Shown: piece after piece, positions 1-64,000 of the stretch | How positions within the stretch are numbered: position 1 is the stretch's first letter | Layout of the letters: each line of letters starts with the position of its first letter | Origin: Anthopleura xanthogrammica | Taxonomy: Eukaryota > Cnidaria > Anthozoa > Actiniaria > Actiniidae | Assembly: GCA_964019055.1 (NCBI GenBank) | Contig: OZ025222.1 | Location: 5,948,746 to 6,012,745 of the forward strand | Reading direction: 5' to 3' | Length of the DNA stretch: 64,000 nt | The notes under the pieces: generated by a model | What the model saw: the letters and a program-made list of their open reading frames with translations, nothing else | What the model was told of the DNA's origin: nothing | Database searches by the model: none | Position numbers and translations under genes: made by a program

Positions 1-474
1 CTCTTAATGGGGCACTTTTACGATTTCAATACCTAATGTGCAATAAATCAGTACTCATTGTATGGAGCAATGTTTGCTGTAGAGTATATGACGTCAGAGA
101 CTGGTAAAAAAACGTACACCGAGTCTCAAGAAAAACCTTACACAGTGACTATTGGATGTTCGTTCCAGCAATACGAATTAAGAAATAATTTCACAAAACT
201 CAAGAATTATAACAAGGTCTAAAAAAAATCATCAGTTTTAATATTTTTTACGTTTTTATGGCGGATCTTGATTTACTTCATTGTTGTTACATAAAACCCC
301 AAGGTCCTGTGGAATTTTTTCAAAGAAGAGATTACTAATATACCTAAAAATATGTTCAACCTTAAAGATTATTTATAAGAAGTTTCAGCTAAATCGAAAT
401 TAGCACGCTTTTCATACTGGTTACTTAAAAGCTTTAAAAATAGTAACATGTTATATCGTTTCTTTAAATCTCAG
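1..474. other. Non-coding flank, probably intron
   Basis: AT-rich sequence with no convincing ORF, repeat or RNA. It ends in a pyrimidine-rich stretch and an AG that serves as the acceptor of the exon starting at 475, so it is probably intron of the methyltransferase-like gene. Confidence 0.5.
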
Positions 475-1278
475 GTCATATGCTGAAAAATAACATTCAG
501 CCCATTGTGTTTGGTCACTGGGCTAAAGATGGTGCCATGATAGAGGCACATTGCCATTTTGATGATAACGAACGTGCTGTAAACACTTTTTGCTTCGAAG
601 GAAACGACGGTCATTTGCCGAAATCCCTTATAAAACACATTGTAAACCACTTCAGCTACGAAGGGCAATGGATCTTAGATATAACTGCATCGAAAGGTAA
701 AAACCGCATATTTTCTATGACATAGACTGAAAACTAGTACTATCAGTCTTCTCTGGCTTGGTTTACACGGTACCATGATTACCGGACGAATTTGTGACCG
801 TCCGATAAGTTGTACTGTGAGGCATTCGAGTTTACACGGAACTGTGCTGTCCGAACAAAGAATTGGTATGCCTAGCCGTGCAAATTTGGAACCTGAAAAA
901 TCGAGGTCCCAAATTTGCACGGATAGGAGTCCGAATTTTCATCCGGAAAGCACAGTTTGTTTCTGTAAACGGAACGCCCAACCGTACACCTTTTTGGACT
1001 GTATCAAAAATTCGTCCGGTAATGTCCGGTACTGCGTAAACCCAGCCTGAAATCATGCTTAAATATACCACTCGAACTTGAGAGCTTTGTTTTCTATATA
1101 AATAATTTATTTGCGTTTATTTTACAGATTCTTGAATTGTTGCTGCACTTGCAAGTGGTAGAAACTGCGTCAGTCTGATGAATCTCGCGGATTTGCGAAA
1201 AACAGCAGAGGCGGCAGCAAGTGCTGTAAATCGTGAGGAGGAGGTCACTGAAAACGACTCCGATAACAATGACGAATA
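475..1278 (+). pseudogene. Methyltransferase-like gene, last two exons, with nonsense codon
   Basis: Exon A (475-694) follows a CAG acceptor and ends AAAG before GTAAAA. It encodes about 73 residues ending in QWILDITASKG, which resembles the SAM-binding motif I of DNA N4/N6-type methylases. Exon B (about 1130-1278) follows TTTACAG and reads IVAALASGRNCVSL, then an acidic tail to TAA. Joining the exons in phase gives DS, then TGA, then IVAAL, where this motif normally has Gly. The single stop therefore lies in the cofactor loop, and the copy is probably inactive unless the base is an assembly error. The intron carries a foldback element. A polyadenylation-like AATAAA lies near 1360. The family assignment rests on motif I alone; the upstream exons are outside the window. 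Confidence 0.45.
753..1050. repeat. Foldback (MITE-like) element in intron
   Basis: The ends form an imperfect inverted repeat of about 40 bp: GGTTTACACGGTACC at the left, and at the right the complement of a GGTTTACGCAGTACCGG version, both followed by ATTACCGGACGAATT. Internal segments containing TTTACACGG and CCGTGTAAA-like blocks also pair, so most of the 298 bp can fold on itself. No protein is encoded. It is probably a non-autonomous DNA transposon; no clean target duplication was found. Confidence 0.6.
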
Positions 1279-1416
1279 AGTTTTGCTCAATCCAGTAGCA
1301 GGACAGAGTGTTTTCTAAGGAGGTCGGCGAGATTCGTAATACTAAAATATTTGTTTAGAATAAAGAAGTTTGCAAACATTTCTATTGTCATTTACTATTT
1401 GAGAGAACGTGGACAA

Positions 1417-2600
1417 TTATTTAATTGATCTGGAAAGGGCATTGAGCTTAGCTGCTACATAGGAAGCAGTTGGGCGCATTACATGGTTGCTCAAAGTACA
1501 ATCCTTTTCTATGCTGCGCAGCTCGACCAGAGAACAAAATTTCCTAATAAAATTAAAAAGTTGACCTAATGAATAAATGTCGCTTTCAAACGAACAGCAG
1601 TTTCCTTGTAAAACTTCTGGTGCAATGTGGCTGTAGAAAGTATTGTATTTCTTGGCTGGAGGTGTACTAGCATCACATGCTTTACCTAAGTCTATGATAA
1701 AAGCTCTCTTTCTGTCGATTAAAACATTATTGTTTTTTAAATCATTGTGCAGAAAACCAGAAGAATGCAGGTGTTGAATTGCCTCTGTCATATCTTCACA
1801 CACTTTGATCCAGTCGAGTTTGGACATTGAGTTTCTCATTTTAACATATATCTCAACTTCCTTGTCAGCTACTACTTGGTATAGAGTTACCGATCTATTA
1901 AGCTCTGTGTTACCAATGAATTGCATAACGATGCTAAAAGGCTGCTCCTTCATCTGAACTCCAAAGATGAAAGGAAATCTATCACTTTCTAATGACTGCA
2001 TGATTTGTGCTTCTCGGATAAGCGATTGGTAGCAGTCGCACTTCATTTCTTTTACAACTACTAATGTTCCAGTACGGACAAAGGTCCTCAGACGACATCT
2101 GCCGAAACTGCCTTCTCCTATTAATTCCTCTTTTCCTCCAATCAATTCACTGCCATTTATCTTGTTTACCTCCATCATTTTGTTCATCTTGTGTTTGTCC
2201 TTCTCATCATTTGCGGCCTCAGTCCAACGCCGCTTTCCCAAAGATTCTTTTAGTTTTTTGTTTTTGGCATTAAGTTCTTTAAGTTGCCGCATTAACGATT
2301 CGTTCGTTTCTTTAGCAAGTCTAGCGGCTTCTTCACTGCCCTTTGACTTTGAAGCAACTTGACTTTTCAGGTCCAAATTTGCTGTTTCCAATTGAGTAAC
2401 TTGACTTCTCATTGCCAAATTTGTTGATTCGAGTTGAGTCACTTCAGATCTTAAGAACAATTTCGTTGGAGTATCTTGATGCTGTGGAGTTTGAGTGCAT
2501 TTATTTGTACACTCTGTGGTCGTTTGCACTCCTACATGAGAACACTGATCATTCAGAGTTTTTTTCCATCTCAAAGGACAGTAATAGAGTTGAGCCGCGT
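1417..2600 (-). CDS. Protein kinase with N-terminal coiled coil (5' end uncertain)
   Basis: The open frame runs to about 2679, but that end has no ATG and its first 25-35 codons lie antisense to the start of the CR1-like element, so the true start or first exon is missing. Numbering from the end of the open frame, residues 75-150 form a heptad-rich coiled coil (repeated SQVTQLE-type units). Residues 185-410 are a kinase domain: GEGSFG loop at 188-193, Lys210, Glu223, HND at 311-313 in place of HRD, Asn318, DLG at 330-332 in place of DFG, and APE at 353-355. Lys, catalytic Asp, Asn and metal-binding Asp are all present, so activity is plausible. The kinase subfamily is not recognised. The gene converges on the methyltransferase-like gene, with about 140 bp between them. 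Confidence 0.75.
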
Positions 2601-2609
2601 TGATCCAAA

Positions 2610-5600
2610 ATGGCGGTCGGCCACGTTTTTTGGCCCCTGCTCGTTTTTTGCTTTTTAACGGTGGAAAATTTGTCCACACTCAATCTTTGTACCACCTGTA
2701 ATCAAGAATCTGGTCTGCTCATCAAACCCTCTGTTAATTTTTCATATTCTGGCATGTGTGGATCAATTTGTTGTGAAAAATATTGGCTGTCCTTAACCTC
2801 AGTCAAGAGACGTTTTCTTCGTCCAAGACTTAGCTATTACTCAAACTCCTCGTCATCTTATAATCCTGTCATCCTAATCCTAAGCCAAAGCAATGACGTC
2901 CAAACTAATCCTGGACCAGTTGACAGGACTATCCGATGTTTCCTTCAGAACGCTCGCAGTTTAAAATCCCAAGCGGTTGGTGCAGGACGACCAACTTGCA
3001 AACTGCAAGACTTCCAAGAAATCGTTTACAGTCATAACCTGGACGTGATCGGAATAACTGAATCTTGGCTGACTCCTGATATATCTGACGGAGAGATTCT
3101 GCCTTACGGCTACCAGATATTTAGAAATGATCGGCTCCTTCGAAATGGAGGAGGAACTCTTTTGGCCGTCAAGAACTGCATAACAGCTTGCCGATTCGAC
3201 AGCCCTATCACTACTAACTCGGAGCTAGAATTTGTTGCCGCCGAAGTTCAGCTCAAAGACCGCCGCAATATGTTGATCGCAGTAATTTACAGACCTCCCT
3301 CCTCCCCGTCTTCTTGGTTCAAGTCATTTGAGGATCTGGTCCAAAGTTTTCAGTCCTCCGGTAGCAAAGATATGCTGCTACTCGGCGACTTTAACCTACC
3401 CAATATAAACTGGCTAGAGGGATCAGGGTTCTCAAACTCAAGTGATTTATCTGAGTTTTGCGACTTCCTATGCGACTCAAATTTATTCCAACTGGTAGAC
3501 GAGCCAACAAGGTCTCAAAATGTTCTGGATCTTCTTATCACTAATATGGTAGAGAAAATATCTGGCCTAGAAGTATCTAAAGAAATATCTCTTCCATCAG
3601 ATCACCATACAATTTTATTTGACTTGCAAATCCATCCTTACAGAAAACCTTCAACACCTAGGGTTGTTTACAACTTCAAAAATGGTGACTTTGACTCCCT
3701 GAGGACTCTTTTAGCTGAAAAGCCCATTGATGATATTTTCCCTGTTAACGACATTGACACCTGCTGGCTGCGTTGGAAGGCATGGTTTCTTGAAGCCGTT
3801 AACAAATTCATACCAAGAACTAAACTAAAGCGTGCAGATTCACCGCCTTGGATCGACGGTGAAATAATACATTCCATCAACAAGAGAAACACTTTGAGAA
3901 GAAAAGCCGCAAGGGAAAACAATAGTGAACTATGGGAACGTGTGAAACAGTTGCGAAGGGAAACGAAGTACTTGATCAGAGCTAAATTCAACTCTTTCAT
4001 CGAAAAGCTCACTTCGTCATCCACCGTCTCCAAAAACAACAAGATATGGTCGTTTTTCAAAGCAAAATCAAACAAGGGATCAATTCCTGATACTGTTGAA
4101 TTTAGAAATATTAAATACGACACTCCACTCGGGAAGGCAGAAGCGTTCAACAGCTTTTTTGCCTCCACATTCAAGCAGCCCAGCCTTGCCACCGCTATCC
4201 CAGCCGTCGAACCTTTTACTACCGATACTTTATCAAATGTGGAGCTGTCGCTTTCCGATGTGCAGAGTAATCTTGTCGCCTTAGATGTGAACAAGGCTGC
4301 CGGCCCAGACGGTATCCCTTCGCGTTTGCTCAAGGAATGCGCAGTCCAGATTGCTCCATCTCTAACAAGGCTATTCAATCTGTCCTTGACTCTTGGGAAG
4401 TTTCCAGCTGATTGGAAAGATGCAAATGTCACACCGATCTTCAAGAAGGACTCAAAAAAACTTGTTAGTAACTATAGACCAATATCTTTGCTACCAATAG
4501 TGAGTAAGGTTTTTGAAAAGTGCGTTTTAAAGAGCATTCTTCCATATTTTCTAAGGGTTATTTCAGACTCTCAATTTGGGTTCCTAGAGGGAAAGTCCTG
4601 TATCTCGCAACTGCTCACCGTCTTTCACAAAATAGGCGCTTCATTAGATAAAAATATCGAGACTGATATCCTCTATTTAGATTTCGCGAAAGCTTTTGAT
4701 TCCATTAATCACAAAAAGCTGTTATTCAAGCTGAGGTTATATGGGGTAGATGGTGCATTGTGGGACTGGATCTCTGATTACCTCAGTAATCGCAGGCAAC
4801 GTGTCGTCATTGACGGGTCCAATTCCGGCTGGACGCCTGTGGTCTCTGGGGTTCCTCAGGGCAGCCTCCTGGGTCCGATCCTTTTTCTTGTTTATGTCAA
4901 CGATCTGCCCAGTGTAACTTCGGCTAAGACTACGTCAGTTTTGTTTGCTGACGATACGAAATGTTATCGCTCTCAGCAATCCCAGCAAGACCACTTGGCT
5001 CTCCAGTATGACCTTAACGGCTTGGTAAGCTGGAGTGTTGACTGGGACTTAGCCTTTAACGCAAGCAAATGCGAGGTCCTTAAGATATCTAGAAGACGAA
5101 ATCCAACGGCGCGTACTTACAACATTGGCCCTGACAACTTAAAAGAGAGTCACTCCCAAAAAGATCTGGGGATTATGACATCACATGATTTAAGCTGGCA
5201 CATCCATGTAGTTTACGTTGTTGCCAAATCCAATAAGGTTCTGGGTTTTTTAAGACGCAATAGTCCTAATTCTCTGGGGGTTTCGCTCCGTCTCCAGCTT
5301 TATATAACGCTTGTGCGTTCGATTCTTTGTTATGGTAGTCAGGTTTGGGCACCGCAATCGAGCTCGCAGGATATCTTACTCCTCGAACGGGTTCAGCGCC
5401 GCGCCACTAAATTTATTCTCAGGTACCAACCAAATCTATCCTATAAAGACAGGCTTGTCAAACTTAACTTACTTCCACTGTCTTACTGGCTTGAATACTT
5501 AGATCTCTTATATTTTTTCAAGTGTCGCCTTAGGCTTAACACTGTTGATCTATCTAGTTATGTAACTCCGTGCTCTCTTTCATCCAGATCCACAAGAAGC

Positions 5601-5861
5601 ACTAATAGTACCGACTACAGGCTTAATTCATGCAAAACTTCTACTTACAGGGATTCCTTTTTCAATCGCATTGTTGTCTTGTGGAACTCACTGCCCTCTA
5701 AGATTAAGTCTGTTAACTCAGTTTCGTCTTTTAAAACACTGCTACGCTCTCACTATTTTTCTTTCTTGCATTCTACTTTTGACCCTGATCGTATCAGAAC
5801 TTATAAAACTGTTTGCTCCAAATGCCGATCCACTAATATTACTGTTGTGTGTTGTCGCTAA
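2610..5861 (+). CDS. CR1-like ORF2: 2A-like leader, AP endonuclease, reverse transcriptase
   Basis: 1083 codons with no interruption. Residues 1-20 are hydrophobic. Residues 96-103 are DVQTNPGP, a 2A-like motif. An AP endonuclease follows at about 108-335, with FLQNARSLKS, ITESWLT, YRPPSSP, LLGDFNLPNINW and SDHH. The reverse transcriptase covers about 560-830, with NYRPISLLP, DFAKAFDSINH, GVPQGSLLGP and the catalytic FADD (Asp781, Asp782). The C-terminus ends in a small Cys cluster (CSKCRST...VCCR). All catalytic motifs are present, so the copy could be competent. ATG at 2610 is chosen because the same start is shared with copy 3. Confidence 0.85.
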   Translation: MAVGHVFWPLLVFCFLTVENLSTLNLCTTCNQESGLLIKPSVNFSYSGMCGSICCEKYWLSLTSVKRRFLRPRLSYYSNSSSSYNPVILILSQSNDVQTNPGPVDRTIRCFLQNARSLKSQAVGAGRPTCKLQDFQEIVYSHNLDVIGITESWLTPDISDGEILPYGYQIFRNDRLLRNGGGTLLAVKNCITACRFDSPITTNSELEFVAAEVQLKDRRNMLIAVIYRPPSSPSSWFKSFEDLVQSFQSSGSKDMLLLGDFNLPNINWLEGSGFSNSSDLSEFCDFLCDSNLFQLVDEPTRSQNVLDLLITNMVEKISGLEVSKEISLPSDHHTILFDLQIHPYRKPSTPRVVYNFKNGDFDSLRTLLAEKPIDDIFPVNDIDTCWLRWKAWFLEAVNKFIPRTKLKRADSPPWIDGEIIHSINKRNTLRRKAARENNSELWERVKQLRRETKYLIRAKFNSFIEKLTSSSTVSKNNKIWSFFKAKSNKGSIPDTVEFRNIKYDTPLGKAEAFNSFFASTFKQPSLATAIPAVEPFTTDTLSNVELSLSDVQSNLVALDVNKAAGPDGIPSRLLKECAVQIAPSLTRLFNLSLTLGKFPADWKDANVTPIFKKDSKKLVSNYRPISLLPIVSKVFEKCVLKSILPYFLRVISDSQFGFLEGKSCISQLLTVFHKIGASLDKNIETDILYLDFAKAFDSINHKKLLFKLRLYGVDGALWDWISDYLSNRRQRVVIDGSNSGWTPVVSGVPQGSLLGPILFLVYVNDLPSVTSAKTTSVLFADDTKCYRSQQSQQDHLALQYDLNGLVSWSVDWDLAFNASKCEVLKISRRRNPTARTYNIGPDNLKESHSQKDLGIMTSHDLSWHIHVVYVVAKSNKVLGFLRRNSPNSLGVSLRLQLYITLVRSILCYGSQVWAPQSSSQDILLLERVQRRATKFILRYQPNLSYKDRLVKLNLLPLSYWLEYLDLLYFFKCRLRLNTVDLSSYVTPCSLSSRSTRSTNSTDYRLNSCKTSTYRDSFFNRIVVLWNSLPSKIKSVNSVSSFKTLLRSHYFSFLHSTFDPDRIRTYKTVCSKCRSTNITVVCCR
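2895..2918 (+). other. 2A-like motif DVQTNPGP in CR1 copy 1
   Basis: The eight codons match the 2A consensus D-V/I-E-x-N-P-G-P except for Gln in place of Glu. The motif lies between a hydrophobic leader and the endonuclease, where 2A-like signals have been reported in invertebrate CR1-type elements. Whether this version skips is unknown. Confidence 0.6.
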
Positions 5862-6046
5862 CGCTTTTAGTATATAGTACTGTATATATTATTAGCTTAT
5901 TTCAATTTATACTTTAATGTTTTTTGTTCAATTTGTAGTTTATATGTGTATTTTGTCTCAGGCTGAGCTTGCTTGGACCTCAAGTCTTTTCTCAGCTTGT
6001 GTCAAGTTATTAAATAAAAAAAAAATAAAAAAAAAATAGTATGAAA

Positions 6047-6738
6047 CACTATCTTTTGCTCTTTGAACACCAGTGAAAGCTTTCTTAACGATGCTGCCAA
6101 ATGTATTGTTTGTATTTCTGATTGAAGATGCCTTTGACTTCTTCAACAGTAACTTTGGACTTCGTTCGAGGGTCTGTCATTTCGAAGTGTTGATTCAACC
6201 TGGAAAAAAAACGTTGTTATTTCAAGGGTCTTCGTTAATATGTTTCTGCATTATAAAAAGAATCGTTATCGCTATTCACCACCTCAAGTACAGCGGTGGC
6301 GCAGCTCAACGGGGTCGAACTGAAAGCATGTAGAGGCAACTCTGGTCCATGTATGTCCCGGAGCACAGCTCTATTCAGTTTGAATTAGTTAATGTTGATT
6401 GTAAACCTGAATATTGTCACACTTACCATGATATCATCTGAACTTCACACTCCATTTTTTGAACTTTTTTATCTATATCTTGATGTATCATCTGCATGTA
6501 AGCTATGCATTCTCGTTTCACAGGATGTGGTGAGATGAGAAGTGATAATGCTAATTAAACATTAAACTGACGTCATTGATCACTCGTAAACGTCCTAAAC
6601 TTGAATGGCTACATCAACTTGACATAATTAGCATAATCACTTCTTACCAGCATAATCCCTTCTCACCTCACCTCAGTATTCATTTAGTAAACCGAGGAGA
6701 AGAATCAATGACATGCTTGCAAAGAGTATTTATTCACC
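6047..6738. other. Intergenic stretch between CR1 copy 1 and the DUF7869-type gene
   Basis: No strong feature. A 32-codon hydrophilic minus-strand reading (about 6084-6181, starting MTDPRTKSK) could be a displaced upstream exon of the kinase gene, but no splice signals support it. The last 200 bases before 6739 would hold the promoter of the DUF7869-type gene; no TATA box is evident. Confidence 0.3.
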
Positions 6739-7228
6739 ATGGACGAAAATTCGGAGATTTTCACAGATTCAAGTAGCGAGAGTGAAAATGAAAATAATTT
6801 TCTTGGATTTGATGTAACCGACGTGCGCAGTATCCTACCTAAAGCAGAAAGAGCACCACTTTATACGCCGAAACCAAAGAAAACCCAAGACACTCCTGAT
6901 GCCAACAGTGACTTTGCTGATGGAGAAGTTTTTCTTGCAAAAGCAGAAAATGACGAGGCGCGTACCAGTAAAGCTCATATGGACTCAGACTCGGACTTGG
7001 ATATGAGCGGAGAATTAACTGACTCGAAATTTTACGCGACTCATAGAAGAAAGAAAATGAAAAATGAAGAAAGTTCGAGCATGGTCAGTAAACATGAATC
7101 GGAATCAGACCTGGAGGGTGCGACATTCTAAGATTCTATAGAATGTAATTCGTCCTATCAAAATGAAAAAGCCCAATCGCCAGAGCCAGAGGCAGACAAC
7201 ATGTCACCACCTAAACTCAAAAAGAGAG
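6739..7228 (+). pseudogene. Exon 1 of broken DUF7869-type gene
   Basis: ATG in good context (CACCATGG). It encodes a Ser/Asp/Glu-rich, disordered N-terminus starting MDENSEIFTDSSSESE. An in-frame TAA at 7129-7131 interrupts it, yet coding character continues (SYQNEKAQSPEPEADN) up to AAG AGA G, followed by the donor GTAACG at 7229. The exon ends in phase 1, and the next exon at 23926 begins GA AAA CCA after TTTTCACAG, which restores a Gly-Lys-Pro-Arg reading. These two facts place the 16.2-kb Polinton inside intron 1 of this gene. Confidence 0.65.
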
Positions 7229-7380
7229 GTAACGTCTTTAAACTTGCTCTTAGTTTTCTTCTTTTCTTTGTTGTTTGCTTGCCTTCGTAGTCTTCGTTGC
7301 TATCCTATTGATAGTTCCAATAATTGCCAGCGAATGGTGATCATGAGCGATCATGTAGAAACACTTTTCCGTGAACGAGT
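7229..7380 (+). other. Start of intron 1 up to the Polinton insertion
   Basis: Intronic, AT-rich and without features. It ends in CGAGT at 7376-7380, the left copy of the target-site duplication. Confidence 0.5.
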
Positions 7381-8020
7381 AGTAGTGTAGAAAGGCCGAT
7401 TCTGGCAACATTCTTTATATTTTGCAGATGATCTTTACATATTCTTTATATATCTTAACATACCGCCCAAAACCGCCCAAAACCGGTTTTTCCCCAAAAC
7501 CACCATATATAAAGAAAACCTTCCCCAAAATCCCCCAAATCCCCCAAAATCCCCCAAATCCCCTACATCTCTCACACCCCCTTAAATGGGCCAGACTGGG
7601 CAAATTTTCACCACAGTCAACCACAGTCCACCAAACCCCACCTAAGGAAGAAAAATCCAATGAATTGTTTTTTGAAAAGAATCTTGTCTATATATAAAGA
7701 AAGCCTTTTCCCATCGTCAAAATTCCCAGCGAATTAGGGACGCACACCTTTACAAATCACGGTCGAAATTCCCAGTGAATTAGAGACCCACGCCTCACCT
7801 TATCACGTTTTACCCCAAGGGGGAACCACTGTCGATATTCCCAGTGAATGGAGACCCACACCTTCCAATCAGCTCAACTAAGGCGTCACGCTGCCGAAAT
7901 TTTCCTCAATCAGCTCAAGTAAGGCGTCACGCTGCCGAAATTTTAGGTGTGATGAAAGGCTATGTGATGATGAAGTCTAAGTGACGTGAGATATCAAAGA
8001 GGATGTTCTTTGATATCTAT
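7381..8020. repeat. Left terminal inverted repeat of the Polinton (640 bp)
   Basis: Matches the right end in inverted order: terminus, CCAAAACCGG block, C-rich tract, CACAGTCAACCACAGTCCACC, repeated TTCCCAGTGAATT blocks and two GGCGTCACGCTGCCGAAATTT units. Then, after GATGAAAGGC, it jumps to TATGTGATGATGAAG and the inner hairpin GATATCAAAGA...TCTTTGATATC (7991-8018). The right repeat is about 770 bp longer at this point, so this arm carries an internal deletion. Confidence 0.85.
7505..7566. other. G-quadruplex-prone tract in left Polinton TIR
   Basis: Tracts of four to five C separated by AAA or AAAT on the plus strand give four or more G-runs on the minus strand, fitting the G3+N1-7 pattern. 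The mirror copy is at 23441-23490. Known G4 rules support folding; a function in end protection or replication is inference. Confidence 0.6.
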
Positions 8021-8069
8021 CGAAAAAATGTCTTAAGAATACATAAGCATGCTATAAAGGAATCATATT

Positions 8070-8474
8070 ATGAGTGAAACAACAAGCGTCTTATCAGAAA
8101 GAGAAATAAAGCATTACCACTTCCTAACGAAGATACTGGAGTTACCACTACCAAAAAATGTTAAGTCGTGGTGGATGGGATCATCAGCAGATCGATGTGA
8201 GAAAGTAATATCAGCCGTTGGTCAATTAATAATAAGGGAGTTACCAATACCCGAAGATGTTAAGTTGTGGTGGGTGGGATTATCAATAGATGAGTGCGAG
8301 GAATTACTATCAGGCATTGTCCAAATGATGAGGAACTTAAGGGAGTTAAAGGAGTTAATGAGGAGAAAGAGTCAAGGAACTCAAGGGACTCGAGTGAGGA
8401 GAAGACCCCCACCACCACCACTACCTAAACAACATCCAACCTACCCCAGCTGCTACCACAGCAATCACCGTTAA
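8070..8474 (+). CDS. Small Polinton protein with internal duplication
   Basis: 134 codons from ATG (MSETTSVLSERE). Residues about 27-55 and 62-90 are two copies of one unit with the pattern L-P-x-P-x-x-V-K-x-WW-x-G-x-S-x-D-x-CE, so the protein arose by tandem duplication of a roughly 35-residue unit. A basic, Pro-rich tail follows. No known family recognised. It is transcribed inward from the left terminal repeat and overlaps the convergent gene at 8421 by 54 bp, so the tail may be partly a by-product of overlap. Confidence 0.55.
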   Translation: MSETTSVLSEREIKHYHFLTKILELPLPKNVKSWWMGSSADRCEKVISAVGQLIIRELPIPEDVKLWWVGLSIDECEELLSGIVQMMRNLRELKELMRRKSQGTQGTRVRRRPPPPPLPKQHPTYPSCYHSNHR

Positions 8475-9063
8475 GTTCACATCATGCGGAGTATCACCAG
8501 TAGGCTTAAGATACCTCCTAGGTCTCTTAATCACGCCACTGGGCTTCAAATCCTTTTCCTTTCCTTCCTTACCAGTTGTTTGATGATGCAGCTTCTTCTC
8601 CTTTTCCTTCTCCTCCTTCTCCTTCTCCTCCTTCTTCTTCTTCAAATGGTACTCTCTCGCGGTCTCCTTATTAGCGCTATTTGCCCCAAACTTCATCCAA
8701 GTATGTACTTTCCTAAGCTTATCGTTGTACCCCGCCACGAGTTCCTCATTTATGATAAGATAACTTGGCATCAGCCAACAACCAGGAGCCAATGCGTAAT
8801 CCAACTCCGCATTTGCATCGTTAACAGCAGTCTGATATCTTTGGATCCCATCACTAACGCTGTTTAGGATGATGCTGCTTTCTAGGAGAACTAAGAAAAC
8901 CTGCTGTGTTTCCAGGGAAGCACCACTTCCTTCCTCGTCATAAATCGGAGAATACGTTCTGACTTGAGCCCCGAGAATGCAATACACAAAGGCTTCGATG
9001 CTACGATTGATCCTAACCAAGTTCTTTATGCCTACCCCCTTCTTAGCCAAAAAAAGGTCTCCA
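8421..9063 (-). CDS. Polinton structural-type protein with charged linker and C-terminal membrane anchor
   Basis: About 209 codons are open from 9050. The only upstream ATG (9063) is separated from this frame by a run of seven T, so a one-base length change in the homopolymer seems to have cut off the start. An N-terminal globular part (LVRINRSIEAFVYCILGAQ) is followed by a very long Lys/Glu stretch (about residues 135-155) and a C-terminal hydrophobic segment (VNLTVIAVVAAGVGWMLF). Function unknown. It follows the 9073-9972 gene on the same strand by about 10 bp, suggesting one transcript. Confidence 0.55.
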
Positions 9064-9072
9064 TGGATGCTT

Positions 9073-9972
9073 CTACAAGCGCTTTACGTAGTACATAGAC
9101 CCATGCTTGTTTTCACCAGCAAAAAACCAACCAGAAGGATATGGCAACCCAGGTTTTTCGACTCTGAGACCATCACGATGCCATACATATATTTCCCCAA
9201 GACCATTAGATGTTCCTTCCCTATTCCTAAAGTCTGGATTTTTCGGTAACTCGAACTCCGCCCTCAGAGCATTCCACTTGTTCTCACTGTACTTATTATT
9301 CATCCTATTAAACAAGGTATCCCTGGGAAGCGGACACTCTAACTCATACAACAATTTCCGTATCGTAAAAGCCACATGGAATTGGAAAAACGGAATGTCC
9401 CTCATCATGTCTGCTCCAACTCCACACCCCTTAGTAGCAGCCCAAAAGGCAAAGTTTAGCTGTTGAGGCCAATAATTCATGTTAGGACCCGCTAACCAAG
9501 CACGACTTTCCTTATTGTGGGTGTGTGTTATTTCCGTATCCTGGAAGACGTTATAAACTTTTGTCTTAAAGAACATTTTCGGAGCAACGGGGATCGAAAG
9601 ATTGGTTAATAGTTCGGAAAAGCCATTTTCAGGCTTGGCGTCATAAAAAGGGTATGCCTCCCCAGTTCTCGTGAGGTTTTTGGGAAAGTTGGGCTTTGGT
9701 CTTGCTTTAGGCTTAGGCTTAGAAGGTAATTTGTGATGAGGAGGGTAAGGAAATCTTTTGTAGGGTTTGATGTCTGGGATCTTTTTAGGAGGTGATTGGT
9801 AAGGTATTCCACCAATTACGTCCGGTTTGTAAGTGGGGTAGTCTACATCATAATGAGGTGTGGGTGGTGGGATTTTTTCCCTCTCTTTTTGTTCTCTTTT
9901 TTCCCCCTCGTTTTCTAAACGCTTAATTAGATCAGGATCATAGAATGCGTCGTTTCCGAATGCATCATACAT
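9073..9972 (-). CDS. Polinton protein of unknown function, Pro/Lys-rich N-terminal half
   Basis: 299 codons, ATG start, no interruption. Residues about 1-115 are low-complexity and rich in Pro, Lys and Tyr (start MYDAFGNDAFYDPDL). Residues about 120-299 look globular (WPQQLNFAFWAATKGCGVG, FFQFHVAFTIRKLLYEL, ending with Gly-Trp-Phe-Phe-Ala-Gly-Glu). It is one of the few intact ORFs of the element. The family is not recognised; position in the minus-strand structural block suggests a virion or assembly role, by inference only. Confidence 0.6.
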   Translation of the reverse strand: MYDAFGNDAFYDPDLIKRLENEGEKREQKEREKIPPPTPHYDVDYPTYKPDVIGGIPYQSPPKKIPDIKPYKRFPYPPHHKLPSKPKPKARPKPNFPKNLTRTGEAYPFYDAKPENGFSELLTNLSIPVAPKMFFKTKVYNVFQDTEITHTHNKESRAWLAGPNMNYWPQQLNFAFWAATKGCGVGADMMRDIPFFQFHVAFTIRKLLYELECPLPRDTLFNRMNNKYSENKWNALRAEFELPKNPDFRNREGTSNGLGEIYVWHRDGLRVEKPGLPYPSGWFFAGENKHGSMYYVKRL

Positions 9973-10004
9973 GTTTTCTTTTATATGATGTATTTCTTTC
10001 CCAT

Positions 10005-10679
10005 TTAGGTCTGTATCGTATCCTCACGCTGAATCCTATACTCAAAACCTCCCAGCCGAAACACTATTTCCTTGGTTGTGTGAGTTGTTGAATAAGTTCT
10101 TTCTTCATCTCCTTCCTCTTCGATGTCGAATACTTTTTTTTGCGAAAATTCTTCATTCTTCTTCATCCTAATTTCGTTCCTAAGTCTCTCATACTTCCCC
10201 ATCTCAGCAAGGATAAGAGTAAACTCTTCCTCACTAATCCTGTTATCCTTCAACGCTTTCGAGACAAGATCGTTAATACTATTAAGCTTAGAACGAATGA
10301 GCTGGATGGTTTTCTCGTGCTTGCTTACTTTTACAGTTAGCTTCTTAACGGTCATTCCACACAAAGCCGAAACGATACCCATGAAACCCCCGACCGCAGA
10401 CAATGGTATCCCAATCGCCAATCCGGGACCCGTAAGTGATGTACCAATGCCCCCCATCGTGAATAAGACTGAGAGACCTCCTGAGGCCATTGAGGAACTA
10501 TCGAAAAACGACCTCTATTGAGAATACTTCTTTCGCACCTTTTCATAACGATCGCGCTCATTTTCTAGCTTCACAAGTACGCCATTCGCCTTGTGTAGTC
10601 TGAAATCCTAACCATTGGTGAATTGTGGGGGAGCTGTTGGATATAACCTTGTTGTTGTTTTTATATCGTTATCCACCAT
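10005..10679 (-). pseudogene. Polinton Gly-rich membrane protein gene with two in-frame TAG codons
   Basis: From ATG at 10679 the frame runs 224 codons with amber stops at codon 24 (10608-10610) and codon 55 (10515-10517). All three segments look coding: a PPQF-containing start, a charged helix (NERDRYEKVRKKYS), then from Met64 a Gly-rich hydrophobic segment (GIGTSLTGPGLAIGIPLSA) and a long helix with SKLNSINDLVSKAL. Proteins of this architecture are common in cnidarian Polintons as far as I recall; their role is unknown, possibly a membrane or capsid accessory. An alternative is initiation at Met64 (10490), giving a 161-residue protein. Confidence 0.6.
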
Positions 10680-10702
10680 TTTTGATATATTAAATACTAT
10701 TC

Positions 10703-11387
10703 TTATGTGATTTCTACAGAAATCGACATTGGATATACTCCATAACTGATGCTATTGTTCTTAGTATCCGTAATCCAAAACCTAATACTACTGATCTTTG
10801 TTTCCAAAATGGGGGTAGTGATAGTATCATTAAAGACATGTGATACGTTTTCACCAAGATCCCCCACATTCACCAGGGAAAGCATTTGGGAAGGAGAGAA
10901 TGTCTTGTATGATAAGGAGTCGCGTTTTTCGTCGGATAGGACATGAGAGGAATTCACGAGGTTACAATGAAGATAAAGAATGGAAGGGGCTTCCTTAATA
11001 CTTATCGCGTATGATTTCCTTTTGTCTCCATCCCAAGGTAGGGTCTTGGTTACCCCCAGGAGAGAGGCTAAGTTGGGGCTTAGGGTCGTACCCTTTTCAC
11101 TAGTCATTACGTGGTTTATACCCCCCTCACCCATCTTAATCAACAAAGGAGCTTCTCCAATACGTACCACGCTCTTAATAGTTTCCCTAAAAGTATCCAG
11201 GTCATAATTTCCCTCAGGAATCCTAAAAACAATCTTTCCACTAGTATCATACACGAATCCTTCTCCTACGAGATCATAGAGTCTGTTCTTAAACATGCAG
11301 CTCAACAACATCATCTTAGAGTTCCTACTTATGGGATACTTCAACCAAAACGTCTCATCCGGTTTCGTTAACTCCACGTAAAATCAT
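10703..11387 (-). CDS. Minor capsid (penton-like) protein candidate, start damaged
   Basis: 224 codons are open from 11377, but the first codon there is GTG. An ATG at 11387 reads into this frame only across a T-run of different length, so a homopolymer indel probably separated the start. The protein is beta-rich, with segments such as LYDLVGEGFVYD, IVFRIPEGNYDL and ILYLHCNLV, which resemble the penton/minor capsid proteins of Polintons (single jelly roll). The length of 220-230 residues fits. The call is from motif resemblance and position next to other structural genes; no profile search was possible. Confidence 0.5.
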
Positions 11388-11400
11388 ACCATTTATATCC

Positions 11401-11589
11401 TTATCTTTTTTTATCCTTATATCGTTCAACCACATACGCCACCACAGCCAGAATCAACAACCACGTATTCTTAGCTAAGAACCCCACAACTTCCCCCGCT
11501 GTCTTGAATATGAATGAAGCAATAGTGCCTATCAACCCAGGTAGCAACCCCGCCAACTTTTTGTTTAGATCTTTCAACCCCCTTCCCAT
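11401..11589 (-). CDS. Small Polinton membrane-active protein
   Basis: 62 codons. A short basic amphipathic start (MGRGLKDLNKKLAGLLPGLIG) is followed by two hydrophobic stretches and a charged end (ERYKDKKR). Overlaps the upstream gene end (11574) by 16 bp, typical of coupled minus-strand genes in this block. Role unknown; an amphipathic/hydrophobic protein of this size could be membrane-lytic or a virion cement, which is inference. Confidence 0.5.
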   Translation of the reverse strand: MGRGLKDLNKKLAGLLPGLIGTIASFIFKTAGEVVGFLAKNTWLLILAVVAYVVERYKDKKR

Positions 11590-12356
11590 GGCGGATAGCC
11601 CTGCCTTGAGTTTGGAAAGGATACTCCGACTACGACGAGGGTAGCTGCTAGTACGGAAGCTAGGCTGACCTTCCCCCCATACTTCTTAAGGGCGTCTTTG
11701 AAGCGATCTTTCAGGGAAGTTCGTTCTCGTATGGCTTCGTTTTCTCCTTCTATTAGTTCGTTTTCTCTCTCTAATTCTTCTATTCGTTCCTCATTATTAG
11801 GATCGTTCTCCTCTCCTAACCTTTCGATCTCTTCTTCGTTCTTGCTTGTCATCTCATCATTATGGGCAAGGACCTTCTCCCTTGTTGGACCCAACTTATC
11901 CTTCAGGGTCTCTGGTAACTTAGGATCTTCGAAGTCATACCACACATTCCTACTTCCAGCCAATCTTATCTCCGGTCGGTCAACATTCATCCTAGTAAGA
12001 GTCCTATTAGAAACCTCATTGAAGAATGGGAACTTATACTTTATCATATCACCAGCGTCCTTCATTTCCCAAATCCTAAGCCTTTCACTTATGTTACTCA
12101 GCTCAAACTCTTGGATCCTATTACGGATTCTACTACGATATGTATCATTATCCTCACCATATATTCTCTCATACCTCCTTAATTCCCTATCACTCATGTC
12201 CCTTCCTCTCCTCGAAAAGAACTCCCTAAATCTCTTCATCCAACTCTTCCCACCCAAGTCCTCATCCTGCAATAAGGGGTCTAAGTCATCATTAATGTCG
12301 GTACGCCCCTCTTCTGTAAGTGGATCAAAGTCTATACCTTCTCCAGATTCTGCCAT
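11574..12356 (-). CDS. Acidic Polinton protein with C-terminal transmembrane segment
   Basis: 260 codons, ATG start, no stop inside. An acidic N-terminus (MAESGEGIDFDPLTEEG) is followed by Arg-rich helices, then a Glu-rich coiled coil (about 180-220), a single hydrophobic segment near residues 232-248 (VSLASVLAATLVVVGVSF) and a short tail ending PPWEGG. Family not recognised. Its start lies a few bases after the end of the broken gene at 12359-12854. Confidence 0.55.
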   Translation of the reverse strand: MAESGEGIDFDPLTEEGRTDINDDLDPLLQDEDLGGKSWMKRFREFFSRRGRDMSDRELRRYERIYGEDNDTYRSRIRNRIQEFELSNISERLRIWEMKDAGDMIKYKFPFFNEVSNRTLTRMNVDRPEIRLAGSRNVWYDFEDPKLPETLKDKLGPTREKVLAHNDEMTSKNEEEIERLGEENDPNNEERIEELERENELIEGENEAIRERTSLKDRFKDALKKYGGKVSLASVLAATLVVVGVSFPNSRQGYPPWEGG

Positions 12357-12358
12357 AT

Positions 12359-12854
12359 TTTATATTACCCTAGAAATAACGTACGTTAAAGCCAAGATTC
12401 CCCCACCCACAAAAATCATCTCATACTTCTTCTGTTCCTTGCTTGGTCAGTAATAATCTGAGAACTTAGGTTTCGGATTAGTCTTATGAAAGGGTGGAGG
12501 TTTCGGATGAGTCTTAGCATAGAGCAGAAAGGCTTCATTTGTTTCTCTCATGTTCTTTTCTGCTCTCTTCTTATTCTCATATCGTAACTCTAATAAATCT
12601 TTGTACTCTTATCTCTTCTTTTCCCACTCCCCCATATCCCTCTGATACTTTTCCAAAGCCTTATCATGACGAATTTTTTCCTTCATTGTATCACCTTCAC
12701 CTAATATTGCCCTAGCCAAGTAAGACCCCCCTATGAATGCCACTGCGTTAACTATGGCTCCAAAGACCGACAATCCCATACTAGAACCTGCTCCAGCAGC
12801 ACCCGCTTCGGCAGCACCTGCTTCGGCAGCACCATCTATTGCTATGGATGCCAT
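12359..12854 (-). pseudogene. Small Polinton membrane protein gene with two in-frame stops
   Basis: ATG at 12854 starts an Ala/Gly-rich segment (DGAAEAGAAEAGAAGAG), then a hydrophobic helix (VNAVAFIGGSYLARAIL) and a charged tail to TAA at about 12609. The same frame continues with clear coding character (EYKDLLELRYENKKRAEKN...FLLYAKTHPKPPPF) to TGA near 12448, and then again (KKYEMIFVGGGILALTYVI) to TAA near 12359. So about 165 codons are interrupted by two different stop codons. Different stop types argue for decay, not recoding. Confidence 0.55.
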
Positions 12855-12907
12855 TTTATCTTTCAATGAGAAAGATAAGTGTTTAGGTGTTTTTTTTCAT
12901 GCACTCC

Positions 12908-13135
12908 TCAGACAGTCGAAGGTAAGATCTTCTTCGCTTCTAGGTACTCCTTCAAATACATGGAGCCCGCAAGCACGGCCACCCACTTACCATAGTTCGT
13001 CAAGCTATTGGATGGATCGTTAATGAATGACTCCTTCATCATCTTCTTTCCTAAGTAACTTATTCCCGCAGCAATTCCGATAACTACTGCAGATTCCGTG
13101 ATGTTTTTTACAATGTCGTTTTCTTTCTCTGGCAT
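12908..13135 (-). CDS. Small Polinton membrane protein
   Basis: 75 codons, ATG start. Polar start (MPEKENDIVKNITES), one hydrophobic segment (AVVIGIAAGISYLGKK), a middle SLTNYGKWVAVLAGSMYL that could form a second membrane segment, and a charged C-terminus. Function unknown; same strand and spacing as its neighbours. Confidence 0.5.
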   Translation of the reverse strand: MPEKENDIVKNITESAVVIGIAAGISYLGKKMMKESFINDPSNSLTNYGKWVAVLAGSMYLKEYLEAKKILPSTV

Positions 13136-13157
13136 ACCTTTTTATTTGATGGGCTTA

Positions 13158-13363
13158 TCATTGCTTATATGATTTTTGTCTGGGCCCTTCCATTCCTATC
13201 CTCGGTTTTGTCCTACAACTTGTGTCGTGTGTGGGAGTGGGAGTGGGAGTGGGAGTGTTATCCATTGGAGTTGGGGGTTTGGAGGTGTCGGACTGGAAAG
13301 GCGTGGGGTTACTCTTTTTCCACCTAAAATATAGATCGAAATATAGTGTTATTCCTACCAAGG

Positions 13364-13365
<2 letters not shown>
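13158..13365 (-). pseudogene. Polinton small protein fragment, truncated by insertion
   Basis: The C-terminal about 65 codons read out of a hydrophobic segment (LVGITLYFDLYF) into a Pro/Thr repeat (TPTPTPT, encoded by a GTGGGA-type microsatellite on the plus strand) and end at 13158. Its N-terminus is lost: upstream, the frame runs into an AAT/TAA microsatellite and the 3' tail of a retroelement inserted at about 13366. Confidence 0.5.
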
Positions 13366-13402
<37 letters not shown>

Positions 13403-13575
13403 TATTTATATAGCGTAAATTCCTAAAGTCCAAATACGCTTCACAATAATATAAACAAACCCAAAATAAACATAACAAGACGCTGGTGGCAGCGTGCACT
13501 GGGTTACCTGGATCGGGTGGGACCAGGGGGAGGGGGAGGGTCCTAGGGTGCCCTTGACCCACCCTGTGTGGAAAA
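13366..13575 (-). mobile_element. 5'-truncated non-LTR element tail
   Basis: On the minus strand the sequence ends TATATAAATAAAG followed by about eleven TAT/ATT units (13367-13400), a tail form typical of CR1/L2-type elements. About 170 bp of 3' UTR-like sequence, including a C-rich stretch (13520-13560), precedes it. No coding part remains. It interrupts the small Polinton gene. Confidence 0.5.
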
Positions 13576-14848
13576 AGAGTGATCAATTATAAGATTAGCT
13601 GACTGTAATTTGGTTTTTAATATTTCGTATTTTCGATGTATCGTACTGTCGAGGCCCTCGTTTTCTTTTTTCGTCGTTTTTCAAAAGACAGTGAGAGACT
13701 GCCTACTATAAATGTACAGTGAAAGCCATCTTGGAAAAAAAAGTTAAATGAAAAACTAAATCATCGAAAATACCCATTTTGGTGAAGTCCAACTTCCATA
13801 TCCTTAATTCCGATTCCAGTCGGAGTTTTATCATACGTAATTAAGTCGCAGACAGAAAGTCGGCAAAGCGAGCTGACGGAGACACGTTTGCTTGAGGTCA
13901 GCATTATTTGTTTACTACATGAATCCTTCGTTTAGAACGGAAGACGAGCAAATAATAGCTCAAATTGCTCAAAACTACCCTCAAAATTGTTTTATAATTT
14001 TCTATATTCGTAAATATCTGTAAATCAATCGACAGTTCGTAAATATTTAACGAGTGAGCCGGGAGTTGAATGACTTTATAAGAGATCGATCTGAGAGTCA
14101 AAATGCATGCGTTCGATTTAACAATATCTCTCATTACTCTTCAGTTCTTAATATCAAAATGAAAGCCCCAATAAACTTCTTTGTACCTCATGTTTATTTG
14201 TAGTAGTCTTGTTGAGTCAAACTATTAAATATAGCATCCGAGAATCGGGTCGGTAGAACTCAAATGAAGTCAGGACGTCCCATCGGTTTGATTTAGCTTG
14301 GAGCGCGTAGAAATTCTTTAACACAAGAATTAAATATTGGCCATGGCTAGCTTTTTCCTTTTGTACTGATACTACAGATAATACAGCTTTAAATAGCTGA
14401 GTCAAAGCACGAGTAGTTAATCAAAGTTAGCCATTTGCCGTGAGTAATGAAAATTCTTCAGAATTCCTGGTTCGATTAGAATTATGCTTGTTTACGAATA
14501 AATTAAAAATTCTGACTCGGCTCACTCTTAAATTACAGCAGTCAACAAAATAGAGCATGCGTAGACATTAATTTATGTCACGTGATAAGCTAGCTCCGCC
14601 CTCTCTTAATTAGTTGGCAACGTAGTGACATTGATTGACAGTTGGCACATGCTAATTGATCAGACTATTAGACAGGAACCCTGTAGCAGATGCCTGCTAA
14701 GGCCTCTTGGGTAAAGTTCTGAAGACCCCTGGGTACTATTGCACAACTTTGCCATTTTGTCGCGAAGGAATCAGAAAGAAAAAAAAAAAAACGAAGGTAT
14801 TTTATGACTGGTTTACCACAGGTAACCCAGTAATAAAGTAAAGCCTAA
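13576..14848. other. Non-Polinton filler sequence, no gene
   Basis: AT-rich, unlike the flanking Polinton, with only short shadow ORFs. A poly-A run at 14778-14790 is the only distinct feature. None of the expected missing Polinton parts (C-terminal half of the capsid protein, ATPase, protease) can be read here on either strand, so this DNA probably arrived by insertion and replaced Polinton sequence. Confidence 0.45.
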
Positions 14849-14857
14849 ACTAAAACG

Positions 14858-15805
14858 CAGAGGAGTGAATAGTATCCCACAGTGCTTTGCGAAGATACAT
14901 TTTCAATATGGCGGGAATTCGTCGTCTTCACTAACACCAACGCGAAAAAAAATTTTTTTAATCTAGCAACGAGGAATGTTTCTACTTTTCTATATTATTG
15001 GGCAAGATCTAGAGATAATAATTGATCGTATCTGTAATTTTAGGCTTGATTCGATGAGTTTGGAACGTATGATTTGACATTTTCTCCAGAGTCGGAAGAT
15101 TTTTTGTTCTTGATAATTTGGTTGATATTTCTCTATGCGTAACTTAATAATCTGAGGGTCGATCTCGCATATTATTTGCCTCCTACTTAGTATGTTATCT
15201 TAGCTTTAAAATGAACCTAGTCCGACCCAGATCGACCCACGTTTTCAATAAGAAATGATGCATTATGTTTGACTACTTTTCATGTGTTAGACCTTGCCAA
15301 CTCTGGTATCTGAGAGTTGTCACGTGAAGCGTTCTCAGTTCACATCGATCGCAATCGACTCTATTCCATTTCTAAGTGTAGAACCAATATGGTTATTTAT
15401 TTATTTGTTTTAAACTCTGTTCCTAAGATAGACTTTCGTTTTGTGTTTCAAAATAGACCAAGCTCAATCCAACATGACTTGAATGAATTAAATTTCTTAC
15501 TACGCGAGGTCAACTGGCTTTGACCTTGAGTGGCGGACATCCAAATGTAACTCTCTGTTAAGTTGTTAAAAACACGGCAAACTAAACTTTTAATATTTTC
15601 AATGGTTTTTATTTTACTAAATAAAATACCTAAATCCCTAATCTAATCCTTTGTGATGCTTGTTTCCAATTCTGAAGGATCTATTTAACGAACCCTCTTG
15701 CTCTACTCGCTTCGCTGACTTGAACACAATGATCAACGTGCGAAGAAAATTGATAATATACATGCTTTCGCAATGCACTGTGGGATACTATTCACTCCTC
15801 CTCTG
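14858..15805. mobile_element. 948-bp non-autonomous DNA transposon with 9-bp target duplication
   Basis: Left end CAGAGGAGTGAATAGTATCC and right end the complement of CAGAGGAGGAGTGAATAGTA; inverted repeats of about 35 bp with a 3-bp indel. The flanks are ACTAAAACG at 14849-14857 and again at 15806-15814, an exact 9-bp duplication, which fits Mutator-like or Merlin-like chemistry better than hAT. No coding capacity. It is nested within already inserted DNA, so it is the youngest layer here. Confidence 0.8.
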
Positions 15806-15876
15806 ACTAAAACGATTATAAAAGTGACTATAAAATAAGGACAGTCATAACATAGTTAATAAAGCCGGAAAAGTGA

Positions 15877-16560
15877 TTAATCTATAGAATAAGCCTGCTT
15901 GAAAAGATAAGTTTTTAGCCTTTTCTTAAAGATACAGATGGAACTACTACTTTTTATATCGTAAGGAATACTATTCCAAAGTCTGGGCGCACAGACTGAA
16001 AAAGCGCGCAAACCATTCGTTTTAAGGTTATATACAGGCTCAGCCAATAAAAGCTTGGAAGAAGATCGCAAGTTGCGACGAGGAACATAGGGTTCCAGTA
16101 AAGCTACGAGATAATCTGGTGCCATACCATTAAGTACTTTACATGTTATAAGTAGAATCTTAAAAGTGATACGATAATCAACTGGCAACCAGTGTAATTC
16201 CATCAAAATAGGGGTGACGTGATCATACTTATGTGAAAGCGTAATTAATCTAGCTGCACAATTAAATACATTCTGTATTCGTTTAGTCAGATATTGTGGT
16301 GAACCATATAAGAGCGCGTTGCAGTTATCTAGACGAGAAATAACAAAAGCATTAATTATTACCTTAGTGGTTTCTAGACTTAAAAATCTCCTGATACGAG
16401 ATATAGATCTAAGATGGTAAAAAGCTGACTTGCACAGTTCAATGATGTGTCTATCTAAGCAAAAAGAGCTGTCAAAGACAACTCCAATGTTCCTAACACA
16501 GTCTGATGGTACGATCATCGAGTCACCAACTTGAACTTGAACTGAATCAAGTGATGGTAT
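15877..16560 (-). pseudogene. C-terminal reverse-transcriptase fragment (CR1/L2-like) inserted in the capsid gene
   Basis: 228 codons in one frame, matching the region after the RT palm: VGDSMIVPSDCVRNIGVVFD, FVISRLDNCNALLYG, RIQNVFNCAARLI, LMELHWLPVDYRI and the terminal LWNSIPYDIKSSSS. The catalytic core, endonuclease and ORF1 are absent (5'-truncated). The frame is fused by chance to the preceding capsid codons with no stop, so a chimeric ORF runs 15877-16776. It differs in family from the three CR1-like copies elsewhere in the window. Confidence 0.75.
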
Positions 16561-17497
16561 CATGCCATCGGAATACAGCTTATGAGGCACACTATTCACG
16601 TTGAATTTCACTGAGTCCCTAGCGCAGGCCGTATTTGGCTCTATGAATAGCATTAGGATCCCAGTCATCGATCGTAGGGGCAAGTTGACCTGTTCGTTGA
16701 TTACGGTGTCCTTTTTCTTGTCGATGGGGAAAGACTTATGCATCAATACGTTCTCATAGTAGAACCCCCTACCCATTTAGCTGCTTAATGCTTCACTTGC
16801 GAGATATTCGCTGGTAATGGTCTCATACTCTAGTTCTAGGTTGGATAGGGTATACTTAGCATCTGCTTGGTCTGAGGTTACGATTTTTGCACTTCCTGAA
16901 AGAGTAAACTGAAAGAGTAAACTGAAAGAGTAGGGTATCTATTAATCCGTTGGAATAATATACTCCATGAGAGTCGAGGATGGTGTGGGATATGGGGATC
17001 CTGTATCGTGTTCCATACACCTTAGCTAAAGCAACTTCTGCAGCATCATCCTCAGTCTTATCCCCCGCTTTCGTCCTTAGTTTCCTCATGTTTTCTGAGG
17101 AGATCCCTTCTCTTAGCCTATTCTTTCGTTCTTTCTTCGTGAGGAATAAGTCGCCGTAAGTTTGGTAGAGGTCATATCGAACCAAATCTCCTATTGGCTT
17201 TCCACCAAATGTGACTTTCATCTGTTCGACGAGGTTCTTACCCAGGTTATTAACCACGGTCTTATTTTGATCTGCGGTGGCCCCATCCTTCAAAGAGAGA
17301 TCCACCAGGAGTGCCACACTTCCGGGGGCAATAACGACGTTATCCGGTAACTTGGGTATGTGAACGGACAACGTTCGTCCAGGATCAGCTGTGGCTGGGT
17401 TAAAGCTTATGCGATGAATATTCTTCTCTGCTTTGAGTCCAAAGGCTTGCCTATAAGGTCTATATACGTTGAGTTTTTCTGAGATTGCTTGCGACAT
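16561..17497 (-). pseudogene. Polinton major capsid protein, N-terminal part, broken
   Basis: ATG at 17497; the first about 200 codons (YRPYRQAFGLKAEKNIHR..., VEQMKVTFGGKPIGDLVRYD) match the double-jelly-roll capsid protein of Polintons. Near 16896-16934 a 13-bp unit (CTGAAAGAGTAAA on plus) is present three times; two copies keep the frame and the third shifts it. The reading resumes as KIVTSDQADAKYTLSNLELE, meets an in-frame TAA at 16777-16779, continues (MGRGFYYENVLMHKSFPI, GILMLFIEPNTACARDS) and stops abruptly at 16561, where retroelement sequence begins. The C-terminal jelly roll is absent from the window. Confidence 0.8.
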
Positions 17498-17541
17498 CCT
17501 TTTTCTTATTTATGTAATAACAAGTTACTCTCTTAGATACT

Positions 17542-18519
17542 ATGGAGGAAAAGCTTTCAAACACTTATTATTCAACTGAAGGATATTGGAAGGGATATTC
17601 TGCGATTTCGAAACTATCCAAAGCGACGGGCATTTCTGAAGAGATAACAAGAAAGTGGCTCATTAAGCAAGCCTTATGGCAAATATATTTCCCTGCCCCC
17701 ACCTACATCCCCAGATTTCATTGGAACATTTCTACCCCCAATGAGATCCATCAAGCAGACTTACTATTTTTGCCTCATGATGTCGTAAAGAGAAAGACGT
17801 ATAAGTATGCTCTCGTGGTGGTGGATATTGCTTCTAGGTACATGGATGCTGAACCTACCTCCACAAAATACTCCACAGACATATCAAAGGCTTTTGATAG
17901 GATTTATTCTAGATCATTAAGTTGGCCTAAGACACTGATGGTAAACCCAGGAACAGAATTCATGGGGGAAGTTACGAAAGTTATGAAGAAACGTGAAATA
18001 AAAGTCCAAAGATCAGAAGCTGGAAATCATAGAGCACAATCCCTCGTGGAGCGCGCTAATCGAACACTAGCTGAAAAGTTGTTTAGTCATCAGTATGCTC
18101 AAGAGATGATTATGGAAGAGGGAAGATCACGAGAATGGGTGAAACGACTCCCTGCTGTGATACGATCTATTAACAACGGAGTTAAGAGGAAAACAGCAAG
18201 CAATGCAATAAAGTCAGAGTCCGTTGAGACGAAGAACCCTATGTACAAAAGACCCGTGGGATTGAAAGAAAATAGGATCCCTGCAGGGGTGAGTGTTCAA
18301 TACTTATATGCTGTGGGGGAAGAGGAGGGGGGTCAACGACGTGCTACTGATCCCATTTGGTCTTTAGAAGCTTATGACCTATCACGCGCAACCATCTCTC
18401 CTAATCAACCCATGCTTTACTATCTTTCTGAAGGAGCTCCTAATCGTTCTTTTGTTAGGGAGGAGTTACAAGTGATTTCTGAGGACACGGAACTACCACC
18501 GGATAGTGTTTTAAGCTAG
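17542..18519 (+). CDS. Polinton integrase with Asn at second catalytic position
   Basis: 325 codons, ATG start. The N-terminus (YWKGYSAISKLSKATGISEE) is the usual Polinton form without an HHCC finger. The catalytic core has Asp73 in HQADLLFLP and Glu170 in LVERANRTL, but the position of the second Asp is Asn135 in LMVNPGTEF (codon AAC at 17944-17946), 34 residues before Glu170. Retroviral-type integrases need all three acids, so the enzyme is predicted inactive for strand transfer although the frame is open. It is divergently arranged with the capsid gene (about 45 bp between starts) and overlaps the 3' end of PolB by about 65 bp. Confidence 0.9.
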   Translation: MEEKLSNTYYSTEGYWKGYSAISKLSKATGISEEITRKWLIKQALWQIYFPAPTYIPRFHWNISTPNEIHQADLLFLPHDVVKRKTYKYALVVVDIASRYMDAEPTSTKYSTDISKAFDRIYSRSLSWPKTLMVNPGTEFMGEVTKVMKKREIKVQRSEAGNHRAQSLVERANRTLAEKLFSHQYAQEMIMEEGRSREWVKRLPAVIRSINNGVKRKTASNAIKSESVETKNPMYKRPVGLKENRIPAGVSVQYLYAVGEEEGGQRRATDPIWSLEAYDLSRATISPNQPMLYYLSEGAPNRSFVREELQVISEDTELPPDSVLS

Positions 18520-21500
18520 CTCTTCGAATGTAATGACTGTGGGCATAGGTCGTGATAGGATCTTCCTGGAAGATTATTCGCTTGTCGTCTTTTGAGGAAA
18601 GAGCAATCTTATTAACCCTTTCTGAAGTTATTTCGTGTAAGCGACTCCTAAAGACTCTCATCGTTCTCATGACTTCTTCTCCACCCAATAAGCAATCCTT
18701 ATAATGTGCAAACCGGATACTCCTTTCCACGACGCATTTCCTAACCCCCTTACACTTTTTTTCCTCTCTTCCCTCCTCTGTCAAGAAACAATACAGCTTT
18801 GATCTCAAGGTGACAAATTCCGTAATTTGTTCTCCAGCTGTTTCGTCCTTCATCATTCCTATCACTTTTTTGTTGACTATTCCTTATTCCCCTATGGTTT
18901 TCGGGGTAGTTGCTCGTATCAAACAACCTCTCGATATCCCCTTCTATGTCCTTATAAAAGTTATTCGTATTAATTTCGTAGATTAGACTATCAGTATCGG
19001 TGTATAGGAGAGTTGCCTTGTCATCATATTTCTCCTTTACGTAGTTATAGTGGAAGTCATACATGAATCTTTTGGATAAGTCCAAGATAGACATTCCTAG
19101 GTACGTTGGCTTGTTGTACTCTAAGTGTGTTCTTCTCATGTGGATTGCAGCTAAGCTTTCTGAGAATATCGTAGCTCCCACATAATTAGGCTTACGGGTT
19201 AGCTTATTCGCCTGCTTCTCATTTGTCACCAACCGTATGTCTCGTCGATTGCGAATGTTCTCCATAGTCTTCCCAAAGACAGAGTTGTTCATGAGTTTGA
19301 AGAAATCCTTCTCGAAGTCGTTCTGAGCTTTTTTCCTCAATTCTGTGTTCAGATCTATGTATTTTTTCAACCAAGGGGATTCTTCGAAAGTAATACCTCG
19401 GTGGATCTTCGTGATTTTTAATCCCTGACCCTCATAAAATCTTAGGGTGTCGTGATGAACTACATAGTGGGACTTATAGTAGAAGTTTGGGGTGAGCTTC
19501 ATTACTCCACTCTTCGACTTAAGGCGTTCAGGGGCAAGGGGATAGTCGTTATGGAGGTCGTGTAATTCCTGGGGGTACTCTAGATCCGCCTCCAAGATAC
19601 AGGGAGTCTTTTTCCAGTTCTCCAACTGCTTTTCTTCCATCCATTCAAAGCCATGGGTTGGTAAAGGTTGGGACATTGCCCACCCATAGAGGTTGTTTGC
19701 GTCTAGATAGGGTATGTAGATGGACTCCTTTCTTGGGTCATAGCCCTTCATGTACTTATTATTAGCCTTCGCATAACGCTTACTTCCCACAGAGGAAACT
19801 CCTCCTCGAATCCCGCTTTCTACCATTAAGAGCATGTCGATGTCACTAAGAAGCTCCAACTGGATGTTCGTGATTTTCAACATAGCATCCCAAGCAAGTC
19901 TGGGGGCCGTATAATACCAAGCGGGGTCTAAGTCGTAATACCTCCTACAAATAATCCTGAAGTTCTCGAAGACGTCTGCTAGGAGAAGGACGTCGGTTTT
20001 GAGGTATAAGTCGTGATAGTCTCTCATTGTTTTCATGTCGAACACCCTCCATACTTTCCACGCATGATCATGCTCTTCCTCTGTGATGTCGGTATCATTG
20101 AGCTCAGAATGAAAGGCTTCCATGGGAGGTAAGCGAGGTTCTAATTTTGTGAGGGAATCCATATACTCATAGGGATACACCCCTTTTCTCATCAATAAGT
20201 CGAGCTGTCTACCTCCATAGAACCAGCTCATGGTCTTGAACTGGTCTTTCGCCAGGTTATTAGTGAGTTTACTTAAGCTCGAGGACATAAACTTGTAGCT
20301 GTCTAAGAACCTCACTTCCATATAGATGTCGCGAATTTTCCCATCTTTGCCCCTATAGTGATTCACAACAATTCTTTTACTGAAGGAGATGTATTGTTCC
20401 TCATTTCTTGCGATACATCGGATCTTACCCTCACTGATTCCCAAGGCTTTTATGAACAGGTGAGCGTCGTATCCTGCTAGATTGTGAAAGAAAATGCGAA
20501 TGAACTTAGGGAGCTTGTAGTGAAGGTTACATTTATCATGAGCTGCTCCTCGATATCTTCCCGTGAGGAGGTTGTGATCTCTTACCTTATCATTCCCCAA
20601 CTTTTCCTTACAGATGTGGCAATGTGTTGCTTCTTGGTGTTCTTTTCGATCCTTGTCGGACATCATGAGCTTCTTTACTCTCGAAAGCTTCTCATATAAG
20701 ATTAGGACATCCTCTTCAATTGATCTAATGAAGTGTTCTCCCAAGTCTTCCTCCTCATTTTGGGCGGTGTATTTCACGATCTTGGGAGGAAGCATGTTGT
20801 CATCAGATTTGATCACGTAACAGTACCCTGATGGTTTGTGTCTTTGGTAAGGTTCCGTAGAAGGTTTCTCATGGTGGTTAGAACAAGAAGCAACTTTTTC
20901 TAACACACTCAAAATCAGCGTAGATTACGAAAGGGACTCTCATGGAATGAGGGTGGTTCTTAAAATGGAGTAGGGTTCCTTTCTTGGGTACGACGATTTT
21001 TACGGACTTGTGTTGTCCACAGTATTCGGAATGTTTTTGGAGAACGTACTCATCGGTGAAGGAGTTAAAACATCTTAAGCAAAAATGTTTCTTATGTTGG
21101 TGGTTTGATAGCTGGGAGGACAAGAGCCTCGACAAATTCTTGATCCAACAATAGTGGTTCGTTTCCTTATCGGAGATTAGTAGTAGGGTTACGGTGTGTT
21201 TCCTGTTTTCTCCATCATAAATTTTAAGGGGGTAGAGTTCCGTTTTTTCATACCCTAAGACGTTAATTGCGTAGTTCCTGTTGTTTTTCTCAAAGACTTG
21301 GATATCTCGGAGGCTTGTGGGAAAGCGAAGTCCATCCCAATTCAACCCTTTTGAATTCTCCTTAAGCGCCTCTGATATTTTCCCAGGATTAGTCTTTGGT
21401 GTAAATCGGGCTATGGTTACCGCCCACTTAAAACATTGACTGTCTTCGTTCTTGGGGTTGATGATGGCTTTCCTCAGTGCTAATTCTTCAGGAAGTGGGA

Positions 21501-22143
21501 TGTACGTGCTAGCTAGTTGGAATCTTGCAAAATGAATGCTCAAGGATACTACTTTCCTTAGGATCCAGTTCGAACCTTCTTTTTGGAATTTGCTGACTCT
21601 TTCTAGGATATCCTGGGAAAGTTTTTCATACAGCTCTATTAGATTCGTGGATTTCGTCACTCTTTCTGGTTCTGTGTGGAAATGTCCTTCGCTAGTGATT
21701 TCTTCTCCATTATTCCCAATCTTGTAAAATTCGCATAACAGATAGAGCTTCACATTTGCGGGTTTCTCATATACCCATATGGTCTCTATGATACGTTTCT
21801 TCTTCTTTCTCGTGAACTCGGCGGGGTCTGTGTCACCATCACGTCCAAGGATTCTATGTTCCTTAAGATATGATTTGAATGAGGATCTTTCCATGGTCCT
21901 TCGTCTTTCCACCCTACGATAAATGCTTCTTATTCTTCTCCTTAAGACCTTGATGCGGTTATTAATGGGCCTTCTGATAGCAGGGCGAACGATTGGTAAT
22001 AACCACTCCGAAAAATCTCTTAACTCATCCTGAATTCCTTCGGCGATAGGTGGTATTGGACTTGATCTTGGATTCGTTGGTGGAGATGGGGGTAGTATTG
22101 GTACGTTAATCTCAGGGATGGGCTTATCCATGAGGTTTGACAT
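18455..22143 (-). pseudogene. Protein-primed DNA polymerase B of the Polinton, two frameshifts
   Basis: Three consecutive frames make up one about 1,230-residue polymerase. Part 1 (22143-20878) has a Pro-rich, Arg-rich N-terminal region, a Cys-His motif (HFCLRCFNSF...HSEYC) and exonuclease motif I (VIYADFEC). The frame then shifts near 20905. Part 2 (to about 18870) has HCHICKEK, FFHNLAGYDAHLF (ExoII), YLKTDVLLLADVFE (ExoIII), YLDANNLYGWAMSQPLP (polymerase motif A), KLMNNSVFGKTMEN (motif B) and LLYTDTDSLIYEI (motif C, YTDTD). A second shift falls near 18870. Part 3 has KVIGMMKDE and LRSKLYCF. Catalytic motifs survive, but two breaks make the gene non-functional. Confidence 0.9.
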
Positions 22144-22246
22144 CTTTTTCCTTTATAGTATGTTTATATGTTCTTTAAACATATTTTTTTTCCATTTTTG
22201 CCTCCCCTCCATAGATATCAAAGAACATCTTCTTTGATATCTCACG

Positions 22247-22609
22247 TCACTTAGACTTCATCATCACATGCCCTTCAGGTAGCTCCTCTTCTTTAAAATA
22301 AGCGAAGTCATATTGTTGACCATTAATCTTAGATCGTCCGGTTTTCGCATAACCTTTTCCATCACAACACGCCTTGATGATACCAGCATTTATCCCCAAA
22401 CGCTTTTGTGTCGCATACATGCTGTAAAAATAGGTCTTTTCTTCGGTGAGTAGACTCGTGGCTATTACGCACTTCCTATTCTTGCGGCTGTTTGCTAGAT
22501 AGGAATAATCACTCTTTTTGGGTGGCGTAGGTGGTTCTTCGGGGGGTGGGGCTTGTGGCGCAGGCGGCGGTGGTGGTGCAGGTGGTTCGTTTTGAGTAAG
22601 TTGGTTCAT
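22247..22609 (-). CDS. NUMOD-like DNA-binding protein encoded within the Polinton TIR
   Basis: 120 codons, ATG start. Residues about 8-32 are a Pro-rich linker; about 60-110 (YATQKRLGINAGIIKACCDGK, then GRSKINGQQYDF) resemble the NUMOD/helix-turn-helix modules that accompany homing endonucleases, where a helix pair is followed by Gly-rich and aromatic residues. No nuclease domain is attached. It lies wholly inside the right terminal repeat, so an intact element would carry two copies; the left one is deleted. A role in binding the ends or regulating transcription is inference. Confidence 0.45.
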   Translation of the reverse strand: MNQLTQNEPPAPPPPPAPQAPPPEEPPTPPKKSDYSYLANSRKNRKCVIATSLLTEEKTYFYSMYATQKRLGINAGIIKACCDGKGYAKTGRSKINGQQYDFAYFKEEELPEGHVMMKSK

Positions 22610-22884
22610 GACGTGTTTGCGTGCTTTTCTGGATATGCCTTTCCTACTTTTTTGGGAAAGAGTGTCTTCACGAAGGCAAGTGGGTGGGGGTATGGGGAAT
22701 AGTTCGTAGGTGCCGGGTTGTGAAGGGTGATTAAGGGTGATTAAGGGTAAGGGTGATGGTTTGTCTTTGACGTTTTTGTTTTTGCTTTTGCTTCTTCTTC
22801 ATTTGTCTTTGGTTTTGGGTTTCTTTACATATAGGCAATATTTTTTTTGATTTTTTCCTTCTTTGGATTTCCTCCGTTTTTTCA
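22610..22884. other. TIR spacer without gene
   Basis: G/T-rich sequence with GGTGATTAAGG repeats and a pyrimidine-biased TTTTGC stretch. It probably contains the promoter of the 22247-22609 gene; no motif can be named. Confidence 0.4.
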
Positions 22885-22885
22885 T

Positions 22886-23120
22886 CGGAAATTTCGGCAG
22901 CGCTTCGTCTTCCATCACACCTAAGATTTCGGCAGCGTGACGCCTTTCATCACACCTAAAATTTCGGCAGCGTGACGCCTTTCGTCACACCTAAGAATTT
23001 CGGCAGCGTGACGCCTTTCATCACACCTAAAATTTCGGCAGCGTGACGCCTTTCATCACACCTAAAATTTCGGCAGCGTGACGCCTTACTTGAGCTGATT
23101 GAGGAAAATTTCGGCAGCGT
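22886..23120. repeat. 35-bp tandem repeat in right TIR
   Basis: Six to seven units of AATTTCGGCAGCGTGACGCC plus a CTTTCATCACACCTA half, the last two with a TTGAGCTGATTGAGG variant half. The left arm has only two such units (7878-7950). Each unit has a conserved core GGCAGCGTGACGCC, which could bind a protein; iteron-like function is inference. Confidence 0.7.
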
Positions 23121-23440
23121 GACGCCTTAGTTGAGCTGATTGGAAGGTGTGGGTCTCCATTCACTGGGAATATCGACAGTGGTTCCCCCTTGGGGTAAAA
23201 CGTGATAAGGTGAGGCGTGGGTCTCTAATTCACTGGGAATTTCGACCGTGATTTGTTGAGGTGTGCGTCCCTAATTCACTGGGAATTTTGACGATGGGAA
23301 AAGGCTTTCTTTATATATAGACAAGATTCTTTTCAAAAAAAAATTCATTGGATTTTTCTTCCTTAGGTGGGGTTTGGTGGACTGTGGTTGACTGTGGTGA
23401 AAATTTGCCCAGTCTGGCCCATTTAAGGGGGGTGTGAGAG

Positions 23441-23490
23441 ATGTGGGGGATTTGGGGGATTTGGGGGGATTTGGGGGATTTTGGGGAAGG
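23441..23490 (+). other. G-quadruplex-prone tract in right Polinton TIR
   Basis: Mirror copy of the tract at 7505-7566: runs of four to six G separated by ATTT or ATTTT, on the plus strand. In both arms the G-rich strand is the one running 5'-3' toward the element's outer end. Confidence 0.6.
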
Positions 23491-23623
23491 TTTTCTTTAT
23501 ATATGGTGGTTTTGGGGAAAAACCGGTTTTGGGCGGTCTGTAAAGATATGTAAAGAAAATGTAAATATCATCTGTAAAATATAAAGAAGGTTGCCAGAAT
23601 CGGCCTTTCTACACTACTCGAGT

Positions 23624-23925
23624 GACAGTGAGTCATATGTAGCATCTACGTTTATCTTTACAAAAATCTTCAGTTTAATGAAGCCTGAACCTTCGCGGCA
23701 TTTTTATCACATTTGAAACTTCTCCTAAGCACAAAAGTCACAGAGTAGATGACAGATCATAAAAAATTCAGTTTTATGCTTCATGACGTTGGTGCCTGCA
23801 GAATATATCTACCAGTATATGGTGTAGTAGTTATCTTCTCTGGTAATATGAAACAAGATTTATCAATTTAACGTTTGTTTTCCGTTGTGGTTCAATGATT
23901 ACTTACTTACTACTACTTTTCACAG
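23624..23925 (+). other. End of intron 1
   Basis: Host intron after the right target duplication. It ends in a pyrimidine-rich tract and TTTTCACAG at 23917-23925. Nothing else seen. Confidence 0.5.
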
Positions 23926-24149
23926 GAAAACCAAGATCAACAGTGCTTAAAACAGAGGACATATTGGGACAGAAATGCTGTTCAGACATGAAGTGCATCG
24001 CGAAATTGCCGCTGGAACAAATTCAAAAAGCAAGAAAAATTTTTTGTGAGCAATATCCCACATACGAATTGCAGTGCAAGATGATTTTAAATTGGTTGGA
24101 GTCAAATCAACCCGAGGAAGGAAAGTTTCTCTTTTTATGTCTCAGCTAA

Positions 24150-24690
24150 AACTATACTACCTTACTGCAATACAATATAAACTTAGCTGATGCTCACGGA
24201 GTTCCTGTCTGAAATGATGTATACCGAGATGATGATATATAATGATGTATAAATGAATGGACGGGCGGGCAGGCGAACGACGAAAATTAAAAGGCGTCGT
24301 TTAATCAGTCCATAATTAATGATTTGTTTGGCGAGCGATGTTGAAACGTACCATCATGTGATATTGACCCTGTACAATGAACCAAATTAAGTATGGCTGA
24401 AAATACTAGTTTCCGTACTATTTTCATGTCTGAACATTTTGAAAGTGTAAAATTTTCATTCTAAGATTACAAAGAGGAGGATAAATAATTCCGCACAGAT
24501 ACAGTTACGTTACGAGATGATAAATAAGAAACCGTTTAAAAAGGTGATTGCCCTTTTCAGTAAACAATTAATCTCTATCATATAGAATTAATTAAGAAAT
24601 ATCTCCTATTTTATAACATTTTTGAGAGAAAGATCGTCTATGTTGCCTAAGTTACGATGAACTAACGCTGCAACTTTTCCTAACTGATCT
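24150..24690 (+). other. Intron of the DUF7869-type gene
   Basis: AT-rich; one GGACGGGCGGGCAGGCGAACG patch near 24260. No ORF or RNA recognised. Confidence 0.4.
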
Positions 24691-25381
24691 GTGCAGGGTC
24701 AACGTCATATAACAATAGAAAAAGTCAAACAAAAACTTAGAACAATGGGTTTCCAAACCATGTTGTCAGAAAGTCCAACGATCCAAGAAGGCGCTGAAAA
24801 TCTGATTCTTTAATGCAATCTTAGGTATACCTGTTTGCTGGAAAGCATGGATTACAGTCCATGGAATAACGAAAAGACGCTTCCAGTACCTGAAGAAAGA
24901 TTTTCTAAATGGGAGAAGAAACGAGATCCATGGGTCGTTTTTGAACGTACCCTTGTCAGAAGAATCTGACAAAGTCATTCGCTTTTTGGAAAAATACTTT
25001 TCTGACAACTGTGATTACATGCCGAACACGAAGAACTGGCATTTACCATCTTCGATCAAGAAAAACTAAGTGTTTAATTCGTTTCATTAAAAGCGTCAGC
25101 CTAGAAAAGATGATTGAAAGAATGGAGCGGCTTATGATGCACTTAGCTATTCAAAGGCCGTTGGATTTCTTTTTCAAAAATTTCTTAACAAATCTTATGA
25201 AAAAACCTACTTATTAAATCATAATTTAATGTTAACAGTCTTTTTTTCATCTTTAGGAGAATCGTTTTGGCAAATGCGATACTTGTTCCACCATTAAAGA
25301 GCAGATAAAGACAACTGCGTCATTTCCTTTGCAAAGCGTAGCTGTCCAAGAAAGGAAACGAAACCACTTGGAATTTGTCCG

Positions 25382-25864
25382 GTAAACAACTTTTACTTGA
25401 AATACCATATAGGATGGTATTTCCTCTATTTATTATTATAGTTACGGGTGCACTCACGTAGAGCCTCAAAAAGTCGTTTTTTCTTTTTCGCTCTTTCTCT
25501 CTCTATCTGTCGTTTCTTTTATTCCTTTTCATTCGTTCTCCTCGCATTAAGGAATAGATGGGGCTAGAGGTCCATGGTTTAATCCACAGGTTTTCCACGT
25601 GTGTTTCGATGTTGTTTCGACTTCTTTCTGTTCTATGTAGCTGTAGCTTTAAATACCCATAATAAGGAGTACTGATAGTTTGACGGGGTTAGGTGCGCAC
25701 CTTCGAGCGCTTTATACATGAGACCCTGGATCGGGAGAATTGGACAACCACTCCCTGCTTTATATAAGTAATATAAATTGCCTTTGCCTTTTTTGCCTCC
25801 CTCCCTCTCTCCCTTTGTTGCTAATAGTAATTTGTAATCATAAAACATTCCTTTCAAATTACAG
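25382..25864 (+). other. Intron of the DUF7869-type gene
   Basis: Begins GTAAAC, ends TTACAG. Contains CT-rich patches near 25490 and 25795 and no ORF of note. Confidence 0.4.
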
Positions 25865-26872
25865 AAAAGAAAGAATATCCTATCTTAATAGAGCCGCCAG
25901 TGCCCACAGGGAGCCAAACAAGTTTTTTTCGGTTGCGATAGACGGGATGGATCAAAGAAAGACAGAAATTCATTTTACTGCGTGGAGACACAGTACACTT
26001 GAAAAGTCATGGAGACTAAAAGTGCATGTTGTTGGTGCGATAGTTCATGGCAGGCACCCCATAATGTTCCTTTACTATCAGCAGGTGGCACATGATTCAG
26101 ACCTTACATGCAACATCCTAATGCAGGTATGTGCTAAATCGTTTTCAATACGAGCATTTCACAGAAAGCCAAGATAACTACTGGGACAAGGAGGTTCTTG
26201 TTTTTTAGTCCATTTGGGCACCTGGGAACCAACTTTTTTACGACGAGTTTAGGCTTGGTCGCGATAGTTACATGACAGTTGATTATTATTTTCTTTTATC
26301 ATTACAGACTTGTTGGTTACACAGAGATCTGCTACCAGACACGATCTACATCCAGCTGGACAACACATGCAAGGAAAACAATCAGTTCGTGTTTGCATTT
26401 CTTGCATACCTGGTGGAAAGAAACGTTTTTGAAAAGGTATATCTTTTTCAAAGAAGCAAAATATCAAAAACTTATTAAAAAGCCTTAACTTTTTTTTTGA
26501 AGTTTTTATTCATTTAACTTTCAGATCGTAGTTTCGTTCCTGCCAGTGGGCCACACCCACTTGACGTGGACCAGATGTTTTCGCGTTTATCAGTGGCCAT
26601 CGCCCGAAGAGGAGCGAAAACATACCAAGATCTGTTAAGACAGATAAGAACTTGTCACACACACACTCAGGGGGATGTGAACCAAGAAGGCTTGAAGCCA
26701 CAATTTGCACGGATAGATAACGTATATGCAATACGAGAATGGCTACAGCCGTATTGTATCAACATCCACGCGTTACGAGACTTCCATCAGTTTGTCTTCC
26801 TGGTCAGGGAAGACGAGGAGGGTAACGAGAAGTGCTTTATAGACATGGACTACATGGTCCAAACATGGCTTC

Positions 26873-29778
26873 TTGTGTCTTTCACCTCCTGATCTACACT
26901 CTTCTATCGAAATTACTATATTTATGGACATTTCAAATAATCCTGGACCTCAAGGCGATAGATTGAATCCACCATCTCTTAATAGACATCTTAAGAAATC
27001 TAAGAATACTGAACTATCCGTTTTCTACGCCAATGCAAGAAGCATTGTTAATAAGATTACGTCTCTAACCCTTGAAATTCAAAATGAATCTTATGACATA
27101 ATCGTCCTTACTGAAACCCACCTGGACAATACTATTGCTGATGCTGAAATTTTTCCCAACAATTATGTGGTATTCAGATCTGACCGTAAGAGTAATGGTC
27201 GTCTTGGTGGTGGTGTGCTAATAGCCGTCCGTGAACCTATCAAAGCTTATCCCCGAGATTTTCCACAAAACGAGTCTGAAATGTTATTTATCGACATCAT
27301 GTTTATTAACAACAGAAAGACAACGATTGGAGTTTTCTATAGACCACCTAATTCTACTATCCAACCGCTCATAGATTTACAATCCGTTGTGCAGAATCTT
27401 TCAACTTCAGAACTTGTACTGCTTGGTGATTTCAACTTACCTGATTTTGACTGGACTGAAAACAAAGCCCTAAACAACTCTGAAAACTACAGCATCTTAA
27501 TGGATATTATTTATGATCTTAATACTTCTTAACTCAGTTGGTTTACGAACCCACAAGAGAGAATAATATTCTGGATCTTGTGATCTCCTCTTCAGTCGAC
27601 GTCGTTGAAAATTTAATTGTTGGAGAACCCTTTTCAGACCACAACTCTATATCGTTTATGCTAACAGGCCAGCCCTACGTTCAACTTCAATCAAAAAAAT
27701 CAGTTTATTGTTATAAGAAGGCTGACTGGATGCACCTGAAATCTCTGCTCTCTTACATCCCTTGGAATTGTGTATTTCTTTACGATGACATTGATGAAGT
27801 ATGGGCTCATTGGAAAGACCTACTGCTCTGTGCGGTCGATGAATGCATCCCGAAAGTAAAAGTTAAAAAAAGACGAAATGTTCCATGGATTACCAAAGAT
27901 CTAGTATTGCTATGTAGAAAGAAAAAGGCACTCTACGGAAAGGCTAAAAAATCTCAAGATCCTCGAATATGGACGAAATACCACGAACTCAATAACTCTG
28001 TTAAAAGAAAATGTAACGAAGCTCGATGGGAGTACTTAAACAGCTTATCTCATAAACTGATGGATAACGAAAACCCAAAACCATTCTGGAATTACGTCAA
28101 ATCCAAGCGAAAAGGAACAAACGATATTGTGTCCCTAAAAGTTGGCGATTCCGTTTTAACAGATGATCTTAGTATTTCCTACAGCATGAATTCATATTTT
28201 TCGTCTGTGTTTACGCATGAAGAATATGATAATTTCCCAACACTTCACTGCGCCATGGATACAAAGCTAGATACCATCCATTGTCTAAAATCTGTCTAAA
28301 ATAACGAGAACAAGTCCCCAGGGCCAGACAACATACCAACCTTGGTTCTAAAGAACTGTGCTGTTGAACTAGCACCATCACTAACACGTATATTAAATAT
28401 GTCCTTCTCATCCGGAACAGTACCAGAAGAATGGAAATTAGCTAACATATCTCCAATTTTCAAGAAAGGTTCAAAACACTGTAGAGAAAACTACCGTCCA
28501 ATTTCTCTAACTAGCATCGTTTGCAAGGTTGGGGAAAAAATCGTCCGTAACAGAATTCTAAGTTTCTGGCACGACATCAACTTATTCAACGATAACCAGT
28601 TTGCATATCTGGAAGGCCGATCTACTGTCTCCCAACTACTGAGTACAATACACGACTGGACCCGGTTTAGAAATTGTCGCACCCCTACCGATATTCTGTT
28701 CCTCGACCTAGCCAAAGCCTTTGATAGTGTCCCTCATGAAAGGCTCCTTTTAAAGCTGTACAACAACGGCATTTACGGACGTCTCCTTGATTGGTTCAGG
28801 CACTTCCTTATAGGTCGAAAACAAAGAGTAGTAGTCAGAGGAACGCCGTCCGAATGGTCACCGGTAATTTCAGGAACACCACAAGGAACAATTCTTGGTC
28901 CAATCCTGTTCCTTCTGTACATAAATGATATAACTGAGAACATTTCTTCTACAACAAAACTCTATGCTGACCACACTAAAATCTATAGAGCCATTCAAGA
29001 CCAGACCACTGACTGTGCTGCGTTACAAGCGGACCTTGACAACTTAAACCGTTGGGCTACAGCGTGGCAGCTAACATTCAACGCCGACAAATGCGAAGCT
29101 ATGAGAATCACCCACTCGCGAGACAAATCTACTACAAGCTATACTCTCGGCTCAACCCCCCTGAAAGATGTCAACTCATTTAAAGATCTTGGAGTCACAG
29201 TTACAAGAGATTTATCCTGGGGAAACCACATCAACAACACAGTCAATAAGGCCAATAAAGTCCTTGGAACTATTAAACGCTCTGTTGGAACTGCTAACAC
29301 TAACACTTTTTCATTACTATATATTTCTCTAGTTAGGCCTATTCTAGAATATGCGGCACCAGTCTGGTCCCCATATCTCGTCAAAGATATACATGCCTTA
29401 GAAAAAATGCAACGCAGAGCCTCCAGGCTAGCGCTTCGTCAAAGAAGAGGGGAAATGTCTTACGAGGAAAGATGTAAGCTCCTGGGGTGGGCCACCTTAT
29501 CTCTTAGGAGGGAATACCTATCCTTGATTGAGTGCTATAAAATAGTCTTTGGTTACAGTCACCTCGAATTTAAAGAATACTTTGAACCAGCTAAGCTTAT
29601 ATCGACACGCGCGAATCACTCCTTCAAACTTTATCATAAGCCAGCAAAAGTTAATTGTTATAAAAACTCTTTCTTTATAACAATCGTTAAATCCTGGAAT
29701 ATTCTACCCAAGAAGGTAGTTGAGGCTGGAACTTTTTCATCATTCAAAAACGAACTTAAAGCTTATTTAAATGTATGA
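26873..29778 (+). pseudogene. CR1-like ORF2, three breaks
   Basis: The 2A-like DISNNPGP (26927-26950) precedes the endonuclease (VFYANARSIVN, VLTETHLDN, YRPPNSTI, LLGDFNLPDFDW). The frame breaks at 27530 just after this, resumes (VYEPTRENNILDL, SDHNSI), and is cut by a TAA at 28297 before the RT (SPGPDNIPT, NYRPISLTSI, DLAKAFDSVPHE, GTPQGTILGP). The catalytic box reads YADH instead of YADD, so the polymerase would be dead even without the frame breaks. Confidence 0.8.
26927..26950 (+). other. 2A-like motif DISNNPGP in CR1 copy 2
   Basis: Fits D-V/I-x-x-N-P-G-P with Ser in place of the consensus Glu. It directly follows an ATG (26924), so little leader remains in this copy. Confidence 0.5.
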
Positions 29779-30499
29779 CTTTATTATGAATGATTTTTTT
29801 TTTTTTTTTTTTTTTAATAATTTATTGAATTCTTATATTAGACAGACTATGTTGCGACCGTCGTTCCCGACTGGCGGCGCCGCGTCCTGGGCGGTAGTCT
29901 CAACGTGCTGAGAGCTTGTCTGTTGTGGGTTGGGGTATCCGTCCGGGACTGTGTCGCTGTCGGTTGGGGATGACGGTCGGAACATAGATCATAGATCACT
30001 GCTGCTGCTTCGTTTGTGTGTACGTTTCGCGTTTTCGGGAGTTCTCACATAGGGCTAACCTCCAAACTTCCTTTCAGGATGCTTATTTAATTTATTTATT
30101 TTAGCTGCGTGTTAGTTTCTGCTTTGGCTCTCCTATATGTTTTATTCTATGTCACTGATAATTTGCGTCCTGAATAAAATACTATTATTATTATAAAGCC
30201 ATGGTGTACTGGCTGAACGTGGGACAGGGAAGCTTTCCCTTCCCTTGGACCAATATTATTACGAAAACCTGAAGGAATCCCTGACTTGGTTAAGCCAAAT
30301 TTTGTAGAAGTTGGCTTCGAAAGGATAAAGAAGACGGTGGAGAAGTGTGGGGAAATGGCAATTTTGAATTCCCACGACGTCGAACTATGGGACAATTTTC
30401 TGACTGAGGAGAGAGAATACCAAAAGACATACGAAGATCTTGAAAGTATCGATTACAGTAAGTTATAAAAGAGATCTAAGGGACTGTGCAATAATGACC

Positions 30500-30585
30500 A
30501 GGAAGGGAGGGGGGGGGGGGGCGAAAAACCAGAGGGGGGCATTACATAAAATTGATGCCAAGATGGGGGGGGGGGGGGGGCCAAA
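30500..30585 (+). repeat. Poly-G runs in intron
   Basis: Two G runs of about ten (GGGAGGGGGGGGGGGGC-like near 30510 and again near 30570) in two similar ~60-bp blocks (AGGGGGGCATTACATAAAA / CCAAAGTAAAATC). Length is uncertain in any assembly. Confidence 0.6.
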
Positions 30586-31316
30586 GTAAAATCACTCATT
30601 TGACACTCATTTTTATGGTATTTCTAACAGAACAGAAGGGGGGAGGGTAAGAACTAATTTGTTTTGTTTTGGTGGGGTTCCACGTCTGAACTGGGCCTTA
30701 CGCCTTAAAATCAGTAGCAACAATAACAAGGCAATGGAGATAAGAAAAACAAAACGGCAAATTCTAACTATGCACTACACTATCACGATGCTTATATCTT
30801 TTTGTCAGCAATTATTTGAAACATTCGTGACAAAACTATCCAATTAAGCAGCGTTTCATAATATAATTGCTGTTATTTACATTACAGGTGACAAGTACCA
30901 CAAACAGGAACTGCAATATGTTTCATGCACTGAAACATGTTGGCCTGTCGACGATTTAAGGGACAGAAAGCGTCCAGATGGTAACAAGGAAGCAAGCCTT
31001 TGTGATGCACTCAAAGCAAGTGAAGCATACGAACGTGGAGATGGCTTTTTTCAGGTAGGCATTTTTTGTCTTTATTTACTGTTTTTTTTCTTACGACTTA
31101 ACGCACTTTGTATTTATACTCCAGGCTTACACAGGGGCATATCGACCTCCTAGGAAGACGCAAAGGGCTGTTATAGAAGAACAAAGTGTGGATGAAGACC
31201 TGGAAGTAGGAATGCTCTTGGCATTAGACCTAGAGAAGTATAGAGAGCGGCCACTTTGCTTTCTTAAATTTGCATCGCAGAAAAACATCAATTTTAGCTT
31301 GGAAATGTGTTGCTAA

Positions 31317-31985
31317 AATGTATATGAAGAATTTAAGTCCCATTTTAAACCTGTAGATTATTTTTTCAAAGTCAGGGTAAGCCATTGAAAATCGCTTCAA
31401 TTTATGGGCTGAAAAGTTCTAATTTAGCATACTTTATGAAAATTAATTTTCCCTACTCGGTAAAACTCCAATTAACTTGAAATTTAGTAATCTGAAAAAG
31501 AAAATGTAGTACTAAAACCAGGTATAAAAAAATGTTTTGGGGCTATTTGTTATCGCCGAATGTTAATGTTCTAAATATCGTGAAAATCACAACATTAACA
31601 TGTCAAAAATTCAAGACAATTAGGCACGCGACTCAGACTAGACAGCCGACACTTGGATATTTATTATTATTTTCTCTTGTAATTTGGATATAAAATACAA
31701 CAGATAAGATCATCTTAAACTAGATTGCTCATTTATTGAGTTCTTAAAAAGATAACCTGTCCTGTATCAAAATCATGTTGAATTAGATTCGTGTGGCCTT
31801 TCCACATGCAATGTATTATAGTATCAATGTCCTTATTGACAAAATCTATCTATGAACTCCCCTTTAAACAAATTTCATGTGACGTCAAAGCAGCTCAATT
31901 TGGAGGACAAAAAAAAAAAGAATTTCAATCTCCTAAGAATCGGAACCTATTTTCTTGCCTGGAGATAAGCGTTCGATATAATTCT
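31317..31985. other. Gap without gene
   Basis: AT-rich sequence downstream of the DUF7869-type gene. No ORF with coding character. Confidence 0.4.
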
Positions 31986-31989
31986 AGAC

Positions 31990-32525
31990 TCTTCGTTCTG
32001 TCACGCAACGTCTTCAAAATAAAGAAAGAAAGAAAGAAAGGACGAAAGAAACCAAAGAAACAAAGAAACAAACAAACAACCAAACAGAGAAAGAAACAAA
32101 GAAGAAAGAAACAAAGAAACAAAGAAAGAAACAAAGAAACAAAGAAACAAACAAAAAACAAACAAAGAAACAAACAAAGAAACAAATAAGAAAGAAACAA
32201 AGAAAGAAGCAAATAAGAAAGAAACAAAGAAATAAACAAAGAAACAAAGAAAGAAATAAAGAAACAAAGAAAAAAAAGAAACAAAGAAAGGAATGAAGAA
32301 ATAAATAAAGAAGAAACAAAGAAACAAAGAAACAAAGGAAGGAAGGAAGAAAGAAAGAAGAAAAGAAAGATAGGAGACCTTCGAAGCTTCTTTTCAATCA
32401 CATCATATCTATCTGTAATAGCCTATGTAGTGGCCATCCAATGGGGGAAGGATACAGGCAGACTCGCCTTCGAAACAAAGAAGAAAGAAACAAAGAAATA
32501 AACAAAGAAAAAAGAAACAAACAAG

Positions 32526-32564
<39 letters not shown>

Positions 32565-32605
32565 GCAAAGAAGAAAGAAACAAAAAAAGAAACAAAGAAA
32601 GAAAA

Positions 32606-32642
<37 letters not shown>

Positions 32643-32756
32643 AGAAAAGAAAGATAGGAGACCTTCGAAGTTTCTTTTCAATCACATCATATCTATCTGT
32701 AATAGCCTATGTAGTGGCCAACCAATAGGGTAAGGATACAGGCAAATCGCCTTCGA
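31990..32756 (+). repeat. GAAA/CAAA microsatellite with duplicated 100-bp flank
   Basis: Purine-rich GAAA, CAAA and AACAAAG arrays at 32018-32375 and 32475-32660, each followed by GATAGGAGACCTTCGAAG and a matching stretch with ATCTATCTGTAATAGCCTATG (32365-32475 and 32652-32756). The whole block of about 290 bp is a tandem duplication with diverged arrays. The long lysine-rich or phenylalanine-rich ORFs here are microsatellite artefacts. Confidence 0.8.
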
Positions 32757-33520
32757 GCTGCAAAGCGTTATCTCAAATGTGATTACAAGCTAAGATACAT
32801 TTTCACGACAAGACAAGACAATGCTGACTGTTATCACTGCGGAGCCACAATAATTTATGCAGGAAAATTAGGAGCAGGACTGGGTGTAGAAATAAAAAGG
32901 CTAGATTTCTCCGATCCCCAAGGAGGCAAAGGTCCCTGTGACCGCAAGGCAGCAACAATTAAATCACACATGCAAATACACCTTAACTCAGGAGATGACA
33001 TTGAAAACCAAGCACAGATGTATGAGGCCATGCTATCTTCTGGTGGAGTACCATCCCTTATTGTCACTCTCTGCAAGTCAGTCTCAAGCCCTGCGATGCC
33101 CGCTTACAAGATCGATGGCGTTAGCACCCTTTACAGTGTTGAATTTACGAAAGAGGGAATGCGTGTATGGAAAGCATATGGCGTGCGATCTGCCGGCTAA
33201 AATCCGAAACATGACCTTCCTTCTGTAGTTGTGTTTCGGGCAAAACCAAACGTATTCTCTTCCGTCGTGAAAAGATGGGCATACAGGAAAGTATTCACTC
33301 AAGAGAAGATCAGGTAGACACGAACGAAGAGCCAGTAATAACATCAAGCGACGCTTTGTTCACATGTCCAGAGGAAAGATGTAGCAAAACCTTCATAAGA
33401 CACTCCTCCATGGTGCGGCACTGTGGGAAACATCAACGCACACTTGAACGTGAGACGCTATTCTATTTTATTTTATTTCGAGATTTGCCCGCAGGCTGGT
33501 GCTTGTAAAATAGGACATGA
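32740..33520 (+). pseudogene. Fragment of the C2H2 gene family
   Basis: After a CAG at about 32741, a frame reads KRYLKCDYKLRYIFTTRQDN, DCYHCGAT, FSDPQGGKGPCDRKAATIKS and SGGVPSLIVTLCK, and stops at 33198; a different frame from 33275 reads LFTCPEERCSKTFIRHSS and ends DLPAGWCL. The zinc finger and the DLP-x-GW segment match those of the 36.75-40.02 kb gene (LFTCPEEGCIKAYSRFSS, DLPKGWAL) but with the sequence between them missing. So it is a decayed relative of that gene on the other strand. Confidence 0.5.
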
Positions 33521-33599
33521 GGTCCCCTTCGAGGTACATTGCACCAATTCCTAACCTTAAAACTCATATACCCATCCCACAATCAACCCATTAAGAAAT

Positions 33600-33884
33600 C
33601 ATTAGTAAAGGCCAGACACTGAGGGTGGTCACTGTCAGGGTTTCTTTACGTCCTCAGTGGTTCTTTTACGTCCCTCCGATGCAGGGTTAGGTAGTGTGGA
33701 GAGACGGGACCGCCATTTTACGTGGTCATCCGAGCCACGGGAAGGTCTAACCGTTTGTAGATGTAATTACAAAGGCAGCACCTTCTCCTCAGTTATTTGA
33801 AGACCCCGAGTGCTGGTCCGGCCGGGGCTTGAACCAACGATCTCCCGCACGAAAGTCCGGTGCTCAACCAACTGAACCAATCAG
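33600..33884 (-). mobile_element. tRNA-derived SINE
   Basis: On the minus strand the head reads TGGTTCAGTTGGTTGAGC (box A region) and, 38 bases on, GTTGGTTCAAGCCCC (box B region), the layout of a tRNA-type pol III promoter. A body of about 200 bp follows. The acceptor stem is not tRNA-like, so it is a SINE, not a tRNA gene. Exact 3' end not determined. Confidence 0.65.
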
Positions 33885-34271
33885 AACTGAATCAACAGAA
33901 GAAAGAGAAAGGTAATATACCTTATACAAATTAAATAGCTTGACCCAATTCCATCCTTGATAAGCCCAGTATAAGATTATATTAAGCAGGAGGCAATTTT
34001 ATTTCAAGCTAAGCGGTATGAACTTAAGTAAACAAATCCATGAGCTTGATAAATGACAAATGCTTGAAAATGCTTTTTATTATTTTTAGAGATCTACAAG
34101 TGTATTATCATGATCATGATCATTATAATTACCATTACTTCTTACCCTTGCATTGATGTTCTGTAAAACACAACTAAAACTAATTGGGCCCCCAATGAGC
34201 ATGCAGTCTTTTATAAATCATTATCATCTATAAAGCTATAAAGATGCATTCTTTGTGTTTTATTTTACCAG
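33885..34271 (+). other. Probable intron
   Basis: AT-rich with a TATCATGATCATGATCATT palindromic patch near 34108; ends TTTTACCAG before the exon at 34272. Confidence 0.4.
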
Positions 34272-34493
34272 TCAGCAGAGCTAGCAAACAATGAAGAAAA
34301 TCTAGAGAACCAGTCACCCCTAAACAAACTTGCAAGGACAACAAGAGTTGAAAGTTTCATAAAGAAGGATGCAAGTGAGAAGCTTGGCCTTTCGAAGGCA
34401 CAGTCAGTAAGAAGGAAAAAGAAGACCTTGGCAGCACTGAGGCCAATACACTGTTCAAATACCACCAATGCAAATGAAATCAAACCAACGTGA
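34272..34493 (+). CDS. Terminal coding exon of an unrecognised gene
   Basis: 74 codons from a TTTTACCAG acceptor to TGA. It starts SAELANNEENLENQSPLNK and includes a basic stretch (VRRKKKTLAALR). No stop inside, and codon composition differs from the flanks. The upstream exons are unknown; they could belong to the C2H2-type remains at 32.7-33.5 kb, although a SINE and about 750 bp lie between. Confidence 0.4.
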   Translation, partial: SAELANNEENLENQSPLNKLARTTRVESFIKKDASEKLGLSKAQSVRRKKKTLAALRPIHCSNTTNANEIKPT

Positions 34494-35712
34494 TTCAAGC
34501 GCAAGAAGCCTTACATCAATAAGCTTCAGTCACTGTGCCAGGAATGTGAATGCCAACAATGAGGCTCCCTAGTACCCCCATCCTGACTCAACTTGTCCCG
34601 CGAAAACTGAAGGGTTTAGAAATTCTGCCTGCTTTATACTCTTATAAAAAAAACGAAAAAGGGTGAATTCTTTAATGTGTTCAAAACCCTTGGTCTACCG
34701 GTTTTTGCATGGCCTTCCATGTCAATATAATCATACTTTATGTTCTTCCTGAATCTTCTACTATTTTATACCATAGCATGAATAAATCATAATCAAGGAA
34801 TCCTGTACATATCAAATTCAGAAATGTTTTTTAATGTCAAATCTTAAGAGTGAATGTCAGTAAAAATCAAACAAAATTCAAAAATTCGCGGACACGGCCC
34901 AAAAATCGTGTTGGCTTATATTTTGATCATTGATAGGGTAGGGTATGTAGATAAACGAAACGGGGTTGATTAGTTGAAATATTCGTTATTTTGAAAAATA
35001 TCGACCAAAGATGATGTCAGCCTGATTTCGGCTCAAACCGACTCACGTGACTAGGTATTTAGCCGATTTTTGAGTGTCTCGTAAACTCGCTAAAACAAAA
35101 TAAAAATTCATTCATTCATTGTATCTAGGTCAATTGGGCCTAGTACGGCCAAGATATAACAGTTTCATTAAATATGGATTATTATGGATAGGAACGGAGG
35201 CCTTTTATAATGACGATATGCGTACAGCGATAAATTAACTAGTAAACTACCCGTTACTCGAGCGAAGAATAATATACGAGGTGTTTCATCACAACTCTCG
35301 ATATTTATACCAGAAGGTTCACAAAAGGATGTTCTTTAAAGTTATAAAAAAAATTTCTGGGCTCTTTTTGATTTTAGTCGAATAAGAGCCCTTTACTTTT
35401 CACAAATTTCGGGTTTTGTTCCACTGACACTGAAAGCGACAACCTACCTCATTTGCGAAGTTGCGAGTCAAAAAATAGTTTTTCAAGACTAAAATGTTTC
35501 CAGGATTGCTAGAAAATATTACTTTTTATTATATGAAATAGAGTGTGATATTGAGTGACATCAAAATGATAAAATTGATATCCCCACTCCCACCAGTGGC
35601 CAGTGGGGATACGATTTATATCAACACTGGTGGTGTCAAATTTCGACTTTTTGCTCAGCAAGTCTCAAATTCTCCGTTATTTTTCATTGAATATTTCATA
35701 TAATAAAAAGAA
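34494..35712. other. Gap without gene
   Basis: AT-rich. Contains short inverted motifs such as CCAGTGGCCAGTGGGG near 35596, but no ORF, RNA gene or long repeat. Confidence 0.4.
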
Positions 35713-35777
35713 CATTACATGGCCACTTGGAGATACGAATTTTATCTTCTCGTGCTGATATTATCTTTCACTCGTTT

Positions 35778-36208
35778 GCTGCGCTCACTCGTGAGAGATA
35801 ATATCAACACTCGAAGATAAAATTCGTATCTCCGCGTGACCATGTAATATCCTATATATATCATAAAAAGTATTTCTAATACGTCTAGCAATTTGATTGT
35901 GAACTGGTTGAAATATTTTGTCAAACTAAAGAAAAATAATAGTGCTGCCGCAGTCTGCGTAGTCAGTCAAATAAGGGCATAATATATATCGCAACTGACA
36001 TATTTAGGGTACACTGCAGTACTATATTAATATGAAAATGATTAGAAGTACTGTACTTGTAAGTACAAGCAGCTTTTGATGAATATCAAATAAAATTTGG
36101 AACTTTATTGATACGATTCTTTTTGCGATATGTCATTGTGATAAACAACTTGTAGATTTCAAACCGCCCTAATTAGTATTCATGTTGTCTTTCTCGTCGG
36201 TCGTCGTA
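35778..36208. repeat. Left TIR of the C2H2 element, with diverged second copy
   Basis: Matches 40041-40470 in inverted order, including CATTTTCATATTAATATAGT and GGGCGGTTTGAAATC blocks. Directly inside (36209-36335) lies a diverged direct copy of the inner third (CTATATTTATTAACATGAAA against CTATATTAATATGAAAATGA), not present on the right side. Confidence 0.75.
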
Positions 36209-36750
36209 CACTGTAGCACGCACTATATTTATTAACATGAAAATAAATAGTACAAATACAAGCAGCTCTTAATGAATGTCACATAAAATTTGAATTTATT
36301 TACGAGTTTTCACGATATTTGTTGTTAGAAATGTACTAGTGACGACTGTTTACTGTACAGTGACATGTAAAATATTACACTGTTATATCTAGAATAAGGT
36401 CTAGGGTGCATGGTACTAGTTTTATCATGTACCTTGTACTATCCACTTTTCTTTTCTTTTTCTTTTTCAATTGTAAATTGTATGTGTTTGGAAAATAACA
36501 ACCTATAACCTATGACGTATAAATTAATATAGTTTAGTTATGTTTCCAGACCATTTTGTTCGAATTTTTTCCTCCGCTTATTTCCAAAAAAAAAAGAACT
36601 TCCAATTTAACTTGCATTTTATATGAGCATTTTTACGATAAAACTTCTTTATTGCCCTCTGGGTATTGACTCTTGACTGTCAATCTTACCAGAGTTATAC
36701 ATAATATACATAATGTTGAGTCACGTCACTCGGAAATCCAAGCACAAGGT

Positions 36751-39700
36751 TTACGTAGAACAAGAACAGCATTCTTTAACAATACTGGTTATTCGTTCAA
36801 TATAAGGCTTTTTTCTTCGCTGGTTGATGTCTTCAACATCGTCTCCGAGCTCGATGCAAATGTTTTTCAACTCATCTACTCGTAGTTTTGTTAACTTGTT
36901 CTTCTGAACCATTTCACAGATGTTAAAGTCCAAGCAAATAATTGGGTGTTTTAACTGTACTGCCATCATTACATCAGCACACAAGGTAGAACATTGTGTT
37001 TCAGTTTCGGCTGCATATATGTCGTTTTCTTTGTCAGCTTCTAATAGAACTGGGCAATTTAGACGCTTCTTTGCGGCTAGTCGACTAAAAAATCCCGATA
37101 TTTGTTGTTTCGTGAGCACTTCTTCTGGGGAAAATATTCGTTCTCCGTTGGTATCTCGAACTACAGCCATTGCCTTAGATACGTCTTGGGGGTCTACTTT
37201 TCTTTTACTTTGTTCTCCTATTTGAAACTGCTCAGTCAAGAAGCCAGTCTGCTTTGGTGTAAATCGCTTCTTGTTCTTTGTAGACTTAAGAGCCCAGCCC
37301 TTTGGAAGGTCAGGCAAATCTTCACTTTCTCTGACTGCTTCACATTGAATGTTTGGAACTCGATTATCTCCTGCTGTCAGTTTTAATGCATACTTCTTGA
37401 TGGCTTTATCATAAAGGGTTTCTTGTTCAGGCATTCGTTTGTGCCTTCCTGTGTCAAGATGGTTTTGAAGAGAAGAAAACCTGCTGTAGGCTTTTATACA
37501 CCCTTCTTCTGGACATGTAAATAACCTGGGTTCCTCATTGCAGTCGTCATCATTTTCATCATAATCATCATCATAATCATCATCACCATAATCTTCGTCA
37601 TCACAGTCGTCATCATCTTCATCATAATCATGGTCATAATCATCATCATCATCGTCATAATAATCATCACCATAATATTCATCATCTCCTACTCTGTTTC
37701 CGTATTCTTCTTCGTCTTCTTCTCTTTGTAGGGTTCGCTTGCTCATAGGCTTAAACGCTGTCTCCTTACAGTATTGCTCATACTGCTGCACAACACGTTC
37801 TAGTATCATTGTTCTGATAACGTTGGGAGTTTTAACGAGCTCACCAGTGGATAATTTCAACAGCCTTTCACCAAAAGGAACATCCTGAATCACATGGGGA
37901 CTTGTGATGAAAGAAACGAAATGTTCTAACTTAGACGGCTCTACTTTCATTCTTTTATTTTCCAAAGCTGGGAGCGGCGCTGCGATGCCATGTAATAACC
38001 TGTGTCTACGAACTATGTTGTAACGATATCGGGTCAGCGTGGGAATATGCTCCTTCAGCTCTTTGAAACTGATTTTGTCTGCCATCATAGAGAGAATCTG
38101 GCGTCGCGTGCTCCAATGTTGTGCCGTTGCATAGCTTTCAGCATATACTTCCAGAAGTCCTAGTTCTTTATCACTTTTGGGAGCGACTTTGTCTTGGTCC
38201 GCAGGGCTCGTTTCACTCAAAGCCTTCCATAGGCTCGCGGAATCTTCCGGAGTCAGGATTTCTAACACAGCAGATATACATTGCTTCGCTTTTCGAACAT
38301 AGCGTCGTTGTGTTCTTTCGTGAGCTTCATTCCAAGGTACTGCTAAGGAATGGCGAACTGGACTTATATCTCGAAGTTGTAAGAAACGATTGAGCTGTCG
38401 ACGAGATCTGTCACCTTCATTGTCATCATCTTCTTCACTCTCATCGCCATGGTCATCAAAAACACATTTAGAAGTTTCGATGCTTTCATCTAACTCTTCT
38501 TCTTCCTTAGATGGTATGTATATACTCCCTCTTTTAGATTTTTGGGTGGCTAATGGTTCTCGTTTTTCATCATCATCAGTCTGAAACAACATAAATCCAA
38601 ATCAGTGCTTCCATTATATCATGAAACACTTTATAAAAATGCATAAAATTAGTCAGAGCTGGTCTTTGTTCAATACAAAGCTTTGCAATAAGTTGCAAAT
38701 TTTGCCAGAAAATTGGTTCACGGACATAATTGAGCACTTAAAGAAACAAAATTTTAATTATCTAAATCAGTATGAATAAAACACCCTGAGAACTAGCAAT
38801 TAAAAGTCAAGATTTCACTCACAAGTTTCAATGATTCCATATTACTTGTTATTTCTTTTACATCGATGACCACCTGCACATCCTCCGCAACCTCTACCTC
38901 AGATTCAGGTTTCAACTGTTCTGTACTTTATCAAGCCACATGCGGCATTTAGGACAAATTCCTTGAACAAATATTACAAAAAATACAAATTAGTCTCAAA
39001 ATCTATGATAACGAGGCTTTCTTCTTGCGGGATTCCTGTGGTTTTGGCGGGAAAATAAAAATAATACATACCGCACTCCCTACCCTCAACGCTCAGATGT
39101 ATCGTGGCATTTTCGGCGCAATTAACTTTGTGATAGCGCGTATAAACGTGGTTTCAGCAAAATTTACGCGCACATGAGTGTTTTATATTTCTTGAATAAA
39201 AAATACACAAATTTCGTGCGCGTATTTTAACACTGCTAGAATATATAAAAGTATTTTGACAACACCATGCTATCTAGACAGCTATCTTTAAGACATTTGC
39301 AACTCCAGAAAGTCTGTCTAGAGATTGTGCAATTTCGCTAGCTCAAAATCACAAGGTTAAAAGAAATTCATAAAAGAAATTGAGTGCAGTTTACGCTTGT
39401 AGTTACAATTAATCTGAGCTGTACATTGTAAAACAGGAATTGTATGGTTTTAGGGTTGTAATCCATTGAATATGTCTTATTTTATGGCATTAAAAGTATA
39501 TCTCACAAACAGTAACAATTTTGCGCATAGTAACAACCCAACCCAACGATATAGAAGTAGTAAACCTTTCCTGACATAAACAAATTAAAACATATAGATT
39601 AGTGAATGTTCATTTCTTACCAGAACCAACCGGGACAAGGTTGTTTGTCATTTCAAGAATTTTGCGAGCTTGAAGAAGACTCAGTCCTCTTTGTGCCAAC

Positions 39701-40017
39701 GCAGCATGTCTTGGATCTTTTGCATGCTTTGCGATTGAGGTTGGCACACAGCACGACTTTTTTGTCCTTCTCCAACCAATTCCAAACCTAGATCTATGTG
39801 ACGGGCAAATAGTCATTTCATGTTTAGCTGTCGACTGGAAAATACCACACCGGGAAAGTATGAGCTCGACTTCCGTTTCAACGCCAGAAAAATTTAACGA
39901 TCTCTTGTGATTTGATATATCCTTACAGCAGGATAATAATGTTATTACAGTTTCAGCTTTCCTAGCGCGAACATCTAGACCACATTCTCCGCCGTAAACG
40001 CTGAAGGAGCACGACAT
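36751..40017 (-). pseudogene. Three-exon C2H2 zinc-finger / acidic protein gene, one-base deletion in exon 2
   Basis: Exon 1 (40017-39621): ATG start, Cys/His cluster (LSRCGIF, MTICPSHRSRFGIGW, KKSCCVPTS), donor GTAAGA. Exon 2 (38961-38823): ICPKCRMWLDKVQ, then a one-base frame loss near 38921, then acidic ESEVEVAEDVQVV, donor GTGAGT. Exon 3 (38580-36751): HFVSFITSPHVIQDVPFGE, an Asp-rich low-complexity run encoded by ATC repeats (37550-37680), a C2H2 finger (FTCPEEGCIKAYSRFSSLQNH), RKVDPQDVSKAMAVV and a C-terminal SAP-like LTKLRVDELKNICIEL. Exons 1 plus 2 total 536 nt, one short of a multiple of three, and exon 3 is open in phase 0, which confirms the deletion. Function unknown; the family recurs at 32.7 kb. 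Confidence 0.65.
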
Positions 40018-40040
40018 CTTTTGAGATAAAACTTTACATA

Positions 40041-40470
40041 TACGACGACCGACGAGAAAGACAACATGAATACTAATTAGGGCGGTTTGAAATCTACAAG
40101 TTGTTTATCACAATGACATATCGCAAAAAGAATCGTATCAATAAAGTTCCAAATTTTATTTGATATTCATCAAAAGCTGCTTGTACAAGTACAGTACTTC
40201 TAATCATTTTCATATTAATATAGTACTGCAGTGTACCCTAAATATGTCAGTTGCGATATATATTATGCCCTTATTTGACTGACTACGCAGACTGCGGCAG
40301 CACTATTATTTTTCTTTAGTTTGACAAAATATTTCAACCAGTTCACAATCAAATTGCTAGACGTATTAGAAATACTTTTTATGATATATATAGGATATTA
40401 CATGGTCACGCGGAGATACGAATTTTATCTTCGAGTGTTGATATTATCTCTCACGAGTGAGCGCAGCGAA
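40041..40470. repeat. Right TIR of the C2H2 element
   Basis: Inverted match of 35778-36208. It begins immediately upstream of the gene's ATG (24 bp), so the TIR must contain or adjoin the gene's promoter. It ends in GAGTGAGCGCAGCGAA, where a perfect 43-bp palindrome arm of the next element starts. Confidence 0.75.
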
Positions 40471-40600
40471 ACGAAGCGGTGAAAACTAGAAATGATTACA
40501 TATAGACTTATGTCAGGGCGAGGAATATTATGAAATAAGAATATTAAGAAATAATATAAGTCTATATGTAATCATTTCTAGTTTTCACCGCTTCGTTTCG
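40468..40600. repeat. Perfect 43-bp inverted repeat at the element junction
   Basis: Arms 40468-40510 and 40558-40600 are exact complements (start GAAACGAAGCGGTGAAAACT) around a 47-bp spacer. The right arm runs into the LTR-like block at 40589. It may be two opposed LTR ends. Confidence 0.8.
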
Positions 40601-40718
40601 CACCAAATACAATAAAGTCCTTATTCATCGCGTGAGCTGCGAAGTGGTTTAACTTCTCGATCTCCGTTCCCCTACACCCCGTGTCAGTGGATCGGGTACG
40701 CGACAGTGAAAAGTTCGG

Positions 40719-41076
40719 TCCTGACTCCAAGCTAGAAAATCTTCAAGATAATTGCTCCAAAATGTAATACGTTGTTGACTCTGTGACTTCTAAAGGCTAA
40801 CTGATCGTGATTTAAACTATCTTAGCTTATACTCCTGTATCCTAACCTTATCAGTTAGTGTTGATTGACATGTAGAACAACGATCACGAAACCGAAAAAT
40901 ATAGACTGATATACATACAAGATTACAATACCGTGACAACGTGACACTCCTCGCCCAAGGATCTCTAGATACTTGATACTAATATAATCACAAAAAGAAA
41001 TGTTATAAATCCGTGGTCTTCTCGTCTTGAGTGTCGTCTTGGTGCGTAGCTGGTACCAGCAGCCCTACTCAGGTGC
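40719..41076. other. Untranslated part with inverted copy of the integrase end
   Basis: Positions 41008-41062 are the inverted copy (55 bp, one mismatch) of 41770-41824, the last codons of the integrase ORF, so the minus strand here encodes LLVPATHQDDTQDEKTTD and stops. The rest resembles 3' UTR of that minus-strand reading. A foldback of about 0.8 kb results. Confidence 0.7.
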
Positions 41077-41832
41077 GACAGGGGCACCAATTTTGTGGGA
41101 GGAAAGTCGGAGCTAGATTCAGCACTAATGGAGATGAAAAAGGAGAAGATAGAGAAGTACCTGAGGGAACAAGGTTGTGAATGGTCGTTCAACCCACCCC
41201 ACGCTTCAAACTTCGGAGGTGCATGGGAACGCCAGATCGGAACAATCCGCCGCGTGCTGAGCGCAATGTTCGCCGAGCTCGGAAGCACCCAACTCACACA
41301 CGAGCTACTCGTAACACTTATGGCCGAAGTATCAGCGATAGTCAACGCCCGTCCCATAGCCGCCCTACCAACCGACACAGACAACCCACAACCGCTGTCT
41401 CCTGCCATGTTACTGACCATGAAAACTCGTCCCCTTTGTTCCCCACCTGGAGTATTTCTTCCCGTCGACCTATACGCACGTAGACGGTGGAGACGTGTAC
41501 AATATCTAGCCGACCAATTCTGGTCGAGATGGCGCAGAGAGTACCTGCAGACCCTCCAGCCCAGGCAAAAATGGAACGAGACTCGAAGAAATCTCGCCGT
41601 CGGAGATATCGTCCTTATGAAAGAACAGGACGCCAATCGCAACGACTGGCCCATGGGAATAATAACCGAAGCCGTCAAGAGTGAAGATGGAATAGTAAGA
41701 AAAGCACACGTCGAGATCATCAGAGAAGGAGAGAGGAAGAGGTTTCTACGCCCCATAAAGGAGTTCGTGCTGCTGATACCAGCTACGCACCAAGACGACA
41801 CTCAAGACGAGAAGACCACGGATTCAGAATGA
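41077..41832 (+). pseudogene. BEL/Pao integrase C-terminal part plus DUF5641-like domain
   Basis: Open frame from about 41077: DRGTNFVGG holds the second catalytic Asp (with Arg where Asn is usual), GCEWSFNPPHASNFGGAWER the catalytic Glu, then an SAIVNARPI helix, and finally the DUF5641-type tail (VGDIVLMKEQDANRNDWPMG). The N-terminal zinc finger and first Asp are missing. No ATG supports a start, so it is a truncated piece of pol. Confidence 0.8.
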
Positions 41833-41844
41833 AACAAGAAAGAA

Positions 41845-41908
41845 CATTAAAACATATAATATATAATATAATATATAATATAATATATAATATATAATAT
41901 ATATATAT
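41845..41908. repeat. AT microsatellite
   Basis: ATATAATATA-type array of about 60 bp between the plus-strand integrase and the minus-strand gag remains. Confidence 0.8.
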
Positions 41909-42029
41909 GTGTGAGTTTCTGCGTTGCAGCTGAATTTCTTGCCACGTTCTTCTTCGTGTTCTTGACGACTGGTTCGGCGATAACCTAGGATCCCAACCGT
42001 CCGCCAACCATTGAACACATCTCACTTTT

Positions 42030-44475
42030 AACAGCTCCGGCACGTCACGACCAATCAGCAGGTGTATGTCGGCGTCGTTGTCGAGTTGCGGGATTTCGTT
42101 TGCTATGTACTCAGATGAGGAAACCTCCTCGCCGTCTCTGGTGTAGGGATCTCGTGCTTGTCTCGAGGAATGCTGTCACATTCGACCAGGACGGGAAGCT
42201 CCTGTATGGCTCCGTTGACTGACTTGACGGTTACTCCTGTTACGCGGCGTCCGTACCTCACTTCCTTTTCTCTTCCGCACGTGGACAGGAAGTACTTCTC
42301 CGGTGGACCGTTCGCTCCCAACTCATCTGCGAGTTCGCTGCTGATGAGTGAGCTGTTGCTCTGGTCGTCGATTATGGCGTAGACGCGGTTGCATAACTCC
42401 GGTTGCTTTCTGTGATAGACGTCCAGGAGCAGGATCTTGCTGCAGGACGTCCTTCCTTCACTCGTGTTGCATACCGCTGTGCATTTTGGGTTCGGGTTGG
42501 GAGTTTCGGTTTGTGCAGTCTTCTCTTTGTTATACTTTTCCTTGTGAAGCAGAGCTATGTGTCGTTTGTCCCCACAAATGCTGCACTCTATTTCACGTTT
42601 ACATCGGCTTGCTGTGTGGTCTCCTTCGAGACAGCGGAAACAGAGACCTGCCTTGAAGATCCACTCGGTCTTTTCTTCTATGGATTTCGCTGCGAAGGCT
42701 TTGCAGTCTTCTAGCGTATGGCCGTCACGCTCGTGGAAGGGGCAGCGTTTCTTCTTTGCTCTCGCCTCGTTGTAGGGGTCAGGATTAGTACTGGTTTTCA
42801 AGGCTCTTCGTGTCGTCCTACGTTGCGTAGCGACGGTGGTTGTGGCTAAAGCTGCTAAACTGCTTCTTGTGACAATATTTGGGTTGTTCTTTAGCTTTGC
42901 TTGCTCCTCAATCATCCGGGCGAATAATTGGAAACCCGGATAGGCCCCTCGGGTTTTGTCGCTGTGCTTCGCCACTTCCTTCTCCCATTTACTGAGGAGA
43001 GACGATGGTAGTTTCTCGGTAATTGGTTGAATGGCGATCGGGTAGTTGAGGCACGCGAGGCCCGGAAGTTGCGTGACCTGGCTCTCAACGTCAGCACACA
43101 GGTCGGCGAACTGCTGTAATTTCAAGTTTTCGTTTTCTTGAAATGCCGCTGTTTGCTGCAAGCGCTTTAGGAGTGTGTTGGTTATCACTGCTTCACTACC
43201 AAATCGCCTCTCTAATTCCTCCGAGAGACTTTCGAGTAGCGCGGCGGGGTTTCGCTGATGTCTCTTTCTATAGTTGTCGACTACCTTTTGAACCTCCCCA
43301 CTCGTGAAGCTCCTGAGGTAGTTGATCTCCTGTGTCGGAGTCACGCTAGCGTCTTCGATCATAGCCTCGAAGGCAGTTTTCCAGGGGTGGAACAGCGTGG
43401 CGTCCCCCCCAAAGACATCGGGATGGCATTTTGGGAGGCTTTGCTTCGCTAACCCTGAGACTATTTGTTTGTTTACTGACGCGAGGGAGTCTATGAATTG
43501 ACTTCCGGAGACATCTCTTATCGGCGTTGATTGTGCAAGTGGGTGGTCGGTTATCGCGTGATGCGGGCTATATTTATCATTTTGCTTTCGTGAGGGTTCT
43601 AGTTGTAGTTCGTCTTTATCTGGTTTGATAGGATCTCTTGGCATTTCAAATTTTTGCTTAAGTGGTGTATCAGTTACAATGGGTTGGGTTTCCGAAGTAG
43701 AATTCTTGTGGACCCACTGAACCGTTCTTTGTTGGGGTTGTGCCTTGGGCAGTCCCTGAAGTTCGGGGTTTTCTCCCATGTACTCCGCTAATATCGCGTC
43801 ATCTATCGCTTTAAGCTTGGCGTCGGCAATAGCAACGTTCTTTCGTGCGGATAGAATCGCTAGGTCTTTCTCGCACCGAGCCTTTTCTTCTTGCCTAGCC
43901 CTTTCGATCTCGAGCTCTCGCGTCTTCCTCTCGTGCTCTCTCTCAGCTAGCAGTTTGTCAAACTCTGCGCTTTCTCGTGCTGCTGCGGCTTCAGCGAGGG
44001 CTCTCAGTCTAGCGGTGCTGGCCGAAGAGGCACAAGACGGGGCGAGGCCGCTATGCCGTGAGTGACGAGATCTGCGAGACGATGTTTCCAACAATTTGTC
44101 GGATTCATTACGTTTTATTCGTTCTATTGTCATATATGCGCGTCTCAGTAGCAAGCTTTCCTCATTTAGCAGCGCTTCATTTCCAAAGTCGTTGCATTTG
44201 TCTTGCTCGTAAAGGGCGTATAACTCCTGCATGAGGACTTTGAGTTCCTCCGAAGCTGATGCAATATCCCGCTGGATATTGCCTGTGTCGACGCCGTCGC
44301 CGTTTACTCCCTCAGCGACTGTTATGACTTTGGCTAATTTGTTTTTTACGATAATCATTAGGCGGCGTTTCTCCTCTACTGCATTTATGAGCGCCTTGCG
44401 TGTAAGTCTCCTTTGCCTTTTATCAATGGCATCTTCGGACGTTTCCTTTGGGTCCAAGTTTTCGTTCTGCTCCAT
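42030..44475 (-). pseudogene. BEL/Pao Gag-protease
   Basis: ATG at 44475; 790 codons open to 42103. Order: Ala/Arg/Glu-rich coiled coil (about 200-260), DUF1759 Gag core (about 345-505, PKCHPDVFGGDATLFHPWK), three Cys/His knuckles (CPFHERDGHTLEDC, CFRCLEGDHTASRC, CSICGDKRHIALLH), then a DUF1758 aspartic protease with AIIDDQSNSSLIS at the active site. A frameshift at about 42110 follows RRFPHL; the protease resumes as DADIHLLIGRDVPELLKV and ends near 42030 where unrelated sequence begins. RT should follow but is gone. Confidence 0.85.
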
Positions 44476-44670
44476 CGTGCGCTCTTTTAACTATTAAGAT
44501 ACGGCTTACCTCTAGCAGTGTAGATACTCTTTGCTTCCGATCGAACTTTTCACTGTCGCGTACCCGATCCACTGACACGGGGTGTAGGGGAACGGAGATC
44601 GAGAAGTTAAACCACTTCGCAGCTCACGCGATGAATAAGGACTTTATTGTATTTGGTGCGAAACGAAGCG

Positions 44671-45034
44671 TGTGGAATATGTGGATAGAGAAAGGAAAAC
44701 CTCTCGTCGTCGTGCTGAAACAAACGTAAAGGAAATGTGCAAGTTTATACTCACAGAAGACATCTGTTTATACAAGAGACAATATGACCGTTAACTGCAG
44801 AGCATTTATAAGCTTAAGTATATATATATAAGCAAGTATAAGTAGCCTTATATAAAGTAAGTATACTTTTTGAGTGAAAATCGCTGAGGCAAATATTTAA
44901 GTTCAAAATCGTGAATAAGTTTTTTTCATTCTTCATGATTGTTTTGATATTTACTAGTCTAAGAAAGTCAGAGCAAACTAGTAAAACCAGCCTACGCTTC
45001 GGTTTAGTTTCAATAAGAACTGAGGTCAAATTTT
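44671..45034. other. Gap without gene
   Basis: AT-rich; no ORF of note. It may hold the outer part of the LTR-like block, whose end could not be found. Confidence 0.4.
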
Positions 45035-45036
45035 AC

Positions 45037-45735
45037 AAATAAATATGTTTCTGCATTGGAGGGTTAGATTTCACATATATATATGTTTCTGCATTGGAAG
45101 GTTAGATTCCACATATATATATGTTTCTGCATTGGAAGGTTAGATTTCACATATATATATGTTTCTGCATTGGAAGGTTAGATTTCACATATAAATATGT
45201 TTCTGCATTGGAGGGTTAGATTTCACATATATATATGTTTCTGCATTGGAAGGTTAGATTTCACATATAAATATGTTTCTGCATTGGAAGGTTAGATTCC
45301 ACATATAAATATGTTTCTGCATTGGAAGGTTAGATTTCACATATATATGTGTTTCTGCATTGGAAGGTTAGATTTCACATATATATGTGTTTCTGCATTG
45401 GAAGGTTAGATTTCACATATAAATATGTTTCTGCATTGGAAGGTTAGATTTCACATATATATATGTTTCTGCATTGGAAGGTTAGATTTCACATATAAAT
45501 ATGTTTCTGCATTGGAAGGTTAGATTCCACATATAAATATGTTTCTGCATTGGAAGGTTAGATTTCACATATATATGTGTGTCTGCATTGGAAGGTTAGA
45601 TTTCACATATAAATATGTTTCTGCATTGGAAGGTTAGATTTCACATATAAATATGTTTCTGCATTGGAAGGTCAGATTTCACATATAAATATGTTTCTGC
45701 ATTGGAAGGTTAGATTCCACATATATATATGTGAT
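45037..45735. repeat. 38-bp minisatellite, about 18 units
   Basis: Unit contains TTTCTGCATTGGAAGGTTAG followed by ATTTCACATATATATATG. The ACATATATATATGT core is palindromic and varies (ATATAT, ATAAAT, ATATGT) between units, while TTCTGCATTGGA is almost invariant. Period 38 bp counted from the CTGCATTGG positions. No gene. Confidence 0.9.
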
Positions 45736-46069
45736 TGATATGGGGCTGTAGTAATGAGCTACTACTTTTTGAACATAAACAAGAAATATATGTACATGCC
45801 TTGTCATATTTGTTTAAAACCGTCCAAAGTTGTAAAAACAATAAAAAAATTAAAGAAAAAAATAAAATATTGGAATTTTGTACAAATTATTATATACCGT
45901 GGAAAGCAAAACAGTGATGATTAATAAAGTATTGAAAAAGGTACATTTCAAGAATGAATGTTAAACATAAATTTATGGGACATGTTGTTTTGTACATATT
46001 AACATACACAGGATCATACTTCTAATGATTTTGTTCAAAACATGTGTATATTTATGCCAGTCCAAAAAT
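45736..46069. other. Gap without gene
   Basis: AT-rich flank between the minisatellite and a non-LTR element fragment; nothing recognised. Confidence 0.4.
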
Positions 46070-46870
46070 CTAAATTTAAAGTTTGGGTTGTTCAGATGGA
46101 TGTCTATAAAATACAGCGCATAAGATGTTATGACAAGGGTGTTCAATCTCGATCCACAATGCCTCAAACTCCTCTTTAGAAACACTAAGATCATCCCTAT
46201 GATTAAAATTTAAATTCTCCTTTACATAAAATCCCACACCCCCAGCATTACTTACTGTAGGCTGGGACAAAAAAACATAGCCTGGTAAATTAGTATTAGC
46301 TGAGTATTCATAATCAATTTTTATCCTAGTTTCTGACAAACCTATAACTGTAAAAGGATATTGTAACTCTTCTAGTAGAAGTGAAAATGTATCACTATTT
46401 GCTCTAAGACTCCTTATATTGCAGTGTAAAGCTGAAAAAAAGATTTAGCTAGATTAGAATTTTGAATTTCATAGTTCTTATGGAAATCATGAAAAGAATA
46501 ATAATTGAAATCATTTAGTGTTGGTAATTGCTAATCAATATCAAGATTACGAAGAGATGAAATATTGTTAAATGATGATATAACATCTAAATGAGGAAGA
46601 CAATCTAATTTTAACTTATCTAAGTGGCTAGAACACAAACACGATGAATTAGAATTAAACGATAATTTAAGCAAATCTTCAGTACACAAATTAAAGAAAG
46701 GAAAAATATTAGCTTTACATTCCAGGCAAGACCAAAGATTTTGGTGTACAATATAATAATTAAATAAATTTCTTGAGAGTTCTGAGCATTTAAGATGGAA
46801 TGAGTTGAAACATGTAGAGCATTTGATGACACGGCAATTAGATCTTAAGCTTTTTAAACAATTCTTGCAC
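46070..46870 (-). pseudogene. Non-LTR ORF2 N-terminal fragment (PHD-like finger and endonuclease start)
   Basis: Minus-strand readings in changing frames give a Cys/His finger resembling PHD (CFNSFHLKC, LWSCLECK), a spacer, LHCNIRSLRANSDTFS and then ISETRIK (about 46330), TVSNAGGVGFYVKENLN and FYRHPSEQPKL, matching the AP endonuclease of a non-LTR element. It stops at about 46076, so the rest of the endonuclease and all RT are missing; the copy is 3'-truncated, which retrotransposition alone does not produce. Confidence 0.6.
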
Positions 46871-46901
46871 TTATCTGTAGGTATCCTGGTTTATGACCAT
46901 G

Positions 46902-47303
46902 CTAATATAGTGTATCCAGTTGATCTTTGCTAGTAATAAGAATTGCCTCGCTGTCATCATCTTCACGCAAGAAAATTTTCCCATACCTTGACCAAAGATA
47001 TTTATATTGCTGCTCTTTCTTGAACTGTTGGCAAGCCTTATAGACATTTTTACGGTACGATGTTAAGCTTTCATTGATGTAGATTTTAGACTCACTGAAA
47101 CGATGGTATCCAAGGTCTTTCGTTGAGATTTTCTTCAACAATTTTCTTGCACGATACAGTTTGTCACGAGTATTCCTTCGAGTAAATTTCACAATGATCG
47201 AGGGACTTGATGCATTGCTTGAGTTGACTGCAAAGCTAGGATTTGGTAATCTGTGGCTTACAGAAATCTCTGATTTGTCTATCTTCACGCCTTTCTCGAA
47301 CAA
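46902..47303 (-). CDS. Non-LTR ORF1-like fragment
   Basis: About 133 codons open: ISVSHRLPNPS, PSIIVKFTRRNTRDKLYRAR and IYINESLTSYRKNVYKACQQ, the layout of the C-terminal part of L1/CR1-type ORF1 proteins (nucleic-acid-binding, FP-like). It ends just upstream of the ORF2 fragment on the same strand, so both derive from one element. The upstream coiled coil is not visible. Confidence 0.55.
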   Translation of the reverse strand: MFEKGVKIDKSEISVSHRLPNPSFAVNSSNASSPSIIVKFTRRNTRDKLYRARKLLKKISTKDLGYHRFSESKIYINESLTSYRKNVYKACQQFKKEQQYKYLWSRYGKIFLREDDDSEAILITSKDQLDTLY

Positions 47304-47309
47304 CCTGTG

Positions 47310-48938
47310 TGTATAAAAACATTACAGTTACTAATATTTTGACCATGATATAGAGCGAAAATTCTAGACAAAAGCGCTCCTTATAAGAGCAGCCATTTCC
47401 TTTCAAAGTAACTTATAATTGGTTTCTTCGATTGCAATGCGATTGTAAATATTGCATCTATTCACCACAGTTAAACCAAGTTAGCAGCAAACTGCACCCA
47501 TGCAGAAAGAGTTGGATATCAGAACGCGCCTTGTGACATTTTGCTATATTCTCCCAAACCTGTGTATAAAAACATTACAGTTAGCAGATATACAGCGAAA
47601 ATTCTTTCAAAGTCACTTAATATTGGTTTCTTCGTTTGCAATGCGAGTCTCAATTTTGCGTATACTCACCACAGTTAAACGAAGCTAGTAACAAACTGCG
47701 CCCAAGCAGAAAGACTTGGATATCAGTTCGCGCCTTGAGAAATTTCATGATTACCATATTCTCCCCAACTTGTGTATATGAAAACATTACAGTTAGTTAC
47801 TATTTTGGCCATGATATAGAGCGAAAATTCTTGAAACAAAACCATGCTACGTAACAGCAATAGACGTTAACGCTGATTTTGTTGAAAAGGAGCCATTTCC
47901 TTTCAAAGTCACTTATTATTGGTTTCTTCGATTACAATGCGAGCCTCAATATTGTGTCTACTTACCACAGTTAAACCAAGTTAGCAGCAAACTGCGCCCA
48001 AGCAGAAAGACTTGGATATCAGGTCACGCCTTGTCACATTTTGCTATATTCTCCCCAACCTGTGTATAAAAAAATTACAGGTAGCAGATATATAGCGAAA
48101 ATTCTAGTCAAAAGAGTTCTTCATAAGAGGAGCCATTTTCTTTCAAAGTCACTTTTTATTGGTTTCTTCCATTGGAATGTGAGTCTCAATATTGCATCTA
48201 CTCACCAGAGTTAAACAAGTAAGTAGTGAACTGCGCCCATGTACAATAACTTGGATATCAGGTCGCGCCTTGTGACATTTTGGTTTTTTCCCCCAACCTG
48301 TGTGTATAAAAGCATTAGAGTTGGCTAATATTTTGATCATGATAAAGAGCGAACATTCTACACAAAAGCGTTCCCCATAAGAGGAGAACTTTCCCTTAAA
48401 AGTCACTTATTACTGGTTTCTTCGATTGCAATGCAAGTCTCAATATTCGAAGTCACTTATTATTGGTTCTTTCGATTACAATGGGAGTCTCAATATTGCA
48501 TCTACTCTTCAGAGTTAAACCAAGTTTGTAGCAAACTGCGACCATGCCGAAAGTCTTGGATATCAGGTCGCGCCTTGAGACACTTCCCTATATTCTCCCC
48601 AGCCCGTGTGTATAAAAACATTACAGTTAGTTAATATTTTGACCATGATATAGAGCGAAAATTCTAGACAAAGGCATTCCACAAAAAAACAATAGACGTT
48701 AACGCTGATTTGGTTGAAGAACAGCCATTTCCTTTCAAAGTCAATTATTATTGGTTTCTTCGATTGCAATGCGAGTCTCAATATTGCGTCTAGTCACCAG
48801 AGTCAAACCAACTTAGCAGTTAACTGCGCCCATGAAGAAAGACTTGGATATCAGGTCGCGCTTTGTGACATTTCGCTATATATTCCCCAACCTGTGTGTA
48901 TAAAAACATTACAGTTAGCTAATATTTTGAACATGATA
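47310..48938. repeat. Diverged satellite, units of about 210-290 bp (left block)
   Basis: Repeated phrases in fixed order: AGCCATTTCCTTTCAAAGTC, ATTATTGGTTTCTTCGATTG, CAATGCGAGTCTCAATATTG, ACTGCGCCCATGCAGAAAGA, CTTGGATATCAGGTCGCGCC, CCAACCTGTGTGTATAAAAA. About seven units, some truncated. Non-coding; each unit carries a TGTATAAAA box-like motif. Confidence 0.85.
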
Positions 48939-49224
48939 GAGTACAAACACTAAAGTGTGAAGTATAAATAGCACTAAATACTGGTAATTAGCGGAAACGT
49001 ATAAGAATTCATTGAACCGAAACAGCACGTGCACAAATTTCCAAATGTGTACTGATTTTATTAGTCTATTATTGTGTTTTTTTTCACATTAGATGTAATA
49101 TTATTATAACAAAACGCTACTGGTTACAATCTTCCTTCTTCCGTGAGAAAAAAAAAACAATTGAATAACTTTGTGAATAACTAAAGAAACAATGTTTTTG
49201 AAATATGTCTGTGTTGTTAGTCTA

Positions 49225-50390
49225 TCAAAGGCGGCGGTAGTGCTTGTTCAGCATTCGCCCACAGTGAGGACAGAAATTCGAATTTTTCACTGCGTTACAG
49301 CATGAAGGGCAAAGTGAAAATTCAGAGCTCAAGTCAGAGAGAGCCATTGAAAAAGGATTGCAATTGTTTTCTTGGTTTTTGGGGAGTTGGATAGTACTGC
49401 GGTGAGGACGGTGGAAACTCAGAACTTTCCCTGACTGAGTCGATGTCGCGGCTGGTGTGGTACGAGAAGTACAATTCTCTGGTACTTTTTCCAAAATTCC
49501 TTTCAATTCAGTAGATGTTAGACTTGTTTTAGCAGCTAGATTTAGATCAGTGTCTGTACAAAATTGTTGGACTGTAGACGTAGCCATATAATCGGGCTCC
49601 TCATCAGGACTGTCGGACATGATCTTGTTTACCACAGCATTTATATCACCTTGTTCGTGGACCAGCATCATTTCGAGAGTTCCTCTAGGAATATCTGGCA
49701 GGATTTGACATAATTGCTCTAACTGGTGACCTAAACCAGTAGTATGTTGAGTCGTGGGGTGCCGTTTTGGGTAGTTGGGCATAACTTGAACCGGCTTTTT
49801 CTCTTCTCCACTTTGAACTGGATCAAGCTGATGCAGTTGAATGGCTGTCTTGAATACTTCAAGAGGTGGCATTTCAGGAACAGCGCTTGCTACTGCTTTT
49901 GAATAGGAGTTTACTTTGGTGAAAAGAGCCCTGTGTTTCTCCAGTTGCATTTTTTGTTTATCTAGGGAATAGATGGAATGTTTAAGTTCCATTAATAAAC
50001 ACTGACAACATCTTAGACTTTAGTAGTCTAGCTGACTAGAATGCAATAGGAAGATTTGATTCGGATATACTTACTCTGTCTTTTCTCCGCCTCAGTTTGA
50101 CTCTTTTTAACTTTTTTTTTGGTCAGGTCAAAATTTGCAACTGCAAGCGCATCTTATGTCGAGTTACACTCTGGAAAGCTGACCATCTCTGCTGGCTCAT
50201 TTGAAGTTGGCGTTTGTACATGTGGTGTTGTTGTGGTAGCGCTTGTTTGTGTCTTTATGCTGTTATGAGCTGCGCATTTGCTGCAGCAGCATTCTTTAAA
50301 TGGGCATACGCGTTTGTGACCTCGTAAGATTACAATTTTGCCATGCAGTCTGCATTTGAAACACGTCCGACGACTGCTTGAAGGATCCAT
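49225..50390 (-). CDS. DM-domain protein with CUE/DMA-like domain and zinc ribbon, inside a transposon
   Basis: Exon 1: ATG at 50390, then a DM zinc module: C-FK-C-RLHG, LRGHKR, C-PFKE-C-C-C-SK-C, the intertwined CCHC/HCCC pattern of doublesex/DMRT proteins. A TAA follows at about 50154, with possible coding continuation (FDLTKKKVKKSQTEAEKRQ) before a GTAAGT at about 50070. Exon 2 (to 49225) contains a helix-rich start, a CUE-like segment (LEQLCQILPDIPRGTLEMML, then GDINAVVNKIM) like the DMA domain of DMRT3/4/5, and a C-terminal zinc ribbon (CPSCCNAVKNSNFCPHCG). The exact splice could not be fixed. DM proteins are host transcription factors; one inside a Tc1-type element suggests capture. It is transcribed divergently from the transposase. 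Confidence 0.65.
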
Positions 50391-50582
50391 TTTCAAAAGA
50401 AAATTCACTCTAATGGCCTAATCCTTTAGAAATGTATAAATAAAAGTCACGTGCAGAAAGCAAATTCTCGTGTAAATGGTGTGAACTCATTGAAAGAACA
50501 AAAAAATACCTAATTAGCTAATATTTTCATAAGCGTGAGCCCTTCATTATGCAGTCTGCTTTTTGTTCGGTATGCAGAAAAG
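50391..50582. promoter_or_regulatory. Divergent intergenic region of the DM transposon
   Basis: About 190 bp between the DM gene start (50390) and the first in-frame ATG of the transposase (50583). It must serve both directions, but no TATA box is clear. An alternative plus-strand frame from ATG at 50551 (MQSAFCSVCRKD) is short and probably not the transposase start. Confidence 0.35.
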
Positions 50583-51559
50583 ATGTCCTGGAAGATAAAC
50601 ATCCAAGGAGGAAGTTATTGTCATGGCTCTGCACACTCTCAGCAGAAGAGGCTCGACATAATAGTTTCGTTTATTAATACACAGTCAATTGCTGCAACTT
50701 CCATCAATTGTAAGGTGAGCTACAATAGTGTGTCGAAAATAGTTGCGTTGTTTCAGCAAAAGGCGACACTGCTCACGCAAGTCCACTCCAATTCCCGTCC
50801 TAAAGTCATACCCTGGTGGTTGGAGCAATATATTGAAGCCATTTTGGTGTTCTATCCCACCTTGTATATAAGAGAAGTTCAAACGATGGTAGCAGATGAT
50901 TTCAACCTCGCCGCCAACGATATCCCATCCTGTTCTTTCATTAGCCAGCTTCTTAAACGGCGATACATAACAAGAAAGAAGTGTGCTATTGTAGCAGTTG
51001 AGAGATTCACTCCCTTTATTCAACAAAACAGACAGCATTTTTTTCAGTGGCGTAGGACTGTGGATCCTAGAGAAGTTTACTTTTTCGACGAAACCTCATT
51101 TGCAACTGATACAGATGAACGCAAGTATGGACGCAGCGAAAGTGGTTATCCTGTCCCATGCTATCGAAAGAAATCGCCAACCACTTGCAGCAATTCCGTG
51201 TTAAGTGTTGTAGGGTACAGAGAAGGTGTTATCATGGCCATACCAGTAGAAGGTAACTTTAACATACCGCTTATAAATGATGTCATTACAAATCAAATTC
51301 TACCTCTAATACCACATAATGCCTATCTTGTGGCAGACAATACAAGCGTGCACAACGAGTTTGAGTAGTGATGTTACCCGCCTACAGTTACGACCTAAAT
51401 CCAATAGAACAAGTTTTTGGGCTGGCAAAATGCATGGCTCGACAGACGCCAGGTGCTTTAGAAGAAAACATGCTACTCTCCATAATTAATGCTTTTATTA
51501 AAATTCGCACTTCTGCTGTAAGAAACTTTTATAGAAGGTCTTGGCGAATTTTCGTTTGA
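50583..51559 (+). pseudogene. Tc1/mariner-type transposase, broken
   Basis: From ATG 50583: helix-turn-helix (RLDIIVSFINTQSIAATSIN, KVSYNSVSKIV), DDE core with YFFDETSF (first Asp), YLVADNTSVHN (second Asp), stop at about 51366, then in another frame LPAYSYDLNPIEQVFG (the Tc1-type end motif with Glu). Between the second Asp and the last Glu fewer residues remain than the usual about 34, so a short deletion accompanies the stop. The enzyme would be inactive. Confidence 0.75.
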
Positions 51560-51566
51560 GTAATTG

Positions 51567-51955
51567 GCCGGTCTCAATCTTGTCTTGATTGTAGCTTAGC
51601 TCAATAAAAAAACTGTGTGTTTGGTCTCAATTTATTTGCGTATATTGTCTTGATTGTAGCTTAGCTCAATAAAACTGTGTGTTTGGTCTCAATTTATTTG
51701 CGTATATTGTCTTGATTGTAGCTTAGCTCAATAAAACTGTGTGTTTGGTCTCAATTTATTTGCGTATATTGTCTTGATTGTAGCTTAGCTCAATAAAACT
51801 GTGTGTTTGGTCTCAATTTATTTGCGTATATTGTCTTGATTGTAGCTTAGCTCAATAAAACTGTGTGTTTGGTCTCAATTTATTTGCGTATATTGTCTTG
51901 ATTGTAGCTTAGCTCAATAAAACTGTGTGTTTGGTCTCAATTCATTTGGGTATTG
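51567..51955 (+). repeat. 62-bp minisatellite inside the DM transposon, six units
   Basis: Unit includes TCTTGATTGTAGCTTAGCTC, AATAAAACTGTGTGTTTGG and TCTCAATTTATTTGCGTATA. Every unit carries an AATAAA polyadenylation signal just downstream of the transposase, so transcripts could end at several equivalent sites. Confidence 0.9.
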
Positions 51956-52042
51956 TTTAGTTCTTATTTGTCATGCTAGACTAATTACTACTAAATACTG
52001 GTAATTTGTAGAATCTGTTGCACACTTTTAGTGTTTGTACTC

Positions 52043-52735
52043 TATAGAGCGAAAATTCTAGACGAAAGCGTTCCCCATAAGAACAGCCATTTCCTTTCAA
52101 ATTCACTTATTTTTGGTTTCTTCGATTGGAATGCGAGTCTCAATATTGCGTCTTCTCACCAGAGACAAAACCAATTTAGTAGCAAACTGCGCCTATACAG
52201 AAAGACTTGGATATCAGGTCTAGCCTTGTGACATTTTGCTATTTTTCTCAAACCTGTGTGTATCAAAGTATTCCCATAATATTTTGACCATGATAAAGAG
52301 TGAAAATTCTGGACAAAAGCGTTTCCCATTAAAGCAGCCATTTTTTTTGAAAGTCACTTATTATTGGTAGCAGCAAACCAAGTTAGTAGCGAACTGCGGC
52401 CATGCAGAAAGACTTGGCTATCAGGTCGCGCCTTGTGACATTTTACTATGTTCTACCCAACCTGTGTGTATAAAAGCATTAAAGTGTATAAAAACATTAG
52501 AGGTAGTTAATATTTTGACCATGACATACAGCGAAAATTCAAGAAAAAGCATGCCCCATAAGGTTGATTTGTTTCAAGAGCTGCCATTTCCTTTCAAAGT
52601 CACTTATTATTGGTTTCTTCGATTAGAATGCGAGTCTCATTATTGCGTCTACTCACTAGAGTTAAACCAAGTAAGTAGCAAACTGCGCCCATGCAGAATG
52701 ACTTGGATATCAGGTCGCACAATTGTCCACAGTAG
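52043..52735. repeat. Diverged satellite, right block
   Basis: Three more units of the satellite seen at 47.3-48.9 kb, with the same ordered phrases. The transposon at 48939-52042 split a once continuous array. Confidence 0.85.
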
Positions 52736-52990
52736 GGACCCGATTTTTTCAAAAAGGTTGGTGGGTTCCGCGTGGTACCCCCTCCCAATGGATTTCTTAA
52801 GGACCTAGTTTTTCTCTAAGGTGGTGGTGGCAGGTACATACCCCTCTCAATACATTTATTAAGGACCTGCTTTTTCTCTAGGATGGTGGTGCCGGGTATA
52901 TACCCCCCCCCCCACTTAAAAGATTTATTAAGGACCCGCTTTTTCTCAAGAATGGTGGCGGATTATTACCCCCCCCCCCCCCCATGTACG
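52736..52990 (+). repeat. Degenerate about 65-bp repeats with poly-C runs
   Basis: Four units with TTAAGGACC-GCTTTTTCTC-A-GGTGGTG followed by TACCCC, in which the C run grows from 5 to about 16. Runs of this length are unreliable in assemblies. Confidence 0.75.
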
Positions 52991-54362
52991 TATGTACTAC
53001 AAGCCCCCGAATTACAGGAAGTTTTAGAGTTTTTCCTTTTTGTTGTTAGTTTTGTTAGTTGTTAGTGTGGATTTTAGCCAGTGAGGAACTATTAAAATAG
53101 CGTACCATTTGTGTTTTGAATTTGAACATTTGAATTTGGCGCTTTGTGCTTCTCAGTTCCAATCACATTGTTGTGTAATAATTGACGCTAGCTGTCAAAT
53201 CCTTCTAATAAACGCTTGTTGTTGTCCAGTTGCCGGTGGTCTATCACATTATTATAACCAGCTATAAATCGGCTTGAAGTGCAATTTTTCAGTACATACT
53301 GCTGTTAATGAAAAAGAGTATTTTTCTAAAATTTTATAACAGATAGGCAAGTCATCACAGGCGGCAGCAAGCAAAGAAGTCGAAAAAATAGCTCAGTATC
53401 GATTACGGCTTTCTTTTATCTAGGAATCGACTTACAAAATAATCAGAAGTGAACGATGAAAATAGAATAATAAATCTTGTATCTAAAACATTCTCGAATG
53501 ACGAATCAATCATATGTAAGTAACAAATGCTAAATGTTAGTGTTCGAAGCTATTTTCTTTTACTTCAAAGACCTCTACTCGCGTTTAAAAGTAACTCCAT
53601 AGACCGGTTTCACTCGTGAACAATACAGAGTCTACAGTTCATAACTTGCAGACACACTCAATATTTTAATGTGTATGTATGTGAATGGATATACTATGAA
53701 TACATATCCAAACAGTGTTAGCCTGCATGGGAAAAAGTTTCTTTGTGGGAGTCTGTAGTAGGCAAAGATGTCAAAAAGGTTTTGGCTACGTGTGGCAAAA
53801 GCTAATGTGGCAGTTGAGGCAAAAGAGGAAAAGTTATTTATTTGATGCATTCACACTAGCCGAATTTGTGTTTGTTTTACCAAAAAAAGCTGTTATTATG
53901 TTGCTGGGACCAGTGCGAATGCGTTTTTTGCATCGGGCCAAAATGTGTCCTGGTCCACTACACTTCAAAGGAGCAGTTGTCCGATCCTGCCTGCGAAGCC
54001 TGTCCGTTTTGCATTTGTCCAAGATTCAGGTTTTGAGCTCCAAAACAGGACAACGGCTCCTTTAAAGTTTTGTTACAGCCAAAGTGTTTCAATCAGTAAA
54101 TTGACACTAACTAAGCAAAAGTGCAAGCAAGTTCGGCAACTAAATCACAGCGTTTTTCAGATTTATGTCTATTACTGTTTTTTATTCTTGTCTTCTTTAC
54201 TCCGACATTCCAGATTGACTTTCCTTACTCACCAGGCCTACTGATAGCCTGCGTGCAGCCCGACTTTAACTCTGATAGACCGACATCGACATTAGAACCA
54301 GTATGTTCTCTGGGGACTTCTCATTAATAAAGCCTAAAAACTAATTATTACTGCATTCCATC
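52991..54362. other. Gap with a small inverted repeat
   Basis: No gene recognised. Complementary arms CTTCAAAGGAGCAGTTGTCC (53963-53982) and GGACAACGGCTCCTTTAAAG (54048-54067) enclose 65 bp with further partial pairing (GCCTGTCC... / TTTGAGC), a possible foldback remnant. Confidence 0.5.
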
Positions 54363-54463
54363 GTGCAGAATGCTTCCCATGGGAATAGATTACATCACTC
54401 ATTTAGTGAAATACTCATAAATAGAGGGAACCAGACCAAAATCTCTGTTAGTCTCTGCAATAA

Positions 54464-55400
54464 CATGTCGGCGACAATGGCGGTAGGCCACGTTAGTATT
54501 GTCCTCTGCTTAAATCTTTGTATTTTACGATCCGTTCAATTTTTCACTCCTATATATCCAGGAACTGAAACTGGCTTATACTGGAGACCTATTTTACGTC
54601 GAAAAATTGGAGTTGCTTTACCTGTGAAGTTCACAATTCTCAAGCAAAGCAAACGTGGATCAATCGTGCTTGCATTACCATGCAACCCCAACGCTGAGTT
54701 GGAAGCGTTTTTCGCCTTGTGCTGCGATGTTGCTGCAAATCCTGGCCCTACCAGAAGTTCCCTTGATAAGGATAATCAAACATCAAGTACCTGTAAGAAG
54801 CCTAATCTGAAATGTATTTCAATAAACGCCCGTAGCCTCAAAAGCTTTCACAAGACTTTCAGCGTCGATGGGTTTCATCAGGAAAGGACTTGTCAACTTA
54901 TTGACTTTCAAAAGTTTGTTTATGGGGGAGATTACGATTTGGTTGCTGTCACGGAGACTTGGCTTAACGATTCAGTTACGGCATTACGACAAGAAGACAG
55001 GATTTGGAGACTGATTTAGAAATGTTATGCATTGAAATTGTTATACAGGAGTCTACCAAGATTTTATTAAGTGTCTTTTACAGACTGCCAAACGCCAGGT
55101 ATGATTTCATCTAAAAATTTTCCAAGTTCACTCAAGATGTATCCAATTATTTTGGGTGATTTCAACTTTCCCAGCATTGAATGGATTGGAAACAATCATT
55201 ATCAATGTGAAGGAGGTATTAGAAGTGCTTAAATCGATTAATCCTCATAAAGCTCCTGGACCAGACAAGTTGCCATCATTTATTCTCAAGGAATGATCTG
55301 ATGAGCTAGCACCAACACTATGTAATCTGTTCAACTTGTCCCTTTCTCAAGGCATTGTACCTAAAGAATGGAAAACTTCCTTGGTTGTTCCCGTCTTTAA
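54464..55400 (+). pseudogene. CR1 copy 3, endonuclease and start of RT, degraded
   Basis: Leader with hydrophobic segment, the 2A-like DVAANPGP (54726-54749), then SINARSLKSFHKTFS and VAVTETWLND. The frame is lost near 54990; fragments SVFYRLPNAR, IILGDFNFPSIEW, and SINPHKAPGPDKLPSF, LSQGIVPKEWKTS, VVPVFKKGS follow with stops and large deletions between them. Confidence 0.7.
54726..54749 (+). other. 2A-like motif DVAANPGP in CR1 copy 3
   Basis: Third instance of D-V/I-x-x-N-P-G-P just before the endonuclease, here with Ala in place of Glu. Preceded by a leader with a hydrophobic segment, as in copy 1. Confidence 0.55.
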
Positions 55401-55423
55401 GAAAGGCAGCTATAGTCACACAC

Positions 55424-56317
55424 TTGACAGGGTCAAGTCTTCAACCTTCTTCAATTCCGACATACCGAAGGGCATGGAAGCTTTTCCATCAATTTATGGT
55501 GACCATTTTACCAGGTACACCTTATACCATCCCCCTTTCTCCTCCTACTGTGGCTCTCTTTATTGCTTATTTATATGATCGGAAATATGCCGCATCTACC
55601 GTTAATACATACGTTTCAGCCATAGGATATAGCCATTGACTGTCGGGGTTCCCAGACACCACCAAAACATTCTTTATCACACAAATGCTAAAAGGGTATG
55701 GGAAGCTTGGTTCTCGTCTGGATTGTAGATTACGTATTACAGTGCCAGTTCTGCACAGAATTCTTAGTGCCACGATGCAAATGAGAGAGACGAGATACAA
55801 TACATGCCTATTCCAAGCTATGTGCTTGTTTGCCTTTTTTACATTCGCTAGAATAGGCGAGATTACGGATTCGGCTTCAGGCAACAACATTCAGCTTAGC
55901 CAAGTTACTAAGCTCACTAATTCTACTAATGAAGTAGAATCACTTAGAGTTCAGTTTTGTAATTACAAAAACAATTATAACCAGCGCCCCTTTTCACTGG
56001 TGATTTCTAGACAGTCTTCTTTTTGTCCAGTCGAGTATTTATTGAAATACCTTCAGCAGAGAGGTTTTAGGATAGGTGCTCTTTTCGTCATGCTAGATGG
56101 CAGTCCGGTTTCACGATCTTTTTTCACTGACAAGCTCACAACAGCCCTTCGGTATGGTGGTCTTGATCCCGCTAAGTACAAGGGACATAGTTTCCGCATT
56201 GGGGCTGCTTCATATGCAGCCGAAAGGGGGATGTCTGATGCTCAGATTAGAGCCATGGGACGTTGGAAGTCAAATGCTTTCCAAAAATACATTCGCATTC
56301 AATCTTTATCTCAATGA
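55424..56317 (+). pseudogene. Tyrosine recombinase, one in-frame TGA
   Basis: An N-terminal SAM-like part (TYRRAWKLFHQF, ALFIAYLYDRKYAASTVNTY, SAIGYSH) runs to TGA at 55637-55639; the same frame then reads on to 56317. The catalytic domain shows the first Arg in FTFARIGEIT, HSFRIGAAS (His-x-x-Arg), GRWKSNAFQKYIR (Trp and the nucleophile Tyr). So R, H, R, W and Y are in place; the hairpin Lys lies probably in FCNYKNNYN. A single nonsense codon separates the two domains. Confidence 0.75.
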
Positions 56318-56364
56318 TTAAGAGTTAAATGTTAAAGAGTTTCTGTGGCTATTGCAGTTGGGTG

Positions 56365-56621
56365 TCTTTGGTGACTGGTTTGATTAGCAAGGGCAGCAGA
56401 CTTGGTCATTAAAGATACCTCTATATGCTATTTCATGATCCCCATGGATGTTGCAGGGACATCTATGGGGATTATTTCCTGCCAATTTACCTAAGACTTT
56501 GACCTGTGTCTGATTAGCAAGGGCAGCAGCTTGAGGTCAAAGTCTTCTTTATAATTATTTGTTCCGGTTAATTCTCTGGGGTTCCAAGTCTGAATAGCAA
56601 GGGCAGCAGACTTGGATCACC
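56365..56621 (+). ncRNA. Three hairpins with a shared loop and different stems
   Basis: Each holds GATTAGCAAGGGCAGCA (third: GAATAGC...) between complementary arms. HP1 56365-56415: arms TCTTTGGTGACTGGTT and ACTTGGTCATTAAAGA pair in 15 of 16 positions if G-U is allowed. HP2 56493-56546: AAGACTTTGACCT with AGGTCAAAGTCTT, 13 Watson-Crick pairs. HP3 56579-56621: TCCAAGTCTG with CAGACTTGGA. The loops are conserved while the stems differ but remain paired; the G-U pairs work only in plus-strand RNA, the direction of the recombinase. They lie in what would be its 3' UTR. Confidence 0.6.
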
Positions 56622-56726
56622 AACACCAATAACTTGTACATATTCCGTGGTTATGCTGCTTTTCCTTTGGATTGGGGTGCATCAGTTTTAATTATCTAAT
56701 GGGGATAATGTAACAATGATGCTTTG

Positions 56727-57432
56727 GCGTTTTTAGCCCCCTATCTTTACTGGGCCAATTAAATAATTGGAAAAATTGTAAATAGTACATGTTGATTATG
56801 TAAATTTAATCCAATACTGGAGTAGTAGTTCATTGATGACTGTCCCCGTAAACGAGCATCAGGTAAAGCAGCATCGCCACACGTTTTGATATTGTGAATA
56901 TAGCCCAAGTGAAAACATAAAGAAAATATTTGCTGGCAAATAGAAATTTTATGTTTTCGCGGAAGAGGCGTTGTACATAATTTTCATATAGCTTCCCGCG
57001 AACAATAAGTTCATGTGTATAGCTTCTTACGTAATACTATATGATACCCGGTGGGGTATAGGGGAATGCAATGTGGCCTACCCCCTCTGCCAGAGGTAAG
57101 CGTACACGTGACTTTCAAGCGGCGTCCATTCAACGCTTAGAGTCAACGAGACAACATCTCAACTCTTTGCCCACCGCCTCCCCTTGCTCCACCGTTTTAG
57201 CGTTTTTAGCCCCCTATCTTTACTGGGCCAATTAAATAATTGGAAAAATTGTAAATAGTACATGTTGATTATGTAAATTTATTAAAGCGGCTATGGTCAA
57301 TTGACCATAGCCAATTTAATCCAATACTGGAGTAGTAGTTCATTGATGACTGGCCCCGTAAACGAGCATCAGGTAAAGCAGCATCGCCACACGTTTTGAT
57401 ATTGTGAATATAGCCCAAGTGAAAACATAAAA
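56727..57432 (+). repeat. Direct duplication in the recombinase element, with palindrome in second copy
   Basis: GCGTTTTTAGCCCCCTATCT ... GTAAATTTA and ATCCAATACTGGAGTAGTAG ... GTGAAAACATAAA occur at 56727-56922 and at 57197-57432. The second copy has about 40 extra bases containing a perfect 24-bp palindrome at 57289-57312 (half GGCTATGGTCAA). The 56923-57196 spacer is unique. Confidence 0.8.
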
Positions 57433-58839
57433 AGAGAAGATGTTTCAAATTATCGCCCGATATCATTACTTTGTGTTACTTCTACTTGCGTTGTATCTTC
57501 AATCACGTGAAAGCTCATCTGACCAATTCATTTTCTAACTGTCAACACGGCTTCTTAAAAGGAAGATCTACGATTACACAGTTGCTTTCTTTCTACCATC
57601 GTGTTGGTCAAGATTTGGACAAAGGTATGCAGACGGATATCATTTATTTAGATATTGCTAAAGCTTTTGATAGCGTCTCCCACAACAGACTAATCTTTAA
57701 ACTCTCTCACTATGGAATATCTGAGTCGCTGTTGAGATGGTTTGAGAGTTACTTGTCAGATCGTAATCAGTGTTGTATTGTACAGGATGCAACATCAAGC
57801 AGTCATCCAGTGTTATCAGGAGTTCCCCAGGCCGGGGAGCATAATTGGGCCACTTCTTTTTCTACTTTATGTAAATGATCTACCTTCATTTGTTGACAAC
57901 ACCTTGGCACTATTTGCTGATAATTCCAAGTGTTTTAAAGTCATAGCCTGCCCTGATGATTGTACCTCTCTACAAGATGACCTGGACAATCTAAAAAGCT
58001 GGAGTGAAGATTGGAAACTACGCTTTAACACAACTAAATGTGAAGTTCTATCTGTAACACGCAAAAAGAACCCTATTGATCACGTTTATCAAATAAGCAC
58101 TGACTCTTTAGTCCATGTATCGTCTCAGAAAGATCTGGGTGTAGTGATATCGAGTGATTTGAAATGGAACACACATATTAATAATGTTATCTCTAAATAT
58201 TATCGTATGTTGGGTTTCCTTCGTAGGCATAGCCCTTCTAGTTTTGATTCTAATACAAGAAGATCGTTATATTTAGCTTATGTAAGATCTCATTTAGATT
58301 ATGCAAGAGAGTTGTGGGCTCCACAGTCCATAGGAAATATTTCTAAGCTAGAATGTGTCCAAAGAAGGGCTACTAAGTATATCCTTAACCTTAAATGGAG
58401 TGATAATATCACTTATAAAGATTGTTTAACTAAGTTAAACCTACTGCCAATTTCTTATAGACATGAGATTACTGATCTTGTTTTTTAATTTAAATGTCGT
58501 TCAGTACGCATAGATTTTCCTATTAATGAGTTTATTCAGACTAGGGTAATGGTTCGTTCTACTCGTAATAGCAATTCCTCTGACTTGCTAATAACGAAGT
58601 GTCGCACTAAACTCTTTCAAACTAGTTACTTTAATCGTTTACCTAAGTTGTGGAATAATTTACCTGTTTCTCTTCGTACTTGTAGCTCTTTTGAACAATT
58701 CAAGTCTCAGCTAACTGCTTATTATAATAACGCTCTTAAAAATGCTTTTAATATTAATATGTTTAATACTTGGAAATCTATCTGCCTTAAATGTTGTTCT
58801 TCCCGCAATGTACTAAAGACAAATGCTTGCTGTTATTGA
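57433..58839 (+). pseudogene. CR1 copy 3, RT C-terminal part
   Basis: SNYRPISLL, then a frame change near 57470, GFLKGRSTITQLL, YLDIAKAFDSVSHN, SGVPQ, another frame change near 57830, GPLLFLLYVNDLP and ALFADNSKCFK. The catalytic box is FADN where FADD is required. Then CEVLSVTRKKN, DLGVVISSDLKWN, a TAA near 58486, and the C-terminal LPKLWNNLPVSLRTC with a Cys cluster. Related to copy 1 by its C-terminal motif. Confidence 0.8.
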
Positions 58840-58840
58840 G

Positions 58841-59045
58841 TAGAAGTTATTATTATCAGTATCTAATTATTTTTAAATAGAAGTGATTTTATAGTTTTAT
58901 ATTTTTATTATTAGAAGTGTTTAATAGTCTCTATTATTAGTATACAAATTTCTATAATTTTTAATTCCCAATTGTTTTATTTATTTATTTATTTACTTTC
59001 ATTTTTTTATATTATTAGTTTGATGGACGCACTGTAATTGGAGCC
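58841..59045. other. Short AT-rich gap
   Basis: AT-rich; TTTATTTATTTATTTA run near 58980. It may be the 3' UTR of CR1 copy 3. The bases TA at 59046-59047 flank the next element. Confidence 0.4.
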
Positions 59046-59046
59046 T

Positions 59047-59333
59047 ACAGTAAAAATCGAAATGTGTTGATACACTACCCCTAGAATGTTCCCAAAATTG
59101 GCTGTGTTAAATGACTGATGTACACTGTACGCTCCCCCTCCCCTCCCCTTGCAATGTTGTTTACATGGCCAAAGTTTGGTACCGTGAGCTAGCCACATTC
59201 TCAAGGAACAACATTGAATGGGGGAGGGGGGGATTTAGTTTATATATGATTTTTAAAGCGCTTTTTCTTACACTGCATGCTTATTTTTTCCAACATTATG
59301 AGGTAGTGTATCAACACTTTTGATTTTTACTGT
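59047..59333. repeat. 287-bp end repeat, left copy
   Basis: No base difference seen from 63213-63499. Its own ends are inverted (ACAGTAAAAATC ... GATTTTTACTGT, continuing to GTGTTGATACACTACC against GGTAGTGTATCAACAC), so it looks like a MITE. G-rich GGGGGAGGGGGGG near 59220. The 70-codon ORF inside is identical in both copies but has no coding signs. Confidence 0.85.
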
Positions 59334-59966
59334 CTGAGTATTGTTTACCCTCTTACTTTTAATAACGCTGTTCTGGAATAAGTTTGTGTTGTATATTCTA
59401 TTGGTATATAAGTGAGGATAATAACAAAGTCATAAACATGGATCATTACTTTTGGTCTATAGAGTTATTTCTACTTATACGAAATTTAGGGTGTTGCATC
59501 AATTTCTTCTAATTACCTTTCGAAATAGCATTTTCAGGTCATATTTCAATTACGAAGCTAAAAAAAATCCAATTAGCCTTTCTTGCATAAGCAAAGGGCG
59601 GTTTTTAGTACATTAGGTTAAGTGCCATATGTTCGTGATCTTTTTGTTGACATGACTTTCGAACGTCATGACATATTGCACATTAAAGGTGGGGTTTAAC
59701 GTATAGGAATTGCGTTATGTGATGTCATTAATCCCTGCTGTGGGTGTCATATGCACTTGATAAGGGTATAAATTGAATCCTGCACAGCAATATTCAGTGA
59801 TTTTTTGCTATATGCTTCTGCATAGAGTGGAAATAGTACTAGTAATCAAAAAGTGGATATCGAAGTTTGAGAAAATATTTTTTTAAAGCCTAAAACGTGC
59901 TATACTTAGTTTTGCGTTACTCTTGGGAAGAGGTACACCCTGTGGATCATTGATAGCTTATTCCTT
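59334..59966 (+). promoter_or_regulatory. Upstream region of the Rep gene
   Basis: About 630 bp without ORF. GGGTATAAATTG at 59765-59776 is a TATA-like box about 195 bp before the Rep ATG. No iteron of the type found downstream (GGTCTACC) occurs here. Confidence 0.4.
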
Positions 59967-61472
59967 ATGGAAATGGAGGAGCAAAATTCAACGAATATCT
60001 ACAGTCAGTCTAATGAGAGTGATGTTAGATTTACGGAAGTTGACAAAGAAGAAGGAGAAGAAGTAGCTGAGGTTATTAGAAGTTCCGAATTGAAAGAACG
60101 AGCGGTAAGGCAAGTCTACTTGATCACCTATAGCCAAGCAAACCTTGAAGAGTTCCCATCTCGTAGAACATTTGCTAACGCCGTGGTGGAATCTTTCGAA
60201 TCTAGTGGTAACGTAAAAATCTTGCACTGGGTTTGTTCTAAGGAAAGGCACAAAGAAGGCGGATATCATTATCACATGGCTATAAAACTCGATAGATGCT
60301 GCAGATGGGAACAGTCCAAAAACACCTTAAGGATGGAACATGGTATATCAGTGCATTATTCTAATTTGCACTACAACTACTATAGTGCATGGAAGTATGT
60401 TACCAAGGAAGATAAAGACGTAGTTGAAAGCTCACAACATCCAAAATTATGGAATACCAAACCTCCCAGAACCAGCAATGCATGTACACAGAGAGTTGAA
60501 TGCAGGCGTTCTCCTAAAAATAGTAGGGAGGATGGAGGAGAAGAAACGTCAACGTCCAATACTAATAGTGCAGGGAGTGGTGGAAACTCTCAACAAAAAG
60601 GCAAGACGAAAAGAAAAAGGCAAAGATTATCAGCATTTGATATCTCAGAAATAATTTTAGAAAATGATATCAAGAGCCGTACCGAATTATTAGCCCTCGC
60701 GTATGAACAAAAATTAGAAGGAAAAACAGATATAGCGGAATTTGTTGTAAATAGAGGTGCAAAAGTTGTAGCAGACGTCATAGATACGGCTTGGGAGATG
60801 ACAAAGGCTAAAGAAGATCTAGATCGAATTGCAAGCACGCGATTAGAAATACTCCAAGAGGCAATGACAAAGGAATGCGTGTCCGGATGTAACGAACTTT
60901 GGTTTTATTGTGCAAATCAAGTGCTAGAAAGGAATGGAATAAGAGTAGAATCCTATGCCAGAGCTTTACATGACCTGATAGTAAAAGGTAGACGAAAGTA
61001 CAGGAATATAATGATAGTGGGACCTGCAAATTGTGGGAAAACTTTTATGCTTAATCCGTTGAATACCATATATAAGACATTTTCTAATCCTGCCAGCACT
61101 ACCTTTGCTTGGGTTGGAGCTGAGCAATGTGAATCCATATTTTTAAACGATTTTAGATGGTCACCTCAAATTATTCCGTGGCACGATTTCCTTCTCCTTT
61201 TAGAGGGGCAAACAGTTCATCTACCAGCTCCCAAAACACACTATGCAAAAGATATAACTTTTGAGCGTGACACACCAATATTTTGTACTGGAAAATATCC
61301 ATTAGTGTACATTAGAAATGGAGTAATCGATGAAAGAGAATCTGAAATGATGTCTGTACGCTGGAAGATATTTAATTTTAATAGTCAAATACCAGAGGAG
61401 GAACAAAAATCAATTCCTTCATGCCCTAAATGTTTTGCAAGGCTAATATTGTCTCATACGCAAACAGAATAA
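59967..61472 (+). CDS. CRESS-type Rep: HUH endonuclease with SF3 helicase
   Basis: 501 codons, ATG start, uninterrupted. Nuclease: motif I YLITYSQAN (51-59), motif II GYHYHMAIKL (99-108, HYH metal ligands), motif III AWKYVTKED with Tyr144 and Lys147. A Ser/Asn/Gly-rich and basic linker (about 180-220) follows. Helicase: Walker A GPANCGKT (352-359), Walker B ESIFLNDF (389-396), motif C region DTPIFCTGKYP (435-445) with Gly-Lys where viral Reps usually have Asn, and a C-terminal CPKCF. The enzyme would nick an origin and unwind for rolling-circle replication. Length exceeds circovirus Reps (about 310) because of the linker and N-terminal extension. It is closest in type to Reps known as endogenous elements. 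Confidence 0.85.
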   Translation: MEMEEQNSTNIYSQSNESDVRFTEVDKEEGEEVAEVIRSSELKERAVRQVYLITYSQANLEEFPSRRTFANAVVESFESSGNVKILHWVCSKERHKEGGYHYHMAIKLDRCCRWEQSKNTLRMEHGISVHYSNLHYNYYSAWKYVTKEDKDVVESSQHPKLWNTKPPRTSNACTQRVECRRSPKNSREDGGEETSTSNTNSAGSGGNSQQKGKTKRKRQRLSAFDISEIILENDIKSRTELLALAYEQKLEGKTDIAEFVVNRGAKVVADVIDTAWEMTKAKEDLDRIASTRLEILQEAMTKECVSGCNELWFYCANQVLERNGIRVESYARALHDLIVKGRRKYRNIMIVGPANCGKTFMLNPLNTIYKTFSNPASTTFAWVGAEQCESIFLNDFRWSPQIIPWHDFLLLLEGQTVHLPAPKTHYAKDITFERDTPIFCTGKYPLVYIRNGVIDERESEMMSVRWKIFNFNSQIPEEEQKSIPSCPKCFARLILSHTQTE

Positions 61473-61508
61473 CGCTATGATGACGAATGAAATTTGAACC
61501 ATTTATAT

Positions 61509-61605
61509 GAACGGTCTACCACGGTCTACCAAGATACTTAAGAAGATTAACCATTGTTTTCTTAAACCTATTGTGGTAGACCGTTGCGATTTGGTAGACC
61601 GTTCG
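61509..61605. other. Iteron hairpin, candidate Rep origin
   Basis: A tandem 10-mer ACGGTCTACC twice (61511-61530) and its complement GGTAGACCGT twice (61575-61584, 61593-61602). The outer arms GAACGGTCTACCA and TGGTAGACCGTTC pair, and TTAAGAA/TTCTTAA (61538-61544, 61559-61565) close an inner loop. It lies between the convergent 3' ends of Rep and transposase. Repeated short sites around a stem-loop are how CRESS Reps recognise origins; the usual TAGTATTAC-like nonanucleotide is not present. Confidence 0.6.
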
Positions 61606-61909
61606 TAGTATAAGATACACTTATAGAAGTAAAGCTATCGCCATTTCAGAACGTTCTGCAGTATTTTTTGAACCAATTCAAGTTGAAATTTTATCGTTAA
61701 AAGTTATAGAACGAATATATTCGTAGGCAAAGTGTTTATTCATGAGTTTATACCTAATACCAGAAATAGGTAACGTATTAAATGTACATATGTTGAAGAA
61801 CTTATGCTTGTTGTTTGTGTTTAGGAAATTTTGTACAAGGTAACGAAAGCTTATGTAAAATATTTGAGAAATTACATAACAACTTGGATATATATGTTTC
61901 AATATTTTT
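61606..61909. other. Spacer between Rep and transposase 3' ends
   Basis: AT-rich without ORF. It probably carries the polyadenylation sites of both convergent genes. Confidence 0.4.
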
Positions 61910-62992
61910 TCAATATTTCAATCTTTGTCCTCTATTCTGTATTATTTCATTGATACGTTTATACATACTTCCAATGATCTTATCTATGACACTTGTGTCA
62001 ACAGAAAGAAAAGCTCGTTTAATTCGAGCAGTAAATTCTAGCATGTTTTCGTGCGTAATTTTCTTGTTGAAAGCTTCATTAACCAGAATTCTCTTTACAA
62101 TATGAAAAAGATTTTCAATTGGATTTAAGTCAGGACTTCTTGGAGGAATGGATAATATTTTAGCTTTTACACTGAGAAGGGCTTTCTTAGCAGCAGCACT
62201 ATTTTGACTAGGATCGCCGTCTTGTACAAATAAGCGAGACTTTCCTTTGTTACACTTCTGAAATGTCTTCTTAAAATGTTTCTTTATGAACATAGCAAAC
62301 ATAGGACCATTTAAGTGTTCGTATTCTTCACATAAAACTATTCCACGGTCATAAGATATAGCTACCATTAACTTAACAACTCTACCTCCCGATCCAACGT
62401 GTGATCCCTTAGCTGTACAACCTCTGGTTAGTCCTTCACTTTTCTTCAGCCAAACGCGTCCAGATGGTACACGAGCTTGTTCGTAAGGATTGTATTTGTG
62501 GTGAAAACTAACCCCATCCAAATAGAAACATACATCTTTCGTCCAAATATTACAACTATAGTCGTTCTTTATCTTCCGAGCGAAACGAACTCTATCTCTT
62601 TGATCTTCCTCTGACAAAACGCCTTTTTTTCTTGCTGGTAAAAACTTATAACCAAGTCTATTCATTGTTTTTCTCACCGTTGATATTGAGATATCATTGC
62701 AACTCAGTCCCATTGCTTGAAGAACGTCCTTTGCTGTAAAATTGCCGTTACTTTTGCGAAGAGTTTTGATTGTATTCACCATCCGTCGCTCCCCACGTTC
62801 ATCTATCTTACGAGGTCTCCCAATTCGCTTTTTCTGTATTTTTCGTTTTCGTACCTCCTCCAGACATCTATAAACACTGCATTTCGAAATTTGGCACTCC
62901 TCAACTATTTCTTGGACAGTTAAGGTTGTATTTTTTCTCAAATATTTGACATAAGCTTTCGTTTCCGCAGGAATCTTGCATTTAAATGCCAT
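61910..62992 (-). CDS. Tc1/IS630-type DDE transposase, intact
   Basis: 360 codons, ATG start, no stop inside. An N-terminal helix-turn-helix (TVQEIVEECQISKCSVYRCL) is followed by the GRPRK motif (58-62), a second HTH (FTAKDVLQAMGL...STVRKTMNRLGY), then the DDE core: Asp159 in CFYLDGVSFH, Asp258 in LFVQDGDPSQN, Glu293 in RSPDLNPIENLF, 34 residues after Asp258. All catalytic residues are present, so it could act on the TA-flanked ends of this element. It converges on Rep with about 440 bp between stops. Confidence 0.9.
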   Translation of the reverse strand: MAFKCKIPAETKAYVKYLRKNTTLTVQEIVEECQISKCSVYRCLEEVRKRKIQKKRIGRPRKIDERGERRMVNTIKTLRKSNGNFTAKDVLQAMGLSCNDISISTVRKTMNRLGYKFLPARKKGVLSEEDQRDRVRFARKIKNDYSCNIWTKDVCFYLDGVSFHHKYNPYEQARVPSGRVWLKKSEGLTRGCTAKGSHVGSGGRVVKLMVAISYDRGIVLCEEYEHLNGPMFAMFIKKHFKKTFQKCNKGKSRLFVQDGDPSQNSAAAKKALLSVKAKILSIPPRSPDLNPIENLFHIVKRILVNEAFNKKITHENMLEFTARIKRAFLSVDTSVIDKIIGSMYKRINEIIQNRGQRLKY

Positions 62993-63212
62993 TTTTAGCG
63001 CGCGTTTATTATGAGGTCATAAGATTTATTTTCCAATTCGAATTAGAATGATGTTTGTGTGTTCCATTTCTAGTACTTGTTGTTCAACTATTTGTTGAGT
63101 TATAACTCGTATGGACTCTACGAGGGAATGAAATAGTTTTCTGAGTAAAATTGCAGTGTTCGATTGCTTAAAAATAACTCTAGCTTGCTACATAAAAGAA
63201 AGACATTTTCAG
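62993..63212 (-). promoter_or_regulatory. Upstream region of the transposase
   Basis: About 220 bp between the transposase ATG and the right end repeat, without ORF. A TTATTATGAGG-like AT stretch lies near 63010; no clear TATA box. The terminal ATTTTCAGA mirrors TCTGAGTAT at 59332, the inner border of the left repeat. Confidence 0.35.
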
Positions 63213-63499
63213 ACAGTAAAAATCGAAATGTGTTGATACACTACCCCTAGAATGTTCCCAAAATTGGCTGTGTTAAATGACTGATGTACACTGTACGCTC
63301 CCCCTCCCCTCCCCTTGCAATGTTGTTTACATGGCCAAAGTTTGGTACCGTGAGCTAGCCACATTCTCAAGGAACAACATTGAATGGGGGAGGGGGGGAT
63401 TTAGTTTATATATGATTTTTAAAGCGCTTTTTCTTACACTGCATGCTTATTTTTTCCAACATTATGAGGTAGTGTATCAACACTTTTGATTTTTACTGT
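63213..63499. repeat. 287-bp end repeat, right copy
   Basis: Same length as, and no base difference seen from, 59047-59333. Ends ACTG followed by TA at the outer side, which forms the right half of the target duplication. Confidence 0.85.
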
Positions 63500-63588
63500 A
63501 GTTCTGTTGTGTGTTCCTTGCCCAATATTATTTATCTTGTTTATCTATCTTAGTTTTATATTTTAAAGAGATAAAAAGCCCTCGAAGT

Positions 63589-63596
63589 TATAAAAG
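63589..63596 (+). promoter_or_regulatory. TATA box of the 63645 gene
   Basis: TATAAAAG, 49 bp before the ATG; a second ATAAAAAG lies at about 63571. Spacing predicts transcription starting near 63620. Confidence 0.55.
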
Positions 63597-63644
63597 CCGA
63601 ACTTTCTTGTGGTCATCGCTTGCACCTTGAAGACTGAATTCGCC

Positions 63645-63809
63645 ATGGCTGACCAACTACCTCAAATACCTCAACTACCTGAAAACGCAGATGTCGTTCA
63701 AGCCCCTGTCGTTGAAGCTCCGCCTGTGCAAGTCGCTGACGAAGCTCCAGCCGTAGTAGCTGACGTGGCGGAAGACCCGCCCAATGATCCTCCACAAGCT
63801 TTGCTGGTA
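63645..63809 (+). CDS. First exon of an Ala/Pro/Val-rich protein (partial)
   Basis: ATG in Kozak context (GCCATGG). 55 codons: acidic, rich in Val, Ala and Pro (DVVQAPVVEAPPVQVADEAP), ending at GCTTTGCTG before GTAGGTGG. The open frame beyond the donor turns hydrophobic and Lys/Cys-rich without the same composition, so an intron is likely. The rest lies outside the window; no family recognised. Confidence 0.5.
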
Positions 63810-64000
63810 GGTGGTCTTTTGGTGAAGTATAGTGCGATTTGTGTTGTTTGCAAAAAGTTAGATTTTGTAAGTTTGTTTTGTAAAATCTTTACGAGTCTAT
63901 CTCGTATTTTTTGACATAAAAAGCAGAATGATTTCTAGTTTGTCTCGTGTTTTAACGTATTAAGTGATAATGTTTTTTGTACGTTTGTCTTGCTTAATGA

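Follow-up and report, generated by a model that had tools for sequence, protein, structure and literature searches.

Cut-and-paste DNA transposons are known to gain copies only through host replication or repair, and excision of a Tc1-type element leaves a 3-nt scar. Helitrons encode a RepHel protein with an SF1 helicase, and to our knowledge they make no target duplication and use no DDE transposase. Teratorn is a piggyBac transposon joined to a herpesvirus; it is comparable to the element described here as a transposon fused to a virus, and differs in that its partners are piggyBac and a herpesvirus. Among the matches listed in a literature search (titles and beginnings of abstracts, chiefly open-access and without Repbase), no element combining a Tc1 transposon with a Rep gene was described, and the nearest of them was a broken repeat of Rep and transposase from truffle (PMC3198968). 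This geminivirus-like transposon of Tuber melanosporum has Rep-like and transposase ORFs in one repeated element; its consensus has a single Rep ORF, which is interrupted, and two transposase ORFs (interrupted, truncated), with TIRs of 37 bp and no obvious target duplication, and neither direct-repeat units nor empty sites are reported in section 8 of that paper (PMC3198968). DENSOV_HM of Hydra (Repbase) is cited there as a repetitive cnidarian element with a parvovirus/E1-like protein, no transposase being mentioned for it in that description, by which alone it is compared here (PMC3198968). Coral CMITEs, likewise compared by description, are small elements that form tandem arrays and have an inner region better conserved than the TIRs; the origin of this region was left open, and their TTAA target and piggyBac-type ends differ from those found here (PMC2872659). 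RepE1 cressviruses endogenised in sea anemones place an E1-like Rep in cnidarian genomic contigs, and unlike the present element they carry candidate capsid genes, while the word transposase is absent from the main text of the report (PMC11071296).

In the sea anemone Anthopleura xanthogrammica we identified, within a window of 64,000 nucleotides (the whole stretch of DNA that was analysed), what is quite probably a hybrid DNA element in which two movement systems share one end unit.

Structure and integration of the element

The features of the element are summarized in Table 1. An earlier note on the window had described an intact DDE transposase and an intact HUH-SF3 Rep lying convergently in one unit, and both ORFs, Rep on the plus and transposase on the minus strand, are indeed unbroken. 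The outer ends that it gave, CAGTAAAAATC and GATTTTTACTG with TA adjoining each, were also correct, and form inverted terminal repeats (27 nt, 85%). By treating them as short termini, however, the note overlooked the 285-nt hairpin units to which they belong, and which form a perfect direct repeat with CAGT...ACTG ends on both edges of each unit.

As had been proposed, TA is found at the outer ends only, the inner junctions being TCTGA and TCAGA. The joined-flank search gave 34 rows, 20 of which cross the insertion point, two being the window's own halves and 12 one-sided. Empty sites, which the note had suggested as a check, were read in four of the rows crossing the insertion point, and all four have a single C-TA-G; Rep and transposase thus arrived in one insertion. 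Two independent insertions, named beforehand as an observation that would overturn this, left no sign in the window. The element has integrated as unit-genes-unit at CTAG with the TA duplicated, in agreement with the TA-targeted integration that had been anticipated. No capsid gene was found inside the element, where no additional ORF of at least 100 aa is present and the largest other ORF has 96 aa, and Rfam gave no match at gathering scores across 58800-63800. The gene-junction region (element positions 2342-2788) is kept in short copies.

Table 1. Features of the element and its target site, in window coordinates.
Feature	Position	Strand	Remarks
Whole element	59048-63498		4451 bp; unit-genes-unit
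Left TA target-site duplication	59046-59047	.	C precedes (C-TA); empty sites
Left 285-nt terminal unit	59048-59332	+	Edges CAGTAAAAATC...GATTTTTACTG; long hairpin; lone copies with C-TA / TA-G flanks
Left-unit hairpin core	59134-59232	+	C-tract - CAATGTTG - 49 nt - CAACATTG - G-tract; candidate Rep origin
Inner left junction TCTGA, without TA	59333-59337	+	One short copy starts identically
Rep ORF, 501 aa	59967-61472	+	HUH H101xH103, Y144xxK147, SF3 Walker A GPANCGKT 352-359
Inverted repeats ACGGTCTACCA / TGGTAGACCGT	61506-61607	.	Between the convergent genes
Tc1-type transposase ORF, 360 aa	61910-62992	-	DD34E: D159, D258, E293
Inner right junction TCAGA, without TA	63209-63213	+	
Right 285-nt terminal unit	63214-63498	+	Direct repeat; 100% identical to left unit
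Right-unit hairpin core	63300-63398	+	
Right TA target-site duplication	63499-63500	.	G follows (TA-G); empty sites

Transposase and Rep protein

The transposase is homologous to the catalytic domain of Sleeping Beauty (5cr4, E 2.4e-12), and its catalytic triad, with 34 residues separating D258 and E293, is of the DD34E type. Together with the TA duplication, the outer inverted repeats and the 3-nt scar described below, this places it in the Tc1 group, and the CAGT-type ends and the scar sequence CAG are likewise shared with Tc1 and Sleeping Beauty. Unlike these transposons, the element adds a Rep gene and has as its ends 285-nt direct-repeat units with a hairpin core, which are also found alone.

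The Rep protein contains the HUH motif, the YxxK tyrosine and the SF3 Walker A motif, and H101, H103, Y144, K147, G352, and K358 are invariant in an alignment of 20 sequences that includes the window Rep. Matches to Parvo_NS1 were obtained for five and to PPV_E1_C for four of these 20 sequences. The best PDB match of the predicted Rep model (pLDDT 78, pTM 0.50) is AAV2 Rep68 (Foldseek E 7.2e-12, TM 0.36-0.38, rmsd 17.4, 526 alignment columns), and its helicase part matches SF3 proteins. Searched by sequence against solved structures, the Rep profile gave no match, and a query with just the window Rep gave two matches, both at chance level. The HUH plus SF3 architecture is that of parvovirus Rep/NS1 and papillomavirus E1, to which the predicted fold is close, with an identity of 9-16% in the fold matches; unlike a parvovirus, the element has no capsid gene. 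A Helitron, with which Rep-driven movement would be shared, was considered and rejected, as the helicase matches SF3 proteins and the TA is duplicated.

The fold near NS1/E1 proteins and the hairpins formed by the ends would also be expected of an endogenous parvovirus- or CRESS-type ssDNA virus that was caught by a Tc1 transposon and whose terminal hairpins became the units. Such an origin is very improbable, given the lack of a capsid gene, the transposon ends on both edges of the units and the occurrence of units alone at TA. Parvovirus-type flip/flop ends would give mixed orientations, and inverted terminal hairpins of this type were not found, the units being direct in five pairs of the window's own family (family 1) and in copy L047 of a second family. 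In addition, a scan of limited reach with two peptide patterns matched 21 stretches in viral contigs, none of them confirmed as a Rep relative; a scan of prokaryote genome contigs, also with two peptide patterns, gave 12 matches, again none confirmed.

Linkage of Rep and transposase

The earlier note had asked whether Rep and transposase travel together, which two observations support. A diverged family 2 in the same genome has the same layout as family 1, and elsewhere relatives of Rep and relatives of the transposase seem to lie on common contigs: among the best 120 matches per protein search, contigs of exactly equal size, an indirect sign of linkage, were found four times against 0.019 expected, a count limited to contigs >8 kb and including two of 327 and 515 kb, on which a long distance could separate the genes. 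On the other side, five of the nine Rep loci are short fragments lacking transposase and end repeats; Rep without these, which the note had regarded as refuting, was found in such fragments only. Short shared contigs (3485, 3803, 4136) were rejected as proof of linkage, since their inclusion gave seven equal sizes in all (119 of the 120 transposase contigs covered) but a list shifted by +18 also gave seven. The search with the family-2 transposase yielded no further shared long contig among its best 120 matches. The distances of Rep and transposase are correlated over nine pairs (r 0.73, 2/20000 shuffles) and over seven contigs (r 0.83, 12/5040), both sets including three short-contig pairs; in the six-pair subset without short contigs the correlation fails (r 0.27, 150/720).

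Terminal units and other copies

The 285-nt unit folds as a hairpin of -57.1 kcal/mol, compared with -26.0 (sd 3.6) for shuffled sequences (z -8.7; 0/200 shuffles). Its core is common to four unit classes, and the core pattern occurs 269 times, the unrelated repeat L072 included, against once for the reversed control; judged by this conservation, the core is a candidate Rep origin. Lone units are widespread in the genome, and flanks of C-TA and TA-G were read for 10 of 11 in family 1 (the exception being L013) and for all seven in family 2.

Of the 40 family-1 places that were scored, five pairs were identified as two-unit copies, where chance would give 0.08, and all five are in direct orientation. 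The two units of a copy show no difference in any of the five, compared with a mean of 7.5 and a minimum of one difference in the other 271 comparisons among 24 units. Moreover, 19 columns are variable among the five copies, and at each of them the left and right units of every copy agree; 10 of these columns distinguish the window copy and nine one of the other four. Either each copy has therefore gone through a stage with a single unit, or homogenisation acts on its ends; in LTRs, both ends of a copy likewise agree with each other. The family-2 copy L047 also has two direct units (188 nt, 100% identical). In family 2, unlike family 1, TA also adjoins the inner edge of the units. One further copy (L021/L052) is truncated, has no TA and lies inside a 565-bp duplication.

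Two MITE-like units that happened to flank the genes, in a plain Tc1-type composite moving by cut-and-paste alone with Rep as a passenger of viral origin, would agree with the TA duplication, the DD34E transposase, the lone units with their own TA, the CAG scars and the inner TA of family 2. This is nevertheless unlikely, as units inserted independently would be expected to differ in sequence and to vary in orientation, whereas those observed are identical within copies and all direct, and family-1 units have no inner TA. The invariance of the Rep catalytic residues and the equal-size contigs >8 kb also argue against a mere passenger.

Recombination is possible between direct repeats separated by 1.4-4 kb, and LTR elements are known to form tandems; chromosomal gene conversion could thus hold the units identical and unequal crossing-over yield head-to-tail tandems, with Rep acting elsewhere. 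We regard this as distinctly unlikely, since it requires complete conversion in all five copies and leaves both the direct layout in two families and the common hairpin core unexplained.

Proposed life cycle

On balance we favour the reading that the element represents a new class among eukaryotic mobile elements, one that would alternate between two forms, a one-unit circle replicated by Rep and a two-unit copy inserted into the chromosome by the Tc1-type transposase, with the hairpin unit as both replication origin and transposon end, LTR-like regeneration of the ends in each cycle without reverse transcription, and escaped units giving rise to MITE-like repeats. At CTAG the transposase would insert either unit-genes-unit or a unit by itself, the outer Tc1-type ends lying on two direct units. 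Rep would then nick the hairpin core of a unit; with two origins of this kind directly repeated, rolling-circle synthesis from one to the other would release a one-unit circle, which would replicate as an episome. Multimers or head-to-tail circle products may present unit-genes-unit again for re-insertion by the transposase at CTAG. From a monomer circle only the unit itself would be movable, which would account for the many lone units. The circular stage and the nicking by Rep are steps that we infer; the episomal stage, already put forward in the earlier note, was not seen directly, and is indirectly supported by the sequence identity of the two ends within each of the five two-unit copies, by the direct orientation there and in family 2, and by the head-to-tail tandems.

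If this model is true, an element with its own replication step has another route to copy gain, and the two enzymes together would offer Rep replicons a way to settle in genomes. The element is also a possible source for MITE-like repeats with an inner part better conserved than the ends, the point left open for coral CMITEs (PMC2872659). The anatomy makes the model directly testable, through one-unit circles and Rep nicking of the hairpin core.

Tandem copies and excision scars

Two head-to-tail tandems were found, in two families, and each has CAG in place of the middle unit. The junction of L022 reads TTTTCAGA-CAG-TCTGAAAA, and that of L046, in which the second copy ends after about 180 nt, reads AAAATA-CAG-TATTTG. 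Family-2 ends are CAA/TTG, and the CAG of L046 therefore fits only as mixed repair. The scars in L022 and L046 concern the missing middle unit, not excision of the whole element; a unit can thus be cut out by itself, leaving CAG.

Element structure and its two genes

The earlier claim of an intact DDE transposase and an intact Rep lying convergently in one element was borne out, as both open reading frames are unbroken (table). They are the sole long genes of the element, in which the next-largest ORF has 96 aa. The transposase matched DDE_3 and, by sequence, the catalytic domain of Sleeping Beauty, and its triad is D159, D258, and E293, with 34 residues separating the last two; on the features tested, the element is a Tc1 transposon. 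For the window Rep, Pfam gave a weak score to PF23343, under the family cut-off. In an alignment of 20 sequences (the window Rep and 19 relatives), Pfam matches (E up to 0.01) were to PF23343 (13), Parvo_NS1 (5), and PPV_E1_C (4), and H101, H103, Y144, K147, and the Walker A residues were unchanged in 20/20. The best PDB match of the predicted Rep structure (pLDDT 78, pTM 0.50) was AAV2 Rep68 (E 7.2e-12, 526 columns, rmsd 17.4, TM 0.36-0.38), and its viral fold matches were NS1/E1 proteins. Because the TM is low and the rmsd high, the domains of the model and of AAV2 Rep68 are not superposable as a single body.

Coordinates of the element and of other features in the host genome (G000; 290 Mb, 125 contigs)
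Feature	Sequence	Position	Strand	Size
Window	C19	5948746-6012745		
Element	window	59048-63498		4451 bp
Rep	window	59967-61472	+	501 aa
Transposase	window	61910-62992	-	360 aa
Polinton/adintovirus-like region	window	8421-22798		
Weak Pfam match, major capsid N-terminus (E 9e-5)	window	16856-17509		
Weak Pfam match, rve integrase (E 6e-5)	window	17521-18519		
Long ORFs without Pfam match	window	18750-22152		
Transposase-like ORF	window	50514-51368		
ORF, weak phage-integrase match	window	55685-56317		
Insertion in tandem	L022	about 3142-5571		2.4 kb
Truncated copy	L052 (C20:6672000-6681900)	4221-8711		
Three identical unit cores	G000:C1	20627382, 20642568, 20658155		

Terminal units and insertion

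The same 285-nt unit, directly repeated at 100% identity, forms both ends of the element; it has Tc1-type ends on both edges and hairpin folding far exceeding that of shuffled sequence (z -8.7). TA stands on both outer flanks of the element; the inner junctions are TCTGA and TCAGA. A genome search with the joined flanks gave 34 rows (20 crossing the insertion point, the 2 window halves, and 12 one-sided), and the insertion site is therefore a repeat. In 4/4 empty sites read among the 20 crossing rows we found a single C-TA-G, where the window has C-TA-element-TA-G, so unit, genes, and unit entered as one piece; Rep and transposase were thus inserted together, as the earlier note had held.

Among 40 scored places, we identified five unit pairs within 12 kb vs 0.08 expected, the orientation being the same in 5/5; in the tandem locus L022, the paired units are the outer ends. 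Within-copy differences between units were 0 in all five copies, and 271 other comparisons among 24 units gave a mean of 7.5 and a minimum of 1. At the 19 columns variable among the five copies (10 distinguishing the window copy and 9 one of the other four), the two ends were concordant at 19/19 in every copy. The paired ends behave like LTRs. Because plain cut-and-paste ends would gain changes singly, each of the five copies either descends from a one-unit stage or has been homogenised by conversion.

Co-occurrence of Rep and transposase

Nine loci in the host genome contain Rep sequence and eight contain transposase sequence, with both present in the window, in L046 and L047 of a diverged second family (these three with most of Rep), and in the partial copy L021/L052. 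Five short Rep fragments (L045, L048-L051) have no transposase clearly belonging to them, the nearby one in L048 being a fragment 4.4 kb from the Rep fragment. Of the seven transposase loci checked for Rep, the decayed L053-L055 have none within the fetched stretch; the eighth transposase locus is a weak match on C11.

Searches beyond the host genome gave 835 relatives of Rep and 1119 of the transposase, with the best 120 listed for each protein. Between the listed contigs above 8 kb (46 for Rep and 58 for transposase, the latter pooled from two protein searches), four sizes were identical (13745, 14921, 327380, and 515071) and taken as the same contig, gene separation being bounded only by the first two; in the chance control, 1000 shifted comparisons gave 19 matches. 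The correlation between Rep and transposase distances was r 0.73 for 9 pairs (2 of 20000 shuffles) and r 0.83 for 7 contigs (12 of 5040), both tests including three pairs from short contigs; for the 6 pairs left without those three, the test failed (r 0.27; 150 of 720).

Among the matches listed in a literature search, no Tc1 element with a Rep was found, the nearest being a truffle repeat described as having broken Rep and transposase ORFs (PMC3198968). Coral CMITEs, like the units here, are unusual in the conservation of their inner part and also form tandem arrays (PMC2872659). We keep a possible two-state element class as the novel case.

Lone units and short copies

Copies of the unit are dispersed through the genome, with 167 first-look candidates, 40 of which were scored (identity 94-100%): 10 in the five close pairs, one in the truncated copy L021/L052, and 29 partnerless, that is, with no scored partner inside 12 kb. 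Lone units of the window's family (family 1) had C-TA and TA-G flanks in 10/11 read, the exception being L013. Three short copies (L023-L025) consist of two units 1.4 kb apart and match element positions 1-950, 2342-2788, and 3919-4451, these blocks being separated by a few tens of bases; since Rep occupies element positions 920-2425 and transposase 2863-3945, they are without most of both genes. Their units are 95-96% identical to those of the window but the aligned blocks with inner sequence only 75-88%, so these copies derive from a diverged relative.

The three unit cores on C1, spaced by 15.2 and 15.6 kb, are probably a segmental tandem duplication bearing a lone unit. The truncated copy in L052 (element positions 1956-4451, with an 868-bp interruption) sits between two 565-bp stretches (98.6% alike); its right end is exact and without TA, and it resembles an abortive insertion accompanied by a long duplication.

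Second family and shared hairpin core

L046 and L047 both contain an unbroken transposase ORF of 355 aa with 48% identity to that of the window, while their Reps are broken (38-57% identity by piece); the genes are again convergent. In L047 a 188-nt unit is directly repeated at 100% identity, with TA outside and inside, whereas family 1 has no inner TA. A genome search with this unit gave 46 candidates and 40 scored matches, and lone family-2 units lay between C-TA and TA-G in 7/7 read. A third unit adjoins the decayed transposase of L053, and a fourth class (L069-L071) was found through a pattern search. Common to 4/4 unit classes is C-tract - CAATGTTG - 35 to 54 nt - CAACATTG - G-tract; outside this core they differ, as judged by eye. 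The pattern CAATGTTG-N40-70-CAACATTG occurs 269 times vs 1 for the reversed control, a total distinct from a unit count, as the places listed are only the first of these, part of them are an unrelated repeat (L072) without C and G tracts, and L053, with a 35-nt loop, falls outside the pattern. The shared hairpin core is a candidate Rep origin.

Tandems and scars

In L022 two short copies are joined head to tail, with 2.4 kb interrupting the second one; the middle unit is absent, with CAG in its place (TTTTCAGA-CAG-TCTGAAAA). Tc1-type enzymes leave such 3-nt scars. In L046, the sequence continues past the inner right end into ~180 nt of another inner left end, with AAAATA-CAG-TATTTG at the junction. 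Since family-2 ends are CAA/TTG, as opposed to CAG/CTG, this scar fits only as mixed repair of both overhangs. The 2.4-kb insertion in L022 carries repeated CAGATTTTT / AAAAATCTG motifs, with opposite orientation between its halves.

Proposed mechanism

Two origins in direct repeat provide the geometry for release of a unit-length circle by Rep, as in geminivirus dimers. Rep nicking at the two directly repeated origins would release a circle with one unit, and re-insertion out of a multimer would then yield unit-genes-unit with identical ends, both deriving from that unit. The transposase would move unit-genes-unit out of the multimer or, because transposon ends lie on either edge of the unit, the unit alone, which would explain the lone repeats and scars. 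The sequence data show the anatomy of the element, its insertion in one piece, its target, the identity of its units, and the scars; nicking by Rep, the circle, and the multimer are inferred.

Other features of the window

A separate region looks like a Polinton/adintovirus-type element; the long ORFs at 18750-22152 resemble PolB on reading but have no Pfam match. The transposase-like ORF, apart from the element, has a PAX-like HTH and a DDE_3 match under the cut-off. The ORF at 55685-56317, with its phage-integrase (tyrosine recombinase) match under the cut-off, is perhaps DIRS-like.
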